A stretch of 64,000 nt of DNA. Origin: Myxococcus xanthus. GTDB lineage: Bacteria; Myxococcota; Myxococcia; Myxococcales; Myxococcaceae. The notes below the pieces were generated by a model. It was not told the origin of the DNA, did not search any database, and saw only the letters and a list, made by a program, of their open reading frames with translations. Both the position numbers and the translations under genes were made by a program. This document shows positions 1-64,000 of the stretch, piece after piece (position 1 is the first letter of the stretch; the number at the start of each line of letters is the position of its first letter). The stretch covers positions 5,273,001 through 5,337,000 of the forward strand of contig NZ_CP017174.1 in NCBI RefSeq assembly GCF_006402735.1, given 5' to 3'.

Positions 1-2725
1 GCCAATACCGCTGCCGCTCGAAGGGGTAGGTCGGCAGGGCCTTGCGAGTCCGCCCATAGCCCGCATCGAAGCGCTCCCAGTCCAGCCTGGCGCCGCGCAC
101 ATACAGCTCGGACATCGCCCGGAGCAGGCCGGCCCAGTCGGAGCGGCGCGGGTGAAGCGTCTCCAGCCACAGCGCCTCCTCACCCGCCACCACGTCCCGC
201 GCGAGGTTGGACAGCGAGGGCTTGGGGCCCACCTCCACGAATACACGCACCCCGCGCTGGAGGAGCGTCCGGATGCCCTCCTCGAAGCGTACGGGCTGGA
301 GGACATGGCGGGACCAGTAGGCCGGCTGGGTGATGGCCTCGCCTGCTTCGCGTCCGTCGAGGTTCGAGATGAGGGGAAGGCGCGGCTTCTGGAAGGCGGC
401 GCGGCTCGCGGCCCGCTCGAACTCCGCCAGCATGGGCTGCATCAGCGGAGAGTGGAACGCGTGTGACACCTTCAGCCGCCGGCTCTCGATGCCCGCCTCC
501 ACGAGCGCCTGGTGCACGGTGTCAATGACCGCGCTGTCCCCCGAGATGACGGTGTTCCGCGGCCCATTGATGGCCGCCAGCGTGACCCGGGGATGCCCGG
601 CGATGAGCGGCAGCACGCGCGCCGGCTCAGCGAACACGGCCAACATCGCGCCGCGCTCGGGCAGCGCCTGCATCAGCCGCGCGCGCTCAGCCACCAGGGG
701 CAAGCCGACCTCGGGCTCCAGGACACCCGCGAACATGGCCGCCGCGTACTCACCCACGCTGTGGCCCAGGACCGCGTCGGCGCGCAGTCCCCACGCTCGC
801 AGCAGGTGCGCCAAAGCCAGCTCCAGCGCCACCAGCGCGGGCTGGGTGTATCGCGTCTCGTCCAGCGCCCCTTCCGTGTCCTGGAAGAGCACCTCGGTGA
901 GCGGCCGCTCCAGGTGCGGCTTCAGGATGTTCTCGAAGCGCACGAGTTCCCGGCGGAACTCGGGCTGCGTGTCGAACAGCTCCCGGCCCATGCCCACGTA
1001 CTGGGAACCCTGGCCCGTGAAGAGGAACGCGACGCGCGGTGCCTCGGCGTCGCGGCGGCCTTCCACGCAGGTCCCGGGGGCAGTGGGCGCTCCACGGCTG
1101 AACGCACGCAGCGCCTCGGTCAGCTCCTCGGAGGTCGAAGCCGTGAAGGCCGCGCGCTCTTCCATGGCGCTGCGGCCGGTGTTCGCCGTATGGCAGACAT
1201 CCGCGAGTCCTTCCGTGGGGCACAGCGGCAGCTCCTCCGCGATGGACCCGGCCAACCTGCGAAGACTGGCGTTCGAGCGCGCGGAGAGCGCCAGGACGTG
1301 ACGCGGGCGTTCCACCTCCCGGACCGGAGACTTCGGCCGTGGCGCGGACTCCAGGACGACGTGCGCGTTCGTCCCCGAGAAGCCAAACGAGCTCACCGCC
1401 GCGAAGCGCGACTCCGCCCCCTGCCACGGACGGCGCGACGTCGGCACTTCGATGGACAACTGCTTCCAGTCCACGTGCGGCGTGGGTGAGCGCAGGTGGA
1501 GGTGCGGCGGGACCTCCTCGTTCGCCAGGCACAGCGCGGATTTGATCAACCCCGCGATACCGGACGCACCTTCGAGGTGCCCCATGTTCGTCTTCACCGA
1601 GCCGGCCATCAGCGGCTGCTGCCGTCCCGTCCTGGCGCAGTAGACAGACGCGAGTGCCTCCAGTTCGATGGGGTCGCCCAGCGACGTCCCCGTCCCGTGG
1701 GCCTCGACGTAGCCCACCTTCGCGGGCTCCACCTGTCCGTCCCGCAGCGCATCCCGGATGACGCGCTGCTGGGCAAGCCCGTTGGGCACCGTGAGCCCGC
1801 TGGTCCGCCCATCCTGGTTCACCGCCGAGCCGCGAATCACCGCGACGATGGGGTCCCCATCCGCGATCGCGTCCGACAGGCGCCGCAGGAAGACGAGCCC
1901 ACAGCCCTCCCCTCGGCCGATGCCGTTCGCCGAGGCGTCGAAGGTCTTGCACCGGCCATCGGGCGACAGCATGTGCGTGCGCGACTCAATCAGCGTCGCG
2001 ACGGGAGAGAGGACCAGGTTCACCCCGCCCGCCAGCGCGAAGTCGCTCTCCCGCTGACGCAGGCTGCGGATGGCCAGGTGCACCGCGACCAGCGACGAGG
2101 AGCACGCGGTATCGACCGTGAGGCTGGGCCCTTCGAGTCCGAAGGAGTACGACAGACGTCCCGCGGCGACGCTCGCGCCATTCCCCGCACCGGTGTGGGC
2201 GTCGATGAGCTCCGGAGACTGGGTGGCAATCTGCGTGTAGTCCTGCCCCATCATCCCGACGAACACGCCAGTCCGCGTCCCGCTCAGGCTCGTCGGATTC
2301 CGGCCGGCGCGCTCCACGGCCTCCCAGGCGACCTCCAGTAACAGCCGGTGCTGCGGGTCCATCCGCGCCGCCTCACGCGGGGAGATGCCGAAGAAGCGCG
2401 GTTCGAACTGGTCGATGTCCCGCAGGAAGCTCCCGTGGCGCGTGTAGATGCCACCGGGATGATCCGGGTCGGGATGGAAGAAGCCGTCCGCGCTCCATCT
2501 GTCGGATGGAATCTCGGTGACGGTGTCCACGCCCTCTGAGAGCAGGCGCCAGTATTCAGCAGGGCTGGTGACGCCCCCCGGTAACCGGCAGCCAATGCCG
2601 ACAATGGCAATGGCCCCGTGCCGCTCCTGCTCATGGGCATCGAGCTTCGACTGCGTCTCCTGCAACTTCAGGAGCGCGCGCTTCATCAGCTCGCCGTAGC
2701 TCGTATCGCTTCCTTGCGCTGACAT
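1..2725 (-). CDS. Type I polyketide synthase (KS-AT...), 3' end outside window
   Basis: This is the N-terminal 908 residues of a modular PKS that continues past base 1. After a short helical docking-like start comes a complete ketosynthase with the Cys nucleophile (TACSSSL, about residue 208), the first His (EAHGTGT) and the second His (KTNMGH). A complete acyltransferase follows: GQGSQY, then GHSVGE with Ser at about 656. The downstream HAFHS motif is the usual malonyl-CoA signature. The post-AT linker (YPFERQRYW) is reached just before the edge, so any reductive domains and the ACP are outside. ATG at 2723-2725 starts 10 bases after the stop of the hybrid protein upstream, so the genes are co-transcribed. 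This is one of only two intact ATs seen in the cluster. Confidence 0.95.
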   Translation of the reverse strand, partial: MSAQGSDTSYGELMKRALLKLQETQSKLDAHEQERHGAIAIVGIGCRLPGGVTSPAEYWRLLSEGVDTVTEIPSDRWSADGFFHPDPDHPGGIYTRHGSFLRDIDQFEPRFFGISPREAARMDPQHRLLLEVAWEAVERAGRNPTSLSGTRTGVFVGMMGQDYTQIATQSPELIDAHTGAGNGASVAAGRLSYSFGLEGPSLTVDTACSSSLVAVHLAIRSLRQRESDFALAGGVNLVLSPVATLIESRTHMLSPDGRCKTFDASANGIGRGEGCGLVFLRRLSDAIADGDPIVAVIRGSAVNQDGRTSGLTVPNGLAQQRVIRDALRDGQVEPAKVGYVEAHGTGTSLGDPIELEALASVYCARTGRQQPLMAGSVKTNMGHLEGASGIAGLIKSALCLANEEVPPHLHLRSPTPHVDWKQLSIEVPTSRRPWQGAESRFAAVSSFGFSGTNAHVVLESAPRPKSPVREVERPRHVLALSARSNASLRRLAGSIAEELPLCPTEGLADVCHTANTGRSAMEERAAFTASTSEELTEALRAFSRGAPTAPGTCVEGRRDAEAPRVAFLFTGQGSQYVGMGRELFDTQPEFRRELVRFENILKPHLERPLTEVLFQDTEGALDETRYTQPALVALELALAHLLRAWGLRADAVLGHSVGEYAAAMFAGVLEPEVGLPLVAERARLMQALPERGAMLAVFAEPARVLPLIAGHPRVTLAAINGPRNTVISGDSAVIDTVHQALVEAGIESRRLKVSHAFHSPLMQPMLAEFERAASRAAFQKPRLPLISNLDGREAGEAITQPAYWSRHVLQPVRFEEGIRTLLQRGVRVFVEVGPKPSLSNLARDVVAGEEALWLETLHPRRSDWAGLLRAMSELYVRGARLDWERFDAGYGRTRKALPTYPFERQRYW

Positions 2726-2735
2726 CGATCCGTCC

Positions 2736-5700
2736 CTAGTTCATCTTCGACAGCTGCTCGGAGAGCAGGTGCGCGAGGTTGGCTTCAGCCAGCCCTTCCA
2801 GCGGGCTCTCGACCGAGGCGTCTGACTTCGACGTGGCGCGCGCTTCCTCCGTGAACTCCAAGGGGATGAACGCGTCCATGAGCTGCATCGCGAGCTTCTC
2901 TGCCGTCGGGTAGTTGAAGACGAGCGTCGCCGGCAGCGACACGCCGAGCCCGCTCTGGAGCCGGTTCTTGAGCTGGAGCGCCGCCAGCGAGTCGATGCCC
3001 AGCTCGTGGAACCCACGCGCCGGGTCGATGGACTCGCCGGAGCCCACGCCTCGCATCCACGCGACCTGCTCGCGCACGTAATCCATCAGCAACTGCCGAC
3101 GATTCTCGATGGCCGCCGCCGAGAGCGTGTCCAGGAACGACGCGCGCTCCACAGTGCGCTCGCCCCCTGCCCGCTCGAGCAACTCCGCGACGTAGGGCGT
3201 GGACCGGCCGCTTCCGAAGACAGCCCAGTCGATGGCGGCCACGCCTACCTGAGGAACGCGCGACGTGAGGAGCAGCTCCAGCGCGCGCAGGCCCTGCGCC
3301 TTCGGAATGACGCCGAAGCCCGGCGTCCGAGCCTCCTCGCTCACCGACACCTGGGCGCCCGCGTCACCGGCCCAGATGCCCCAGTTGATGCTCAGGGCAG
3401 GAAGACCCAGGGCGCGGCGGTGGTGCGCCAGCGCATCCTCGAAGGCGTTCGCCGCGCAGTGATTCGACTGTCCCGCCGAGCCGACGAGCGACGCGACGGA
3501 GGAGAACATCACGAAGTAGTCCAGCGGCAGGCCCGCGGTCAGACGATGCAGGTTCCAGGCGCCACGCAACTTCGGCCGCAGCACGGTCTCGAAGCGCTCC
3601 CAGCGCTGCTGCCGCAGCACGCCGTCATCCAGCACACCGGCCGAGTGGAACACGCCGCCCAGAGGGGCCATGTCCCGCGCCACCTCGTTCAGCAGCGCGG
3701 CCAGCGGCTCCGCATCCGCGATGTCGACTTGCCGGTACTCGACACGGACACCCTGCTGGCGCAGGTGCTCCAGGCGTTCCGCCGCGTGCGGCCCCGGAGC
3801 GCCCCGGCCTGTCAGCACCAGGTTGCGTGCCCCCCGGCTCGCCAGCAACTCCGCCGTCAGCAAGCCCAGGCGTCCGAGCCCGCCCGCCACGAGATAGCTG
3901 CGGTCCGCTCGGAAGGCCTCGACGCGCTCCGCGGACGGCTCGACCAGCTTCCGTGACTCGACCCTCCGGAGTCGCGCGACGTAGCGGCCATCGCGATAGG
4001 CCACCTGGTCCTCCGCCACCTCCGCGCGACGGCGAATCTCCTGCGCGAGCAACTCCACCTGGGCGCTCGATTCTCCCTGGACATCGAGGTCGACACACCG
4101 GCAATCCAACTCCGACGCCTCGATGGCCAGAGGCCGCGCCATGCCCCACAGCAACGACTGGGCGAGCCCGGGCAACGGGGCGCCCGGCTTCACGGGCTGC
4201 GCGCCACGCGACACCAGCCACACCGTGCCGGAGTACCCACGGTCCAGCAGGAACTGGAGCAGGCCCAGCGCGCCACCACCCGTCACCCGAGCCGCCTGCC
4301 CCAGCGCATCGGCATCCAGCATCTCCGCCTCCGCGGAGTAGGAGCCCCACATCAGGATGACGTCGGACAGTGCCGCCGGAAGCGGCAGTTCGCGCAAGGC
4401 CTCCACGAGCGATTCGGGCGCGTCAGGGACCTCGAAGGTGGTCTCATCGATACGGCGCGGCTGTGTGCCACGGATGGCGACGAAGCAGGCGCGGCCATCG
4501 CGCGTCAGCACCTGTGCGAGCTGCTGCCCCGTGCCGTCGCGCTCCGAGAGAATCAGGCACGCGCCGCTCGCGGGCACCAGCGTCTCCGGACGACTCCCCT
4601 CCAATGCGAGCGGCTCCCACCGCCGCTCGTAGAGCCACTCATCCAGCGAGGTGGAGAGCGCGGCACGCAGCGCCTCCTGGCTCGTGCGCTGAAGCTCCAG
4701 GCCGCGCACCCAGGCGCGCAGCGCCCCATCTCTTCCGAAGATGCGGACATCCGCACGCAGCCGCTTCCCAGCCTCATCCACCGGCCGCACCACCGCATGG
4801 CTCCACACGCCGTCTTCGATGCTGCCCAGCACGTGAAGCCGCTCGATGTGCACCGGCACGTACAGCTCGGTGCCATCCATGTCCGGATAGGCGCCGCCCA
4901 CCACCTGGAGGCAGGCATCCATCAGGGCGGGATGCGCGAGGTAGCCACCGCCGCTCCCGAGGCCGGCCGGGCGCTCGATGCGCGCCAGGACCTGCTCGCC
5001 TTCCCGGCGCAGCTCGGTGATGCCCTGAAACTCCGGCCCGAAGTCGACGCCCGCGTTCCGTGCCCGCTGGTAGTAGTCCTCGACGGGAAGCGGGGTCTGC
5101 AGGTCCTTCAACACGCTGTCGAGGTCGTGCGCCCCGGTGTCCGATGCATCATCACCGAGGACGGCGAGCGTGCCCGTCGCATGCAGGCTCCACGCGCGCT
5201 CCGAGCCCTCACCCGTCCGGCTGAAGATGCGCACAGCGGCCTTGCCCTCTCCGTCGCGGCGCACGGCGCACTGCACCTTCCGCTCGGCATCCTTCGGGAA
5301 GGTCATCGCGTTGAGGATGGCCAGGTCCGTCAGCTCCAACGCGGTCGTGCCCAACAGCCGGGCCCCGGCGGCCAGCGCCATCTCGACGTAGCCCGTCGCG
5401 GGCAGTGTGGGCGTTCCGAAGACGCGGTGCTGACCCAGGAACGCCTGCGAGGCAGGCCCCAGCGTGGCCTCGAACAACAGCTCACCGGCCTCCAGGATGG
5501 CCAGGGGAACGCGCTCGCCAATCAGCGGGTGCTCGGCGCGGGAAACGCTCCGCCCGTTGGGACGCTGGAGGCCCGCGCCCTCCTCCCAGTAGCGTTGACG
5601 CTGGAAGGCATAGGTGGGGACTTCCACCTTGCGCCGTGGGTAGCCGGCATCCACTGCCGCCCAATCCACCGGAACGCCGCGCACGTACAGTGCCGCCAGA

Positions 5701-8700
5701 CTCTCCAGCATCTGCCGCCAGCCGCCGTCATCGGCGCGCAGGCTCGGCAGCCAGGTGCCCACGCCCTCGGGCACCGAGCGCGCCGCCATGCCGAGCAGGG
5801 TCGCCTTCGGGCCGACCTCGACGAAGACGCTCATGCCGTCGCGGTACAACGCTTCCACGCCCCGGCCGAACTGCACCGGGTTGCGAAGCTGGCTGCACCA
5901 GTAGTCCGGCGTGCAGAGCCCGTCGGTGATGAGCTCGCCCGTCATCCCGGAGACCATCGGAATCGACGGCGGCGAATAACGCAGCGTCGCGGCGACGGCC
6001 CGGAACTCCTGGAGGATGGCCTCCATCATCACCGAGTGGGCCGCGCGCGGGATGTTCAGCCGCTTGACCTTGTAGCCCTTCGCGTCCAGCGCCCGGCCTA
6101 TCTCCACAATCTCCGCGGGGATGCCGGAGATGACGATGTTGTCCGGCCCGTTGACGGCCGCGATGGAGCTGGCCCAACCACCCTGGGCGAGGAACTGGCG
6201 CAGCTCCGGCTCCGCGGCGGAGACCGCGATATTGCTTCCCTCCGGAAGCTGCTGAATCAACCGGCCGCGGTGAACGGCCAGCTTCAGGCCATCCTCGACG
6301 CTGAACACGCCCGCGATGCAGGCCGCCGCCAGCTCGCCCGTGCTGTGTCCCAGCAATACGTCCGGCTGGATGCCCCACGACATCCACAGCTCGGCCAGCG
6401 CGTACTCCAACACGAAGACCACCGGCTGGGCGTAGTCGAGCTGGTCGATGGGAGATGGCGTCCCCGGCTCCGCGTAGAGGACGGAGATCAGCGAACGGTC
6501 CCAATACTCACGGAGCATCTGGTCGAACGAGTCGATGCGCCGGCGGAAGCCCGGATGCGTCTGGTACAGCTCACGCGCGGCTCCGACGTACTGCGAGCCC
6601 TGACCGGAGAACAGGAACGCGACCTTCACCGCTTGCTTCGCGTCAGCCTCTCCCTGAACGAACCCCGGGTGCTCTTCCTTCCGCTCCGCAGCGCTCAGGA
6701 CGGCGGCCACCTGCGCGGCGTCCGCGCCCACCACCGCGAGTCGGTGGTCGAAGGCAACACGGCCGGTGTTCGCGGAGAAGCACACGTCCGCGAGCGATGC
6801 GCCCGGCGCCTCGAGCACCGCCCGGTAGCGGCCCGCGAGCTGCCGCAGCGCCTCCGGGCTCCGCGACGAGAGCGCCAGGAGGTGCCGCGAGCGGTCCACT
6901 TGCTGCGCGTCCGGCGCTGGCGTCGTCTGCGGCGGCGCCTCTTCGAGGACCATGTGGGCGTTGGTGCCGCCGATGCCGAACGAACTGAGCCCCGCCCGCA
7001 GGACGCCCTGCGTCGCGGTCCACGGCCGGGCCTTGTCCACCACGTAGAAAGGCGTCTTGTGGAGCTCCAGCCGCGGGTTCGGCGACTGGTAGTGGAGCGT
7101 GGGCGGCAACGTGCGGTGCTGAAGTGCCAGCACGACCTTGATGAGCCCAGCGATGCCCGCCGCGCTGTCGAGGTGGCCGATGTTGCCCTTCACCGAGCCC
7201 AGGCCGCACGACTGCGTCTGGACCTGTCCCCCAAACGCCTCCGTCAGCGCGGAGACTTCAATGGGGTCGCCAATGGACGTTCCGGTGCCATGGGCTTCGA
7301 CATAGGAAATGGTCCGCGGGTCCACCTTCGCGTGCTGATGCGCACGGCGCACTACGTCCGTCTGGCCCTCGACGCCGGGCGCCATGAAGCCCACCTTGCG
7401 GTGCCCGTCGTTGTTGATGGCGGAGCCCTTGATGACGGCGAGCACCCGGTCTCCATCCGCCAGCGCCTGGCTCAGGCGCTTGAGGACCACGATGCCGGCG
7501 CCGCTTCCCGGAATGGTTCCGTTGGCCCCGGCGTCGAAGGGACGGCAGTGGCCGTCGCGCGAGAAGACGCTGCCTTCCTCGTACAAGTAGCCCACGCGGT
7601 GGGGGACCTTGATGGCCACGCCGCCCGCGAGCGCGAGGTCGCAGCTGCCCTCATTCAGCGCCGCGCACGCCGCGGACACCGCGACCAGGGACGTGGAGCA
7701 CGCCGTCTGGACGTTGATGCTGGGCCCGCGCAGGTCGAGCTTGTAGGACACCTGCGTGGCCAGGAAGTCCTTGTCCTGGGCCATCAGGTCCTGGAAGAAG
7801 CCGATGGGCCGCGTCAGGTCCGGATAGGGATAGCGGTAGTGGCTGACGCTCTTCCCGGCATACACGCCCACGAGCCCGTTACGCTCCGACGGCGGATAGC
7901 CCGCGTCCTCCAGCGCCTCCCAGGCGCACTCCAGGAACACCCGCTGCTGCGGATCCAACGCGCGCGCCTCGCGGGGCGTCAGCGAGAAGAACTCCGCGTC
8001 GAAGGCGTCAAAGTCCTCCATCACCGCCGACGAGCGGACGTACCCGGGATTCCGGAACGCCTCCGGACTGACACCCGCGGCCAGCAGCTCGTCATCGGTG
8101 AAGGTGCCCACCGACTCCACGCCCTGCATCAGGTTCTGCCAGAACTGCTCGGGCGTCGACGCCCCGGGGAAGCGGCAGCTCAAGCCGATGATGGCGATGT
8201 CCCGCGCATCCTGCGTCCGCGGAGTCTCCTCGCGCGGCGCGAGTGCCACCTCGGGCTTCGCCTCACCGCCCGCCGCCGCGAGCCTGGCCGCGAGCACCTT
8301 GACGGTGGGCCTGCCGAACAGGTCCGTGACGGGAACCGAAAGCCCCAGCTTCTCCTTGAGCTCGAGGTGGAGCTTGATGAGGTGTACCGAGTTGGCGCCC
8401 AGCTCGAAGAAGTTCCGGTCCGGGTGGACCTCTGGAACGCCCAGCACCTCCGCCACCGCCTTCGCGATGGACTGCTGAAGCGCCTGGGCCTCACGGCCAG
8501 GCCGGGTGGCGGCGGGCTTGCTCGCTTCGCGCTGCGTGGGCTGCGCGACGTGGTCCGGGTGCGGCAGCGCCTTGCGGTCCACCTTCGCGTTGCGGGTCAG
8601 CGGCAGCGCCTCCAACACGACGTAGGTCGATGGGACCAGGTGTTCGGGCAGCTTGCGCGACAGGAACTCGCGGACGTGCCGGGTCTCCACACCGCGCTTC

Positions 8701-11654
8701 GTGTCCGAGGGGACGACGTAGGCGACCAGGCGCTTTTCGTGGTGCTCGCCGACCGCCCCGACCACCGCCGCGCTGATGCTCGGCTCCTGGAGCAACGCGG
8801 CCTCGATTTCACCCGGCTCGATGCGCTGTCCACGGATGGAGAGCTGGAAGTCGACGCGGCCGAGGAACTCGATGGTGCCATCCGGCAGGTACCGTCCGAG
8901 GTCGCCGGTGCGGTAGAGGCGCTCCCCCGTCCGTGGATGCACGGTGAACTTCTTCGAGCCCGCACCCTCGCCCACGTAGCCCAGCGCCACACCCACGCCC
9001 GCGCAGCACAGCTCGCCGGGCACCCAGATGGGGCGCTCGTCCAGGTGCTCGTCCAGCACGTAGTACTTCGTGTTCGAGATGGGCTTGCCGTACGGGATGC
9101 TGCGGCGCCGCTCGTCGGCTTCGACGACTGGATGGGAGATGTTCCACAGGGACGTCTCCGTCGGGCCGCCGACGCTCATCAGCTTCACGTCGCCGAACTT
9201 CGCCCGCAGCCGCGCGGGCATGGTGACGGGGAGCCAATCTCCTCCGAGCATCACCAGACGCAGCGGGCAGGTCAGCCGGGCGTTGCTGCCTTCGAGATAC
9301 GTCAGCAGCATCTCCATCATCGCCGGCACGGTGCTCCAGATGGAGACGCCATGACGGGACATCAGCTCGGCCCAGTGGGAGGGGTCCCTGCGCGAGGAGG
9401 CGTCCGGCATGACCAGGGCCGCGCCCGCGCTCAGGGTGCCGAAGACGTCGTAGACGGAGAAGTCGTGGTGGAGCGCGCTGAGCGCGATGACGCGGTCATC
9501 CGGCCCGACGCCGAACTTCCGGTTCGTCCACTCCACGCCGTTGACCATCCCCGCGTGGGTGAGCATGGCCCCGTTGGGCTGTCCCGTGGAGCCGGAGGTG
9601 TAGAGGATGTGCGCCAGGTCCTCGGGCTTCTGCACGGGCGCCAGCGGCGCTTCGCTGTACTCGCTGAAGGCGTCCGGCGTGACGACGAGCACCTGCACCC
9701 CTTCGGGCCAGGACTCCTGGGCGAACTTCGGCTGCGTCACCGCCAGCTCAGCCCCGCCGTTCCGCATCATGAAGACGCGCCGCTCGTGCGGCAGCCCCGC
9801 GTCGATGGGCAGGTACGCCGCTCCCGAGCTGAGAACGCCCAGCGCGGCCACGACCTGCTCCCACCCCTTCTCCATCACAATCGCGACGATGCGGTTGGGC
9901 GCGGCACCACGCTCGCGCAGCGCATGTCCGAGCCGGCTGGAGCGCCGGGCGAGCTCGCCATAGCTCAGGCTGACGCTCGACGAGGCCAGCGCCAGGGCGT
10001 CCGGGCGCGCCGCGGCGTGGCGGTAGAAGCCGGTGTGGAGCAACTCCCCGCTCCTCGGGCGCGCCGTGTCGTTGACGCGGGCCAGCAGCTCCACCTGCCG
10101 GACCGGACGGGTGTCCAGCCCCGGCTGGTCCCACGCCGCGTCGTCCTCCGCCAGGCGCCGCAGCAGCGCGCAGAAGCTGGAGAACATGTCTTCAATCATG
10201 CCGGACGGGAACAGCTCCTCCGCCACGTCCCAGTTCAGGAAGACGCCGCCCCGCTGGTAGACAATCTGCAGGTCGATCCACACCTGGGGCGTCTGCGTCA
10301 GCGCCTCGATGAGCTCGCCGAACTCCTCCGCCAGGAAGTCGACCCAGTGCGAGTCCTTGCTCTTGGAGTGAGACGCGAAGCTCGTCATCACCACGGGCAT
10401 GATGGCGCCCGCGATACGCCCCTGGGCCCGGAACAGCTCGCGCAGCAGCTCGACGCCGCTGACCTCTCGGTGCTCCAGCGCCAGGAAGAGCTGATCCCGG
10501 ATGGCCAGCGCCCGCTCCGTGAATGTCCGCTCCGGCCGGTGGTCCACCTCGATCAGCGTGAAGCTGGCGAAGGTGCCGACAATCTCATTGACCTGGGGAT
10601 GAAGGGGCAGCCGGTTGAAGTGCGGGACGTTGAGCGTGAAGCGAGGGCTGCGGCTCCAGCGCGCCATGACCTCCGCGTACGCCGCCAGCAGCAGCTCCGG
10701 CTCCGTCAGCTTGCGCGCGCGGGCTCGCTGCTTGAGCGGCTGCCAGATATTCGGCCCCAGCCGTTCGAACACGCGCCCGAAGCGGGGACGCCGGAGTGAA
10801 CCCGGGTCCTTGTCGAGCGGGAGGTCCGGCGCGGGCGGGAGGTTCGGAAGGCGGGAGCGCCAGTACTCGAGCGAACGCGCATAACGAGCACCGCGCGCAT
10901 GCTGCACCGCCAGCGCGTAGTCACGGAAGGACAGGTCCAGCTGGGGAAGCGCGGGCGCCCCACCCAGGTGTTTGTAGAGGTGGACGAGCTCCCGGTAGAG
11001 AATCTGGAAGCTGTAACCATCGATGAAGGTCCCATCGATGCTCATGAAGAGGCGCGAACGGCCCCCATCGAGCTGGCACACTCGGAGCTCGAACAACGGC
11101 CACTGGTCGAGCGCCAGCACCTGCTGCGACAGGCGCTCGCGGATGGCCTGGAAGCGAGCCTCCGTCTCTTCCAGTTCGCGTCCGCGCAGGTCCTCCACGG
11201 GCAGGACGTAGCGCGGCACGTCGGGGAGGATGCGCTGCTGGAAGCCCGGGAGCGCCACCACCCGAAGCATCTCGTGGCGGGCGATGAGCAGGTTCCAGGC
11301 GTCCTCGAAGCGGGCCAGGTCGAGCGCGTGGCAGTCGATCTCGTTGTACGCGTGCATCGCCGCGTTCATCTCGAGCTCGGCCTGCCGGCCCACGCTGTAG
11401 GCCTGCTGGATCTCCGTCATCGGGAACGGCTCGTGCCGCTCCTCGGGCCGGGGCGTGATTTGCGGCAGCGTCTCCGCCTGGGGCACGCGCTGCTCCGACA
11501 GCAAGGTCAGCAGCGCCGCCTTGTTCGCCACGAGCTGCTCGCGCAGCGCTCCCGGAATCTCGCCTGTGGGTGAATCGACCGCCAGGCGGTCCCCCTCCAC
11601 CGACAGCTTGATGCCATGCCCGGCCAGGGCCTGAAGAAGCTCATTCAATGTCAT
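2736..11654 (-). CDS. Hybrid NRPS-PKS: docking-Cy-A-PCP-KS-AT-DH-KR-ACP
   Basis: A 2972-residue megasynthase. Residues 1-52 resemble a TubC-type N-terminal docking domain. The condensation domain (about 75-510) has DGTFIDGYS at 207-215, which fits the heterocyclisation pattern DxxxxDxxS in place of HHxxxDG. The A domain (540-1030) has YTSGSTGQPNG and a pocket I read as D-F-Y-S-M-G-V-L-W-K. It is related to Cys-type Cy/A modules but matches no code I recognise. PCP Ser is 1089. The KS has Cys 1319, His 1455 and His 1494. The AT has GHSTGE (Ser 1771) and an unusual RAAHS at 1870-1874. The DH has HxxxGxxxxP (His 2076) and Asp 2246. The KR has GGLGRLG at 2591 and LDD at 2675, but His 2732 sits where the catalytic Tyr is expected. 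ACP Ser is 2889. The module should install a heterocycle and then a double bond. The start overlaps the upstream stop by 4 bases (ATGA). Confidence 0.96.
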   Translation of the reverse strand: MTLNELLQALAGHGIKLSVEGDRLAVDSPTGEIPGALREQLVANKAALLTLLSEQRVPQAETLPQITPRPEERHEPFPMTEIQQAYSVGRQAELEMNAAMHAYNEIDCHALDLARFEDAWNLLIARHEMLRVVALPGFQQRILPDVPRYVLPVEDLRGRELEETEARFQAIRERLSQQVLALDQWPLFELRVCQLDGGRSRLFMSIDGTFIDGYSFQILYRELVHLYKHLGGAPALPQLDLSFRDYALAVQHARGARYARSLEYWRSRLPNLPPAPDLPLDKDPGSLRRPRFGRVFERLGPNIWQPLKQRARARKLTEPELLLAAYAEVMARWSRSPRFTLNVPHFNRLPLHPQVNEIVGTFASFTLIEVDHRPERTFTERALAIRDQLFLALEHREVSGVELLRELFRAQGRIAGAIMPVVMTSFASHSKSKDSHWVDFLAEEFGELIEALTQTPQVWIDLQIVYQRGGVFLNWDVAEELFPSGMIEDMFSSFCALLRRLAEDDAAWDQPGLDTRPVRQVELLARVNDTARPRSGELLHTGFYRHAAARPDALALASSSVSLSYGELARRSSRLGHALRERGAAPNRIVAIVMEKGWEQVVAALGVLSSGAAYLPIDAGLPHERRVFMMRNGGAELAVTQPKFAQESWPEGVQVLVVTPDAFSEYSEAPLAPVQKPEDLAHILYTSGSTGQPNGAMLTHAGMVNGVEWTNRKFGVGPDDRVIALSALHHDFSVYDVFGTLSAGAALVMPDASSRRDPSHWAELMSRHGVSIWSTVPAMMEMLLTYLEGSNARLTCPLRLVMLGGDWLPVTMPARLRAKFGDVKLMSVGGPTETSLWNISHPVVEADERRRSIPYGKPISNTKYYVLDEHLDERPIWVPGELCCAGVGVALGYVGEGAGSKKFTVHPRTGERLYRTGDLGRYLPDGTIEFLGRVDFQLSIRGQRIEPGEIEAALLQEPSISAAVVGAVGEHHEKRLVAYVVPSDTKRGVETRHVREFLSRKLPEHLVPSTYVVLEALPLTRNAKVDRKALPHPDHVAQPTQREASKPAATRPGREAQALQQSIAKAVAEVLGVPEVHPDRNFFELGANSVHLIKLHLELKEKLGLSVPVTDLFGRPTVKVLAARLAAAGGEAKPEVALAPREETPRTQDARDIAIIGLSCRFPGASTPEQFWQNLMQGVESVGTFTDDELLAAGVSPEAFRNPGYVRSSAVMEDFDAFDAEFFSLTPREARALDPQQRVFLECAWEALEDAGYPPSERNGLVGVYAGKSVSHYRYPYPDLTRPIGFFQDLMAQDKDFLATQVSYKLDLRGPSINVQTACSTSLVAVSAACAALNEGSCDLALAGGVAIKVPHRVGYLYEEGSVFSRDGHCRPFDAGANGTIPGSGAGIVVLKRLSQALADGDRVLAVIKGSAINNDGHRKVGFMAPGVEGQTDVVRRAHQHAKVDPRTISYVEAHGTGTSIGDPIEVSALTEAFGGQVQTQSCGLGSVKGNIGHLDSAAGIAGLIKVVLALQHRTLPPTLHYQSPNPRLELHKTPFYVVDKARPWTATQGVLRAGLSSFGIGGTNAHMVLEEAPPQTTPAPDAQQVDRSRHLLALSSRSPEALRQLAGRYRAVLEAPGASLADVCFSANTGRVAFDHRLAVVGADAAQVAAVLSAAERKEEHPGFVQGEADAKQAVKVAFLFSGQGSQYVGAARELYQTHPGFRRRIDSFDQMLREYWDRSLISVLYAEPGTPSPIDQLDYAQPVVFVLEYALAELWMSWGIQPDVLLGHSTGELAAACIAGVFSVEDGLKLAVHRGRLIQQLPEGSNIAVSAAEPELRQFLAQGGWASSIAAVNGPDNIVISGIPAEIVEIGRALDAKGYKVKRLNIPRAAHSVMMEAILQEFRAVAATLRYSPPSIPMVSGMTGELITDGLCTPDYWCSQLRNPVQFGRGVEALYRDGMSVFVEVGPKATLLGMAARSVPEGVGTWLPSLRADDGGWRQMLESLAALYVRGVPVDWAAVDAGYPRRKVEVPTYAFQRQRYWEEGAGLQRPNGRSVSRAEHPLIGERVPLAILEAGELLFEATLGPASQAFLGQHRVFGTPTLPATGYVEMALAAGARLLGTTALELTDLAILNAMTFPKDAERKVQCAVRRDGEGKAAVRIFSRTGEGSERAWSLHATGTLAVLGDDASDTGAHDLDSVLKDLQTPLPVEDYYQRARNAGVDFGPEFQGITELRREGEQVLARIERPAGLGSGGGYLAHPALMDACLQVVGGAYPDMDGTELYVPVHIERLHVLGSIEDGVWSHAVVRPVDEAGKRLRADVRIFGRDGALRAWVRGLELQRTSQEALRAALSTSLDEWLYERRWEPLALEGSRPETLVPASGACLILSERDGTGQQLAQVLTRDGRACFVAIRGTQPRRIDETTFEVPDAPESLVEALRELPLPAALSDVILMWGSYSAEAEMLDADALGQAARVTGGGALGLLQFLLDRGYSGTVWLVSRGAQPVKPGAPLPGLAQSLLWGMARPLAIEASELDCRCVDLDVQGESSAQVELLAQEIRRRAEVAEDQVAYRDGRYVARLRRVESRKLVEPSAERVEAFRADRSYLVAGGLGRLGLLTAELLASRGARNLVLTGRGAPGPHAAERLEHLRQQGVRVEYRQVDIADAEPLAALLNEVARDMAPLGGVFHSAGVLDDGVLRQQRWERFETVLRPKLRGAWNLHRLTAGLPLDYFVMFSSVASLVGSAGQSNHCAANAFEDALAHHRRALGLPALSINWGIWAGDAGAQVSVSEEARTPGFGVIPKAQGLRALELLLTSRVPQVGVAAIDWAVFGSGRSTPYVAELLERAGGERTVERASFLDTLSAAAIENRRQLLMDYVREQVAWMRGVGSGESIDPARGFHELGIDSLAALQLKNRLQSGLGVSLPATLVFNYPTAEKLAMQLMDAFIPLEFTEEARATSKSDASVESPLEGLAEANLAHLLSEQLSKMN

Positions 11655-14600
11655 AGCAGGACCCGCTTCGAATCATTGCGCTCCGAGGAGGCAGCGCCGA
11701 GCACACTGGCCACAGCGAGCTTTTCGAGAAGCTCAGCCGTCACCTGCTCGATGGAACGTTCATCGACGAAACTCTTGAGAGGCATGCTCACGTCGAGTTC
11801 GCCCAGCACCATGTCCCGCAACTCGAGCGCCATGATGGAGTCGAACCCCAGCGCGTCGAACGAGTCCGTGGACGAGAGCTTCGCCGTCGGAATCTTTCCG
11901 ACCTCGCTGACCATCTCCTTGAGACGCGCCTCCAGGACGCCACGGCGCGCGGAGCCTTCCAGCGCGAGCAACACCTCGCGCAGCTTGCGAGGCGCCTCCA
12001 CGGCGTCAGGAACGTGATCGGAGACAGAAGCGGGCCGGAACAGCGACGACGCCACGATGGAGGGATGGCTGGCGGTCCATCGCGTCACATCGAAGCGCGC
12101 GATGCCCCGGGTGACGCGGTTCTCCGCGAGCACCAGCGCCATGGACGCCAGGGCTTCGTCCACGGACATGGGCGACATGCCCCGCTCCGCCAGCCGGTCG
12201 CCACGCCGAGCATCCGCGACGGCCATGCCGACCTCGCCCCAGCTCCCCCAGTTGAGACTGAGGGCCGGCAGACCCCGTGCGCGACGGAAGTGCGCCAGCG
12301 CATCGAGAAATGCATTGGCCGCGGCGTAACTGGCCTGCCCAGGCGAGCCGATCAACGACGCCGTCGAGGAGAACAGGACGAAGTGCTCGATGGTGGTGTC
12401 GGTGGCCAGCGCATGGAGGTTCCAGGCACCGTCGACCTTGGGGCCCATGACCGTTTCAAAGTCCTGGGGCTCCCACTGCAACAACGAGCTGTCCGCCAGC
12501 ACACCCGCGCTGTGGAAGATGCCCCCCAGCGGCGCTTCGCCTCGGCGGACGGCAGCCAGCATCTCCGCCACCGACTCCGGGCGGCTCACATCGACGCGGA
12601 AGGTCTCCACCCGCGCGCCCGCCGCACGCAGCGGCACCAGGGCCTGCCGGGCCTCGTCGGTCTCGCCCTTTCTTCCACACAGGGCAAGGTGCCGCGCGCC
12701 GCGCTCCACCAGCCAGGAGGCGAGCCGCAGTCCGATTCCACCGAGCCCACCGGTAATCAGATACGTACGGTCATGCCGGGGACGAAACGCTCCCGCGCCT
12801 TCCGGAATCGTTTGTGTCTGCGTGAGCGAGGGCACCAGCCGCCGCTCGCCGCGCAGCACGACCTCGTCGTCGTCAGCGGCAGCAGGAACCTTGCGCGCCA
12901 ACTCCGTCACCAGCGCACCGAAGGCCGCGGGGTCGATGTCGATGCGCTTGCAAGCAAGCTCCGGGTGCTCGTAGGCGACGACGCGTCCCAGGCCCCACAG
13001 TGGCGCGCCAGCGATCGCCGCCGGTCCAGCCGCTTCGCCAGCGGCTTGCGCGCCCTGGGTGACGAGGAACAACCGGGGCAGCGTGGGCACCGACTGCCGC
13101 GCCAGGGTCTGCACGAGCGACGCCGCCGCGTGGACCTCTCGCTGAACCGATGTGTGCAGCCCTTCCAGTGATTCGGGGTGCTCCGAACCCGACAGGTAGA
13201 TGACGCCTCGGGGCGCCGGGCTCTCAGACAGCCACTCCCGCAGCACCGACGCCTGCTCGGGGGCCACGTTGGCCACGCGCACCGAGCCCCCGGCGGTGGA
13301 CAGGGCCTGCCGAAGCGATTCCGCGGCAGCCTGCTGCATGCTCACGATGAGCCAGCGCCCCTCCGCGTCCACGGGCTCCTGCCCCACCGTCCGCGCATGC
13401 CACGTCAGTTCGCAGAAGAGGTCCCGGGGGGATGCATCCCGGACGGTCTGCTCGCTGCTCGGCGCTGGAGCGACCTCTCCGTCCCACCAGTAGCGCTCAC
13501 GCTGCCACGGGTACGTCGGAACCACCGTCTTGCGCGTCCCCGTGAAGAGCCCCTCGAAACGAATGGAGCCTCCGGAGGAGTACCCTCCCGCGACGACGCC
13601 CAGGACACCCGTCCAGGCCTCATCACCGGGCCTGCTCGCACGCACGATGACGGCCTTGCTCCCACGGCTTCGTGCAGCGGCCTCCAACGCCTCCCCAACG
13701 GCAGCCTCACAAGAGACCTGGATGAAAGCCGAGGCGTTCCGCGCACACAGGTGCGCCACGGACGACGTCAGGTCGCTCACCGCAGCGCGCTGTCTCTCCC
13801 AGTACGCGTCCGGCACCGTGGCGCCCGCTTCGACCCAGGTGTCATCGACGGTGGAGAAGAACGGGCACTTCACGGGTTGAGGACGCACGGGCTGCGCTGG
13901 AGCCAGTTGCAAGGCGAGCCGCACGGCGTCTTCCACGCTGAGTGCTCCCGCGACCACTCCTGCCGAGAGCGCTCCCACGCCGGCTCCCGAAACAGCGGCG
14001 GGGGTCAGACCGCACGCGCGCCAGAGCTCCGCCAGCGCGAGCTGCAGCACGAGGAGAACGCCCACCGGGTGTCCTTCGCCCGCGTGCCCTCCCGCTACCT
14101 GCTCGATGACGGACCACCCCGCCACCTGCCGGAGGACCGCGTCCACCTTCTCCGCGTGGGCTCGGAAGACGTCCCGGCCCAGCAGCTCACGCATCAGCCG
14201 GTTGGCCTCGGGCTCCGTGCCACCGAAGAGGAAGACGGGCTCGCCCTCACTTGAACCTCGAGTGACACCCGGCGCATCGCGTCCCTCCGCGACAGCGTGA
14301 AGGGCCGTGCGAAGCGCCTCGGGCGTCCTCGCCACGAGCGCCGCACGGTGCGCATGGTGTGAGCGTCCAGCGCCCGCCGTGAAGCACGCATCCTGGAGCC
14401 GCGTTCCAGGTCCTGCCTCCGACACATACCGGAGCCATGACGCCGCCAGCGTGCGCAACGCCGGCTCCGAGCGCGCGGAGAGGGGCAGTACATACGGCCC
14501 GGCCTCCACGGCGGAATGGGTGGCCTCCGCGTACGCCTCGACGAGCGCATGCGCATTCACACCGCTCATCCCAAACGAGCTCACGGCGACGCGATGAGGG

Positions 14601-15916
14601 CCGTCCTTCTCCGCCAGGGACGTGCGCGCTCGAGGCACCGCGAGCCCTGAGCCCTCCCACGTGAACTCCGGGGTCGGGTGCTCAAAGTTGATGGAAGGAG
14701 GCACCTCGCCCGCCTGGAGCACCAGGACGGCCTTGATGAGTCCCGCGATGCCGGCCGCGGCCTCCGTGTGACCGATGTTCGGCTTGACGGATCCAATCCA
14801 CAGCGGGCGCTCCGAAGGCCGCGCTGCGCCATAGACGCGCGACACGCCGTCCAGCTCGATGGGATCTCCCAGCCGCGTTCCCGTCCCGTGCGCTTCCAGG
14901 TAGTCCACTTGCCCGGGCTCGATGCCCGCGCGCTGCAACACGCGCCGGTACAGCGCTTCCTGCGCCCCGACGTTCGGCACCGTGAGACCACCGCTCGCGC
15001 CGTCGTGGTTCATGCCCGTGCCGCGTAAGGTCGCGAGGATGCGGTCGCCATCCCGAACGGCGTCCCGCAGCCGCTTCAGGACGACCACGCCACAGCCTTC
15101 CCCCTGGACCATGCCGGCCGCGTCCCGGTCGAACGTGCGGCAGTGGCCGCTGGGGGACAGGGCTCCCGCCTTGGACAGGAACACGCTGAGTTGCGGCGCC
15201 AGGATGAGCTTCACGCCTCCGGCGATGGCGAGCGTCGACTCCTCCGTCCGCAGGCTCTGACACGCCAGGTGCACGGCGGACAGAGAGGACGAGCACGCGG
15301 TGTCCACCGCCATGCTCGGCCCTTCGAGCCCGAGGAGGTACGACAGCCGGCCCGCCACATAGCTGGCGTCCACACCCGTGGAGTAGTGGGCGCTCACCTT
15401 CTCCAGCCCGCCCCCCGTGACGAACGCGTAGTCCTTCGCGTGGACGCCCGCGAAGACACCGGTCCGCGTCCCCTGGAGGTGGTGCGGGGGAATGCCAGCG
15501 TCCTCCAGTGCCTCCCAGCTCACCTCCAGGAAGAAGCGCTGCTGCGGGTCCATGCCCTCGGCTTCACGCCGGGAGATGTGGAAGAACTCCGCGTCGAACC
15601 GGTCCACCTCGTCGACGAAGCCGGCGCGGCGCATGGACAGCTTCCCGGGCCTGGAGGGGTCCGGGTCATAGAGCCCCTGGAGCGCCCGCCGGTCGCTGGG
15701 AATCTCCGTCAGCGCCTCCCCTGCCCCCCACAGCAGGTCACGGAACTTCGCGGGGCTGGTGGCGCCCCCCGGAAAGCGGCAGGCCATGCCGATGATGGCA
15801 ATCGGCTCCCGCTCACCATTCGAGGCCGCGGCCAGCTTCTTCTGCAGCTTCTCGATGGTCAGCAGCGCCTGCTGGAGTGGCGACAACTCCGCCACGAATC
15901 CGTCCTTTCGGTTCAT
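11651..15916 (-). CDS. Type I PKS module KS-AT0-KR-ACP with inactive acyltransferase
   Basis: About 1421 residues. The KS is complete (Cys about 208 in TACSSS, His about 343, His about 383). The region where an AT should lie (about 560-760) aligns with one but is dead: GQGSQY is replaced by GGTEPE and GHSVGE by GAGVGA, so the nucleophilic Ser, its His neighbour and the Glu are all lost. The following stretch that would carry HAFH is also missing. A KR follows (GGLGGIG at about 1056; Ser about 1184, Tyr about 1197; LAD motif), then an ACP (LGFDSIM, Ser about 1360). There is no DH, so the module should yield a beta-hydroxy unit, with the extender supplied by another AT. ATG at 15914-15916 is preferred over GTG at 15919 because GGAGG lies 7 bases upstream. 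It overlaps the previous stop. Confidence 0.93.
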   Translation of the reverse strand: MNRKDGFVAELSPLQQALLTIEKLQKKLAAASNGEREPIAIIGMACRFPGGATSPAKFRDLLWGAGEALTEIPSDRRALQGLYDPDPSRPGKLSMRRAGFVDEVDRFDAEFFHISRREAEGMDPQQRFFLEVSWEALEDAGIPPHHLQGTRTGVFAGVHAKDYAFVTGGGLEKVSAHYSTGVDASYVAGRLSYLLGLEGPSMAVDTACSSSLSAVHLACQSLRTEESTLAIAGGVKLILAPQLSVFLSKAGALSPSGHCRTFDRDAAGMVQGEGCGVVVLKRLRDAVRDGDRILATLRGTGMNHDGASGGLTVPNVGAQEALYRRVLQRAGIEPGQVDYLEAHGTGTRLGDPIELDGVSRVYGAARPSERPLWIGSVKPNIGHTEAAAGIAGLIKAVLVLQAGEVPPSINFEHPTPEFTWEGSGLAVPRARTSLAEKDGPHRVAVSSFGMSGVNAHALVEAYAEATHSAVEAGPYVLPLSARSEPALRTLAASWLRYVSEAGPGTRLQDACFTAGAGRSHHAHRAALVARTPEALRTALHAVAEGRDAPGVTRGSSEGEPVFLFGGTEPEANRLMRELLGRDVFRAHAEKVDAVLRQVAGWSVIEQVAGGHAGEGHPVGVLLVLQLALAELWRACGLTPAAVSGAGVGALSAGVVAGALSVEDAVRLALQLAPAQPVRPQPVKCPFFSTVDDTWVEAGATVPDAYWERQRAAVSDLTSSVAHLCARNASAFIQVSCEAAVGEALEAAARSRGSKAVIVRASRPGDEAWTGVLGVVAGGYSSGGSIRFEGLFTGTRKTVVPTYPWQRERYWWDGEVAPAPSSEQTVRDASPRDLFCELTWHARTVGQEPVDAEGRWLIVSMQQAAAESLRQALSTAGGSVRVANVAPEQASVLREWLSESPAPRGVIYLSGSEHPESLEGLHTSVQREVHAAASLVQTLARQSVPTLPRLFLVTQGAQAAGEAAGPAAIAGAPLWGLGRVVAYEHPELACKRIDIDPAAFGALVTELARKVPAAADDDEVVLRGERRLVPSLTQTQTIPEGAGAFRPRHDRTYLITGGLGGIGLRLASWLVERGARHLALCGRKGETDEARQALVPLRAAGARVETFRVDVSRPESVAEMLAAVRRGEAPLGGIFHSAGVLADSSLLQWEPQDFETVMGPKVDGAWNLHALATDTTIEHFVLFSSTASLIGSPGQASYAAANAFLDALAHFRRARGLPALSLNWGSWGEVGMAVADARRGDRLAERGMSPMSVDEALASMALVLAENRVTRGIARFDVTRWTASHPSIVASSLFRPASVSDHVPDAVEAPRKLREVLLALEGSARRGVLEARLKEMVSEVGKIPTAKLSSTDSFDALGFDSIMALELRDMVLGELDVSMPLKSFVDERSIEQVTAELLEKLAVASVLGAASSERNDSKRVLL

Positions 15917-18201
15917 CACGCGACCTCCAGGCTGAGTTCCGCCAGCGTCCGGGCGATCTGCTCGCGCGCTTCGTCCTCGGACAGCCCGGCAATGCGCTCC
16001 ATCAGGCCCTGCTCCTCCTGCTCGGACGTGCTCATGTCGCCCGGGTCCGACGGCAGGCGGCCACGCCGCGCCTCCAGCAGGGACAGCAGCCGCTTCGCCA
16101 GCGGCTCCAGCCGGGGCAACTCGAAGAAGAGCGTCGTCGACAGCCGGAGCTCGAGCGCCCGCGAGATGCGCTCCTTCAGCAACGTGGCCCCAATGGAGTT
16201 CAGGCCCAGCTCGAAGAAGGTCCGCCCCTGCACATCGAGCGTCGCGGGCTCGACCTCCAGCACGTCCGCGAGGTGCCCACGCAGGAACGCCCGCATCTGG
16301 GCCTCCCCATGCACATCGGGAACGCGGGAAGCATCCCCCGCGGCCACCGCGGCGGCCTGAAGCAGGGTGGCGGCATCCGGCCGCGCGTCCTTGGGTGAGC
16401 GGCAGACTTCATCGGGTGAAAGCCACTCGGGCCACAGGCGCTGACGCTGGAAGGGGTAGACCGGCAGGCTCACGCAGCGCCCTGCACTCACCGGGAAGAC
16501 CTCGGGCGGCACGGCCCCATCCGCGACGAAGACACGGCCGGCCTCCACCTGCTTCAGCGGCATGCCCTCTTGTGCGAGGAGCGTCGTCCCACTCGACGTC
16601 GCAAGCGAATCCAGGAGCGCCACGAGCCCAGCACGGTCGCCCGCAATCACCGCGGCACGGTGACGGTGGTGCTGACGCTTGAGCGCCGCCGTGAAGCAGA
16701 TGTCCTCTAGCGTCGCCACCGAGTCCGGCGTCGCGGCGAGGAAGTCCCGAAGCTGGAGCGCTCGCTGACGAAGCGCGTCCTGAGAGAGCGCCGAGAGCAC
16801 CAGGAAATGGACCGGCGCTGGCGTCCTCTCCAGCACCGCCGCCGGAGCTGCCTCCAGGACCACGAAGCCGTTGGCACCGCCCAGGGACGTGGACACGATG
16901 CCCGCTCGCAGAGGCACGCCAGGCTCCCGAGCGGCCCAGGGCTCCAGCTCCGTCTGGATGCTCAGCCCGAGCGCGTCGAACGAAACCAGCGGGTTGGGCG
17001 CATCCACGTGAATCGTCGGCGCCAACGTGCGGTGGTGCAGAGACAGGCACACCTTGATGAACTGCGCGATGCCCGCCGCGGCGCCCAGGTACCCCACGTT
17101 GTTGCTGATGGCGCCGAGCCTGCAGGGCACCGGCCGCTGCGTCCCGAGCGCCTCCCCGATGGCCTCCGCCTCGGCCGCGTCGCCCTTGAGGAACGACGAA
17201 CCGTGCAGCTCGATGTAGTCGATGCTCGCCGGAGCCACCCCGCCCTGCTCACACGCCTGCCGGATGACGTCCGCCTGCGCCGAGGCGCTGGGCGCCATGA
17301 TCCACTCGTTCCGGCCGTTGTGATTGGCGGCGCTGCCCCGAATCACGGCGTACACGCGGTCACCGGGCTCAACCTTGGACAGGCGCTTGAGGACGACGAC
17401 GCCAGCGCCCTCCCCGCGCACGTAGCCGTCCGCCCGGGCATCCAGGGTCCGGCACTGCCCTCGCTCGGAGAACACGCCAGCCTGGGACAGCATGATGCTG
17501 CTGTCCGGCGACAGCATCAGCTCGACGCCCCCGGCGAGTGCCATCTCCACCTCGCCCAGCATCAAGCTGCGGCACGCCTCATGGAGGGCCACCGTCGAGG
17601 AGGCACACCCCACGCTCGACACGGTGCTGGGCCCTCGGAAATCAAACGCGTAGGAGAGCCGGTTGGCCGCGAAGGACGCCGTCGTTCCCAGGACGGAATA
17701 GCCATCCAGCGCGGACCAGTCCCGCGCCAGCATCCGCTGGAAGTCGCTGAAGTTGACGCCCATGAAGACGCCCGTGCGGCTTCCCCGAACGGCGTCGAAG
17801 GGCAGGCCCGCATCCTCCAGCGCATGCCATGCACACTCGAAAAGGAGACGGTGCTGCGGGTCCATCTGCCGCAGCTCCCGCTTCGACAGCCGGAACGCCG
17901 CGGGGTCGGCCAGCTCCACGCCTTCAATCAGTCCGGCCTTGCGGTTGCGAATCGTCCCGGGGCGATCAGGCGCCGCGTCGAAGAGCGCGGCCGAAGGCCA
18001 GCGCCCGGACGGGATGTCCCCCGTTGCATCAATCCCATCACATAGCATTTGCCAGAGCGTACGCGGGCAGTCCGACATGGGGAGACGCAGCCCCAGTCCA
18101 ATCACAGCAATGGGTTCACACCACATCAGAGCACGGCTCCGCTGGCGACTCGAAAGCCGCTCAGACTCATCACCTGTTTGAACTTCATTCTCAACCAACA
18201 A
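15916..18201 (-). CDS. Ketosynthase-carrier protein with degenerate KS and no AT (KS0-ACP)
   Basis: About 761 residues. The KS fold spans about 28-450. The Cys is kept (GCASS, residue 199) and the first His is kept in an altered context (ELHGSS, 333). The conserved KTNIGH is SNNVGY, which loses both the Lys and the second catalytic His (Tyr 371). The normal KS-AT linker and the post-AT linker (YPFQRQRLW, 582-590) are both present with only about 60-70 residues between them, so the AT has been deleted. A carrier domain with FFELGLNSIG (Ser 669), more PCP-like than typical ACP, ends the protein. It probably acts first among the megasynthases and may receive the starter. The start is uncertain: TTG at 18201 lies directly behind the previous gene without a clear Shine-Dalgarno, while ATG at 18126 has GGAG 10 bases upstream but begins only a few residues before the KS. 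Confidence 0.88.
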   Translation of the reverse strand: MLVENEVQTGDESERLSSRQRSRALMWCEPIAVIGLGLRLPMSDCPRTLWQMLCDGIDATGDIPSGRWPSAALFDAAPDRPGTIRNRKAGLIEGVELADPAAFRLSKRELRQMDPQHRLLFECAWHALEDAGLPFDAVRGSRTGVFMGVNFSDFQRMLARDWSALDGYSVLGTTASFAANRLSYAFDFRGPSTVSSVGCASSTVALHEACRSLMLGEVEMALAGGVELMLSPDSSIMLSQAGVFSERGQCRTLDARADGYVRGEGAGVVVLKRLSKVEPGDRVYAVIRGSAANHNGRNEWIMAPSASAQADVIRQACEQGGVAPASIDYIELHGSSFLKGDAAEAEAIGEALGTQRPVPCRLGAISNNVGYLGAAAGIAQFIKVCLSLHHRTLAPTIHVDAPNPLVSFDALGLSIQTELEPWAAREPGVPLRAGIVSTSLGGANGFVVLEAAPAAVLERTPAPVHFLVLSALSQDALRQRALQLRDFLAATPDSVATLEDICFTAALKRQHHRHRAAVIAGDRAGLVALLDSLATSSGTTLLAQEGMPLKQVEAGRVFVADGAVPPEVFPVSAGRCVSLPVYPFQRQRLWPEWLSPDEVCRSPKDARPDAATLLQAAAVAAGDASRVPDVHGEAQMRAFLRGHLADVLEVEPATLDVQGRTFFELGLNSIGATLLKERISRALELRLSTTLFFELPRLEPLAKRLLSLLEARRGRLPSDPGDMSTSEQEEQGLMERIAGLSEDEAREQIARTLAELSLEVA

Positions 18202-18204
18202 GAA

Positions 18205-20748
18205 TCAATAAAGACATACATCCGGAACATCTCTCACTGCGGCCGGCGCGGAATCTCGCGGCCCAAGGCCTCCGTCCTCCACCACGGACAGATCGCCGAA
18301 ATCGAAAAGGGCGTGCTTGTACAGCTTGAGGCGCGGACTCAATCCTTCGGGCCCCACCCGAACCGCGATGAACTTCGCGCGATCGGTCTGCATCATCCGC
18401 TCGAAGTCCCGAACGGATTGCTTCGAGGACTCGGGATACCCGAACCGGGAGATGGCTTCCAGAACCGCAGAGGTCTGGATCCCGCTGTAGATGAGGTTGA
18501 CTCGCTTGGGCTGGGATTGGGACTCGGAGGCCTCGATGGCGACCTGGGTCATCTTGTCCGCGGAGTGCTCCCAGAGCAGCGCGTTCAGCTGGCGAACCCG
18601 CTCCAGCTCCGGGGCGGACACACCCATGTCCTGGAGGAGGCGCCACAGCTCCGAGCCAGACTGAAATGGAGCTTGCTTCTCGTCGAAGCGCACCAGGTAC
18701 ATCTTGGATTCGAGCGTTCCGTCCTCCAGGAAGCTCAGTCCCAGGAACAGGGGGTAGTACTCGGTCCGCAGCGCGGAAGCGAAGGTCTTCACCCGCTCCG
18801 CGAAGGGCCCTACCCGGAAGCGCTCCGGCAGGCGGCTCATCGCCTCATCGAAGCCGGAGTGCCCGCGCATGGGGTCGAAGTGCCAGCTGGCGGCAATGGA
18901 ATACCGGGTGGGGCCTCCGGGCTTGAACTCCGCGCGCACCAGGCCCAGGTCCGATGACCGGAATGTCTCGCAGATGGCCACGGACCGCTCGACGCCCTCG
19001 TTGGAGATGCCGAGCTGACGCGTGTACTCCCGGAAGGCCTGCGTGACCGTCCCATTGTCGCTGTAGAGCATGAAGCCCAGGCCGGGCTCGTCCACGTTGT
19101 AGGAGAACTCAATCAACGCCTTCTTCGCGATGCCCAGGCCCTGCACCGGGAGCCAGTACTCCAGGAACCGCCGCACCTCGGAGGCCTCGCTCAGCAGGCC
19201 TTGGGCGCGCAGGGCATCCCGGACGAACCACCCCAGCGTCTTGTCCGGCTGCCACATCGCTTCCGTGTCGAAGTGGCAGATGCGATCACGCGGTCCAACC
19301 CGCTGAGGAGCCACCAGGTTGGCCAGCACCCGTCCCGCGTAGCGCGCTCCCAGCGCCACCCGGCTGGCGGGCCACAGTGCCTCGGTGCCCAAGCCCTTCA
19401 CGGACTTCTGCTGCCAGGCGCGCTTCGCGAGCCGCAAGGCGATGTCCGGGCGCAGGAGGAACTCCGCTCCCGCCTGGACGTGCATCAGCTTGAGGAACTC
19501 CTGGTAGATCTCCGGATGCTCGTGGTTCAGCGCGTAGAGTTCCTCCACGTACCACTGCGCCAGCTTGATGAGCCGTGTCCGCTCGCCGGGGACGTGGGGG
19601 TGCCGCATGGCCTCCGCCGTCACGAAGAACCAGAGTCCCTGGATCCACTGCGCGCCCGTGCGCAGGTACGACGCCGTCCAGGCCTGGGTCACCGCCTCCA
19701 GGCTGTCGAGCTGATGCAGCGCCTCGTTGAGGAGGTTCGCCTCCAGCATCGCCACCGACATGCCCTGGCCGAAGACGGGGTCGAAGTAGCACCACGCATC
19801 CCCCAGGACGAGCAACCCCGCGGGGAAGTCCCGGATGCGCTCGAAGTGGCGCCATTTCACGTCCGGCACCCGGTACATCTGGACGTCCGAGACGGGCTTC
19901 GCGTCCTTGATGGCTTCGTAGATGTCCGGCTCGCGGAGGCCGCGGGCGAACTCCACGAACCCGTCCTCGTCGCGGGGTGGGTGGTGTCCTTCGTAGCCGA
20001 ACAAGGACACGATCCAGCGATTGCCCTCCACGCCCTGCATCGCCCCGCCGCGTGGCGCGTCGGGCGGCAGCGGGGTGATCCACAGCCCTCGCCAGTCTCT
20101 GGCGGTCTCCGGCTGCTCGAAGAGACGTGACACGTAGCAGAGGTTGATGGGCAGCCGGCTCTCCTCCGGCGGGCTGAACCCCAACTCCGACAACCACTTT
20201 CCCAGCTGCGAACCGCGCCCGCTCGCGTCGACGACGATGTTGGCGAGCCGGTTCGTCACCGCGCCGCCGTCCCCATGGCGGTCATGCGTCTGGACACCGA
20301 GAATCCGCCTTCCATCCGGCGTGGCCAGCAGCGCCCGCACGGCGGTCGACTCCAGGATCTCCACGTTGGAATAGGCGCGAAGCCGCTCTCTCAGGTAGCG
20401 CTCCAGGGAGAAGCGTGTCTGCGGGTACAGGGTGATGCCGCTGCGGTGGCGCGGCATCCAGTCTCCAAACTGCAGCCACCGGAGGTCCTGGGTGAAGTCG
20501 AAGGGCTCGATGCCGTCTGCCTTCATCTGCTCGACGAGGCCGGGGAAGTACTGCTCCAGCAGGTCCACACCCTTTCGCAGCAGGACGTGGATGTGATTGC
20601 CCTGGGGCGCGCCCTGGCGCGGGCCGTCCTGGAGCACGTCCCGTTCAATGACGGTGACGCGCTCGAAATGGTCCGCCAGCACGCGCGCGGCGCTGAGCCC
20701 ACCAATGCTGGCGCCAATGACAATGGCGCTCCCAGGAAGTTTGTTCAT
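18205..20748 (-). CDS. FAD-dependent monooxygenase fused to an unrecognised C-terminal domain
   Basis: An 847-residue protein. Residues 1-470 are a class A flavin monooxygenase: a dinucleotide-binding start (VIGASIGGL, 10-18), DASGRG at 174-179 and the second FAD motif GDAWCYFDPVFGQGM at 316-330. There is no WxWxIP motif, so it is not a tryptophan-halogenase type. Residues about 480-847 form a separate domain I do not recognise. It contains three similar beta-hairpin segments (601-622, 668-689, 792-812), each ending in a basic-aromatic strand such as SKMYLV or RLKLY, loosely like ABBA-type aromatic prenyltransferases; that link is only a guess. ATG 20748 is chosen because the FAD motif follows at once and GAGG/GGGA precede it; a TTG nine codons upstream is possible. 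It likely oxidises or otherwise tailors the polyketide. Confidence 0.85.
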   Translation of the reverse strand: MNKLPGSAIVIGASIGGLSAARVLADHFERVTVIERDVLQDGPRQGAPQGNHIHVLLRKGVDLLEQYFPGLVEQMKADGIEPFDFTQDLRWLQFGDWMPRHRSGITLYPQTRFSLERYLRERLRAYSNVEILESTAVRALLATPDGRRILGVQTHDRHGDGGAVTNRLANIVVDASGRGSQLGKWLSELGFSPPEESRLPINLCYVSRLFEQPETARDWRGLWITPLPPDAPRGGAMQGVEGNRWIVSLFGYEGHHPPRDEDGFVEFARGLREPDIYEAIKDAKPVSDVQMYRVPDVKWRHFERIRDFPAGLLVLGDAWCYFDPVFGQGMSVAMLEANLLNEALHQLDSLEAVTQAWTASYLRTGAQWIQGLWFFVTAEAMRHPHVPGERTRLIKLAQWYVEELYALNHEHPEIYQEFLKLMHVQAGAEFLLRPDIALRLAKRAWQQKSVKGLGTEALWPASRVALGARYAGRVLANLVAPQRVGPRDRICHFDTEAMWQPDKTLGWFVRDALRAQGLLSEASEVRRFLEYWLPVQGLGIAKKALIEFSYNVDEPGLGFMLYSDNGTVTQAFREYTRQLGISNEGVERSVAICETFRSSDLGLVRAEFKPGGPTRYSIAASWHFDPMRGHSGFDEAMSRLPERFRVGPFAERVKTFASALRTEYYPLFLGLSFLEDGTLESKMYLVRFDEKQAPFQSGSELWRLLQDMGVSAPELERVRQLNALLWEHSADKMTQVAIEASESQSQPKRVNLIYSGIQTSAVLEAISRFGYPESSKQSVRDFERMMQTDRAKFIAVRVGPEGLSPRLKLYKHALFDFGDLSVVEDGGLGPRDSAPAAVRDVPDVCLY

Positions 20749-20800
20749 GCCGTGTCCCGCCTCTTGCAGCGTCAACGCTCGGGTTGCTCGCGGAAGCCGT

Positions 20801-22186
20801 TCAGGCCGCCGCCTGCTGTCCGGTCAGGTGCGCCAGGATGAGGTCGTGGACTTGCGTGGCGTGGAGTGTATCTGCCTCGATCAGTTCGCCATGTCGTGTC
20901 ATCAGCACCGGCCCATCCTCCGGGCCGGTGGGCAGGCCATGCGCCCCTTTGAGGAGGGAGCCGTCCATCGAGACGACCTCCAGTCGCGATCGCACGCCCA
21001 GCATCTCCTTCACGACACTGCCCCCCAGTTCCAGCATTCGCAGACCGAGCTTCGGGTCCACGAACATCTCCAGCGGGTCGTAGCCCGGCTTGCGGTAGAT
21101 ATCGACGGTCCGCGCGTAGTCCGGCGCACGCGCATCATCGAGCCAGTAGAAGTACGTGAACCAGGCATCCGGTTCAGCCAGGGCCACCAGTTCGCCGGAG
21201 CGTGGGTGGTCCAGATGGTGGGTGCGCTTGCCCTCGGCATCGAGCACCTGGGCCACCCCGGGCTCCGCCTCGACCAGCGCCTTGACCTCGTCCAGGAGCG
21301 CCGGGTTCCGGACGTAGATGTGCGCGATCTGCATGTCCGCGACGGCGAACGCCTCACTGCCGCTGGGATAGACGACGTCACGGCCGCCCTCCTCCCGAAT
21401 CGCCAGCCACCCTCGGCGGCGGAAGAGGCGGTTCAGGTGGACGGCCCGGGACACGGGGACCGCGCCGAACTCCGAGAGGATGATGACGCGCACGCCGCGC
21501 GACTCATAGAAGCCAATCAGCTTCCCGACGACGTCGTCGAGCTCGCGAAGGCTCTTGTGGATCTCCTTCGCGTCCGGTCCAAACGTGTGCGGCGTGTAGT
21601 CCAGGTGCGGCAGGAAGACGAGCGAGAGCGTGGGGCTGTGCCGCTGCTCCAGCCACATGGCGACGTCGGCGATCCACTCCGAGGAGCGGATGCTGTAGCG
21701 GGGCCCCCAGTAGTCATACGCGGGGAAGTTCCCCAACGCCTCGACGAGCGGCTTGCGCAGGTGGAGCGGCTCCGTGAACACGTCTGGCAGCACCCGCCCG
21801 TCCGCGGTGAAGGACGGCTGCGGCGTGATGGCGTAGTCCGCCTTCGAATACATGTTCATGAACCAGCACACGCGGGCGCAGGTGAAGCTGGGGTCGAGCT
21901 TGCGGGCGGCATCCCAGAGCTGCGGCGTCTGCACGAGCCCGTCGGACTGGGGCCAGAAGCGGACCTCTCCCAGCTCCCGGTTGAGCCATCCATCTCCGAC
22001 GATTCCGTGCTCGCTGGGGTATCTTCCGGTCAGGAACGTCGCCTGCATGGTGCAGTTCAGCGCCGGCAGGACGGGCTGGAGCGGCACCATGCGCCCCCGC
22101 TCCACGAATGCCTGCATGTTTGGCGTCGAGGGGCCGACAAACCTCGCGCTCAATCCAGGCAAGTCCAAAACGACGCAACGTTCCAT
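20801..22186 (-). CDS. Type I phosphodiesterase/nucleotide pyrophosphatase-family protein
   Basis: About 461 residues of the alkaline-phosphatase superfamily. It starts with a metal-binding strand (VVLDLPGL). The nucleophile region ALNCTMQATFLTGRYP supplies the Thr, followed by HGIVGDGW. DxxxH and G appear in LDYTPHTFG. The usual SDHG zinc motif reads SEFG, so one Asp is conservatively changed and a His is lost. A late His-rich segment (KRTHHLDHPRSGEL) is present. The family cleaves phosphomonoesters or phosphodiesters; the substrate here is unknown. The start at ATG 22186 fits the family N-terminus, although no strong Shine-Dalgarno is seen. It is the first minus-strand gene of the cluster, 52 bases before the monooxygenase, and is divergent from the acyl-CoA dehydrogenase gene. 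Confidence 0.85.
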   Translation of the reverse strand: MERCVVLDLPGLSARFVGPSTPNMQAFVERGRMVPLQPVLPALNCTMQATFLTGRYPSEHGIVGDGWLNRELGEVRFWPQSDGLVQTPQLWDAARKLDPSFTCARVCWFMNMYSKADYAITPQPSFTADGRVLPDVFTEPLHLRKPLVEALGNFPAYDYWGPRYSIRSSEWIADVAMWLEQRHSPTLSLVFLPHLDYTPHTFGPDAKEIHKSLRELDDVVGKLIGFYESRGVRVIILSEFGAVPVSRAVHLNRLFRRRGWLAIREEGGRDVVYPSGSEAFAVADMQIAHIYVRNPALLDEVKALVEAEPGVAQVLDAEGKRTHHLDHPRSGELVALAEPDAWFTYFYWLDDARAPDYARTVDIYRKPGYDPLEMFVDPKLGLRMLELGGSVVKEMLGVRSRLEVVSMDGSLLKGAHGLPTGPEDGPVLMTRHGELIEADTLHATQVHDLILAHLTGQQAAA

Positions 22187-22751
22187 GCCCGAAGCAAACT
22201 GCCCACGAGCAAACCAGTCAATCACCGACCAGGTTGTCCCATACCCTGGTCTGAGATGAGTGTTTAGCCACTTCAACCAGGTCAGCCGCGTGTAGAATTT
22301 TACCGCGGCCATAGGCTGGAAAGCACTGACGCGAGCGCTCGCGCCTGGAATGAGTGACACCGCACCCAGTGCACTGGGTAGTGAAACGAAACGGAATACA
22401 TGGTCTGGAGGGGCGGGTCAGGGGTGCGCGGCCGGCCTTCGTGACCACGTCCTCCGCGGCGGCGAAAAACCGCGCCCAGGCCCACTTGTAACTCATTGAG
22501 TCCACCCCGGGCCAGACCCACCAGATAGGAATTGAAGCCCCCCGCGCATCAATCCCATCCAGCATCACCCCAAAAGACACACTTGCCGACGACCATCCCG
22601 GAGGTTCTTGACGGCTCGTTCCCACGCACGCGAGACTTCGCCTGACGCCTTTCACGTCTCACCATCCATCTCCGAGGGTCATACCGCGCGAGCGCAAGGC
22701 GTTCGAAGCGCGCCCCCTCGTTGCTGTCACCCGTTGGAACACCAGGAAAAC
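22187..22751. promoter_or_regulatory. Divergent intergenic region of the biosynthetic cluster
   Basis: A 565-base stretch without a convincing gene separates the minus-strand phosphodiesterase/PKS operon from the plus-strand dehydrogenase/ligase operon. It must hold both promoters. Visible signals are a 16-base perfect palindrome at 22364-22379, a 12-base palindrome GCGAGCGCTCGC at 22331-22342, and AGGA just before the ATG at 22752. Open frames reaching into it from both genes look like artificial N-terminal extensions. No clear -35/-10 pair could be assigned. Confidence 0.6.
22364..22379. promoter_or_regulatory. Perfect 16-bp palindrome, candidate operator
   Basis: ACCCAGTGCACTGGGT is a perfect inverted repeat with no spacer, 178 bases before the phosphodiesterase start and 372 bases before the dehydrogenase start. 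Size and symmetry suit a dimeric repressor or activator. The regulator is not encoded in the visible part of the cluster. The function is inferred from position only. Confidence 0.5.
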
Positions 22752-23891
22752 ATGGACTTCAGTTGGACTCACGAGCAGGTGGAGCTCTATGACCGTGCCC
22801 TCGCCTTCGCGCGAGCGCAGTTGCCCGAGGCCGCAAAGCCCAGCAAGGAAGTGCTGCCACGCGACTTGTGGCAGCGCTGTGGTGAATTCGGCTTCCTGGG
22901 GCTGCCCGTGCCAGCGGCGCATGGCGGACTGGGGCTGGACACGCTGACCACGGCGCGGGTGATGGAAGCGCTGGGGCGCGGCTGCGTGGACACCGGACTG
23001 GTGTTCTCCGTGGGAGCTCACCTCTTCGCCTGCGTGATGCCCATCCTGGAGAGCGGGGATGACGCGCAGAAGTCCCGGTACCTGCCCCGCCTCTGCTCAG
23101 GGGAATGGGTGGGCGCCAACGCCATCTCCGAACCGGAAGCGGGATCGGATGTGTTTGCCCTGAAGACGCGCGCGGTGCGGGACGGCGACAGCTACGTGCT
23201 CGACGGAGGCAAGAGCTACGTCACCAATGGCCCTTCCGCGGACGTCTTCCTCGTCTATGCCGCCACGCAGCCTGCCCATGGGTACATGGGCCTGAGCGCC
23301 TTCCTCGTCGAGAAGGACACGCCGGGACTGTCCGTCGGGCGCGCCTTCGAGAAGATGGGGCTGTCCACGTCGCCCATCGCCCCCATCTACCTGGAGGGGT
23401 GCCGTGTCCCGGAGTCCGCGCGGCTGGGTGCGGAGGGACAGGGCGCGGCGCTCTTCAAGCGCTCCATGCAGTGGGAGCGCGCATGCCTCTTCGCCGCCTA
23501 CGTGGGCGTCATGGAGCGCGTGCTCGAACAGACGGCGGACTTCGCCCGGACCCGCAAGCAGTTCAAGAAGGCCCTGGGGAAGAACCAGGCCATCTCCCAC
23601 AAGCTGGCGGACATGAAGCAGCGGCTGGAGGCATCCCGGCTGCTGCTGTACCAGGCCTGCTGGAAGATGGACCGAGGCCTGGACGCCGTCATGGAAGTGT
23701 CCCTGGCCAAGCTGGCCATCAGCGAGGCCGCCATCCAGAGCGGCCTGGACGCCATCCAGATTCACGGCGGCATGGGCTACGTGGCCGAAACGGGCATCGA
23801 GCGCGTGCTGCGTGACGCCATTCCCAGCGCCATCTTCTCCGGCACCTCCGAAATCCAACGCGACATCATCGCCAACCAGCTCGGCCTATGA
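22752..23891 (+). CDS. Acyl-CoA dehydrogenase-like flavoenzyme, probable prolyl-carrier-protein oxidase
   Basis: A 379-residue acyl-CoA dehydrogenase fold. It has the FAD/substrate signature NAISEPEAGSD, the segment MQWERACLFAAYVG, the ARTRKQF region and the C-terminal FSGTSEIQRDIIANQL. Length, start (MDFSW) and the ERACLFAA segment resemble PltE-type enzymes, which oxidise prolyl-S-PCP to pyrrole-2-carboxyl-S-PCP. That role is supported by the next gene, a prolyl-AMP ligase-like enzyme that overlaps it by 4 bases. ATG 22752 is chosen over the longer frame because AGGA precedes it and the family N-terminus starts here. Without the neighbour, an acyl-ACP dehydrogenase for another extender unit would be an alternative. 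Confidence 0.92.
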   Translation: MDFSWTHEQVELYDRALAFARAQLPEAAKPSKEVLPRDLWQRCGEFGFLGLPVPAAHGGLGLDTLTTARVMEALGRGCVDTGLVFSVGAHLFACVMPILESGDDAQKSRYLPRLCSGEWVGANAISEPEAGSDVFALKTRAVRDGDSYVLDGGKSYVTNGPSADVFLVYAATQPAHGYMGLSAFLVEKDTPGLSVGRAFEKMGLSTSPIAPIYLEGCRVPESARLGAEGQGAALFKRSMQWERACLFAAYVGVMERVLEQTADFARTRKQFKKALGKNQAISHKLADMKQRLEASRLLLYQACWKMDRGLDAVMEVSLAKLAISEAAIQSGLDAIQIHGGMGYVAETGIERVLRDAIPSAIFSGTSEIQRDIIANQLGL

Positions 23892-25402
23892 CACTCGACC
23901 AAATCGTCATCCGTGCAGCGGCGAAGGCTCCCGAGTCCATCGCCATCAAGGGTCCCGACGGGACACTCACCTACGGCCAGTTGGACGCGCTCGCCAACCG
24001 CATCGCCCGCGCGCTCCAGGAGCTGGGCGTGAAGCAGGGAGACCGCGTGGGGCTGTGGACAGAGAAGTCCGTGCGCGCCGTCGCCGCGATGCAGGGCATT
24101 GCCCGGCTGGGCGCCGCCTACGTCCCCCTGGACCCGCTGAACCCCGCGACGCGGACGCGGCTCATCCTCGACGACTGCGGCATCGACGTGATGGTGACCA
24201 CCACCACGCGCGCCTCCGAACTCCACAACGCGGGCATGAGCCGGCTGCGCTACCTGCTGGTGGACGACAAGGGGCCAGAGATCTGCTGGAACCGGCTGTG
24301 CGGTTTTTCGTCCGAGCCGCTGCCGCCGCACGGCTCGGGCGACCACGACCTGGCGTACATCCTCTACACGTCCGGCTCCACGGGAACGCCCAAGGGCGTG
24401 TGCATCAGCCAGCGGAACGCGATGGCCTTCATCGAGTGGTGCCATGCGCTGCTGGGCACCACGCCGGAGGACCGCTTCAGCAACCACGCGCCGTTCTTCT
24501 TCGACCTCTCGGTGCTGGACCTGTACGCGGCCTTCATGGGTGGCGCGTCCGTCACGCTCATCCCGGAGGCGCTGGCCTTCGCGCCGGAGAAGCTGGTGGA
24601 GCTGGTCCTCCGCGAGCGGTTCACCTGTTGGTACTCGGTGCCTTCGGCGCTGATGCTGATGATGCAGGAAGGCGGTCTGCTGAAGCATGGGGCGCTGCCC
24701 TTCCGCGCCGTGCTCTTCGCGGGCGAGCCGTTCCCCATCCGGCACCTGCGCCCGCTTCGTGAGCACCTGCGGCAGGCGCGGTTCTTCAACCTCTATGGAC
24801 CCACGGAGACCAACGTCTGCACCTTCCATGAGGTGACGGACATTTCGCCCCACCGCACCGAGCCGGTGCCCATTGGCCGAGCGAGCTGTGGCAACCGCGT
24901 GTGGTTGGCCCGGCCGCCGCCGGACTCAGAGGAAGCGCGGGAGGAAGGCGACGGCGTGGGCGAGCTGATGGTGGAGGGCCCCACGGTGATGCTGGGCTAC
25001 TGGGGCCAGCCGCGCCACGGGAGCGGGCCGTATGCCACGGGGGACCGCTGCCGCGAGCTGCCGGACGGCACGTTCGAATACCTGGGCCGCCGCGACAACA
25101 TGCTGAAGGTGCGCGGGCGCCGCATCGAAGCGGGCGAAATCGAAGCGGCGCTGCTCACGCACCCGGACATCCGCGAGGCGGGCGTGATCTCCACCGGCTC
25201 CGGCCTGGAAGCGCGGCTGGTGGCCTTCGTGGTCAGCGGCGCCAGCAAGCCCCCTTCCCTGCTCAAGGTGAAGAAGCACTGCGCGGAGCGGTTGCCTCGC
25301 TACATGATTGTCGACGAGGTCCGCGTGCTGCCCGAGCTGCCCCGGACTCCCAACGGCAAGCTCAACCGGCGCGCACTGAGGGAACTGACGCAGGCGCCTT
25401 GA
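23888..25402 (+). CDS. Stand-alone adenylation enzyme, L-prolyl-AMP ligase type
   Basis: A 504-residue ANL-family ligase. Motifs run in order: YILYTSGSTGTPKG (A3), FFFDLSVLDLY (A4), NLYGPTETN (A5), ATGDR (A7), GRRDNMLKVRGRRIE (A8) and NGKLNRR with the catalytic Lys (A10). Reading the pocket by alignment to GrsA gives D-L-L-Y-L-A-L-V-C, the code of the prolyl-AMP ligases of pyrrole pathways such as PltF and RedM. It should activate L-proline and load a carrier protein, where the upstream flavoenzyme makes the pyrrole. No free-standing PCP lies next to it. Its ATG overlaps the upstream stop (ATGA), so the two are translationally coupled. Confidence 0.92.
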   Translation: MTLDQIVIRAAAKAPESIAIKGPDGTLTYGQLDALANRIARALQELGVKQGDRVGLWTEKSVRAVAAMQGIARLGAAYVPLDPLNPATRTRLILDDCGIDVMVTTTTRASELHNAGMSRLRYLLVDDKGPEICWNRLCGFSSEPLPPHGSGDHDLAYILYTSGSTGTPKGVCISQRNAMAFIEWCHALLGTTPEDRFSNHAPFFFDLSVLDLYAAFMGGASVTLIPEALAFAPEKLVELVLRERFTCWYSVPSALMLMMQEGGLLKHGALPFRAVLFAGEPFPIRHLRPLREHLRQARFFNLYGPTETNVCTFHEVTDISPHRTEPVPIGRASCGNRVWLARPPPDSEEAREEGDGVGELMVEGPTVMLGYWGQPRHGSGPYATGDRCRELPDGTFEYLGRRDNMLKVRGRRIEAGEIEAALLTHPDIREAGVISTGSGLEARLVAFVVSGASKPPSLLKVKKHCAERLPRYMIVDEVRVLPELPRTPNGKLNRRALRELTQAP

Positions 25403-25408
25403 GTTGGT

Positions 25409-25438
25409 GACGGGCCGCCAGGGAGCCTGGCGGCCGTC
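25409..25438 (+). terminator. Strong hairpin after the prolyl-AMP ligase gene
   Basis: GGCCGCCAGG and CCTGGCGGCC pair perfectly over 10 bp around a GAG loop, and the stem extends past one bulged G. It begins 6 bases after the stop codon. There is no T-run behind it, so it may act as an mRNA 3' end or as a weak or Rho-assisted terminator. Confidence 0.5.
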
Positions 25439-25536
25439 CCCACACCGCCCGTGCAACCGCCCCGCGCCTGCCGCAACGTCTCCTCGACTTCGTACAGGCC
25501 CCCGACCATGATGGCCGCGCGCGTCAACCGGGCCAC

Positions 25537-28500
25537 ATGGATTCCACCACAGCTGAACGGCCTCGCCGGCGGTGGGCTCGAATCATCGCGGGCGGGGTTT
25601 TTACAATCCTGGTCGTGCTCCCCGCGCTGGCGCTGGTCGCTGCCGTGGTGGTGTTGCGCAACCTCGACAGTCCCTGGCTGAAGCAGCCCATTGTCTCCGA
25701 GGTGGAGGCGGCCACCGGGCTCCAGGTGGATTACCAGGTCGCCCAGGTCGAGCTCCTCTCTGGGTTGAAGCTGGAAGGGCTGGTGGTGCGGACACCCGCT
25801 CCGTTCCACAGCGCCGCGCCCGAGCTGCTGCGCGTCGGAACGTTGGAGGCGCACTGGTCGCCCGGTGCGCTGGTGACCGGCCCCATCCGGATTGAGCGGG
25901 TGGTGGTGCGAGACGTGGCGCTCGCCCTGGTCACTGACGATTCAGGTGCCACCTCCCTCACGGGACTGACGGGACCTGAAGCCCCAGAGCCGCCACCCGT
26001 TGAAGCGCCGGTGGGGGCCTCCCAGCAGGTCGCCGACCTCCTGGGAGCGCCGCTTCCTGTCGGGCACGTCGATGTGTCGGGCGTGTCGCTGAGCTACGTC
26101 CGCGTCCAGCGTGGCGAAGTCGCCGAGCGCTGGTCCCTGGGCGGGCTCGCGGCGCGAGTCGAAGCGAAGCAACACGACGGGGAATGGAAGGTCTTCGCGA
26201 ACCTGGGCCAGGCGGGCGCCCCGCTGCCGCTGGAGCTGCGCCACGAAGGCTCCGCCACGCCCCTGGCCCTCGCGGAGCTGGCGTTCGCCCTTTCGATGGA
26301 GGCTGGCGCTTCGGCCGCTCGCGCGCAGGTGGACCTCGATGTCACCCGGCAGACCTTCGACCCACGCTTCTCGGTCCGGTCGCTGCTTCACGGCGCGGTG
26401 GCCGCGCGGTTCGATGTCGAGAAGCGCCACATCGCCGTGGCGCTGGAGCGCACCCAGCTGACAGACAGCGCGGAGCTCGAGGCCCAGGCCGTGCTCCCGG
26501 ATGCCGCGGACGCGCCCCCGGTCGTGACACGCGCCCTCGCGGACATCGACCTTGGAAGGCTGCTGGCGGCAATCCCTCCCGAGTGGCGTCCGTTCACGCT
26601 CGAGCGCGGCAAGGTGAAGCTGGACGCACAAGACGTCACCCTGAGCGCGATGCCTCAACTGGGGCCTCGCGGCAAACTGGGCCTGGACGTGGACGTCGCG
26701 TCGCTCCGGATGACCGGTGAGCCAGTCCAACTGGCGCTCGGCGGAGGACGCGTCACCCTGGTGGCGACACCTGATCCGCGGCAGGGGCTCTCCGCGCAGC
26801 TGACGTTCGGAATCGATGGGCTCGACGTGGGAGGCCCCATTGCCCTGCGGATTCCAAAGGCCCACGGTGAAGTGAAGGGACATCAGCTCCGCCCTGAGCC
26901 CTCATCCCCGCTCCAGGTCGCCGGGAACGCGAGCCTGTCGGGCATGGTGGAGTCCCTGGACCTCCGGACTCCCGACCTCCGAGCGAAGGCCGAACGGATG
27001 GGCTTCCAGCTCAGCGCGCCGCTGGCGGCAGCGCCTCCCTTCGCACTGAGCGCGAACGTGCCCGTCGGGGCGCTCCATGTGTCGTCGCCGGATGGGCGCA
27101 CGCTGCTGAAGGGCCCCGTGCGCGTGAAGCTCGATGCGTCGGACGCGTTCCCGCAGCTCGACGAGCCCCAGCTCAGCCGAGGCCGCGCGCAGCTCGTGCT
27201 CGACGTCGGCGACATGCAGGCGTCCCTGGATGCCACCAAGGGCACTGACGCGGTGTCTTACACCCTGGCCGCTCGGACACCGGACCTCGCCGCCGCCCGC
27301 CCCTTCATTCCCGAATCGGTCGCGGCGCGCATTCCGTGGCGGCACCTGGGCGTGAGCCTGGACTCCAAGGGCAGCGTGAAGGCGCTCTTCTCCTCCGCGC
27401 CACGGCTGGAGCACCGCACGGAGCTGAAGCTGCAACGGCCCGCGTGGGACCACGTGACGGCCAGCAACGTCGCCGTCGTGATGCGCTCGCGGGGTGACGC
27501 CTGGCGCCACCAGGGCGACGTGGACCTGCGAATCGAAGGGCTCCGGGCTGGGGAGAAGGACATGGGGCTCCAGCATCAGACGCTGACCCTGGACCTCAAC
27601 CGCCGGAAGCCCGCGTTCCGGTTGGGCATCACCAGTCATGAAGGGCCGAAGGTCATGCTGGACGCCGCGGCGGCGTTCGACCGGAAGGCCCGTGCCCTTC
27701 GCATCGACGTGAAGGGCGACATTCCCCCACTGGGAACCCTGGCGCCCTTGCTGGCCATGGCGCAGGTGCCCCCGGAGCTGGATGCCGGGCGGCTCGCGGT
27801 GGGCATCGAGCTGCACGGCACGCTTCGCGGCGTGCTCACGGGTGTCACAGCCGATGGCACGCCGCGACTCGCCCCGGACCCGGCGCGTACCGCCAGCTTC
27901 GATGGAACGGCGGTGGTGCGCGCGCGGGGCCTGCGCTGGAGGCAGGACGCCCTGTCGCTCAACGTTCCCGCGCTGCATTGGCAGCTGGGCTCTCGCGTCG
28001 AAGGTCCCAAGCGAACCGTTCACAGTGACCTGCGCGTGGAGAAGCTCACGGTCGGAATGAGCGATCGGCGGCTGTCCTTCTCGGAGCTGACCAGCGACAC
28101 CACTGCCAGCTTCACCGAGGCGCTGGAAGCGGACGACATCGAGCTGAAGCAGCACGTGAAGCTTCGCGCGCTCGAACAGAACCCGGCGCTGCCCTATCCG
28201 GTCCAGGACGTGGAAGCGACGTTCTCGGCGCGGCGCAAGCCCACGGGCGTCATCCACGTTCCCCAGCTCCAACTGACCAACGCGGGGACCCGCACCCATT
28301 TGAAGGTCCGGGGGCGGCTCGACCTCAGCGAGGACCGGCGCCGCCTGGGACTCCGGGGCGAGCTGTCGCAGGACATGGCCAGGCTCGCGCGACCCGGGAT
28401 TCTGGAGGGAAGCGGCAAGGTCACCGTCGACTTCCGCGTGGGCTCACCCGACCTCGTCGTCTTCCGGACCATCTCCAACCTGCTCCTCCAGGACTTGAAC

Positions 28501-29226
28501 CTGCGCCTGCCCGAGCAGGGGTTCGAGATTGAAGGGATGGACGGCAACGTCCCGCTCACCGAGAACCTCGAGTACAGCGAGGGACAGCTGCGGCTGCTGA
28601 GCGACATCGACGTGAACCCGTACCCGATGCTTCGTTTCGCCGACCAGCATCCCCTGCTCTCCCGCAGCGGGTATGTGTCCGCCAAACGCATCAGCACGCC
28701 GCTCGTCGCCGTCGCGCCCCTGGCGGGGAATCTGTCCATCGACCAGCACGTCGTCTCCATGACGCAGTTGGAGATGGGGGTTCGCGGTGGGCGCATCACC
28801 GGACAGTGGCTCCTGGACTGGCAAGGCAAGCACTCCACCCTGGAGGCCCGCGTGCGAGCCACCGGGGTCCAGTCGTCCCGAGGCGAGCCCTTCGACGGCA
28901 ATGCCGCCGTGGTCATCTCCGCGAAGGACCGCAGCATCAATGGCCGCGCGGAGATTCTGCGCATTGGCAACCGCCACCTGCTGGACCTGCTCGACATCGA
29001 AGACCCCCGCCATGTCAACCCCGCCACCAACCGGGTCCGCTATGCCTTGCGGCTGGGCTACCCGGAGCACGTGCGGGTGAGCTTCAACCACGGCTTCGGC
29101 AGCCTGCGCATCACCATGGGCGGCCTGGCGAAGCTGCTCAGCATCGACGAAATCCGGGGCATCCCCATGGGCCCCATCGTCGACCAGCTCATCAAATCCA
29201 TGACTCCTCCGGAGACCACGCCATGA
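25537..29226 (+). CDS. AsmA-like / DUF748-type envelope protein
   Basis: A 1229-residue protein with a positively charged N-terminus and one membrane anchor (about residues 14-40). A long, repetitive beta-rich periplasmic region follows, with many amphipathic segments of alternating hydrophobic residues. Size and pattern fit the AsmA/TamB/YdbH group, which forms hydrophobic grooves for lipid transfer between membranes. The assignment rests on architecture, not on a catalytic motif. The C-terminal part (about 1000-1220) has the globular AsmA-type ending (FDGNAAVVISAKD, GGLAKLL). Its stop overlaps the DUF1318 lipoprotein start by 4 bases. The YdbH-YdbL pairing of enterobacteria is the closest parallel I know. 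Confidence 0.75.
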   Translation: MDSTTAERPRRRWARIIAGGVFTILVVLPALALVAAVVVLRNLDSPWLKQPIVSEVEAATGLQVDYQVAQVELLSGLKLEGLVVRTPAPFHSAAPELLRVGTLEAHWSPGALVTGPIRIERVVVRDVALALVTDDSGATSLTGLTGPEAPEPPPVEAPVGASQQVADLLGAPLPVGHVDVSGVSLSYVRVQRGEVAERWSLGGLAARVEAKQHDGEWKVFANLGQAGAPLPLELRHEGSATPLALAELAFALSMEAGASAARAQVDLDVTRQTFDPRFSVRSLLHGAVAARFDVEKRHIAVALERTQLTDSAELEAQAVLPDAADAPPVVTRALADIDLGRLLAAIPPEWRPFTLERGKVKLDAQDVTLSAMPQLGPRGKLGLDVDVASLRMTGEPVQLALGGGRVTLVATPDPRQGLSAQLTFGIDGLDVGGPIALRIPKAHGEVKGHQLRPEPSSPLQVAGNASLSGMVESLDLRTPDLRAKAERMGFQLSAPLAAAPPFALSANVPVGALHVSSPDGRTLLKGPVRVKLDASDAFPQLDEPQLSRGRAQLVLDVGDMQASLDATKGTDAVSYTLAARTPDLAAARPFIPESVAARIPWRHLGVSLDSKGSVKALFSSAPRLEHRTELKLQRPAWDHVTASNVAVVMRSRGDAWRHQGDVDLRIEGLRAGEKDMGLQHQTLTLDLNRRKPAFRLGITSHEGPKVMLDAAAAFDRKARALRIDVKGDIPPLGTLAPLLAMAQVPPELDAGRLAVGIELHGTLRGVLTGVTADGTPRLAPDPARTASFDGTAVVRARGLRWRQDALSLNVPALHWQLGSRVEGPKRTVHSDLRVEKLTVGMSDRRLSFSELTSDTTASFTEALEADDIELKQHVKLRALEQNPALPYPVQDVEATFSARRKPTGVIHVPQLQLTNAGTRTHLKVRGRLDLSEDRRRLGLRGELSQDMARLARPGILEGSGKVTVDFRVGSPDLVVFRTISNLLLQDLNLRLPEQGFEIEGMDGNVPLTENLEYSEGQLRLLSDIDVNPYPMLRFADQHPLLSRSGYVSAKRISTPLVAVAPLAGNLSIDQHVVSMTQLEMGVRGGRITGQWLLDWQGKHSTLEARVRATGVQSSRGEPFDGNAAVVISAKDRSINGRAEILRIGNRHLLDLLDIEDPRHVNPATNRVRYALRLGYPEHVRVSFNHGFGSLRITMGGLAKLLSIDEIRGIPMGPIVDQLIKSMTPPETTP

Positions 29227-29762
29227 AACACCGTGGGTTGCTGCTGTGGGCCGCCCTCGCCACGTCCGGGTGCATCAGCGCGCCGGAGATTGTCATGGTG
29301 GACCGCGCGACGGCGCTCGAGGAACAGGCCTCGGGCTCGTTCAAGGACGTGGAGCAGCGGCTGGCTCGCGCAGGCATGAACCCCACGCCGGTGCCATTCA
29401 CACCCAATCAGTTGGAAGAGCTGGGCATCCAGCCCACGCCGCTGGTGGAGAACATCGGCAGGACGCCCGCGGACCGCGTTGACGACCTGCTGCGTCGCCA
29501 CTGCGTGGGCGAAGGGCGGGACGGGCTGCTGGCGACGACCCGGCGCCGCTGCCAGGCCGGGCGCATGACAGCCGACGACATGGCCCTGGTCGAGCGGGTG
29601 AATCGCTCCCGTCAGTTGCTCTGGAAGTGGATGCGGTCGGCCCGCCCCGACGTCCCGGAAGTGACGCTGCGCCGGAACTGGCACAAGGTGCACGCGGAGG
29701 GCGTCGTCTGCGGCGGTTGGGTCGAGGCCGAGGATGGGACCTGGGGAGAGAAGCAGTGCTGA
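29223..29762 (+). CDS. DUF1318 (YdbL-type) lipoprotein
   Basis: A 179-residue protein with a signal peptide ending in a lipobox (LATSGC), hence a lipid-anchored envelope protein. The C-terminal half has the DUF1318 pattern: VGEGRDGLL followed about 20 residues later by VERVNRSRQLLWKWM. In enterobacteria YdbL is encoded beside the AsmA-like YdbH and the lipoprotein YnbE. Here the order is AsmA-like then DUF1318 lipoprotein, translationally coupled by ATGA. It probably assists the large protein. Cysteines near the end (VVCGG, EKQC) may form a disulfide. Confidence 0.75.
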   Translation: MKHRGLLLWAALATSGCISAPEIVMVDRATALEEQASGSFKDVEQRLARAGMNPTPVPFTPNQLEELGIQPTPLVENIGRTPADRVDDLLRRHCVGEGRDGLLATTRRRCQAGRMTADDMALVERVNRSRQLLWKWMRSARPDVPEVTLRRNWHKVHAEGVVCGGWVEAEDGTWGEKQC

Positions 29763-32700
29763 CGCGGCGGAGACGGGGCGTCGTGGCCCTGGTGACGCTG
29801 ATCGCGGGGAGCGTCTGGGCGCAGGACGATGAGAACGATGGAGGACTGCGCACGCCCACCCGGCTCACCGTGGGCGTGGGCGACCAGTTCCTGGGGCAGC
29901 TGACGCCTGACGGGAACACGTTGATCTTCGCGTCCAACCGCAGCATCGCGACCGAAATCTTCACGCAGGACCTGGAGCGCGGCCGCGAGCGCCGGCTGTT
30001 CGACGAAGGCGCGGATGTCACCTGGCCGCGCATCAGTCCCGACGGCAAGCACCTGCTCTACATCTCGTTCCGCAACCAGGCCGGTGGCCAGCTGTGCGTG
30101 CGCGAGCTGCCCACCGCGAAAGAGCGCCGGTGCCTCGAAGGAGACGCCAACGCCCTCCAGGCGGAGTGGATGGACGCCTCGCACATCGCGCTGGTGAGCC
30201 GGGCCACCATCCAGGGCGACCTTCACCTGTCGCGAGTCGAGCTGGGCGGCAAGTGGCGTGTGACGCCCCTGCTCGAGCGGAACCTGACCAGCCCGACCCT
30301 TTCCCCCGATGGGCGCTGGCTGGTGTACGTCCCCATCGAGCGCTCCGTGCGGCAGGTGGGCCCCGGCTTCGCCGCGCGCGCCGCGCCCCATCTGGAGGCG
30401 TTGCGCCTGGATGCCCCCGGCGCGAAGCCCGTCCCGCTGTCGCTCGACATCCCGGGGCAGACGGGACAGCCGGCGTTCTCCCGGGATGGGCGCTACCTGT
30501 ACGTGGTGCAGTTCTTCACGGACTCGAATGCGGATGGCGTCATCGATGCCAGCGACAGCGGCGTGCTGTTCCGGGTGCCATTCGCGACGGAGCGTGACGA
30601 CGCCGCCGAGCAAGCCGCCGCCGCCAATCCGGACCAGCTCACCAGCAAGTCCTGGAACTGCCAGTACCCGGCGCCCGCGACCACGTCTCTGGCGGCGACC
30701 TGTTCACGCTCGCAGTCCCTGGACGTGTACCAGATGCCGCTGGATGGCCAGGTCCCCAGTGCATGGGATGCGCGCCGGCTCAGCGAAGAGCTGAGGATGG
30801 TGGGCCGGCGCGCCGATGAGCTGCTCCTCTATCGCCACCGGCTGCTGCTCGAGACGCGCCCCAGGCTTCGCCGCCTGCTGATGATGCGCATGAGCATGCT
30901 GCACCTGGCCTCCGAGGACTTCAGCGCGGCGGAGTTCTACGCCCGCCACCTGGGCACGGTGAGCGACCCCGCCACCGCGGGCCTGGAGGAACCGCTCCGC
31001 ATCCTCATCGACCACCGGCGCGCCATGAAGGAGCGCGAGCGGGGCCGCATGGTGGAGGAGCAGAGCGTCGCGGAGCAGAAGCGCATGGCCGCGCTGGATC
31101 CCGCGAACGCGCTCAGCCCCGCTGCCGCTGTCTTCCAGCACGTGGTGCGCAGTGAGCTGGCGGATGACGCAGGTGACTTCACGCGGGCCCGAAAGGAGCT
31201 GGAGGCGGCCGAAATCGCCGACACCACGCCGCGCGCGGTGCTGGAGGCATACCACGCGCGAGCGGACGTGCTGTACCGTGAGCTCGATGAGCGCGAGCCC
31301 CTGATTGAAGCGGGCCGGCGGCTCTCCGAGCACCGCATCTTCCCGGCCGACGACCAGCTCGACTTCGCTCGCGCCGCGGTCCGCGCCCTGTACCGGGGAC
31401 GCCCCTACGACGAGGCGGACGCGGCGATGGCGCAGGCACTCACGACAGCGCCCGCCGGTTCGGCCTACGCGTACGCGCTGGAGCTGGGCCGCCACATCAA
31501 TGCGCTCCGAAGCGACCGGCCTCCTCGTGCCGTGCGGGAGGCCCTGCTCGGCTTCTACCAGCAGCAGAAGGACCCGCTGCGCAGACGGGTCCTGGTTCAG
31601 GACGCCGTGGAGCGGGCGGCGGGGCTCGGCGCCGACAGCATCATGGAATCGCTGGCGATGGTCTACGTCGACGACACGCCCCCGGGTAGCGAGGAACGAC
31701 GCCGCGCCGAGCGGCTCTTTCGCCGCGCACTGATGGGCCGCGCCTACCGGCGGCTGGCGCGGCAACGCCAGGACATGGCGCGTGCGGACTTCGACCTGGT
31801 GACGCAGCGGACGGGTTCGCTGGAGAGCGCCGTCGAAGCCATGAACCTGCGCTTGCGAGCCGGCGTCAGTCCGGACGTGGTGGAGAAGGAAGTCACCACC
31901 ACCGCTCCGAACATGGCGAAGCCGCTCGCGCACTTCGTGAAGGCCTACGTCACCGCGCGCCAGCTCTCCAAGTTGGAGGGGGATGCCCATGCGCAGGCCG
32001 TGACCTCGGCGGTGAGGGAGCTGCGTGCCGCGTGGCCGGAGCTGAAGAACCAGCGCGTGGTGCAGGCGCTCCTGGGTGCCATCCATCACGAGGACTTCCT
32101 GCGCAACCGCGACCCCGCCGCCGCCGAGCGCGCCAACCGCTACTACATGGTGGCCCTGGACTTGATGCGGAACAACGTCCGCTACCGGGCCATGATTCTC
32201 GGCGCGCTGGGGCTGCTGCACACGCAGGTGGGCAACTTCCACATCGCCCTGGGCTACCTCGAACAGCGGGACAAGCTGCCGTACGTGGACAATTGGGCGG
32301 GGCTCGCGGTGTCCATGGCGCGGGCCCACGCGCTGCTCCACGTCGACCGTGAAGCCGACGCGGCCCAGGCGGCGGACAAGGCCCTGGCCATGGTGGAGAC
32401 CACGCAGCGGCTGTCCAGGTTCCTCCCGCTGGCCCTGGACCGTGCCGCGCTCTACAACCTCGCCGCGGGCCGCTTCGAACGGGCGCTGACGCTCTATGAC
32501 CGGGAGCTGCCGCTCTTGGAAGCGAGCCCCCAGGACGAAGAGGGCCTGCGCAACCGGATGGTGGTGCGGCTGGCGCGCGGCGCCGCGGCGCTGGGTGCTG
32601 GTCAGCCGCAGCGGACTCTGGAGGACCTGGAGCAGGTCGAGCGAGACCTGGCGACGCCCGGGGTTCGGAGCGCGTTGAAGTGGGCCCACTCCACGCCGGA

Positions 32701-33220
32701 GCATGTCCTGCGCTCCTATCGCCTCATCGCCTCGGGCCTGCGCGCGAACGCGGAGACCCGGCTGGGACGCCTGGACGCCGCGGCGCGGGCGCTCGAAACG
32801 CGGCGCAAGCTGTACCTGGATCAGTTCGACCAGTTGGACCGCGATGAGGACATCCGCGCCGTGACGCTGGCGGAGCTGCGGCTGGCGGAGAACGCGGTGG
32901 ACCAGCAGGACCCGGCACGGGCGGCGCGTTGGCTGGGCGAGGCGTTGAAGCACTCCGACTCGCTGGTCGCGCGGACGCACGCGGAAGTCGATACGGGGCA
33001 ACTGGACGTGCTCTGGTTCGCGGCACAGCTGAATGTGAAAGGCGACGGAGGCTTGCCCTTCGACGTGTCCCAGCGACTGGGCAAGGCGCGCCGCTCCCTG
33101 GTCGAGCGGCGTGACCCGGCCTGGCGCCCGTACCTAGCGTGGTTCGAGATCTATCAGGCGCTCGAAGCGCCTGCGGCCGAGGAGAAGCGCGAAGCCCTGG
33201 TGCGTCCCGCCGAGCCGTAG
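29756..33220 (+). CDS. Secreted TolB-like beta-propeller / TPR protein
   Basis: 1154 residues from GTG 29756, preceded by GGGGAGAGAAG and overlapping the lipoprotein stop. A signal peptide (RRRRGVVALVTLIAGSVWAQ) sends it to the periplasm. Residues about 35-310 contain PD40/TolB-type blades (QLTPDGNTLIFASNR, ISPDGKHLLYISF, LSPDGRWLVYVPI, FSRDGRYLYVVQF). The remaining roughly 800 residues are helical and alanine-rich with TPR-like periodicity. This suggests a scaffold for protein interactions at the outer membrane. It is the last gene of the AsmA operon. A longer upstream start in the same frame is rejected because it lacks the signal peptide. Confidence 0.8.
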   Translation: MLTRRRRGVVALVTLIAGSVWAQDDENDGGLRTPTRLTVGVGDQFLGQLTPDGNTLIFASNRSIATEIFTQDLERGRERRLFDEGADVTWPRISPDGKHLLYISFRNQAGGQLCVRELPTAKERRCLEGDANALQAEWMDASHIALVSRATIQGDLHLSRVELGGKWRVTPLLERNLTSPTLSPDGRWLVYVPIERSVRQVGPGFAARAAPHLEALRLDAPGAKPVPLSLDIPGQTGQPAFSRDGRYLYVVQFFTDSNADGVIDASDSGVLFRVPFATERDDAAEQAAAANPDQLTSKSWNCQYPAPATTSLAATCSRSQSLDVYQMPLDGQVPSAWDARRLSEELRMVGRRADELLLYRHRLLLETRPRLRRLLMMRMSMLHLASEDFSAAEFYARHLGTVSDPATAGLEEPLRILIDHRRAMKERERGRMVEEQSVAEQKRMAALDPANALSPAAAVFQHVVRSELADDAGDFTRARKELEAAEIADTTPRAVLEAYHARADVLYRELDEREPLIEAGRRLSEHRIFPADDQLDFARAAVRALYRGRPYDEADAAMAQALTTAPAGSAYAYALELGRHINALRSDRPPRAVREALLGFYQQQKDPLRRRVLVQDAVERAAGLGADSIMESLAMVYVDDTPPGSEERRRAERLFRRALMGRAYRRLARQRQDMARADFDLVTQRTGSLESAVEAMNLRLRAGVSPDVVEKEVTTTAPNMAKPLAHFVKAYVTARQLSKLEGDAHAQAVTSAVRELRAAWPELKNQRVVQALLGAIHHEDFLRNRDPAAAERANRYYMVALDLMRNNVRYRAMILGALGLLHTQVGNFHIALGYLEQRDKLPYVDNWAGLAVSMARAHALLHVDREADAAQAADKALAMVETTQRLSRFLPLALDRAALYNLAAGRFERALTLYDRELPLLEASPQDEEGLRNRMVVRLARGAAALGAGQPQRTLEDLEQVERDLATPGVRSALKWAHSTPEHVLRSYRLIASGLRANAETRLGRLDAAARALETRRKLYLDQFDQLDRDEDIRAVTLAELRLAENAVDQQDPARAARWLGEALKHSDSLVARTHAEVDTGQLDVLWFAAQLNVKGDGGLPFDVSQRLGKARRSLVERRDPAWRPYLAWFEIYQALEAPAAEEKREALVRPAEP

Positions 33221-33280
33221 GAGCCCCGCTCGACTGGCAAGGCGCGTCCCAGGGAGCCCAGAGGTTCCAGGCGGGCGAGC

Positions 33281-34090
33281 TCAGGAGGGCAGCGCGCGTG
33301 ACAGCGCCTGCCGTACCGCCGCGCGCACGGGCGCGGGGACCTCATCCCCGGGGATGCGCCGGCACAGGGACACCGTGCGCTTGAGCGCGTCACACGCCTC
33401 GCTGCAGCGGGGGCAGCGGGACAGATGGTCCTCCAGGCGCACACAGGCGGCCTGGTCCACCTCCTCCACGGCGAACTCCGACAGCTCCTGCGCCAGCTCC
33501 GGACACCCCGCGCCCTGTCCGTGGGCGCCCTCCCCCAGGAGGGTGGCGAGGTGCTCGCGCATCTGGAGCCGAGCGCGGTGCAGCCGGCTCTTGAGCGCCC
33601 GCACCTCGATGCCCACCACGCCAGCCGCCTCCTCGGCCGTGAGCCCCTCCACGTCCCGGAGGATGAGCACCTCTCGATGCGCCTCCGGCAGCGCGAGGAT
33701 GGCCGCCTGCAACACTTCGCCCATCTGCCGCGCGTGGGAGACCATGTCCGGCGTCGCCTCCTCCGCCGCGACGTGCGTGGCCGCGGGCGAGTCGAGCGGC
33801 TGGAAGTCCTCGGGCGCGCCGACGCGGCGGCGGCGCAGGCGGAAGCAGTGCGTGCGGGCCACCTGGTACAACCAGGTGGACAGCGCCGCGTCCCCTCGGA
33901 ACGCGTGGATGCCCCGGAAGGCGGAGAACAGCGTCTCCTGGAGGACCTCCATGGCGTCCTCCTCGGAGCCGCACATGCGCAGGCCAAAGCGGTACACCTG
34001 CTTCTCGTGGCGGGCGAGGACTTCGTCCAGGGCCTTGTCGTCGCCAGCGCGCGCGGCCTCCATCAACTGCTCATCGGTTCGCGTCGACAT
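33281..34090 (-). CDS. ECF sigma factor with fused Cys-rich zinc-finger-like C-terminus
   Basis: 269 residues. Region 2 spans about 8-85 (DALEDVLARHEKQVYRFGLR-like helix, EVLQETLFSAF, STWLYQVART) and region 4 about 125-180 (LPEAHREVLILRDVEGLTAEE, with a helix-turn-helix). After a linker, residues 196-243 carry C196, C216, HLSRCPRC (H222, C226, C229), C233 and C243. This looks like an anti-sigma zinc-finger fused to its sigma. Fused Cys-rich tails are known in metal-sensing myxobacterial ECFs of the CorE type, so metal or redox control is plausible. There is no separate anti-sigma next to it. It is the last gene of the sulfur-gene strand, 84 bases after the porin-like gene. Confidence 0.88.
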   Translation of the reverse strand: MSTRTDEQLMEAARAGDDKALDEVLARHEKQVYRFGLRMCGSEEDAMEVLQETLFSAFRGIHAFRGDAALSTWLYQVARTHCFRLRRRRVGAPEDFQPLDSPAATHVAAEEATPDMVSHARQMGEVLQAAILALPEAHREVLILRDVEGLTAEEAAGVVGIEVRALKSRLHRARLQMREHLATLLGEGAHGQGAGCPELAQELSEFAVEEVDQAACVRLEDHLSRCPRCSEACDALKRTVSLCRRIPGDEVPAPVRAAVRQALSRALPS

Positions 34091-34174
34091 CCGCCCTTCG
34101 CCTCCTCATCGGAAGAACGCCCAGTCACCAGGATGCCTTCCTGGATGGCGCCAGGAGGTTACATCGCGCAATAC

Positions 34175-35251
34175 CTAGCGTCGGTGCTGAAGCGACAGGC
34201 CGAGTTGTCCACTGGCCGCGCCATGGCCGGGAGGCCGCCAGCTCCCTCCCAGCGTGGCTCGAAGCGTCTGCCGGTGGAGATACCAGCTGAGCCCGGCATC
34301 CAGCCGCGCGCCGCCCGGGGCGTCCGCCAAGGCGCCGCCCGTGACTCGCGCCACCAGCGCCCACGGCTCGAGCACCGTGGCCCCCGGCCCCGGCAGGTTG
34401 AGGCCCGCGCGGACATGGGCGAGCAGCGCGTGTCCCTGGGGGAAGGCCACCTGGTGGAGCTCGGCGGAGAGCACCAGCGGACGCAGGCGCAGGAGCGCGT
34501 CCACGCCCCAGGAGCGTGCGTCGCCCCCGGGCTCCGTGCTCCCTTGCAGGGCCAGGGTGAAGCCCTGCCTGAGGCCGAAGTCATTCATGGGCAGGCTGAG
34601 GGAATACGACTCCGCCTCGGGCGCGCCCAGGGTGAGGGCGGCGCGGGCCACGAGCAGGGGCGGTCGCCACGCCCCCTCCGGCCCGGGGCGGTACACCACC
34701 AGGCCCGAATCATAACGCACGCTCCAGCCCTCCCCCCGGAGCAGGCCCCCCACGTCCACCCCCGGCGCGCGCCCAGACTCCGTCCCGGTGAGGTGCTCGC
34801 GCAGGGGGCCTTGCGTGATGGCCTTGTCCAGCGAGTCCACCTCGAAGCCACTGGTGAGGCTCTCCCGGCCCACCTGCGGACGGAACAGCCCCACGCTCAG
34901 CCAGGCACGCTGGGGCAGCACGGTGAAGGTGGCGCTGGCCTCGTGGAGGGCCAGCGGCGGCCCCTGGAGCGGACCGGGCAGGAGGACGAGCCGGTCGAAC
35001 GACACCTCCAGTCCGCCCCGCACCCACGGCGACCCGGTCAGGTGGAGCCCCACCCGCCCACGTCGCAAGCTCACGGTGGCGGCGCCCGGGGTGCTCAGCC
35101 CCTGGTCGATTCGGACCTGGAGCGCCTTCCTGATTTCCAGCCGCGGCCCCTCCTCCACCACCTCCTCGGCCCGGCCCGGCCGCGCCATGCCGGCCAGGGC
35201 CAGCAGGCAGAGGGACAGCACGGTCCGCGTCCTGCGCGTCGCGCGCTCCAT
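34175..35251 (-). CDS. Outer-membrane beta-barrel, phosphate-selective-porin-like
   Basis: 358 residues with a signal peptide (TRRTRTVLSLCLLALAGMARPGRA). A long run of amphipathic beta-strands follows, with phrases typical of OprO/OprP-like anion porins: LEIRKALQVRIDQG near the start, SFDRLVLL, SVGLFRPQVGRESL and ESLTSGFEVDSLDKA. The C-terminal strands end in LGLSLQHRR, not in the usual terminal Phe. It may let sulfur oxyanions cross the outer membrane, judging by neighbours only. It begins 16 bases after the DsrE gene. ATG 35251 is used because the signal peptide starts there. Confidence 0.65.
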   Translation of the reverse strand: MERATRRTRTVLSLCLLALAGMARPGRAEEVVEEGPRLEIRKALQVRIDQGLSTPGAATVSLRRGRVGLHLTGSPWVRGGLEVSFDRLVLLPGPLQGPPLALHEASATFTVLPQRAWLSVGLFRPQVGRESLTSGFEVDSLDKAITQGPLREHLTGTESGRAPGVDVGGLLRGEGWSVRYDSGLVVYRPGPEGAWRPPLLVARAALTLGAPEAESYSLSLPMNDFGLRQGFTLALQGSTEPGGDARSWGVDALLRLRPLVLSAELHQVAFPQGHALLAHVRAGLNLPGPGATVLEPWALVARVTGGALADAPGGARLDAGLSWYLHRQTLRATLGGSWRPPGHGAASGQLGLSLQHRR

Positions 35252-35267
35252 GGGGGGCCACGACTCG

Positions 35268-35729
35268 CTAGTAGCGGATGACCTGGTAGCCCTCGGCCAC
35301 CAGGCGCGACAGCTCCGCCACACCGTCATCCACCACGTCGGCCTGGGGCTGGAGCTTCTTCGGGTCGATGCCAAACTTCTGCAGCGCGGTGCCGCACGCC
35401 ACCAGCCGCACGCCAGCGGCCTTCGCCGCATGGGCCGCCTCGCGGACCTCCGCCGGCACGGCCTTCACCGTCGGGTCCAGCGCCACCACCGCGCGGCCGT
35501 AGGTGAGCCACACCACGTCCGAGAGGTAGCCCGACTCCTTGGCGTTCTTCACGTGCCGGAGGGAGCTGGAGAGGGTGCCGATGTCCTCCAGGCCCGTGTT
35601 GGCCACGAAGACGAGCTTGCCCTGGCGAGCGGGCACCTCCTTCTTCGCGGGCTGGGACGGCGACGCGGCGAGCGTGGCCAGGGGACCGGTGACGAGCGCG
35701 ATGACGAGCAACGGCAGGAAGCGATTCAT
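35268..35729 (-). CDS. Periplasmic DsrE-family protein
   Basis: 153 residues with a cleavable signal peptide (RFLPLLVIALVTGPLATLAA). The mature part is a DsrE/DsrF-type alpha/beta fold: KLVFVANTGLED start, a central helix and the Cys-bearing strand VRLVACGTAL, where the Cys is the usual sulfur-carrying position. Family members bind or relay persulfide sulfur. Here it would work outside the cytoplasm, consistent with the SoxB-like and rhodanese lipoproteins upstream. The start at ATG 35729 fits the signal peptide. Confidence 0.8.
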   Translation of the reverse strand: MNRFLPLLVIALVTGPLATLAASPSQPAKKEVPARQGKLVFVANTGLEDIGTLSSSLRHVKNAKESGYLSDVVWLTYGRAVVALDPTVKAVPAEVREAAHAAKAAGVRLVACGTALQKFGIDPKKLQPQADVVDDGVAELSRLVAEGYQVIRY

Positions 35730-35772
35730 CTGGACGGACTCCGAAGCGGTTCGAGGACGACTGATTCGAGGA

Positions 35773-36816
35773 CTACTGGATGGACAGCACATGGATGAGC
35801 CCCCAGGCGGACAGCGCCAGGGCGGCGAAACCAACGAGGCCCGCGTAGACGACCCGCATGCCCGCGCGGCGGACCATGCTCAGGTGGGTGCCAAGCCCCA
35901 TGGCCGCCATGGCCATCACCATGAGGAAGACGCTGGCGGTGGAGAGCCACGCCTTGGCGACGGCGGGCACCACGCCCACCGTGCCCAGCACGCCCACCGC
36001 GAGGAAGCCGATGACGAACCACGGGATGGGCGGCTCCTTCAGCGAGTAGCGCACCTGCCCGCCCGCGCCGGAGACCAGCCCCAGCACCACGAGCGCGGGG
36101 GCCAGCAGCACCACGCGGGTGAGCTTGACCAGCGTGCCCAGGTCCCCGGCGGAGGTGCCCCAGGTGAAGGCCGCGGCCATGACCTGCGCCACCTCATGCA
36201 ACGTGGCGCCCGACAGGATGGCGAGCTGCGCGGTGCTCAGCCCCAGCAGCGGCCCCACGAAGACGTAGAAGAGGACGCCCACCGTGCCCAGGATTCCGCA
36301 CAGCCCCACCGCCAGCGTGGTGTCCTCCTCCTCCGCGCGGGTGACGGAGCTGGCGGCCACCACCGCACTGGCACCACAAATGGAAGTCCCCACCGCCAGC
36401 AGCGTGCCCAGCTTCTCCGGCACGCCGAAGCGCTTCGTCACCCAACGGATGCCCAGAATGCCGCCGACGATGACGGCCAGGGCCAGCAGCAGCACGCGTG
36501 GGCCCACCTTCGCCACCAGCCCGAAGTCGAGCCGCGCTCCCATCAGCACGATGCCCAATCGCAGCACCGTGCGCGCCGAGTAGCGCGTGCCCTCCATCAG
36601 GCCGGGGGCCAGCCCCAGGGCCGTGCGCAGTGAGATGCCAATCAGCAGGGCCACCGTGAGGGGCCCCACCACCTTGAGGCCGGGGAGCGTAGCCAGCCCG
36701 TAGCTGACCACCGCCAGTCCAGCGGCGAGCCCGAGCCCCGGCAGCCGCCGGCGCCAGGGGCCTCCGGGCGGAGGCGCGGCGGAAATCGAGTCGGAAGCGG
36801 CGAGAGGTGCGGTCAT
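35773..36816 (-). CDS. YeiH-family (UPF0324) putative sulfate exporter
   Basis: 347 residues with about ten membrane segments. Family landmarks include VGPLTVALLIGISL, ARTVLRLGIVLMGARLDF, GTSICGASAVVA and LSGATLHEVAQVMAA. YeiH-type proteins are usually annotated as putative sulfate exporters, though biochemical proof is thin. In this neighbourhood removal of sulfite or sulfate formed by sulfur oxidation would make sense. ATG 36816 lies 29 bases after the SoxB-like stop. Much longer in-frame upstream sequence exists but overlaps the SoxB-like gene and is not membrane-like. Confidence 0.85.
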   Translation of the reverse strand: MTAPLAASDSISAAPPPGGPWRRRLPGLGLAAGLAVVSYGLATLPGLKVVGPLTVALLIGISLRTALGLAPGLMEGTRYSARTVLRLGIVLMGARLDFGLVAKVGPRVLLLALAVIVGGILGIRWVTKRFGVPEKLGTLLAVGTSICGASAVVAASSVTRAEEEDTTLAVGLCGILGTVGVLFYVFVGPLLGLSTAQLAILSGATLHEVAQVMAAAFTWGTSAGDLGTLVKLTRVVLLAPALVVLGLVSGAGGQVRYSLKEPPIPWFVIGFLAVGVLGTVGVVPAVAKAWLSTASVFLMVMAMAAMGLGTHLSMVRRAGMRVVYAGLVGFAALALSAWGLIHVLSIQ

Positions 36817-36845
36817 TTCGGGGGGACGGTGGGGGGAAGTCGCGC

Positions 36846-38444
36846 TCACGGTTGAACCTGCTGGGTGCGGAGCACGGCCGGCAGGTCCTCGCCCACCGCG
36901 CGGCCCTCCAGCGACTCGCTCAGTCGCGGCTTGCCGGCGAGGAAACGGCGCACCGCCTCGTGCGCGTCCACGTCGAGCACTTGCGGCTCCTGGACGCCGG
37001 GGATGCGGCAGAGCATGTCCGGCGAGTCCCCTTCCCGCTCGCAGGCCGTCACGGTGTAGAGGCGCTCGTCCACCACCGGCTCGCCAGCGACCTCCAGGGC
37101 GAGGAGGCGCTGCCCCTTGGGGGCCTCCGAGCGGAAGCGCAGCGTCATCCCCGAGGGGCGCGGCAGCCACCCGCCGAAGCGCTTCTCCGGGTTCTTCGCG
37201 AAAACGTTCTCCAGCTCCTGCTCCCAGAAGGCGCGAAGCTGGCGGCCACTCACCTTGCCCGTCTTCAGCTTGTTGGTGATGGGAAAGAAGTTCCACAGGT
37301 CCGCCTCGCGCACGGGCCCGGGCAGCAGCGGCGTGCCGAAGCGGAAGCCGTTGGAGAGGCCGATCTCCGTCCCGCCAGCGGCGCGGATGGCGTCAGCCAG
37401 CACGTTGTCCAGCGGGTTCTCCACCACCGCGTAGCGCGCGAGCGTCACGTCGGTGTGCCCCACCGGCGAGGACAGCTGCTCCTCATAAGGCGCGAGCGCG
37501 GCGTCCACGAGCCGCGCCACCTCCGGGTCCTCGGGGAAGCGCGACGCGGTCAGCTCGATGAGCTCCCAGCGGCGGTCCACCACCTTCCCATCCTCCAGCC
37601 ACAAGTCCATCCGGCCGAGGAAGGAGCCGAAGGCGCCAGGCTCCACCACCCAGCTACCAGCCTGCTCGATGGGTTCATAGGTGCGCTCGTGCGTGTCGCT
37701 GGACAGGTGGGCGTCCACGCCAGACACCCGGGCGGCGAGCCCCACGGCCTTGGCGAGCCCCACGTGCGACATCAAGAGCACCACCTGGGCGCCCTCGCGC
37801 TCGCGCACCTCGCGCACCAGCTCCGGCAGCGCCTCCGGGCCGTCGTAGCGCAGCCCCTTGCTGTACCCCGGGGGCTGACGGCGCGGGACGTCCGGGTCCG
37901 TGAAGCCCACCACGGCCACCTTCACCCCGCCTACCTCCTTCACCAGGTACGGCGGGAAGAGCCGTTCACCGCTGGCCGCATCACGCAGGTTGGCAGCGAA
38001 GAGCGGATGCTTCAGCTCACGGGCGCGCTGACGCAGCACCGCGGGGCCGTACACCACCTCCCAGTTGCCGGGGACCGCGCCGTCCAGCCCGAGCGCATTG
38101 AGCGGCTCGATGAGGGCGCCACCCTCGGTGAGGGCCGCCGCGCCCGAGCCTTGAATCGTGTCGCCGGCGTCGAGCACCAGCACGTCACCACCTCGCTCGG
38201 CCCGAATCTGTTGGATGGCGGCGGCGACGCGGGCGAAGCCGCCCGCCATCTCGATGCGCTCCTTCCCGTCGCGCCAGAAGAGCTCCGGGTGGGCGCGCAT
38301 TTGCGCATGCAGGTCCGCCACGTAGAGGACGGTGAGCTGCTGGCGCTGGGACGTGGGAGCGCTGGCGGTGACGGGGGGCCGGGATGAAGCACAGCCGGAG
38401 GCCAGGGCGACCAGCGCGCCGAGCGCGAACAGGAGACGGGACAT
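36846..38444 (-). CDS. SoxB-like / 5'-nucleotidase-family lipoprotein
   Basis: 532 residues. A lipobox ends the signal peptide (LVALASGC, Cys 18). The metallophosphatase half has VADLHA (Asp 44, His 46), LDAGDTIQGS (Asp 95), GNWE (Asn 127), MSHVGL and SSDTHERTY. The C-terminal 5'-nucleotidase half has SNGFRFG and a SoxB-like stretch with ACEREG, DMLCRIPG and then DAHEAVRRFL. SoxB hydrolyses sulfate from the thiosulfate-bound SoxYZ carrier. No soxYZ or soxAX is seen nearby, so either a 5'-nucleotidase or a modified sulfur role is possible. The surrounding genes favour sulfur. Confidence 0.75.
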   Translation of the reverse strand: MSRLLFALGALVALASGCASSRPPVTASAPTSQRQQLTVLYVADLHAQMRAHPELFWRDGKERIEMAGGFARVAAAIQQIRAERGGDVLVLDAGDTIQGSGAAALTEGGALIEPLNALGLDGAVPGNWEVVYGPAVLRQRARELKHPLFAANLRDAASGERLFPPYLVKEVGGVKVAVVGFTDPDVPRRQPPGYSKGLRYDGPEALPELVREVREREGAQVVLLMSHVGLAKAVGLAARVSGVDAHLSSDTHERTYEPIEQAGSWVVEPGAFGSFLGRMDLWLEDGKVVDRRWELIELTASRFPEDPEVARLVDAALAPYEEQLSSPVGHTDVTLARYAVVENPLDNVLADAIRAAGGTEIGLSNGFRFGTPLLPGPVREADLWNFFPITNKLKTGKVSGRQLRAFWEQELENVFAKNPEKRFGGWLPRPSGMTLRFRSEAPKGQRLLALEVAGEPVVDERLYTVTACEREGDSPDMLCRIPGVQEPQVLDVDAHEAVRRFLAGKPRLSESLEGRAVGEDLPAVLRTQQVQP

Positions 38445-38544
38445 CGTGGAGCACCTTGCGAGGGGTGAAAGGAGACAGCGGAGGTGACACGAGGTGCGCC
38501 GCGCGAAGTTCCCGGACGGCGGCTCACCTCGAACGCCTCGCGCA

Positions 38545-38898
38545 TCACGGCCACGTCGACATGGGGCCGAGATTGAAGACGTCCTGGAACCCCTGCTCCT
38601 TCAACAGGCGCTCGGCACGGCCGCTGCGCGCGCCACTGCGGCAGTAGACAACCACGGGCGTCTGTGGCGAGCCAAGCTCTCCAAACCGCCGTGCCAGTTC
38701 ATCCACCGGGATGTTCACCGCGCCTGGCAGGTGACCGGAGGCGAACTCCTCGGGCGTGCGGACATCCACCAGCGTGGCGCCCGCCTCCACCCTGCGGCGG
38801 GCCTCGGACCCCGCCGCGGCGTCACCTGGACGCGGGCGCGTACAGGCGGCGAAGAAGAGACCCATGAACACGGCGGCGACGACGAAAATGACCTTCAT
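38545..38898 (-). CDS. Rhodanese-domain lipoprotein
   Basis: 117 residues. The signal peptide ends in FFAAC (lipobox). A single rhodanese domain follows: TLVDVRTPEEFASGHLPGA and the active-site loop VVYCRSGARSGRAERLL with the Cys nucleophile. It would move sulfane sulfur in the envelope. It is the first gene of the minus-strand sulfur operon (rhodanese, SoxB-like, YeiH, DsrE, porin, possibly the ECF). ATG 38898 is chosen over an upstream start because the signal peptide begins there. Confidence 0.88.
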   Translation of the reverse strand: MKVIFVVAAVFMGLFFAACTRPRPGDAAAGSEARRRVEAGATLVDVRTPEEFASGHLPGAVNIPVDELARRFGELGSPQTPVVVYCRSGARSGRAERLLKEQGFQDVFNLGPMSTWP

Positions 38899-38955
38899 GG
38901 CGCGGCTCCAAGCGACACCGGTGGCCACTGGCCCCCGGGAAGTGCGTACAGCCTG

Positions 38956-38985
38956 ATGAGAGCCGTGGCGACGGCCAAAGGATTC
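38956..38985 (-). promoter_or_regulatory. Sulfur-regulon promoter element upstream of rhodanese/SoxB-like operon
   Basis: Read on the minus strand: GAATCCTTTG, 10 bases, then CGGCTCTCAT, ending about 57 bases before the ATG at 38898. The same two blocks with identical spacing precede the dioxygenase gene (41443-41472) and, slightly altered, the YeeE gene (41400-41429). This suggests a shared -35/-10-like promoter. Confidence 0.6.
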
Positions 38986-39110
38986 AGCGCCCGTCCCGCC
39001 CGGCAGCCCGGTCGCGACAAGGGCACGCGGACGCGCGCACTCCCGCCTCCCCCAACGGCCGTCGGGGACGGTTCGGCCGCCGCTTCCGGCCTGGCCCCGC
39101 CCCAGCCGCC

Positions 39111-39872
39111 TTAGGGAGAGAGGCGGGCCAGCGCGGCCAAGAGCACCGCGGGCTCCAGTTCAGAGACGGCCAGCGCGGCCCGCTCGCCCCCACCAGGCAG
39201 CACGCAGATGCGCTCTCCCACGGGCCCTTGCGTGCACCGAGGCCCGTCACCAGCGAAGCGGGCTGCCTCCTGCGCCGCCGTCGAGCCCGGCAGGGGAAGG
39301 AAGAGCGTCATCGCCTTGCCCCCTTCGTGCCGGTACAGCAACGAGGCGGAGAGCTTTCCATGCAACCGGCAGCGACGGGCCCCCAGCAGCGTCGCGCCTG
39401 GCACCACCGGCACCTCCACCGGATAGCCCACCTCCCGCTCCACCCACGCCTTCACCTCGGCCGGGTCCGAGGACTCGAACTCACAGGGGGCGATCCGGGA
39501 GAAGGCCTTGAGGTGGTGCCGCTCGAGGTCCATCGCCAGCGCCTCGTTCATGCCACTGGGCCATGATGTCCAGAGGACCCCCACCGACGCGAGCACCGCG
39601 GCCAGGCCCGCCGCCAGCCTCCGCCTGGGGAAGAACGGCCGGGGGCGCGGCGCCAGCCGCGTGACACGCTCCGCCAGTTCGGGCGGGACTCGCTGCTCCG
39701 CGGCGCCCTCCGCCCTCAGCGCCTGCCGCAGCGACGCATAGCGGGCAGCCTCCCGGGCACAGCCCGCGCATCGGGACAGGTGGTGCGCCACCGCCTGCTG
39801 CTCATGCGCCTGGACCTCACCGTCGAACCACGCGGAGAGACGCTCCTGCCACTGGGGGCTACAGGCTTCCAT
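39111..39872 (-). CDS. Transmembrane anti-sigma factor with zinc-finger domain
   Basis: 253 residues. The N-terminal zinc-binding anti-sigma motif is HHLSRCAGC (HxxxCxxC), followed by a basic stretch and one membrane helix (RLAAGLAAVLASVGVLW). The C-terminal domain, probably periplasmic, has paired cysteines (PCEF, RRCRLHG, RCTQG, RICVLPG) that could sense redox state or sulfur species. It overlaps the 3' end of the ECF sigma gene by 14 bases, the usual arrangement for a sigma/anti-sigma pair. ATG 39872 is chosen because the zinc-finger fold starts there. Confidence 0.88.
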   Translation of the reverse strand: MEACSPQWQERLSAWFDGEVQAHEQQAVAHHLSRCAGCAREAARYASLRQALRAEGAAEQRVPPELAERVTRLAPRPRPFFPRRRLAAGLAAVLASVGVLWTSWPSGMNEALAMDLERHHLKAFSRIAPCEFESSDPAEVKAWVEREVGYPVEVPVVPGATLLGARRCRLHGKLSASLLYRHEGGKAMTLFLPLPGSTAAQEAARFAGDGPRCTQGPVGERICVLPGGGERAALAVSELEPAVLLAALARLSP

Positions 39873-40386
39873 GGACCTTCTCCTTCTCGAGGAAGTCGAG
39901 CATCGCCAGCCGCGCCCTCGCCAGCCGCGAGCGCACGGTGCCCACCGGGCAGCCATGCACCTGAGCAATCTCCTCGTAGCTCAGCTCCTCGACTTCCCGC
40001 AGCCACAACGTGTCGCGCCACTCCGGCGCCAGGGAGTCGAGCGCCGCCTGCATCCCCGCACTCAAGGTGCGGGCGTGCAGCTCCGCCTCCAGGTCCGCGG
40101 AAGGCTCCGGAGGAAGCGCCCGGCCCAGCCCGCCCTCCAGCACCTCCAGGTGAGGCCGCAGACCCCGGCGGGAGTTGAGGTACACGGTGCGCTGTATGGT
40201 GAGCAGCCAGGCCTTGAGGCGCTCGGTCTCTCTCAGCGCGCCGCGCTGCTCCAGGGCGCGCGCCAGCGTCTCCTGTACCAGGTCATCCGCCTCCGCGGCG
40301 CTGCCCGTCAGCCGACGCCCCACCCGTCTCAAGACGGGCAGGTGCTCCAGGGCACGTTCGATGAAGGCGCGGGCGCTCACGGGCAT
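39859..40386 (-). CDS. ECF RNA polymerase sigma factor
   Basis: 175 residues. Region 2 has EADDLVQETLARAL and LKAWLLTIQRTVYLNSRR. Region 4 has LAPEWRDTLWLREVEELSYEEIAQ followed by CPVGTVRSRLARAR, a clear helix-turn-helix. Paired with the overlapping membrane anti-sigma gene. Its own upstream sequence contains GGAACC and CGTC, so autoregulation is likely. It sits between the two halves of the sulfur gene set and is a candidate regulator of it. Confidence 0.93.
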   Translation of the reverse strand: MPVSARAFIERALEHLPVLRRVGRRLTGSAAEADDLVQETLARALEQRGALRETERLKAWLLTIQRTVYLNSRRGLRPHLEVLEGGLGRALPPEPSADLEAELHARTLSAGMQAALDSLAPEWRDTLWLREVEELSYEEIAQVHGCPVGTVRSRLARARLAMLDFLEKEKVHGSL

Positions 40387-40394
40387 GAGGACAC

Positions 40395-40416
40395 GACGGG
40401 GCGGGTAAAAGGTTCC
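40395..40416 (-). promoter_or_regulatory. ECF-type promoter before the sigma gene
   Basis: On the minus strand GGAACC at 40416-40411 is followed, 12 bases later, by CGTC at 40398-40395. These are the classic ECF -35 and -10 cores, though the spacing is 2-3 bases short. The CGTC lies only about 9 bases before the ATG, so the transcript would be nearly leaderless. The block GAACCTTTT also resembles the sulfur-regulon element. Confidence 0.4.
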
Positions 40417-40479
40417 CGGTGAAGGACGAGGGTGCTCGGGAAGCTGGAGCGCCCTTGTCTCCTCGTGGCGGGCACAGGG

Positions 40480-40956
40480 TCACGGAGCGGGCGTCGCGCC
40501 CACGCGCGGCGTCCCAGGACGCTGTGAGCCCGCGCCTACACCGATTCGAGCTTGCAGCACCTGCGCCAGGTAGAAGCCCGCGAACATGGCGGGCACGAAG
40601 ACAAGCAACGGGAAGGCCCCGGTCGCCAGCGAGGTGAGCGCGGGACCGGGGCAGTAGCCGCCCAGCCCCCAGCCCACGCCAAAGAGGGCCGCGCCCACGA
40701 GGAGCTTCGAGTCCGGCTTGCTGGCTGGGAGCGAAGGGAACTTCGCGGCGAACAGCGGCTGCGCGCGCTGGTGGATGAGGGGCCGCAGCGCCGCGTGAAC
40801 GGCGATGGCGCCGCCCATCACGAACGCGAGCCGGTAGTCCCAGTCGCCTGCGATGTCGAGGAAGCCGAGGACGTTGGCCGGGTCCGTCATGCCGGCGAGG
40901 CCCAGGCCGAGGGCGAAGATGAGGCCGCTGAGGAACGCACTGAGGGAGGGACGCAT
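40480..40956 (-). CDS. YeeE/YedE-family half-transporter (DUF6691 type)
   Basis: 158 residues with four membrane segments. Signatures are GLGLAGMTDPANVLGFLDI near the N-terminus and GVGWGLGGYCPGPA with the conserved Cys. Proteins of this group occur as adjacent pairs and carry sulfur compounds; YeeE is a known thiosulfate importer. This is the second of the pair, 11 bases after the first. The paired genes next to an ETHE1-like dioxygenase and TauE resemble the bigR operon of plant-associated bacteria. Confidence 0.87.
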   Translation of the reverse strand: MRPSLSAFLSGLIFALGLGLAGMTDPANVLGFLDIAGDWDYRLAFVMGGAIAVHAALRPLIHQRAQPLFAAKFPSLPASKPDSKLLVGAALFGVGWGLGGYCPGPALTSLATGAFPLLVFVPAMFAGFYLAQVLQARIGVGAGSQRPGTPRVGATPAP

Positions 40957-40967
40957 GGGGGCTTTCT

Positions 40968-41393
40968 CTAGAGGACGTGGCGGACCAGGAAGACGGTGAG
41001 GACGCCGGTGGCCATGAAGGTGAGCGTGGCGGCGATGGAGCGGACCGAGCCCCGGCTGATGCCGCAGACGCCGTGCCCGCTGGTGCAGCCGTTGCCCAGC
41101 CGCGAGCCGAACCCCACCAGCAGTCCGGCCCCCGCCAGCAGCCAGAGGCCGCCCGCGTTCGGGGCCGAGGGCGCCGGGAAGGAGCCAGGGCGCAACCAGG
41201 AGAGCAGCAGGCCCCCGGCGAGCAGCCCGGCGAAGAAGAGCACGCGCCAGGCGACGTCACCGCGCACGGGGGCCAGCAGCGAGCCCACCACGCCGCTGAT
41301 GCCGGCGACCCGGCCGTTGGCCAGGAGCAACAGGGATGCGCTCAGCCCGATGAGGGCCCCGCCCAGGAGAGGAAGGAGGATGGAGGAAGTCAT
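40968..41393 (-). CDS. YeeE/YedE-family half-transporter
   Basis: 141 residues with four membrane segments. The diagnostic segment [19 protein letters not shown] contains two cysteines that could handle sulfane sulfur, followed by [13 protein letters not shown]. It is the partner of the DUF6691-type protein downstream. The gene is divergent from the persulfide dioxygenase gene. Its ATG is only about 7 bases from the end of the promoter-like element and lacks a Shine-Dalgarno, which suggests leaderless translation. Confidence 0.87.
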
Positions 41394-41399
41394 GTCTCA

Positions 41400-41429
41400 G
41401 TAGGAGCCAGGTTTCGGTGAAAAGGATTC
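41400..41429 (-). promoter_or_regulatory. Sulfur-regulon promoter element for the YeeE pair
   Basis: Minus strand: GAATCCTTTT, 10 bases, TGGCTCCTAC. The first block is identical in nine positions to the elements at 41443 and 38985, and the GGCTC core is at the same distance. It ends 7 bases before the ATG at 41393. Confidence 0.55.
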
Positions 41430-41451
41430 ACCGACGTCGGCCGAATCCTTT
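41414..41451. promoter_or_regulatory. Nested inverted repeats between divergent sulfur operons
   Basis: Three dyads overlap. TCGGTGAA (41414-41421) pairs with TTCACCGA (41427-41434). AAAGGATTC (41421-41429) pairs with GAATCCTTT (41443-41451). CCGACGTCGG (41431-41440) is a perfect palindrome at the centre. Part of the symmetry follows from having the same promoter block facing both ways. The central palindrome and the 8-bp dyad are extra and could be a repressor site, as in bigR-type operons. Confidence 0.6.
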
Positions 41452-41472
41452 GTTCGCGCCCCGGGCTCTCAT
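41443..41472 (+). promoter_or_regulatory. Sulfur-regulon promoter element for the dioxygenase operon
   Basis: GAATCCTTTG, 10 bases, GGGCTCTCAT. It matches the element before the rhodanese/SoxB-like operon in 19 of 20 conserved positions. It ends 17 bases before the ATG at 41490, with AGGAGG in between. Confidence 0.6.
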
Positions 41473-41489
41473 GGGCAGGAGGCTTCGAC

Positions 41490-42191
41490 ATGATTTTCCG
41501 GCAGCTTTTCGATTCCGAGTCCTCGACGTACACCTACCTCATCGGCGACGAGGCCACCCGCCAGGCCGTCCTCATCGACCCCGTGTTGGAGCAGGTCGAC
41601 CGCGACCTGCAACTGGTGGCCGAGCTGGACCTCACCCTCACCCACGTCTTCGACACCCACGTCCACGCCGATCACATCACCGCGTCGGGCGCGCTGCGGG
41701 AGCGCACGCAGGCCACGGTGGTGGGGAGCGTGAACGGCGCCAGTTGCGCCAACGTCCAGGTCCGCCACGGGGACGAGGTGCGCGTCGGGAAGCTCGTCTT
41801 CCAGGTGCTCGCCACCCCGGGGCACACGGACGACAGCATCAGCTACCTGCTCGGCGACCGCGTCTTCACCGGGGATGCGCTGCTCGTGCGCGGCAACGGC
41901 CGCACCGACTTCCAGAACGGGAACGCGAGCCAGCTCTACGACAGCCTCACGCGCGTCCTCTTCGCCCTCCCCGATGAGACACTCGTCTACCCCGCCCACG
42001 ACTACAAGGGCCGCACGGTGACGAGCATCGCCGAGGAGAAGCGGCACAACCCCCGCGTGGCCGGCAAGAGCCGGGAGGAGTTCATCCACATCATGGAGAA
42101 CCTCAACCTGCCCAAGCCCAAGCTGATTGACGCCGCCGTCCCGGCCAACCGCGCCTGTGGACACACGGCGCCCTCACCCCAGGGGGCCTGA
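41490..42191 (+). CDS. ETHE1-type persulfide dioxygenase (MBL fold)
   Basis: 233 residues. The metallo-beta-lactamase motif is THVHADH (His 57, His 59, Asp 61, His 62), with further metal ligands in TPGHTDD (His 112), TGDALL (Asp 129) and YPAHDYKG (His 170). The ETHE1-specific segments GNGRTDFQ and RTVTSIAEEKRHNPR are present. These iron enzymes oxidise glutathione persulfide to sulfite in sulfide detoxification. AGGAGG lies 6 bases before the ATG. It leads an operon with a rhodanese, a TauE exporter and a methyltransferase, a coherent persulfide-to-sulfite-to-export path. Confidence 0.95.
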   Translation: MIFRQLFDSESSTYTYLIGDEATRQAVLIDPVLEQVDRDLQLVAELDLTLTHVFDTHVHADHITASGALRERTQATVVGSVNGASCANVQVRHGDEVRVGKLVFQVLATPGHTDDSISYLLGDRVFTGDALLVRGNGRTDFQNGNASQLYDSLTRVLFALPDETLVYPAHDYKGRTVTSIAEEKRHNPRVAGKSREEFIHIMENLNLPKPKLIDAAVPANRACGHTAPSPQGA

Positions 42192-42222
42192 GCTCCCTGG
42201 CCTCTTCGCAGGAGTCCCGACC

Positions 42223-42549
42223 ATGACACCCCGCCCCTATCAAGACATCACGCCCTCGCAGCTCGACACGCTCGGTCCCGAGGTGCGGCGCATCGACGTG
42301 CGCGAGCCGGACGAGTACACCGGCCCCCTGGGCCACCTGCCCGGAGCCGAGCTCATCCCCCTGGGCACGCTCGAGGCCGCCTCCACCGCGTGGCCCCGCG
42401 AGGCGCCGCTGCTGCTCATCTGCCGCTCGGGCGGGCGCTCCGCGCAAGCGGCGCGGTTGCTCGCCCACGGCGGCTTCAAACACCTCTTCAACCTGGCGGG
42501 CGGGATGCTCGCCGTGCGCGAGCCGCTCGCGCCGCGGCCCCAAGGCTGA
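42223..42549 (+). CDS. Cytoplasmic rhodanese-domain protein
   Basis: 108 residues, a single rhodanese domain without signal peptide: VRRIDVREPDEYTGPLGHLPGA and the active loop LLICRSGGRSAQAARLL with the Cys nucleophile. It would exchange sulfane sulfur with thiosulfate or persulfides, feeding or draining the dioxygenase encoded just upstream. ATG 42223 follows GCAGGAG. The longer in-frame start overlaps the dioxygenase gene and adds a Pro/Arg-rich stretch of no family likeness. Confidence 0.9.
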   Translation: MTPRPYQDITPSQLDTLGPEVRRIDVREPDEYTGPLGHLPGAELIPLGTLEAASTAWPREAPLLLICRSGGRSAQAARLLAHGGFKHLFNLAGGMLAVREPLAPRPQG

Positions 42550-42575
42550 GCGCGCGTCGCGACAGGACGGACACC

Positions 42576-43370
42576 ATGCCCCTTCTCGGCTTCTCCCTCG
42601 CGGCGCTCATGGGCCTGTCGCTCGGCCTGCTCGGCGGCGGTGGCTCCATCATCACCGTCCCCATCCTCGTGTACGTCCTGGGCTTCGGGGCCAAGGAGTC
42701 CATCGCCATGGGATTGGCCGTGGTGGGAGTCACCAGCCTCTTCGGCGCGGCGAGCCACTGGCGCAGGGGCAACGTCCAGTGGAAGGCGGCCCTCATCTTC
42801 GGGGCGGTGGCCATGGCGGGCACCTACGCCGGGGCGCGCCTGTCCGCGCTCATCTCCGGGACGACGCAGCTCCTGCTCTTCGCCACGGTGATGCTCGTCT
42901 CCGCCGTCTTCATGTTCCGCAATGGCCGGAAGGACTCCGCGCAGGCGCCCGAGCCCCGGAAGGCGTCCTTCCCCCTCATGGCCCTGGCCGCGCTCGGGGT
43001 GGGGGGCCTCACCGGTCTGGTCGGCGTGGGCGGCGGCTTCCTCATCGTCCCGGCGCTGGTACTGCTGGTGGGCCTGCCCATGAAGCAGGCGGTGGGCACC
43101 AGCCTGCTCGTCATCGCCCTCAACTCCCTCGTGGGCTTCGCCGGCTACCTCGGCCACGTCGAGGTGCCCTGGGTCTCCCTTGGCATCTTCACGGCTATCG
43201 CCGTGGTGGGCATCCTGCTGGGCACCTGGGCGTCCCACTTCGTCTCCCAGGCGACGCTCAAGACAGCCTTCTCCGGCTTCCTCGTCGTGATGGGCGTCTT
43301 CATCTTCTTCAAGAACCGGGAAGCGTTGGGGCTGGGGGGCGGCGCCTCCACGACGCAGAATGCCCACTGA
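42576..43370 (+). CDS. TauE/SafE-family sulfite/sulfonate exporter
   Basis: 264 residues with about eight membrane segments in two homologous halves. Half-signatures are GLLGGGGSIITVPILVYVLG at the start and GLVGVGGGFLIVPALVLL in the second half, each followed by a conserved SxxIG-like region (TSLLVIALNSLVGF). It is the likely exporter of sulfite made by the upstream dioxygenase. ATG 42576 follows CAGGACGG. The longer frame overlaps the rhodanese gene and is rejected. Confidence 0.93.
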   Translation: MPLLGFSLAALMGLSLGLLGGGGSIITVPILVYVLGFGAKESIAMGLAVVGVTSLFGAASHWRRGNVQWKAALIFGAVAMAGTYAGARLSALISGTTQLLLFATVMLVSAVFMFRNGRKDSAQAPEPRKASFPLMALAALGVGGLTGLVGVGGGFLIVPALVLLVGLPMKQAVGTSLLVIALNSLVGFAGYLGHVEVPWVSLGIFTAIAVVGILLGTWASHFVSQATLKTAFSGFLVVMGVFIFFKNREALGLGGGASTTQNAH

Positions 43371-43398
43371 CGTCACGCAGGACTCCAGGAGGAGCACC

Positions 43399-44022
43399 AT
43401 GGCCGAGCAGCCCCCCGACGCCGCCGCTCAATGGGACGCACGCTTCAGTCACCCGGCGTATGTCTATGGCACCCAGCCCAACGACTTCCTCGTGGAGATG
43501 GCGCCGCGCCTGCCTCCCGGCGGGCGCGTGCTGAGCCTCGGTGAGGGCGAGGGCCGCAACGCCGTCTACCTCGCCTCCCTGGGCCACGCCGTCACCCCCG
43601 TGGACGCGTCGAGCGTGGGACTCCAGAAGGCGAAGCAGTTGGCAGACGAGCGCGCCGTCAACATCGAGACGCGCGTCAGCGACCTGGCGCACTTCGCCTT
43701 CGCGCCGGAGGCGTGGGACGCGGCCATCGTCATCTTCTGTCACCTGCCCCCCGCACTGCGGCGGCGGGTGCATGGCGCGCTGGTGAAGAGCCTCCGCCCC
43801 GGTGGCCTGGTCCTCCTCGAAGCGTACACGCCCGCTCAGCTGGGCTTCCGCACGGGCGGACCGCCTGTCGAGGAGCTCCTCTACACGGCGGAGGCCCTGC
43901 GCGAGGACTTCGCGGGGCTGGAGCTGCCCGTGCTCCGTGAGCTGACGCGCGAGGTCCGCGAGGGGACCCTGCACACCGGAAGGGCCGCCGTGGTGCAGCT
44001 CGTCGGGCGCAAGGCGACGTGA
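43399..44022 (+). CDS. Class I SAM-dependent methyltransferase
   Basis: 207 residues. The SAM-binding motif I is VLSLGEGEGRNAVYLASLGH, with VTPVDASSVGLQKAK as the acidic strand, SDLAHFAFAPEAWDAAIVI as motif II/III and LRPGGLVLLEAY after it. The start (WDARFSHPAYVYGTQPNDFL) is typical of small TehB/thiopurine-like methyltransferases, which methylate chalcogen or thiol compounds. Being last in the sulfide-handling operon, a thiol or sulfide substrate is a fair guess. AGGAG precedes ATG 43399. Confidence 0.85.
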   Translation: MAEQPPDAAAQWDARFSHPAYVYGTQPNDFLVEMAPRLPPGGRVLSLGEGEGRNAVYLASLGHAVTPVDASSVGLQKAKQLADERAVNIETRVSDLAHFAFAPEAWDAAIVIFCHLPPALRRRVHGALVKSLRPGGLVLLEAYTPAQLGFRTGGPPVEELLYTAEALREDFAGLELPVLRELTREVREGTLHTGRAAVVQLVGRKAT

Positions 44023-44513
44023 GCCCGGACCTGCGCGGGCGGAGGACACCTGCTCCGGCGCCGTGTCCGCCCTCGCCACCGACAGAGCCCAAGTCGGTGC
44101 GTCGCGGCCTCGTGAAGACGTACGGCGTGCGCGAGGTGAAGGACGACATCTCCCGGCGCGTGCTCACTCGCTTCCGCGAGGAGGGCAGACCAGAAGAAGG
44201 AAGAGCCTTGATCCAGGTCCAGCTCTCCCTCATCGAGCGCACCATCAACGCCCTGAACCGTGCGCATCGAATGCGGTCAGGGACGTTCTGGGAGCGCATG
44301 GAGGAAGAAGCTGCCGTCCTCCGGAGCGCATTCGAGGAGGCCAAGGGAACGTGCACCGCTGACCTCCGCGCCGCCATCACAGCCCGCGACCACGCCCGTG
44401 ACGAAGTGGCCCGGCTCCGAGAGGCCCTGACGGACGTGCTGCTGGAAGCCGAGGTGCAAGATGACATCATCGCTCGAATCGCCACCTCAGCACTCAGCAT
44501 CGGTAGTCAGTAA
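44019..44513 (+). CDS. Hypothetical coiled-coil protein
   Basis: 164 residues from GTG 44019, which overlaps the methyltransferase stop (GTGA). I do not recognise the family. The first 30 residues are Pro/Arg-rich and may not be translated; a later start is possible. The rest is strongly helical and charged, with heptad-like spacing in LQVQLSLIERTINALNRAHR and in the stretch from FWERMEEEAAVL to AEVQDDIIARI. It ends converging by 7 bases on the immunity gene, so it marks the border of the accessory patch. Translation is not certain. Confidence 0.5.
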   Translation: MSPDLRGRRTPAPAPCPPSPPTEPKSVRRGLVKTYGVREVKDDISRRVLTRFREEGRPEEGRALIQVQLSLIERTINALNRAHRMRSGTFWERMEEEAAVLRSAFEEAKGTCTADLRAAITARDHARDEVARLREALTDVLLEAEVQDDIIARIATSALSIGSQ

Positions 44514-45097
44514 GACTCAGGCGCTCCGGTCACACGCTCGAAGGACACTCCGAGATTCCCAACCCCCGCAAGCGCACTCTTGATTTCCTCAGAGACGATG
44601 AACGCAGAGGAATAGCCTTGTATCCGGAAGACGCGGGCTCCTTCTGCTTTGGACGGGTCGATACGCAGTCCGTAGATGGCGCGGTACGTTCCGACTCGCT
44701 CCGGTGCGACACCATCCGGAGGATAGATTTGCACCTCTTTGGAGTTCTTCTCATCAACGCATTTGAAGCATTTAGTTGCATTGATGACATAGAGCAGATT
44801 CTTCGCCCCTTCGACTTCGATGGGGAATACCTGGACATCTTCAGGTGCCAGTTTTCGAAAGATACTCGCGACCTGTTCGTCTGCGATAGGAGTTCTCCCT
44901 GAATTCGCTACCGAGAAGGACCGTTGTGGCCCGTCACGAAACGGTCTGCTCTTGAGAGGTCCGGGGTCAGGCAGGCGCCGCCCATCCCCAAACATCCACG
45001 GGTCATCTAGCTCGCCGCCAGATGCGGGAACAGGCAATTCCAGAACCCACTGAGGGACATCCGCAATTCCAATATCGTAGTAGTTATCATCAGACAT
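44507..45097 (-). CDS. Imm11 (DUF1629)-family immunity protein
   Basis: 196 residues, no signal peptide. The fold resembles Imm11/DUF1629 proteins: an N-terminal YYDIGIADVPQWVLELP-like opening, DDPWMFGDGRRL, a central strand LYVINATKCFKCVDE and a C-terminal RVFRIQGYSSAFIVSEEIKSAL. In myxobacteria these are usually encoded beside AHH-domain toxins. Here it starts 3 bases after the toxin stop. Base composition is visibly less GC-rich than in neighbouring genes, in line with a horizontally moving cassette. Confidence 0.75.
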   Translation of the reverse strand: MSDDNYYDIGIADVPQWVLELPVPASGGELDDPWMFGDGRRLPDPGPLKSRPFRDGPQRSFSVANSGRTPIADEQVASIFRKLAPEDVQVFPIEVEGAKNLLYVINATKCFKCVDEKNSKEVQIYPPDGVAPERVGTYRAIYGLRIDPSKAEGARVFRIQGYSSAFIVSEEIKSALAGVGNLGVSFERVTGAPESY

Positions 45098-45100
45098 CCA

Positions 45101-46402
45101 CTAGCCCTCCTTCGGCACAATCAGGCGCCGAAGCTCTGAACCCTGCGTCAGAAGCTCATCTGCGATTTTCGCAAGCTCCTCGACCAAGCGACTCCGACAC
45201 GCATCTTTGTTCCTGCATTTTCCTAGTGCGTCATTCAAGCGCCGCAATACGGCCTCATGGTATTCACGCGGATGAGGCCCTTTGTGGCCCCCCAGTCGGA
45301 CTTTGTTGGCGACGTCTTCCAGGGACATCCCGGCTCGGGCGAAAGCCTCTACGCACAGCGGCGTCCAAGGACCACCAGTCACAGCGGATTTTGTGTTCTT
45401 GTTCGTGCAGATGTGATGAAAAGGCCCTACCTCGTCGCCAGGAGACCGCCCTTCAGAGTACATCGCAAGGGCCGCAGCAGCTCCCGGAGCGAGCGCGACA
45501 TTCAGCACACCAGCAGCGGGAAGCGCGATGGACGTGACACCGCCGCCCATCGCCGCTCCGAGCTGAAATCCCGCCTCGGCCTGCGCTCGAATCGCGGCCT
45601 GGGGGAAGCCCGGGAGCTTCGGCCCCTGGGCCGCCATCGCGTTCTTTCCTCCAAGCGCCGCCATGACGACGAGCACAAGGACGCGCGTGCCGTTCGTGCC
45701 GAGCACCCGCCCGAACCGATGCCCGATGCCTTGTAGCTCGATGACGCTCATCGCCGTCCCCGCATCATCCCACAACCGGACGAATCCGCGCCCAATCTCC
45801 CAGACGGGCACCACGCCCAGGTAGGCCACCATCGCCGCCGTCAGAGCTACCGCGATGACCTTGGTGACGGGCTCGGGCAACGCCAGCGTGAGGAGCAGCG
45901 TCAGCGCGGCTGACGTCACCAGGGCCTTGAGCGCCACTGGGTTCAGCACCTTGCCGACCTCGGCCTCGACGCTCTCCCATACAGTGTCGAGTGCGAAGGA
46001 CAGCGCCATCAGCGTCCGGTCCCTCCGGGAGAACGTCAGCCCCGTTCCACCCACCAGGGTCAAGCAGTCGTCCGCGTCGGGGCAGATGCGCGCGTACAAA
46101 GACTCAGGTGAACTCCCCGAACCTGAATCCGCGAGGCCCTTCGAGGACGCGAGCAGGGTCCTGGAGCGCACCCATCCTCGCTCATCCGCCGCTTCAGCCG
46201 CTCGGAACGCAACATCCATGCGCATGTCGAGGATGAGCCGCGTGAGAGCAGACTTGAATTCGTCCTCGCTCACGTCGACTGGGTCAACATCTACCGACTC
46301 GTGGACGACTCGCTGACCATTTCCAGCATCGATATGGACAATGCGAGTGGTCGCACACCCCGTCGAAAGAAGCAGCAAAGACACCACTGCAACCAATCTC
46401 AT
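45101..46402 (-). CDS. AHH-domain lipoprotein toxin, SitA-like
   Basis: 433 residues. The signal peptide ends in LLSTGC, so it is a lipoprotein. A central hydrophobic part (about 165-215) could form one or two membrane helices, and a second glycine/alanine-rich stretch (about 265-315) precedes the toxin domain. The C-terminal domain has the AHH nuclease pattern: FHHICTNKN (His pair about 329-330), GPWTPLC, then GHKGPHPREYHEAVLRRL. Together with the adjacent Imm11 gene it forms a toxin/immunity pair. Lipoprotein toxins of this layout (SitA) are passed between Myxococcus cells by outer-membrane exchange; this assignment is inference from architecture. Confidence 0.75.
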   Translation of the reverse strand: MRLVAVVSLLLLSTGCATTRIVHIDAGNGQRVVHESVDVDPVDVSEDEFKSALTRLILDMRMDVAFRAAEAADERGWVRSRTLLASSKGLADSGSGSSPESLYARICPDADDCLTLVGGTGLTFSRRDRTLMALSFALDTVWESVEAEVGKVLNPVALKALVTSAALTLLLTLALPEPVTKVIAVALTAAMVAYLGVVPVWEIGRGFVRLWDDAGTAMSVIELQGIGHRFGRVLGTNGTRVLVLVVMAALGGKNAMAAQGPKLPGFPQAAIRAQAEAGFQLGAAMGGGVTSIALPAAGVLNVALAPGAAAALAMYSEGRSPGDEVGPFHHICTNKNTKSAVTGGPWTPLCVEAFARAGMSLEDVANKVRLGGHKGPHPREYHEAVLRRLNDALGKCRNKDACRSRLVEELAKIADELLTQGSELRRLIVPKEG

Positions 46403-46607
46403 AGCATCCCCCGAAGACGCCCCTGGGAATCAGGAGGCGCTGCAGCCTGACTTTGGGGTCTGACAACTTCAGCGGAGTTCGCGCGGCAGCCCCCCTACTA
46501 CACGCATCCCAACTCTATTTCCATACCCTTCAGGTTGCGTTGCCATTCAGGCGACACCGGGCGAAGAGTGGATTGCCCCACCACCCTCCTGGTAGGTTGT
46601 CCGCTCA

Positions 46608-47537
46608 ATGAGACCTACCCAATTCACAAGGTCTATCCTGACTTTCGCAGCGCTAGCGACGTTGAGTGCGCATGCCGCCGATCACTATCGGCGGTCCATC
46701 CTGCTCTCCGAGCATCCGGAGAACGGGACTCACTCCGTCTACGTGAAGGGGCAGGTCATCACGACGTTGCGCTTCGAGCAGCCCGTCAACCCGAGCAAGA
46801 CGAAGATGCTCGGCTGGGAAGGTCGACTCGAACCACTCACGGTGGTCCACAACAAGGTCATCCTGGAGCCCATCCGGGATCTCCACCGCGATGACGGCCT
46901 TCCGTTGGTCGTGACCCTGACGGATGGCACGGAGGTCCCGTTCCTTGTGAGGCCACCTTGGCCGAGGAGGGACAACGACTGGGCACCAATCCTCGACCAG
47001 CAGGTCGACGTGTTCAAGAACCGGGAGAGCCACGCGTCGATGCACGCAGCGCTGGTTGATGCACTCGCGAAGAACGACGCCCTGATGGAAGAGAACGAAC
47101 GCTACCGCAAAGAGGAGACCTCCGAGGACCACGCCCTGGCCGCCCTGCTCGCGTCGGGGGCGGTTGCGCAGACCCCGTTCACGATCTTTGACCACGTTTC
47201 TGGCAAAGACGCGGATGCCGCAGTTGATGCCACGATCTTCAAGGGCAAGGGCAAAGCGGCCGTGGTCTTCAAGGTCAAGAACCTTGCCACCGAGAAATCC
47301 TGGAGCGTCAAAAGGGTGCGCCTTGTGACTGTGAATGGCGGTCATGACCGAGCGGTCGCTGTTCGTGCGACGGTTCGCGAAGTCATGCCCGGCGGGTCTG
47401 GTGTACTGGCCGTTGTCGCTGACGGTGCCGCTTTCGTGGACGACGGCGAATTGACCAGCCTTTGGCTGGAGCTCTACCAGCACGATGGGCTGCGGCAGGC
47501 ATTCGTCCAGCTAGCTCCCACTCTCATTGCGAGGTAA
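46608..47537 (+). CDS. DUF2381-family (TIGR02268-type) secreted protein
   Basis: 309 residues with a signal peptide (RSILTFAALATLSAHAA). The body fits the Myxococcus paralogous DUF2381 family: RRSILLSEHPENGTHSVYVKGQVITTLRFEQPV at the start, ILEPIRDLHRDDGLPLVVTLTDG, and a late domain FKVKNLATEKSWSVKRVRL. The function is unknown; members often neighbour protein kinases or small lipoproteins. It is divergent from the toxin gene across 205 bases and is followed after 11 bases by a lipoprotein gene. Confidence 0.8.
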   Translation: MRPTQFTRSILTFAALATLSAHAADHYRRSILLSEHPENGTHSVYVKGQVITTLRFEQPVNPSKTKMLGWEGRLEPLTVVHNKVILEPIRDLHRDDGLPLVVTLTDGTEVPFLVRPPWPRRDNDWAPILDQQVDVFKNRESHASMHAALVDALAKNDALMEENERYRKEETSEDHALAALLASGAVAQTPFTIFDHVSGKDADAAVDATIFKGKGKAAVVFKVKNLATEKSWSVKRVRLVTVNGGHDRAVAVRATVREVMPGGSGVLAVVADGAAFVDDGELTSLWLELYQHDGLRQAFVQLAPTLIAR

Positions 47538-47548
47538 GAGCGGAGGGC

Positions 47549-48049
47549 ATGGCCTCCGACAAGTTCGCGCTCTTGGGCTGCGTCGTCCTGCTCGTCACGT
47601 CCACTGGATGCCCTGGCTCCGCGACGGGTGGTGTTGCCGTCCGTCCCGATGGCAGCCCAGGGCCCCAAGCGTGCCCCGAGAAGGCTCGTGAGGCGATGAA
47701 CTACCTCCGCATGTTCGTGGGGGAAGCCGCGTGGGCACAACTCGATGCGAACCAAACACGAGCGCGCCCCATCACTCTGTACGATGGGAACATCGAGTCC
47801 GTGCTCGAAGAGAACATCGGACTGCTGGAGGCCCCCGCACGACTTTACGGCCGAGTCTGGACTGGCGGGCCACAAGTCGTCATCCGGTACTACGCGGCCC
47901 AGCCGGTGAAGGGTGGCGCCCCAGTGCCCATCTGCGCAGTGGCTCGCCTCGGGTTCGGGCAGCTCCGAAAGCACCCGGAGTCCAAGCCAGGGACAGCCAT
48001 CCTCGATTCGCCCCGCGCAGGGGCCTACATCGTGGACGAGTTCCGGTGA
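47549..48049 (+). CDS. Small lipoprotein of unknown function
   Basis: 166 residues. The signal peptide ends in LLVTSTGC, a lipobox. The mature part has ACPEKAREAMNYL, a beta-rich middle (RPITLYDGNIESVLEENIGLLE) and RVWTGGPQVVIRYYAAQP. No known domain recognised. Its position directly after the DUF2381 gene suggests that the two act together in the envelope. GGAGG lies very close (3 bases) to the ATG at 47549, so the exact start may differ. Confidence 0.7.
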   Translation: MASDKFALLGCVVLLVTSTGCPGSATGGVAVRPDGSPGPQACPEKAREAMNYLRMFVGEAAWAQLDANQTRARPITLYDGNIESVLEENIGLLEAPARLYGRVWTGGPQVVIRYYAAQPVKGGAPVPICAVARLGFGQLRKHPESKPGTAILDSPRAGAYIVDEFR

Positions 48050-48130
48050 GGAAGCAGGACCGCTGAAATTGTCGCGGCCCCTCGGCCTGGTTGGAACAAC
48101 GCCCGAGCGTTGATCGCGGCGGAAAAGAAA

Positions 48131-48161
48131 AAGGGCTGGTTGCTTGAAGCAACCAGCCCTT
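48131..48161 (-). terminator. Rho-independent terminator of tRNA-Thr, probably bidirectional
   Basis: A perfect 15-bp inverted repeat (48131-48145 and 48147-48161) around the TTGAA apex. On the minus strand it is followed by TTTTTCTTTT, ideal for the tRNA transcript 9 bases upstream. On the plus strand CTTTCTT follows, so it can also end the lipoprotein operon. Confidence 0.9.
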
Positions 48162-48170
48162 CTTTCTTCG

Positions 48171-48245
<75 letters not shown>

Positions 48246-48581
48246 GCGACAGGTGCGCGGGGAGTACCATGGCGGCTCATGTCCGGCAAGCAGAAATGAA
48301 GGCAGGATCCCACCATCCCCGCCAGCACGCCCGTTTCCGCGCGCCCGCATCGTTGGCTTTCCAACCATCCCCACGATTGACCACCCTGACACGGATGACA
48401 CACCGCGTCTGTCGCAGGTGACACATCGCGTTGGCATAAGTGCCCGTTATCGCTCCAGATTCTCGGGAGAGGACGGGTGCATGGCGCGGTTGAACTCTCG
48501 GAGCGCCTATGTACATAAGGGCCCCGCTACCCCCACGTGCCTCGCCCACGAGCGGCGACGCGACAAGGAGCATCTTCCGTC
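48246..48581 (+). promoter_or_regulatory. Non-coding region upstream of the dehydrogenase gene
   Basis: About 336 bases between the tRNA and the dehydrogenase. No convincing gene was found. Three direct TGACAC repeats lie at 48387, 48396 and 48419. AAGGAG at about 48565-48570 serves the ATG at 48582. A promoter must be here, but I cannot assign -35/-10 boxes. Confidence 0.4.
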
Positions 48582-50132
48582 ATGGCCAGCGAAGAGAATT
48601 TCATGCGTGCCCCGGCCCCTACGCCCAAGCGCACCGTCTACACCGAGGCGATGGAGATCTTCCATCGTGCCGCGGACCTCATCGCGCTGGACAAGCGCGT
48701 CCGCCTCGAGTTGGAGGAGCCGGACTACGAGCACATCTTCTATGTCACGGCGAAGCTGAAGGACCGCCTCGTCCCGCTCTCCGAGGAGAAGGCGCGCACG
48801 TTCTCCAACCTTCCCGAGACGCAGGTCCGGAACAAGGAGGGCCTGGAGCTGCTGGCCAACGGCAACATCATCCTCAACGGCCGCGCCCTGCTGGGCTCGG
48901 ACGTGGACATCCGCCAGGGCCACCTGCGCCTGCCCGACGGCAAGGTGTACCAGTTGGTCCCCGGTGAGTCGCAGCGCTTCAAGGCCTACCGCGTGCAGCA
49001 CAACCAGGCGCGCGGCCCCTACAAGGGCGGCCTGCGCTACCACCGCGAAGTGTCCCTGGACCTCTTCAAGGCCCTGGCCGCGGAGATGACCTGGAAGACG
49101 GCCATCGCCGAGGTTCCGTTCGGCGGCGGCAAGGGCGGCATCCAGATTGACCCGCGCGAGTACGGCCGCGAGGAGATCGAGGCCATCACCCTGCGCTTCA
49201 TGTACCGGCTCAAGAGCATGATTGGCCCGGACATCGACATCCCGGCGCCGGACGTGGGCACCAACCCCGGCATCATGGCCCTGCTCTACCGCCAGTACTC
49301 GGACGGTGAGCGCGAGCGCCACAACCTGCGCGGCATCGTCACCGGCAAGGACGTGCGCATCGGTGGCTCCGAGGGCCGCAACAAGGCCACCGGCCAGGGC
49401 GTCGCCTTCTGCATCGAGGACTACTACGCCGACCGCGGCGAGTCCGTGAAGGGCAAGACGTTCATCCTCCAGGGCTTCGGCAACGTGGGCAGCCACGCCG
49501 CCAACATCCTGTCGCAGATGGGCGCCCGCCTGCTCGCGGTGAACGACGCCGACGGCACCATCTTCAATGGTGACGGCATCGACGTGGCCGCGCTCTCCGC
49601 CTACGTGCAGGACTCGAAGAACCTCAAGCGCAGCGTGCTCGGCTTCCCGGGCGCCCAGCGCATCGAGAAGAAGGACCTTTGGGACGTCCAGGCGGACATC
49701 CTGGTCCCCGCGGCCCTGGGCGGCGAAATCACCGCCGAGGTGGCCGAGCGCCTGCGCGTCAAGCTGGTGGCCGAGGGCGCCAACGGCCCCACCACCCCGG
49801 AGGCCGACCGCATCCTGGAGAAGCGCGGCATCGAGCTCATCCCGGACATCATCGCCAACGCCGGCGGCGTGACGGTGAGCTACTACGAGTGGATCCAGAA
49901 CAAGCGCATGGAGCGCTGGAGCGAGGCCGAGGTCGACCAGCGGCTCGAGCGCGCCATGAAGCGCAACTACCGCATCATCCGCGACATCTCGCGCAACCAG
50001 CCGCGCAAGACGGAGATGCACGACAGCCGCCAGTACTGCATCGGTGAGACGGTGGACACCCGCTGCGCCGCCATGATTCTGGCGCTCAAGCGCATCGAGG
50101 CCCACTACCTCCTCGAGGGCTTCTCGCAGTAG
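48582..50132 (+). CDS. Glu/Leu/Phe/Val dehydrogenase family, glutamate dehydrogenase
   Basis: 516 residues. The substrate-binding part has GPYKGGLRYH and the catalytic Lys in TWKTAIAEVPFGGGKGG. PAPDVGTNPGIMALLY and the NAD(P) fold (FILQGFGNVGSHAANIL) follow. The C-terminal part has LVAEGANGPTTPEAD and DIIANAGGVTVSYYEW. The protein interconverts glutamate and 2-oxoglutarate. It is longer than the usual roughly 420-450 residues because of an insert near residues 75-125 that repeats LLANGNIILNGRALL-like strands. ATG 48582 is used with AAGGAG upstream. A hairpin terminator follows 37 bases after the stop. Confidence 0.93.
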   Translation: MASEENFMRAPAPTPKRTVYTEAMEIFHRAADLIALDKRVRLELEEPDYEHIFYVTAKLKDRLVPLSEEKARTFSNLPETQVRNKEGLELLANGNIILNGRALLGSDVDIRQGHLRLPDGKVYQLVPGESQRFKAYRVQHNQARGPYKGGLRYHREVSLDLFKALAAEMTWKTAIAEVPFGGGKGGIQIDPREYGREEIEAITLRFMYRLKSMIGPDIDIPAPDVGTNPGIMALLYRQYSDGERERHNLRGIVTGKDVRIGGSEGRNKATGQGVAFCIEDYYADRGESVKGKTFILQGFGNVGSHAANILSQMGARLLAVNDADGTIFNGDGIDVAALSAYVQDSKNLKRSVLGFPGAQRIEKKDLWDVQADILVPAALGGEITAEVAERLRVKLVAEGANGPTTPEADRILEKRGIELIPDIIANAGGVTVSYYEWIQNKRMERWSEAEVDQRLERAMKRNYRIIRDISRNQPRKTEMHDSRQYCIGETVDTRCAAMILALKRIEAHYLLEGFSQ

Positions 50133-50169
50133 TCGAAGCCACGGGCACCCGCCCACCGCTGGAAACACG

Positions 50170-50214
50170 AAGGGCACGGTCCTCCATCTGGAAGGCCGTG
50201 CCCTTTCGTTTGTT
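50170..50214 (+). terminator. Rho-independent terminator after glutamate dehydrogenase
   Basis: AAGGGCACGG (50170-50179) pairs perfectly with CCGTGCCCTT (50196-50205); the 16-base loop region contains a further TCC/GGA pairing. The tail TCGTTTGTT is T-rich. Confidence 0.85.
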
Positions 50215-50232
50215 CCGGGCCCCGGGCGAACG

Positions 50233-50592
50233 TCAGTGCATCACCCGCTCGCGGTCCACCAGCAGGAGGGGCGCGTCGTCCTGCGTCTCATAGGCCACGA
50301 TGCGCAGCCCCACGCCGCGGCTGCTGCCCTCGCGCCCGTCCTTGCGCCCGAAGGCCAGGGCCACCTGGTAGCGGACCTCGCACAGGCACGTCATCTCCGT
50401 CCCGTCCTCGCCAGCGAACGTCACCTTCAGCTTCTCGCCCAGGCCCACCTGGTCCCGCACCTCCACGAACATGCCCCGCGTGCTGATGTTGCGGCCCACA
50501 CCCCGAAGCATCCCATCCTGGGTGGTGAGGTAGACGGTGAAGACCTTGTCGAAACGGAGGTGGGAACGGCGCTCGTGAGGACGCTCAAACAT
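50233..50592 (-). CDS. PilZ-domain protein
   Basis: 119 residues. The opening ERRSHLRFDKVF supplies the RxxxR-type arginines, and GRNISTRGMFVEV gives the second half of the PilZ signature, with Asn where Asp is usual in D/NxSxxG. A beta-barrel follows (LKVTFAGEDG, MTCLCEVRYQVA). PilZ domains bind cyclic di-GMP, but many myxobacterial single-domain versions do not. GGGAG lies upstream of ATG 50592. The promoter region, shared with the divergent gene, contains repeated CCTACA motifs. Confidence 0.9.
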   Translation of the reverse strand: MFERPHERRSHLRFDKVFTVYLTTQDGMLRGVGRNISTRGMFVEVRDQVGLGEKLKVTFAGEDGTEMTCLCEVRYQVALAFGRKDGREGSSRGVGLRIVAYETQDDAPLLLVDRERVMH

Positions 50593-50628
50593 GGGGGTAG
50601 CTCCCGGAACAGGTGGTGACAGGCGCAA

Positions 50629-50680
50629 CCTACACGGTAGCTACATGTAGGCAACTTCTTTACCTACATCCACCCCTACA
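50629..50680. promoter_or_regulatory. Cluster of CCTACA motifs between divergent genes
   Basis: CCTACA occurs at 50629, 50663 and 50675 on the plus strand, and as TGTAGG at 50646-50651. The 50646 copy is part of a perfect 10-bp palindrome CTACATGTAG (50641-50650). Start-to-start spacing is 17, 17 and 12 bases. This looks like a multi-site operator, regulator unknown. Confidence 0.5.
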
Positions 50681-50759
50681 CACCCATGTAACGAGTGCCG
50701 GACGCTTTCCGAAATGGCACGATTCCAGGCTGAACCCCTGTTCCCCGGAGACCCCGCCC

Positions 50760-51395
50760 GTGAATCGCATCCTCCTCGCCGCCGCCCTCTTCCTCGTGCC
50801 CGCGCTTGCCCTGGCGGACGCGGACCCTCGCTTCGCCAAGCTGCGTGACGAAGCCGAGCCGCTGGGCGGGCTGGGGACCTTCCTGGATAAGTTCGTGGGC
50901 GCGTGCGACGGCCCCTTCGTGGACTCGCAGTGCAAGGCCAACGCGGAGGCGTTCCGGAAGAAGTACCAGGGCAAGCGGCTGTACATGATCGTCACCGAGG
51001 ACGACGCCACCATGCTCACCCCGGGGCCCTATTCGCTGGGCACGGGCGAGTACAGCATCAACATCACCCCGTTCTTCCCCGGCGGCAGCTCGGCGCTCAC
51101 CCACGGTGCGCCCAAGAAGACGGACGGCAACGGCAACCCCATCCTCCCCTACCTCACCGTCACCGGTGACATGCCGGCGGGGTGGAACCTGCAGATGTTC
51201 AACCGCCTCTTCTCCGCGCGCTCGGTGCGGGCACAGATTGTCTTCACCCCGCAGAGCGTGTGGACCCTGCCCAAGAAGGGCGGCGGGAAGAGCCACGGCG
51301 TGACGGCGCGCATCGAGGCCATCTTCATCACCGAGGCCCGCAGCGGCCAGACGATGGGCCTGTGGCTCAACGGCAAGGACGCCAAGAAGCGCTAG
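50760..51395 (+). CDS. Secreted protein of unknown function
   Basis: 211 residues from GTG 50760 with GGAG upstream. The signal peptide is RILLAAALFLVPALALADA. The mature domain has two Cys (GACDGPF, DSQCKANAEAFRKKYQGKRL) that may pair, then a beta-rich region (YSLGTGEYSINITPFFPGG, VRAQIVFTPQSVWTLPK). No family recognised with confidence. It is divergent from the PilZ gene and convergent with the protease gene 12 bases away. Confidence 0.8.
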   Translation: MNRILLAAALFLVPALALADADPRFAKLRDEAEPLGGLGTFLDKFVGACDGPFVDSQCKANAEAFRKKYQGKRLYMIVTEDDATMLTPGPYSLGTGEYSINITPFFPGGSSALTHGAPKKTDGNGNPILPYLTVTGDMPAGWNLQMFNRLFSARSVRAQIVFTPQSVWTLPKKGGGKSHGVTARIEAIFITEARSGQTMGLWLNGKDAKKR

Positions 51396-51407
51396 CCGGG
51401 CGTCACC

Positions 51408-52868
51408 TCACCGGGCGATGGCGATGTACTGGAGCGCCTCGCCCCGCTTCACCCGCAGGAGGATGCTGGCCCCGGCGCTCCCCTTCCCCAGCGCCGCGCG
51501 CACCCCGGCCACGTCCTTCACCCGGCGGCGGTTCACTTCCGTCACCACGTCTCCCGCCCGCAGGCCGGCCGAGTCCGCCGGGCTGCGCGGCGTGACGCCC
51601 GACACCAGCACCCCGGACCAGGCCGTCTCCCCCAGGGGCGCGGCCACCTCCGGCGTGAGGTCGCGGATCACCAGCCCCATCTCCTCCTCGCTGGTCGTCC
51701 GCTGGATGAGCCCCTCGGTGGCCTCCTGCGCGGGGCGCGCCACCAGCCGCACCGTCACTTCCTGCGTCTCGGTGCCACGCGTCAGCGACAGGCGCGCCTC
51801 GGTGCCCGGCGCCAGCAGCGCCACCTTGCGCAAGAGCTGCAGGTAGGAGCCGATGGGCCGCCCGTTCACCGCCACCAGCCGGTCTCCGGGGCGGATGCCC
51901 ACGGCCGCGGCGGGGCTGCCCTTGTAGACGTCCTTCACCAGCGGGGCCCGGCGGTCACCGCCACCATTGCTCCCGTCGTCGTTGATGACGACGCCCAGCC
52001 ACCCACGCTCCAGCTTGCCGTTCTCCCGAAGGTTGGGCAGCAGCTCCTTCACCAGGTTGCTGGGGACCGCGAAACCAATGCCCTGCCCCTGACTGATGAT
52101 GGCGGTATTCACCCCCACCACCTCCCCCTTCATGTTGAAGAGCGGCCCACCGGAGTTGCCGGGGTTGATGAGCGCGTCCGTCTGGATGAAGTCGTCGAAC
52201 TGGCCCACGCCCAGTACGCGCTCCTTGGCGGAGATCATCCCGTGGGACACGGAGTGGTCCAGGCCAAAGGGGTTGCCAATGGCCACCACCCAGTCGCCCA
52301 CCGCCATCCGGTCCGAGTCCCCCAGGTAGACGGCGGGCAGCTTGCCCAGGTCCACGCCGCTGAGCCGCAGCAGCGCCACGTCCGTGGAGGCGTCACGGCC
52401 CACCACGGAGGCGGCGAACTCGCGGCCATCCGCCAGGCGCACGGCGATCTGCTGCGCGCTGGCCACCACGTGGTTGTTGGTGACGACGAGCCCGTCGGGC
52501 GTCAGCACGAAGCCGGAGCCAGTGGACTTCTTCATCCCCTCCAGGCCACCAGCCCGGGGCCCCACGGTGGTGATGTTGACGACGCCCGCCTCCACCGCGC
52601 GGATCAGCGGCGCCAGCGAGGACGGGGGCACGAAGTGGGGGATGCCCGGGTCTCCCTCGGCGCGCTCAAGCCACAAGCCCAGGCTGCCCGTCTGCCCCTC
52701 GACACCCGCGGCCTGCGCGGCGAACCACGCGGCATGCTCCCGGGCCCGCGCGGGAAGCCACGCGTCGAGTGGACCCTCGGCGGCCGCCGCAACCGGGACG
52801 AGCGCCAGCACCAAACACAGGGAGAAGAATCGGGAGAGCACGGAGAGGCAGCTTACACGGCGGACCAT
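51408..52868 (-). CDS. HtrA/Deg-type periplasmic serine protease with PDZ domains
   Basis: 486 residues. A signal peptide (LSRFFSLCLVLALVPVAAAA) is followed by a chymotrypsin-fold protease with the full triad: TNNHVV (His), DASTDVALLRL (Asp) and NPGNSGGPLF (Ser). STGSGFVLTPDGLVVTN precedes the His. Two PDZ domains come after it (about 310-390 with VYKGSPAAAVGIRPGDRLVAV, and 400-486 with TPRSPADSAGLRAGDVVTEV). It should degrade or refold damaged envelope proteins. About 60 residues between signal and protease are unusual for the family. Confidence 0.95.
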   Translation of the reverse strand: MVRRVSCLSVLSRFFSLCLVLALVPVAAAAEGPLDAWLPARAREHAAWFAAQAAGVEGQTGSLGLWLERAEGDPGIPHFVPPSSLAPLIRAVEAGVVNITTVGPRAGGLEGMKKSTGSGFVLTPDGLVVTNNHVVASAQQIAVRLADGREFAASVVGRDASTDVALLRLSGVDLGKLPAVYLGDSDRMAVGDWVVAIGNPFGLDHSVSHGMISAKERVLGVGQFDDFIQTDALINPGNSGGPLFNMKGEVVGVNTAIISQGQGIGFAVPSNLVKELLPNLRENGKLERGWLGVVINDDGSNGGGDRRAPLVKDVYKGSPAAAVGIRPGDRLVAVNGRPIGSYLQLLRKVALLAPGTEARLSLTRGTETQEVTVRLVARPAQEATEGLIQRTTSEEEMGLVIRDLTPEVAAPLGETAWSGVLVSGVTPRSPADSAGLRAGDVVTEVNRRRVKDVAGVRAALGKGSAGASILLRVKRGEALQYIAIAR

Positions 52869-52936
52869 GGTCGAGCGGGCTCAACAACCTGGCCCGGCGC
52901 CCCCTTCCCGTGACGGGGGCGCCCTGGACGGCGGCG

Positions 52937-53566
52937 TCAGGCCTGGACGGGGGCGACGTACTTCGCCACCTTCACCCGGGCCGGACGGATGATGCGGTCC
53001 TTCAGCCGGTAGCCCGCACGCAGCTCGGCGACGATGCGCTGGTCATCGTCCGGAGTGGCGGTGATCTCCATGTCCACCGCCTCGGCCGTGTTCGGGTCGA
53101 AGGTCTGCCCGACGACATGAAGGCGCTCGATGCCCGTGGACTGCGCCTTGCGCAGGAGCCCGTCACGAATCATCCGGACGCCCTCGGCCAGCGGCGTGGC
53201 GTCCTGGGCGCTGACGGACAGGCAACGGTCCAGCTCGTCGATGGCCTCCAGCAGCGTGACGGCCACGTTGCCGCGCTCCACGTCCAGCATGCGCTCACGC
53301 TCCCGCGTCACGCGCTGCTTGAACTCCTCGCGGTCCTTCTCCGCGGCCTGCACCGCGCGGACGGCGGTGTCGAACTTCTTGCGGAGCGTCTCCAGCTCCG
53401 CCACCAGCCGCTCCCGCTCCGCGTCCTGCCCGGGAGCCGCATGCTCCTCCCGAGCCTGCTGCTGGGAGGAAGACTCCTCGGCGGCGGAAACAGGCCCCTC
53501 GCCGTTGGCGGAGGGGGGCTGCTGGGGGGATTCGGGGGCTGCGTCGGTGCGGGTGTTGCCGGCCAT
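52937..53566 (-). CDS. grpE: GrpE, nucleotide exchange factor for DnaK
   Basis: 209 residues. A disordered acidic/Gln-rich N-terminus is followed by a long coiled-coil helix (RERLVAELETLRKKF), the GrpE dimer region VTLLEAIDELDRCL, then the beta-wing signature GQTFDPNTAEAV and RLKDRIIRPARVKVAKY. dnaK and dnaJ are not in the window, so this is a detached grpE. ATG 53566 gives the expected start. Confidence 0.93.
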   Translation of the reverse strand: MAGNTRTDAAPESPQQPPSANGEGPVSAAEESSSQQQAREEHAAPGQDAERERLVAELETLRKKFDTAVRAVQAAEKDREEFKQRVTRERERMLDVERGNVAVTLLEAIDELDRCLSVSAQDATPLAEGVRMIRDGLLRKAQSTGIERLHVVGQTFDPNTAEAVDMEITATPDDDQRIVAELRAGYRLKDRIIRPARVKVAKYVAPVQA

Positions 53567-53671
53567 GTCGAACCTGAGGCGATGGTGGGTGCGCAGTCTC
53601 GCGCGAGAGGTAGGGAGCCACTGCTGCCCGGAACCTAACCGCGAGAAGGCCCCTGTCAACGCGGGAGCGAG

Positions 53672-53917
53672 CTAGTGCTCCTGCGGCGCGGCGGGAGACT
53701 CGGCCATGAAGCCGTGGTCCACCTGCCCTGTCACCTCGTCGATGATTTCCACCTGGGCGGCCCGCAGCGAGTAGTAGAGGAGCCACCGCTCCGCCGCCGT
53801 CAGGGATCCCGCCGGCAGGGCCTCCTCAATCTCCTGAACCGTGAGCCGTCCCTCCTTGAGCCCCTTCGCGAAGAGGGCCTTGCGGGCGATGTAGCTCTTA
53901 CCGATCCTGTTCTCCAC
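53672..53917 (-). CDS. Small stand-alone sigma-70 region 1.1-like protein
   Basis: 81 residues from GTG 53917 with a textbook AGGAGG 7 bases upstream. The core ARKALFAKGLKEGRLTVQEI, then EEALPAGSLTAAERW and VEIIDE, matches the region 1.1 fold of primary sigma factors (kGlk-GxLTxxEIxxALP...EIxDE), without any DNA-binding sigma regions. It could bind RNA polymerase or mimic DNA, but that is inference. It lies between ftsH and grpE on the same strand. Confidence 0.8.
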   Translation of the reverse strand: MENRIGKSYIARKALFAKGLKEGRLTVQEIEEALPAGSLTAAERWLLYYSLRAAQVEIIDEVTGQVDHGFMAESPAAPQEH

Positions 53918-54029
53918 GGCGACGCCTCCTTTCCTCTGAAGATAATTTCGCCCACCGCTCGCCGCAGGGCGTCGTGGTGGCGGTGGGCTTCGGGACGGCA
54001 GGAGGGCAGGCGCCCAGCCAGTCGAAGTC

Positions 54030-56078
54030 TCAGGAGTCGAGCGCGTCCGAGTGCTGCGTGGGCGGCGTCTGGTCGTCACTGCCCCCGACGTCCACCGGGT
54101 GCGCGGAGATGACCTGACGCGCCTCCGGGTGCAGCAGGCCGCGCTGCGCCAACACCTTGGGCCCCAGAATCGTCACCATGGTCTCCTCCTCCACCACCTC
54201 CACGGCCAGGAGCCGGGCCGCCAACGCCTGGGCCCTGTCCTTGTGAGTGGTCAGCACCTGACGGGCCCTGTCGAGCGCTTCACTGACGAGCTTGCGCACC
54301 TCCTCGTCAATCATCCGCGCCGTCTGCTCGGAGTAGCTGCGCGTCTCCGGCACGCCCGCCGAGCGGAGGAAGCCCGGGCCATGTTCCGCGCTCAGGGCCA
54401 CCGGCCCCAGCGTGCTCATGCCGTAGTCCCGCACCATCATCCGGGCCATTTCCGTGGCCTGGCGGATGTCGTTGGACGCGCCGGTGGAGATTTCCCCGAT
54501 GAAGATCTCCTCCGCGGCCCGGCCGCCCATCATCCCCGCCATCTTGTCGCGCAGCTCGTCCAGCGACATGAGATAGCGGTCCTCCAGCGGCAGCGACATC
54601 GTGTAGCCCAGCGCCGCCAGACCGCGTGGGATGATGGACACCTTCGTCACCCGCTCCGCGTGAGGCAGCATCCACCCCACCACCGCGTGGCCCGCCTCGT
54701 GGTGCGCGACAATCTCCTTTTCACGCTCGTTCATCCGGCGGTTCTTCTTCTCCAGGCCGGCGACGACACGCTCGATGGCTTCCTCGAAGTCCGCCCGCAT
54801 CACCGCGTCGCGGTTGCGGCGCGCGGCCAGGAGCGCGGCCTCGTTCACCACGTTGGCCAGGTCCGCGCCCGCGAAGCCCGGGGTGCGCGAGGCAATGGCA
54901 TTGAGGTCCACGTCCGGTCCCAACTTCACGCCCTTGGCGTGAATCTCCAGCACGCGCTCGCGGCCCCGCTTGTCCGGCCGGTCCACCAGCACCTGCCGGT
55001 CGAAGCGGCCCGGACGCATCAGCGCGCTGTCCAGGATCTCCGGACGGTTGGTGGCAGCCAGGATGATGAGACCCGCGCGGCTGTCGAAGCCGTCCATCTC
55101 CGCGAGCAGCTGGTTGAGCGTCTGCTCACGCTCGTCATGTCCACCGGCCACGCCCGAGTTGCGGCTCTTGCCAATGGCATCCAGCTCGTCGATGAAGATG
55201 ATGCACGGCGCCTTCGCCGTGGCCTGGGCGAACAAGTCGCGGACTCGCGCGGCGCCCACGCCGACGAACATCTCCACGAACTCGGACCCCGACAGGCTGA
55301 AGAAGGGAACGCCCGCTTCACCGGCCACGGCCCGTGCCAGCAGCGTCTTGCCCGTACCCGGAGGGCCCACCAGCAGCACACCCTTGGGGATGCGCCCGCC
55401 CAGGCGGCGGAACTTCTCGGGCGTCTTGAGGAACTCGACGATTTCGCGCAGCTCGTCGACCGCCTCATCCACGCCGGCCACGTCATTGAAGCCCACGCCG
55501 GTGTCGGCCTCTGCCTGCACCTTGGCGCGCGTCTTCCCGAAGCTCATGACGCTCTGTGGGCCCTGCCCCATGCCGCCGGCCACCCGGCGCATCATGAAGC
55601 TCCAGAAGAGGAAGAAGAGGCCCAAGGGCAGCAGCCATATCCACAGCGCCTCGCCCAGCCCTGACTGCGGCACGGCCTCGAACTGGATGCCCTTCTGCTC
55701 CAGCAGCGGCACCAGCCCCTCGTCACCGGCGACGCGGTAGGCCATCCACGGCAGGGCGCTCGGCTCGCCGCGCAGCGTGCGCTCCCCGTCTGCCGGGGGA
55801 GGCGGCTGCGCCGTGTCCTTGAGGAAGCCCTTTACCCACTCGTTCGAAATCTGGACCCGGCTGAAGTTCCCGGCTTCCACCCCGTCGCGGAACTGGCTGT
55901 AGCTCACGCGCCGGACGCCCGCGTCCTGGAAGACGTTGCGGAACAGCAGGAAGCCCAGGACGAGCAACAGGATGTAGCCCAACGGTGAGCCGAACTTGAA
56001 CCCCTTCCCCGTTGGCGTTGGCTTGTCTGTCTTCTTTCCGCGTGGGCCCATCCCAGGCGGCAAATCCTGTGGCTTCAT
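54030..56078 (-). CDS. ftsH: FtsH, ATP-dependent zinc metalloprotease
   Basis: 682 residues. The N-terminus has two membrane segments ([17 protein letters not shown] and [20 protein letters not shown]) around a periplasmic domain. The AAA module has [11 protein letters not shown] (Walker A), FIDELDAIG (Walker B) and the second region of homology ([20 protein letters not shown]). The protease domain has [10 protein letters not shown] with its zinc-binding His pair and a later Asp in [10 protein letters not shown]. It degrades unstable membrane and cytoplasmic proteins. ATG 56078 is chosen; the longer frame starts with a Gly-rich non-homologous stretch. Confidence 0.96.
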
Positions 56079-56154
56079 CGTCGGCACGCTCGACCCTCCC
56101 CCTCCCCCGCACACGCGGACACCGCGACCGCGAGGCGTCTTCCCTAGCGGGCCA

Positions 56155-56182
56155 AAGATGTTCACCGTTGCCATACCGTCAA
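56155..56182 (-). promoter_or_regulatory. Possible sigma-70 promoter for ftsH
   Basis: Minus strand TTGACG (56182-56177), 16 bases, CATCTT (56160-56155), ending 76 bases before the ftsH ATG. The -35 is good and the -10 is weak. Confidence 0.3.
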
Positions 56183-56226
56183 CCCGCCAGGCGGGCTTCA
56201 CGGCATGTGTGGGCCCTTGCGGCGAA

Positions 56227-57153
56227 TCAGCGACACCCGATCAACCACAAGGGTTGGCCAGTGAACTCCGTGCCCAACAAATAGCCGTTGCCGTCTTGCA
56301 GGAAGGTGATGGCTTCTGCCTGGGCCTGGCTCCCGCTCGGAACCTCGACGAGCTGTCCTTGCAACAGGTCCTCCAGCCGCGCGGCGTCGGGGCGGCGCAG
56401 CTCGTACGCGCGCGAGTAGGTGCGCAGCAACAGCCGCTCACCGGACGGATGCAGGGAGGCCGAGGTGGTGGCCCGGTCCATCCCAAGTGGCGCCGTCAGC
56501 GTCCCCAGTTTCCGGGCCTGGATGGAGGTGTCCGCGCTCAGACCATCCAGCGCGAAGACATCTCCCAGGGAGTCCAGCGTCTTGGTGATGACAGCCAACC
56601 GGCCGGAGCGTGCATCGATGATGACCGACTCCGCGTCGCGGGGCCCGTCCGGGTACATGAAGGGCAGCACCTCCACCGGCACCGTGGCGTCTTCGAGCGC
56701 CTCCGGTTCTGGCAGCCGGTAGAGCCGCACCTGCTCCCGGCGCGCGAAGTTGTCGCCGATGTCCGCCAGGTAGACGCAGCTGCGCGACGTACCCGGGGCG
56801 CAGGGACCCACCGTGACGTCCTCGATGTCGCGCGGAGTGGCACCGGTGAGCACCAACCGGGCGAGGATGGCGCCCTTCGCGTCCATCGCGAACAGCTCGA
56901 AGCCGTTGCCGGAGTCGTTGTGCGCCCAGAAGGCGCCCGGGTGGCGCTGGCTGGCGGCCAGGCCGGAGAGCTCGGGCAGCACGTCGGGCACGGTGCCGGA
57001 CTGCTGAGGCTCGCCGTAGAGCGTGCACCCCGGCACGCCCTGGGCCGGGACCTGGTTCGTCGCCTCGGGTGGAGGCGGCGCGGGCGGCGGCTTGGAGCGG
57101 GAGCACGCGCCCAGCACTCCGGCCAGCAACGCCAGGAGGAGACGGCGCGGCAC
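56227..57153 (-). CDS. Lipoprotein with beta-propeller-like repeats
   Basis: 308 residues from GTG 57153. The signal peptide [13 protein letters not shown] ends in a lipobox. The mature part has [32 protein letters not shown] and [14 protein letters not shown], the pattern of secreted proteins with repeated blades found widely in myxobacteria. [19 protein letters not shown] continues it. No enzymatic motif is seen. It starts 1 base after the Nudix stop, so the two are co-transcribed. The role is unknown. Confidence 0.75.
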
Positions 57154-57154
57154 G

Positions 57155-57562
57155 TCAGCTGTCCAGGTCGAGCAGCTTCGCCAGCGTCTTGGCATCCGCG
57201 TCCGGGAAGCGGTACGCGGACATCTCCTCCAGCGTCACCCAGCGGTGGTCATGCACGCGCAGGTGTTGAATCTTCTCCGTCGGCCGCGAGAGCCGGCAGT
57301 GGAAGACGCGGAAGTCGATATCGTAGTTGGGGTACTCGTGGTGGGTGTGCATGGCCTGACCCAGCACGTCCACCTCCACGCCCAACTCTTCCTGGATTTC
57401 CCGGGCAAGGGCCTCGGCGTCCTCTTCGCCCTCCTCCACGCGCCCGCCGGGGAACTCCCACAGCAGGGGCAGCGACGCGGTGGGGGGGCGCTGGGTGATG
57501 AGGTAGCGCCCCTGCTCGTTCTGGAGCATTGCACCGACGACACGGACCTGACGGCGGGCCAT
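57155..57562 (-). CDS. Nudix hydrolase, MutT/NudG type
   Basis: 135 residues. The complete Nudix box is GGRVEEGEEDAEALAREIQEEL (GX5EX7REUXEEXGU). Upstream VVGAMLQNEQGRYLITQRPP and LPLLWEFPGG are typical of MutT-like (d)NTP pyrophosphohydrolases that clear oxidised nucleotides. The C-terminal HDHRWVTLEEMSAYRFPDAD supports this. ATG 57562 begins at the first strand; the longer frame is rejected. Confidence 0.92.
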   Translation of the reverse strand: MARRQVRVVGAMLQNEQGRYLITQRPPTASLPLLWEFPGGRVEEGEEDAEALAREIQEELGVEVDVLGQAMHTHHEYPNYDIDFRVFHCRLSRPTEKIQHLRVHDHRWVTLEEMSAYRFPDADAKTLAKLLDLDS

Positions 57563-57829
57563 TCGCTTCTCCTCTTTCTGGCGGGACACCGGGGGGAGGG
57601 GCGAACTAACACAGCCCTCGCCCGGCGCCAATGCCGCAACCCCAGTCGCCCAGCCTGCGCACGTCCGTGCAGCCCGGCCACCCTCCCCCTGGGCCGCACA
57701 GTCGCCGCGGACGCCCGGGGGGCTTGCCCCGGCCGCCCGCCCCCCGGGCAGTGTTCGGGTCCGTGCGCCAGCGCACCGGCATGTGGTGAATTGGATGACG
57801 GGAACGCGAGAAGGCGTCATGCTCGCCCC

Positions 57830-58066
57830 ATGACGACGAGTCGTAGGGAAAGGGCCGAGGTGCTCGGAGCGGCACTGAAAGCCGCCCGCCAGCAGGCGGG
57901 GCTCGGCATGGAGGAGGTCGCCGAGCAACTGGAAATCCCCGTGGAAGTGCTCGCTCGGGTGGAACGAGGGGTCATGGTGCCGACCATTCCCACCCTGACG
58001 CGCCTGTGTGTGATTCTGAAGCTGGACCCGGATGTGCTGCCCGAGCTGCCGGAGATGAGTGACTGA
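57830..58066 (+). CDS. Small Xre-family HTH regulator
   Basis: 78 residues. A single Cro/C1-type helix-turn-helix: ALKAARQQAGLGMEEVAEQLEIPVEVLARVERG, then PTIPTLTRLCVILKLDPDVL. It has no sensor domain. It lies 47 bases before the large kinase gene on the same strand and could control it. The 267 bases upstream hold no gene. Confidence 0.85.
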   Translation: MTTSRRERAEVLGAALKAARQQAGLGMEEVAEQLEIPVEVLARVERGVMVPTIPTLTRLCVILKLDPDVLPELPEMSD

Positions 58067-58113
58067 CGTCCGGGCGTGGCCGTCCAAGCTCCCGGTCCCG
58101 AGCTCCCACGCCC

Positions 58114-61100
58114 ATGCGCTGCCCCACCTGCCATCGCCGCGTGGCCGAGCGCTGTCCTCGCCACGGCCCGGTCGAAGCGCGTGCCCCAGGCTCCTTGCCA
58201 GAGCCTCCGGATGTGGCGGGCCATGTCCTGGGAGCGCCCTTGGGGCGCGGTGGGTTTGGACGGGTGTTCGCCGCGCGACGTGAGGTGGATGGGCAGGACG
58301 TCGCGCTGAAGGTGTTGGAGCCGCTCGCAGGCGAACGGCTGGGGCGGGAGTTGGAGGCCCTGCGCCGCATCGGTCCCCCCGCCGTGCCGCGGCTGCTGGG
58401 CGAGGCCACGACCCGCGCCGGTGAGCGGGTGGTCATCATGGAGCGCATCGAGGGCCCGACGCTGGCTCGACGGTTGGCGAAGCTGCCGGGCGCCGGGGCC
58501 CTGCCCTGGGTCGATGCGGCCCCGCTGATGCGAGCCCTGGCGGAGGCCCTGGCCCAGGTCCATGCGGCGGGCGTGGTGCACCGGGACCTGAAGCCGGAAA
58601 ACGTCGTGCTGTCCGAAGGGCGGCTCGTGCTGCTGGACTTCGGGCTCGCGCGGCTGACGGCCCAGGATGATGGGGAGGGGCTCTCGCCAGGGCTCACTCG
58701 CACGGGTCAGCGGCTGGGGACCCATGAGTACATGTCACCCGAGCAGTGCCGGGACGCGCGGTACATCGACGCGCGCGCGGACCTGTATGGGCTTGGGGTC
58801 ATGTTCTTTGAGTTGCTGTGTGGTCGGCCTCCCTTTGTCGGAGAGGCGGCAGCGGTGCTCCAGGCGCATGTCTCGCGGCGGCCTCCGGCGATACGGACGC
58901 TCGCGCCCTGGCCGGTACCCGCGGCGGTGGAGACGTTGGTGCAGCGGCTGCTGGCCAAGGCTCCCGAGGACCGGGGGGACAGTGCGCGGTCGCTGGCGGA
59001 GGAGTTGCGCGAGCTGCAGGGCGCTGGCGATGCGCTGGTCACACATGCGGTGTCCGGTGCCTTGGCGGAGAACCCGCGCCGCGCCACGGAGGCGTCCCGG
59101 ACGGACGCAGGCCCTTCAACCGCCCCCACCCCAGACACCAGCCGAGCCACGCACGAGGTGGCGGTGCTCGGTGTGAAGTCCTCACTGGACGCACCGGCCT
59201 TGCAGGCCTGCCTCGCCGGAAGCGGCGTCATCCTCGCGCGCGTGGAGCCGGGCCTTTGCCTCTTCGCGTTCCCCCACGAAGTGGCAGTGGAAGCTGGGCT
59301 GCGCGCCGCGCTCCGGGCCGCAGAGGTGCTGAAAGCCGCCCTCCCCCCAAACGCAACGCTCGCGCTTCATTGCGCACCGCTGCGCATTCGTGAGCGTGCA
59401 GGTCGATTGACGGTGGGTGGCGCGGCGGTGGAGCGGCCCGAGCGGTGGTGGCCATCGTTCGAATCCGCCTCCACCACTGAGACCGTCGCACTGACGGCCA
59501 GCGCCCGAGCCCACCTGGGCGACCTGCCCTACAGCACGCCGCATGGGGCCGCGCTGATATCTCCTGACGTCCTCCTGGGCCGGGACACGGAGCGGCAGTG
59601 GCTGCGCGAAGCCCTGTCGCGCGTGCAGGCACACGGCGCGCCCGTGCTGCGCACCCTGCTGGCGGAAGAGGGCCTGGGCAAGACACGCCTGCTCACGACG
59701 TGGCGGAGCGAGCTGGAGGGCACGCCCGGCGTCTCCGTGCGCTTCGTCGAGGCGCTCCCGGATGAAGGCAGCGCGAGCGAAAGCGGTCTGCGAAGTCTCA
59801 TCAACACCGTCCTCGGCCTGCCATCTCAGACTCCCTCGGATGAAGCGCTGCGCCGGCTGCTCGCGGACGCGCGTCCCCCGTTGGATGTCGCCACCGTGCA
59901 CCCGGCGGCGCGCAGGCAACTGGTGGCGAGGGCCATCGCAGCGCACCTGTGGCGGCTCGCGGCCGCTCAGCCCCTGGTGCTGCTGGTCGATGACGCGCAC
60001 ACGCTGGACCCCACGGCCCTGGATGCACTGGAACTAGCGACGCTCTCTGGAGAGGGTGCCCCACTGTGCGTGGTGCTCGCCGGCCGGCACCGGCTGTTAG
60101 GCCTACGCCCCTACCTGGGGGAACGCGCACGAGACGCCGAACAGCGAGAGCTTTCTCCCCTTCCGGAACACGATGCGCGCGAGCTGCTTCGCCAGTGGCT
60201 GCGCCCCGTAGACCTGATTGCCGAAGGCGTGTTGCGAGAGCTGGTGGAGCGCTGCGGCGGCTCGCCATTGCGCATGATGGAGACGGTGCGTGCCCTCCGA
60301 GGCGCGGGCGCCATCCGCACCCGTCCGGATGGGGGTGGCTACCTCGCCGCGGACGCGCTGAACGGGCTGGCTCCGGACCGCCCGGGCGCGGATGAACGGC
60401 TCGCCGAGCGCAGCCTCGCGGCCCTGCCCCCTGGCCTGCGCGCCCTGCTCCAGGTCGCGGCGCTCCTGGGAGACGACGTGCGGCTGGAGGAACTCACCGC
60501 CACGCTCGCCCACCTGGAGGCAGACCCGTCCCTGGACCTGTCGCTGGACCCGGGCGTCGCGCTGGAGCGGCTGGCACGCGCGGGCATGGTGGAACCCCGA
60601 GGGCCGCGACGCTGGCGCTTCGAACACACCACCCTGCGCGAAGCCTTCACCGCACTGCTCCCTCCGCCCCTGAAGCGGCGCATCTGCACGGCCGCATTGC
60701 GCGCCCTGCCCGCTACGCCCACCGCCCGAAGGGCGCGTCTGGCCGAGGCCGCCGGAGATTCCCTCCAAGCCACGTCCCTCCACTGGAACCTGGCCGAATC
60801 CGCTCGCCACGCGCACCGGCTCCTGGAGGCGGAACGGCACTACTCGGCCGCCCTGTCGCTGGTGCCGCGCACCGAAGAGGCCGTCCGGCTGGAGCTGCTG
60901 TCGGGACGAGGACGCGTGCGCTACCGCCTCCAGCGCATCGACGATGCCGTGGAAGACCTGCGCGCCGCCCGCCTGCTGGCCGAGGCCCACCGCGATGTGG
61001 TGCGCGAGGCGGACTTGCTGCTGGAAGAAGCCACCGCCCTCGACTGGCAGGACGACGCGATGGGCTCCACCGCGCTGCTGGAGCAGGCCCTGCACTGCCT

Positions 61101-62004
61101 GAAGGAAGCGGTCCCTCCGGAGCTGGCCGCGCGCCATGCCCTGGCCCAGGCGCGCGTCTTCGTGCGGCAGGAGGACATCACTGGGGCCGTGCCCGCCCTG
61201 GAGCGAGCCGTGGAGGCCGCGCGGTCCGGAGAGGACTCGGAGACGGAGGCCATCGCCCTGGCCATGCTGGGCGCGATGCTGGCGTGGACCGACCGACTGG
61301 ACGAAGCCTCGCGCCGCTTCGACGAAGCCATCGCCCTGTGCGAGGCGACCGGCGACACCCTGCACCTGGGCGTGGCCCTCAACAACCGGATGGTGCTGCA
61401 TGTCCAGCGCCGGGACGCGGCGGGCGCTCACGCGGACCTGGAGCGCGCGGTGACCCTGGGACGCGAGCTGGGCAACGTGCAGATTGAACGGACCTCCGCC
61501 TTCAACCTGGCGCTGCTGCTCGGCTACCAGGGCCGGGCCGTGGAGGCATTGCCCCTGGCGCGGCGGGCCGGAGTGCTCAGCCAGCGCTTCTTCCCCCGGT
61601 CCATGGCCCAGGATGCCCTGCTGGTGGCGCGCCTGTGCTGCGAGCTCGGAGACATGTCCGAAGTCGCACGTCAGCTCGCCTGGCTCGAGGAGCCGGACAC
61701 GCGGCAGCGTCTGTCACCTTCGGACGCGCTGATGCTGTCCGTGGTCCGGCGCGTCGTGAACGAGGCTCGCGACGCCCTTCCCTACGGCGCCGATGCCTGG
61801 GCCCACCTGGTGGATGAGTCACGCCAGTTGGCCACGCCTGATGAGCGGCTGGAGATTCTCGTCTGGGCGGCACGCGCGGCTCGCAAGGCCGGAGACACGG
61901 TGACGCTGCGGGCGCGGGTCGCGGAGGTCGAGGAGACCGCACGCGAAGCGCCGCTGTGGACGGACCGCGTCCGCGCGCTGGCGGCCCCGGCCGAAAGCCC
62001 CTAG
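58114..62004 (+). CDS. Ser/Thr protein kinase fused to AAA-type ATPase and TPR region
   Basis: 1296 residues. A short Cys motif (CPTCHRRVAERC) is followed by a complete kinase: glycine loop GRGGFGRVF (44-52), Lys 66, HRDLKPEN (156-163), DFG (175-177), GTHEYMSPEQ and DLYGLG. After about residue 350 comes a domain of roughly 150 residues I do not recognise. An AAA ATPase region follows with a weak Walker A (AEEGLGKTRL, about 515-524) and LVLLVDDAHTLDP as Walker B. The C-terminal half is helical with TPR-like repeats. This is the layout of myxobacterial kinase-ATPase-TPR signalling proteins. No membrane helix is seen, so it is cytoplasmic. Confidence 0.88.
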   Translation: MRCPTCHRRVAERCPRHGPVEARAPGSLPEPPDVAGHVLGAPLGRGGFGRVFAARREVDGQDVALKVLEPLAGERLGRELEALRRIGPPAVPRLLGEATTRAGERVVIMERIEGPTLARRLAKLPGAGALPWVDAAPLMRALAEALAQVHAAGVVHRDLKPENVVLSEGRLVLLDFGLARLTAQDDGEGLSPGLTRTGQRLGTHEYMSPEQCRDARYIDARADLYGLGVMFFELLCGRPPFVGEAAAVLQAHVSRRPPAIRTLAPWPVPAAVETLVQRLLAKAPEDRGDSARSLAEELRELQGAGDALVTHAVSGALAENPRRATEASRTDAGPSTAPTPDTSRATHEVAVLGVKSSLDAPALQACLAGSGVILARVEPGLCLFAFPHEVAVEAGLRAALRAAEVLKAALPPNATLALHCAPLRIRERAGRLTVGGAAVERPERWWPSFESASTTETVALTASARAHLGDLPYSTPHGAALISPDVLLGRDTERQWLREALSRVQAHGAPVLRTLLAEEGLGKTRLLTTWRSELEGTPGVSVRFVEALPDEGSASESGLRSLINTVLGLPSQTPSDEALRRLLADARPPLDVATVHPAARRQLVARAIAAHLWRLAAAQPLVLLVDDAHTLDPTALDALELATLSGEGAPLCVVLAGRHRLLGLRPYLGERARDAEQRELSPLPEHDARELLRQWLRPVDLIAEGVLRELVERCGGSPLRMMETVRALRGAGAIRTRPDGGGYLAADALNGLAPDRPGADERLAERSLAALPPGLRALLQVAALLGDDVRLEELTATLAHLEADPSLDLSLDPGVALERLARAGMVEPRGPRRWRFEHTTLREAFTALLPPPLKRRICTAALRALPATPTARRARLAEAAGDSLQATSLHWNLAESARHAHRLLEAERHYSAALSLVPRTEEAVRLELLSGRGRVRYRLQRIDDAVEDLRAARLLAEAHRDVVREADLLLEEATALDWQDDAMGSTALLEQALHCLKEAVPPELAARHALAQARVFVRQEDITGAVPALERAVEAARSGEDSETEAIALAMLGAMLAWTDRLDEASRRFDEAIALCEATGDTLHLGVALNNRMVLHVQRRDAAGAHADLERAVTLGRELGNVQIERTSAFNLALLLGYQGRAVEALPLARRAGVLSQRFFPRSMAQDALLVARLCCELGDMSEVARQLAWLEEPDTRQRLSPSDALMLSVVRRVVNEARDALPYGADAWAHLVDESRQLATPDERLEILVWAARAARKAGDTVTLRARVAEVEETAREAPLWTDRVRALAAPAESP

Positions 62005-62083
62005 CGGGACGGCCACGCCCAGTGCCGGGGCCAAGAACCGTGTTAGCACGGGGTGTCGCCGCAAAGGCACGGAGGGACGTCCC

Positions 62084-63415
62084 ATGGCCGGTGGGCCCCC
62101 ACGCGAACACGCCATATCGTTATATGGAGACGAACTGGAACCCGGAGCGCTGGTGGGCGACTGGGTCATCGAGTCACGCGTCCACGCGGGTGTGACCGCG
62201 TGGCTCTATCGCGCGTCGCACCTGTCCACCCGGGCTCCCGCCGCGGTGAAGGTGGTCCGTGCCGAGTTCAACCACGTCACCAACGTGCTCCGCCGCTTCC
62301 AGCAGGAAGCGGACACGCTCCGGGTGCTGCGCCATCCCCACATCGTGGAGGTGCTCGAGCATGGCGACCTTCGCGACGGACGCCCCTGGCTGGCCATGGA
62401 ATGGCTGGAGGGCGAAAGCGTGGACCAGTGGCTCACGCGCCGAGGCCCCTTCTCCCTCGCGGAGACGCTGACGGTGATGGAGGAACTGGGCGCCGCGCTG
62501 CACTTCGCCCATGGCCGCGGCATCCTGCACCGGGACCTCAAGGCCCAGAACGTGATGGTCATCCCCCGGGCGGAGGGCTTCACGGTGAAGCTGGTGGACT
62601 TCGGCATCGCCCGCGTGGAGCCACCTGAAGGACTCTCCGGCCTGACGTCCGGCGGCGCCGTGCTCGGCACTCCCGTGTCCATGGCCCCCGAGCAGATTCG
62701 CGGGCAGGCCATGGACGCACGCACCGACCTGTACGCGATGGGCGTGCTTCTCTACCAACTCCTCACCGGGAGCCTGCCTTTCGAGGGCACCAGCGTGGTG
62801 GAGGTCGAGGAGCAGCACCTCCATGCGCCGCCGCCGCACCTGGATGAACGGGGGCACGCACCGCCAGCACTGGACGCCGTGGTCCAGCGGTGTCTCGCGA
62901 AGGCCCCTGGGGACCGCTGGCCGGACGTGCCCGCCTTCCTCGATGCCTTGCGCGCGGCGCTGGCGCCCGCCCCGGATGAGACGTGGGCCGTGGCTGTCTA
63001 TGTGGACCTCCGCTTCCCGGTGGCCCTGGACGAGCACACCGACGCGGACCTGGATGCCAGGGACGCCGCGCTGGACGCGACGCTCACCGAACTGGAGACC
63101 CGTGGATGGGCGCTCGCCATGGAGAGTGGAAACGCCGTGCTCGCGTGGCGGTTGCTGCCTCCCGCGGCCGAGGCCCGTGTCCCCACACTGGTGGAAGCGC
63201 GCCATGTGGCGGACGCGCTGTTGCGGCAAGCGTGTGAGGCCGCGGGTGACAGCGTGGAAGTCCGCGTCTATGCACACGCAGCCTTGTGTGAGCTGAACAC
63301 GGACGCCCAGGGCCTTCCGAGGTTGGCGGGCGGTGAGTTGCTCCGCCTGGAGTCCTGGGCTTCGGGAGGTACCGCGGGCGAAATCCTACTGTCGGATGCA
63401 CTCGCCAGCCGCTGA
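62084..63415 (+). CDS. Ser/Thr protein kinase with altered glycine-rich loop
   Basis: 443 residues. The N-lobe has a loop reading RVHAGVTAWLY where GxGxxG is expected, Lys 56 in AAVKVV and the C-helix Glu in FQQEADTL. The C-lobe has HRDLKAQNV (Asp 151), VDFG, GTPVSMAPEQ and DLYAMGVLLYQLLTG, so the catalytic residues are complete. The C-terminal 140 residues (WAVAVYVDLRFPVALDE...) form an unknown domain, possibly sensory. It lies 79 bases after the large kinase gene on the same strand and converges on the sigma-54 activator gene. Confidence 0.88.
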   Translation: MAGGPPREHAISLYGDELEPGALVGDWVIESRVHAGVTAWLYRASHLSTRAPAAVKVVRAEFNHVTNVLRRFQQEADTLRVLRHPHIVEVLEHGDLRDGRPWLAMEWLEGESVDQWLTRRGPFSLAETLTVMEELGAALHFAHGRGILHRDLKAQNVMVIPRAEGFTVKLVDFGIARVEPPEGLSGLTSGGAVLGTPVSMAPEQIRGQAMDARTDLYAMGVLLYQLLTGSLPFEGTSVVEVEEQHLHAPPPHLDERGHAPPALDAVVQRCLAKAPGDRWPDVPAFLDALRAALAPAPDETWAVAVYVDLRFPVALDEHTDADLDARDAALDATLTELETRGWALAMESGNAVLAWRLLPPAAEARVPTLVEARHVADALLRQACEAAGDSVEVRVYAHAALCELNTDAQGLPRLAGGELLRLESWASGGTAGEILLSDALASR

Positions 63416-63420
63416 GCGAG

Positions 63421-64000
63421 CTACGTCCGCAGCCGGTGCCGGCGCAGCAGGCGGTACAGGTACACGCGGTCCATGTCCGCGGCGGTGGCGGCCTGCGACA
63501 CCTTGCCTCCGTGGAGCTTGAGGAGCGCATCCAGATACTCGCGCTCGAAGACCTCCAGCGCGCGGCGACGGGCCTCCGCGTAGGGCTGCTTCGGGTCCAC
63601 CAGGCTGCGCAGCACCGCTTGCGCGCTCACCTCGTCGGCGTCAGGCGGCATGGCGTCCTGGAAGACGAGGCAACGCTCCAGGTGGTTGCGCAGCTCGCGC
63701 ACGTTCCCCGGCCACGCGGCGTGCTGGAGCTGCGCGATGAACTCCGGAGTGCTCAGCGCCGCGAGCTGCTCGGAGCCGGCCCCGAAGGCCGTGAGGATTC
63801 GCTCCGCGATGAGGGGGATGTCCTCGGGCCGCTCCCGCAGCGCGGGGATGATGATGCGCACCACCGCGAGGCGGAAGAACAGGTCGGAGCGGAAGCGCGC
63901 CGCGTTCACCTCGGCGCGCAGGTCCCGGTGCGTCGCGGCGATGACGCGCACGTTGACGGGCTGGTACCCGTTGGCGCCCAGGCGGCGAATCTCCTTGTTC
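63421..64000 (-). CDS. Sigma-54-dependent activator, C-terminal part
   Basis: About 193 residues of the C-terminus; the start lies beyond base 64000. It has the AAA+ segments NKEIRRLGANGYQPVNVRVI, then ATHRDL, FRSDLFFRL and IPALRERPEDIPLIAERIL, the sensor-II region WPGNVRELRNHLER, and a final Fis-type DNA-binding helix-turn-helix (GKVSQAATAADMDRVYLYRLLRRH). GAFTGA would lie outside. It is a member of the NtrC-like family. The input domain is not visible. Confidence 0.92.
   Translation of the reverse strand, partial: NKEIRRLGANGYQPVNVRVIAATHRDLRAEVNAARFRSDLFFRLAVVRIIIPALRERPEDIPLIAERILTAFGAGSEQLAALSTPEFIAQLQHAAWPGNVRELRNHLERCLVFQDAMPPDADEVSAQAVLRSLVDPKQPYAEARRRALEVFEREYLDALLKLHGGKVSQAATAADMDRVYLYRLLRRHRLRT

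Follow-up and report, generated by a model that had tools for sequence, protein, structure and literature searches.

In the stretch of the Myxococcus xanthus genome analysed here (the window; 64,000 nucleotides of contig NZ_CP017174.1, positions 5,273,001 to 5,337,000 of the forward strand), one reading frame joins a flavin monooxygenase to a C-terminal portion of about 365 residues. The locus raises the question of what kind of domain this portion forms and what it could add to the pathway in which the gene lies. The original prediction, made from the letters of the sequence, described the portion as a domain without a known family. It placed the end of the monooxygenase near residue 470, pointed out three similar hairpins with basic-aromatic strands in the remainder, and proposed a PT-barrel (ABBA prenyltransferase-like) fold. 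Structure prediction and fold search were named as the means of examining it, and a plain extension of the monooxygenase as the outcome that would speak against it.

The fusion gene and its flavin half

The gene can be divided as follows:

18205-20775, minus strand: fusion gene, one open frame, 856 aa from a TTG start
19366..20775, minus strand: MonCI/LasC-type FAD monooxygenase (epoxidase) part, residues ~1-470, assigned from Pfam, the PDB and stand-alone homologues
18205..19365, minus strand: C-terminal linker and predicted PT-barrel (ABBA-like) domain, residues ~471-856, assigned from AlphaFold2, Foldseek, VIA-align and selection

An in-frame ATG at 20748, nine codons after the TTG, would yield a protein of 847 aa and is likely to be the true start. 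Within the flavin part, Pfam detects FAD_binding_3 (4.6e-08), and comparison with PDB sequences returns the polyether epoxidases MonCI (E 4.7e-51) and LasC/Lsd18 (E 5.1e-50), aligned over residues 12-357. The assignment of residues ~12-450 to a MonCI/LasC-type flavin epoxidase, which would be predicted to epoxidize an alkene with FAD, is well supported by these sequence matches. The solved MonCI and LasC chains, at 488-512 aa, are too short to contain a C-terminal barrel of the kind predicted in the 856-aa fusion. Their substrates are polyether precursors rather than pyrrolyl-polyenes.

Matches of some kind to the flavin part are present in all 27 genomes of the genus, Myxococcus, that were examined. 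The fused gene is present in nine of them, seven of which have a stand-alone flavin homologue as well; among the 18 genomes lacking the fusion, 14 contain a stand-alone homologue and four only a short match to the FAD motif. The stand-alone homologues (n=21) are 36-42% identical to the flavin part and lie in frames 470-548 aa long; their matches extend no further than query residue ~441-457. Thus, the last ~400 residues of the fusion are an added part, and the boundary that had been placed near residue 470 agrees with these end points as well as with the MonCI/LasC alignment. The shared reading frame is what would be expected if the C-terminal region were simply a plain extension of the monooxygenase. 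However, the 21 homologues stop at the flavin domain, and the region that follows has the length of a whole domain and, as described below, a repeat topology of its own; a plain extension is thus very improbable.

Each of the nine copies of the fusion in the genus occupies an open frame of 857-900 aa, and the match is free of stops, which argues that the frame is a gene rather than a chance ORF. Both halves are under purifying selection. In comparisons of the window copy with 8 homologues by the Nei-Gojobori method, the C-terminal part has a dN/dS of 0.16-0.35 and the flavin part one of 0.12-0.26. The protein ends with the tail DVCLY (18205-18222), which follows a variable linker; these last five residues, including the conserved C-terminal cysteine, are identical in all nine copies. 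The fusion gene is also present, at 82% identity, in a record titled 'Comamonas sp. KCTC 72670' (L024). This title looks wrong, since genome G024, which has the same match coordinates, is placed in the genus of the window.

Sequence searches and predicted fold of the C-terminal domain

Searches of the C-terminal ~365 residues against Pfam and NCBIfam yield only a weak, below-cut-off match to an RNA methyltransferase. Searches of PDB sequences with phmmer and hmmsearch find no prenyltransferase and return one chance match, a DNA-repair protein (E 0.19). The claim of a domain outside the known families, carried in one 856-aa chain with an FAD monooxygenase, thus holds. The profiles PF11991 (Trp_DMAT) and PF11468 (PTase_Orf2) do not match the fusion protein at E <= 10, and their curated cut-offs are not reached. 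In searches of its own genome neither profile finds the fusion; the one match to PF11991, at another locus, is weak (E 0.135). When the C-terminal family, which is almost without diversity (Neff 1.17), is compared by hhalign with myxobacterial Trp_DMAT sequences, the alignment is out of register and its probability is 0.6 %. Since profile comparison finds nothing, the domain is not to be filed under PF11991 or PF11468.

Across the phylum, full-length matches are found in 9 of 195 genomes. A single scan of contigs with two short patterns, which is a weak test of absence outside the genus, recovers only four close relatives, and a search of plasmids for relatives gives no match. Short fragments in 16 more of the 195 genomes (E 0.001-0.74) were treated as chance. 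In one of these, a stretch of 44 aa at 41% identity on contig C451 of genome G029 (E 0.002-0.007), the frame contains many stops upstream, and no flavin part is adjacent.

The first AlphaFold2 model was built from five sequences, those of the window and of L021-L024, whose rows are 82-94% identical to the first. Its confidence is low (pLDDT 55.4, pTM 0.56). It consists of five successive beta-beta-alpha-alpha units, whose ten strands, spanning residues 553-819, pair up into five hairpins separated by helices. The strands named in the original prediction are present in this model, where TRYSIAAS, ESKMYLV and SPRLKLY each form the second strand of a hairpin (hairpins 2, 3 and 5, respectively); the number of hairpins, however, is five rather than three. 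Comparison of the model with the PDB by Foldseek gives 38 matches at E <= 0.001, the best at E 3.4e-05, and ABBA prenyltransferases make up 50 of 50 among the matches listed. These include AmbP3, AmbP1, FAMD1, NphB, CloQ, EpzP, CymD, DMATS1, KgpF and LimF. TM scores among the matches listed are 0.45-0.57 by target and 0.35-0.47 by query. Structural alignment with VIA-align finds 122 chains at Z >= 8, the top match having a Z of 13.1 and an rmsd of 5.1 over 287 residues; again, 50 of 50 among the matches listed are PT-barrel enzymes.

For a second model, the homologue placed first was the most diverged among the four that could be used; it was trimmed and is 83% identical over the trimmed region. 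This model has a pLDDT of 59.6, and repeat 1 is not formed. With Foldseek, PT-barrel proteins account for 50 of 50 among the matches listed (best E 9.7e-05, 4 at E <= 0.001, TM 0.2-0.36). The best Z obtained with VIA-align is only 6.8, and among the matches listed 42 of 50 are prenyltransferases and 8 of 50 are unrelated.

The low pLDDT, the shallow alignment of five closely similar rows, the weakness of the second model and the lack of profile similarity would all be expected if the domain were not a PT-barrel and the AlphaFold model were only a look-alike. Such an artefact is nevertheless improbable, since two models from different but related sequences arrive at one uncommon fold, with 150 of 150 and 42 of 50 among the matches listed. 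We take a PT-barrel to be the likely, though still predicted, fold of the C-terminal domain. What had been proposed about the fold is borne out by the predicted topology and the fold searches, but not by any sequence or profile link to prenyltransferase families.

Several strands of the predicted barrel carry residues that we take to be of the prenyltransferase type, such residues in DMATS enzymes binding diphosphate. The candidates are the glutamate in ALIEFSY (strand 1a), the arginine in TRYSIAAS (2b), K-x-Y in ESKMYL (3b), the arginine and asparagine in KRVNLIY, and R-x-K-x-Y in PRLKLYK (5b). These candidates are invariant in 8 aligned copies, all of which share at least 82% identity with the window copy. 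The catalytic glutamate of DMATS enzymes lies on the first strand. The candidates were compared with Trp_DMAT sequences and with known active sites by eye; in this comparison, the position that presumably corresponds to the first diphosphate-binding arginine of DMATS enzymes is not basic in the fusion.

The fusion gene within the probable DKxanthene cluster

The genes surrounding the fusion are as follows:

2736..11654, minus strand: hybrid NRPS/PKS (dkxG by gene count; Pfam)
11651..15919, minus strand: KS-(partial AT)-KR-ACP polyketide synthase (dkxF by gene count; Pfam)
15916..18201, minus strand: KS-ACP protein (dkxE by gene count; Pfam)
20801..22360, minus strand: phosphodiesterase (gene C) of the type I phosphodiesterase/nucleotide pyrophosphatase family (PF01663, 1.2e-56)
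22752..23891, plus strand: prolyl-carrier-protein dehydrogenase for a pyrrole starter (dkxB by gene count; NCBIfam PigA equivalog)
23888..25402, plus strand: stand-alone amino-acid adenylating enzyme (dkxA by gene count; NCBIfam TIGR01733 above cut-off, Pfam)

The phosphodiesterase gene lies 25 nt upstream of the fusion gene, and dkxE starts 3 nt past the fusion stop. By Pfam, the product of dkxG contains TubC docking, condensation-type, A, PCP, KS, AT, DH, KR and ACP domains. Its condensation-type domain bears, as read in the translation, the heterocyclisation-like motif DGTFIDGYS. The match of dkxB to the PigA equivalog scores 507.3 bits, above the cut-off of 500, and begins at residue 49 of the ORF at 22608-23891; the dkxA adenylating enzyme is presumably specific for proline. 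Beyond dkxG there are two PKS proteins, extending outside the window, followed by an NRPS with a terminal thioesterase (Pfam on one PKS and on the NRPS).

According to PMC3986340, dkxG is MXAN_4299 and the dkx cluster comprises MXAN_4289-4305. If the adenylating enzyme is counted as A, the hybrid comes seventh (G); the fusion would come fourth, as D, or MXAN_4302. Given the PigA-type dehydrogenase above its cut-off, the order of the NRPS/PKS genes, the terminal NRPS with its thioesterase and the identity of dkxG as MXAN_4299, the fusion very probably belongs to the cluster for the yellow pigment DKxanthene. The window has the same gene content, gene order and pyrrole starter as the known cluster (BGC0000986). 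DKxanthenes are described in PMC4902038 as made up of asparagine, a polyene, an oxazoline and a pyrrole, with variation in chain length and methyl branching, and the pyrrole-starter genes and the NRPS/PKS set fit this make-up. A prenyl group is absent from that description, and the congener numbers given in PMC11619377 and PMC10649082 (520, 534, 560 and 574) do not differ from one another by a prenyl unit. Among the nine cluster proteins scanned with Pfam, none is a prenyl-diphosphate synthase.

The DKxanthene cluster is reported in Myxococcus and Stigmatella (PMC12766979), and DKxanthene-type clusters like that of the window are common to Myxococcus and further genera of the family. Matches to the window's first 540 residues of dkxG at 74% identity or above occur in the nine fusion carriers and in 14 other genomes of the family, giving at least 23 of 96, a count that is a lower bound, as up to 15 candidates were scored per genome. 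Within the genus, at least 17 of 27 genomes have a match reaching 74%. All Myxococcus species are stated to carry the cluster and M. stipitatus to make DKxanthenes (PMC13218925); the genus as used here may be wider than the genus in that source.

The upstream 20 kb was read for 13 of the 14 dkx loci lacking the fusion, G058 being left out because the end of its contig is too near. Each of these 13 loci contains A (75-83%), B (79-87%), E (61-70%) and F (56-68%), with the matched starts of B and E 129-314 bp apart. They differ from the window in that the phosphodiesterase and fusion genes are both absent from all 13. The best matches to the C-terminal domain in these loci (E 0.007 and 0.016) were taken as chance. 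The phosphodiesterase gene itself occurs in 10 of the 96 family genomes, namely the nine fusion carriers and one with a partial match. This partial relative (L117:2-1066, minus strand), which is 52% identical, belongs to another genus of the family and is cut by the end of its contig.

Because both genes are missing from the 13 other loci and the phosphodiesterase is nearly confined to fusion carriers, it is well supported that the phosphodiesterase and fusion genes are a two-gene insertion between dkxB and dkxE, heading the dkxE-G operon. At 0.65-0.67, the GC content of the insertion resembles that of dkxB (0.667) and is slightly lower than in the adjacent PKS genes (0.69); thus, recent import is not clearly indicated. 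Since the cluster is ascribed to all Myxococcus species, and M. stipitatus is said to make DKxanthenes, in PMC13218925, the pair is probably not required for the core DKxanthene pathway.

Possible roles of the fusion protein

The reading that we prefer is that the DKxanthene pathway of the Myxococcus xanthus group has acquired a two-domain tailoring enzyme in which a flavin epoxidase is joined to a prenyl-transferring PT-barrel. As a whole this reading is tentative, falling just short of probable. The anatomy and context of the fusion are highly likely to be as given here; prenyl transfer by the C-terminal domain is possible and somewhat doubtful. In such an enzyme, the PT-barrel would bind the polyene at the pyrrole or oxazoline end, beside an allylic diphosphate, which the basic and tyrosine residues of the strands may hold. 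The pyrrole is an electron-rich ring of the sort that PT-barrel relatives would be expected to hold. The barrel would attach an allyl group in a side branch of the pathway that is minor or conditional, and the flavin domain would oxygenate an alkene belonging either to the polyene of DKxanthene or to the group added by its partner domain. A more specific version, in which a single-chain flavin epoxidase-prenyltransferase of an as yet unrecognised and highly diverged ABBA family prenylates the pyrrole or asparagine end of DKxanthene and epoxidizes the product, is distinctly doubtful.

Since the described DKxanthenes lack a prenyl group, the domain would represent a prenylation step that has escaped detection or else a PT-barrel put to another use. 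If repurposed, the barrel would be real but no longer prenylate; it would bind or dock the pyrrolyl-polyene, free or carrier-bound, for the flavin domain, and the protein would be a DKxanthene oxygenase. This alternative would reconcile the prenyl-free DKxanthenes described in PMC4902038 with the presence of the gene in M. xanthus-type genomes. It also fits the constraint on both halves and the one expected basic strand residue that, by eye, seems to be missing. However, several strands keep basic and tyrosine residues, like those of prenyltransferase active sites, and we know of no PT-barrel protein with a purely binding role, which also counts against it. On balance, a barrel that only binds is a real possibility that is itself on the doubtful side.

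Whether as an epoxidase-prenyltransferase or as an oxygenase with a binding barrel, the protein departs from the systems that it resembles. The ABBA prenyltransferases (AmbP3, AtaPT, CymD, NphB and the DMATS enzymes) share the five units predicted in the fusion domain, but the latter has no detected sequence similarity to them, sits behind a flavin monooxygenase, and belongs to a pathway whose described products are without prenyl groups. Each half is of a known kind; what is new, to our knowledge, is their fusion, along with the divergence in sequence and the pathway. Among the papers listed in searches for prenyltransferase-oxygenase fusions, none names a flavin-ABBA fusion.

If the domain is active, the ABBA prenyltransferases would include a further sequence family and have both a new fusion partner and a substrate of a new kind; unseen DKxanthenes would also be predicted in a genetically tractable model organism. 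If the epoxidase-prenyltransferase reading is true, prenylated, oxygenated DKxanthenes would have been overlooked in the best-studied myxobacterium. If the domain is inactive, a PT-barrel would have been reused outside prenylation, which would itself be unusual.

The Myxococcaceae also contain Trp_DMAT-haem-oxygenase-like fusions (L028-L042), in which a PT-barrel domain is again joined to a putative oxygen-activating domain. These differ from the fusion described above in that they are bona fide members of PF11991, their partner is PF14518 rather than a flavoprotein, and no profile link connects them to the fusion domain. They are proteins of 588-665 aa from other genera of the family, with a PF14518 domain above cut-off in 4 of 10 scanned. 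Both domain orders appear to exist: DMATS precedes the oxygenase-like domain in L032, L036, L038 and L042, and the order is reversed in L028, L029, L031 and L041. The N-terminal domain of ~240 aa in the reverse-order four shows homology to the C-terminal region of L033 (E about 4e-32 when searched in a tiny database), which in turn matches PF14518 only below the cut-off. A profile of six DMATS domains from the Trp_DMAT fusion loci matches PDB DMATS at 8.5e-71. Prenyltransferases of the PTase_Orf2 type (PF11468; L044-L048) are found, in frames of 299-333 aa, in 5 of the 195 genomes; four of these are further members of the window's genus, and the fifth comes from a different genus of the family.
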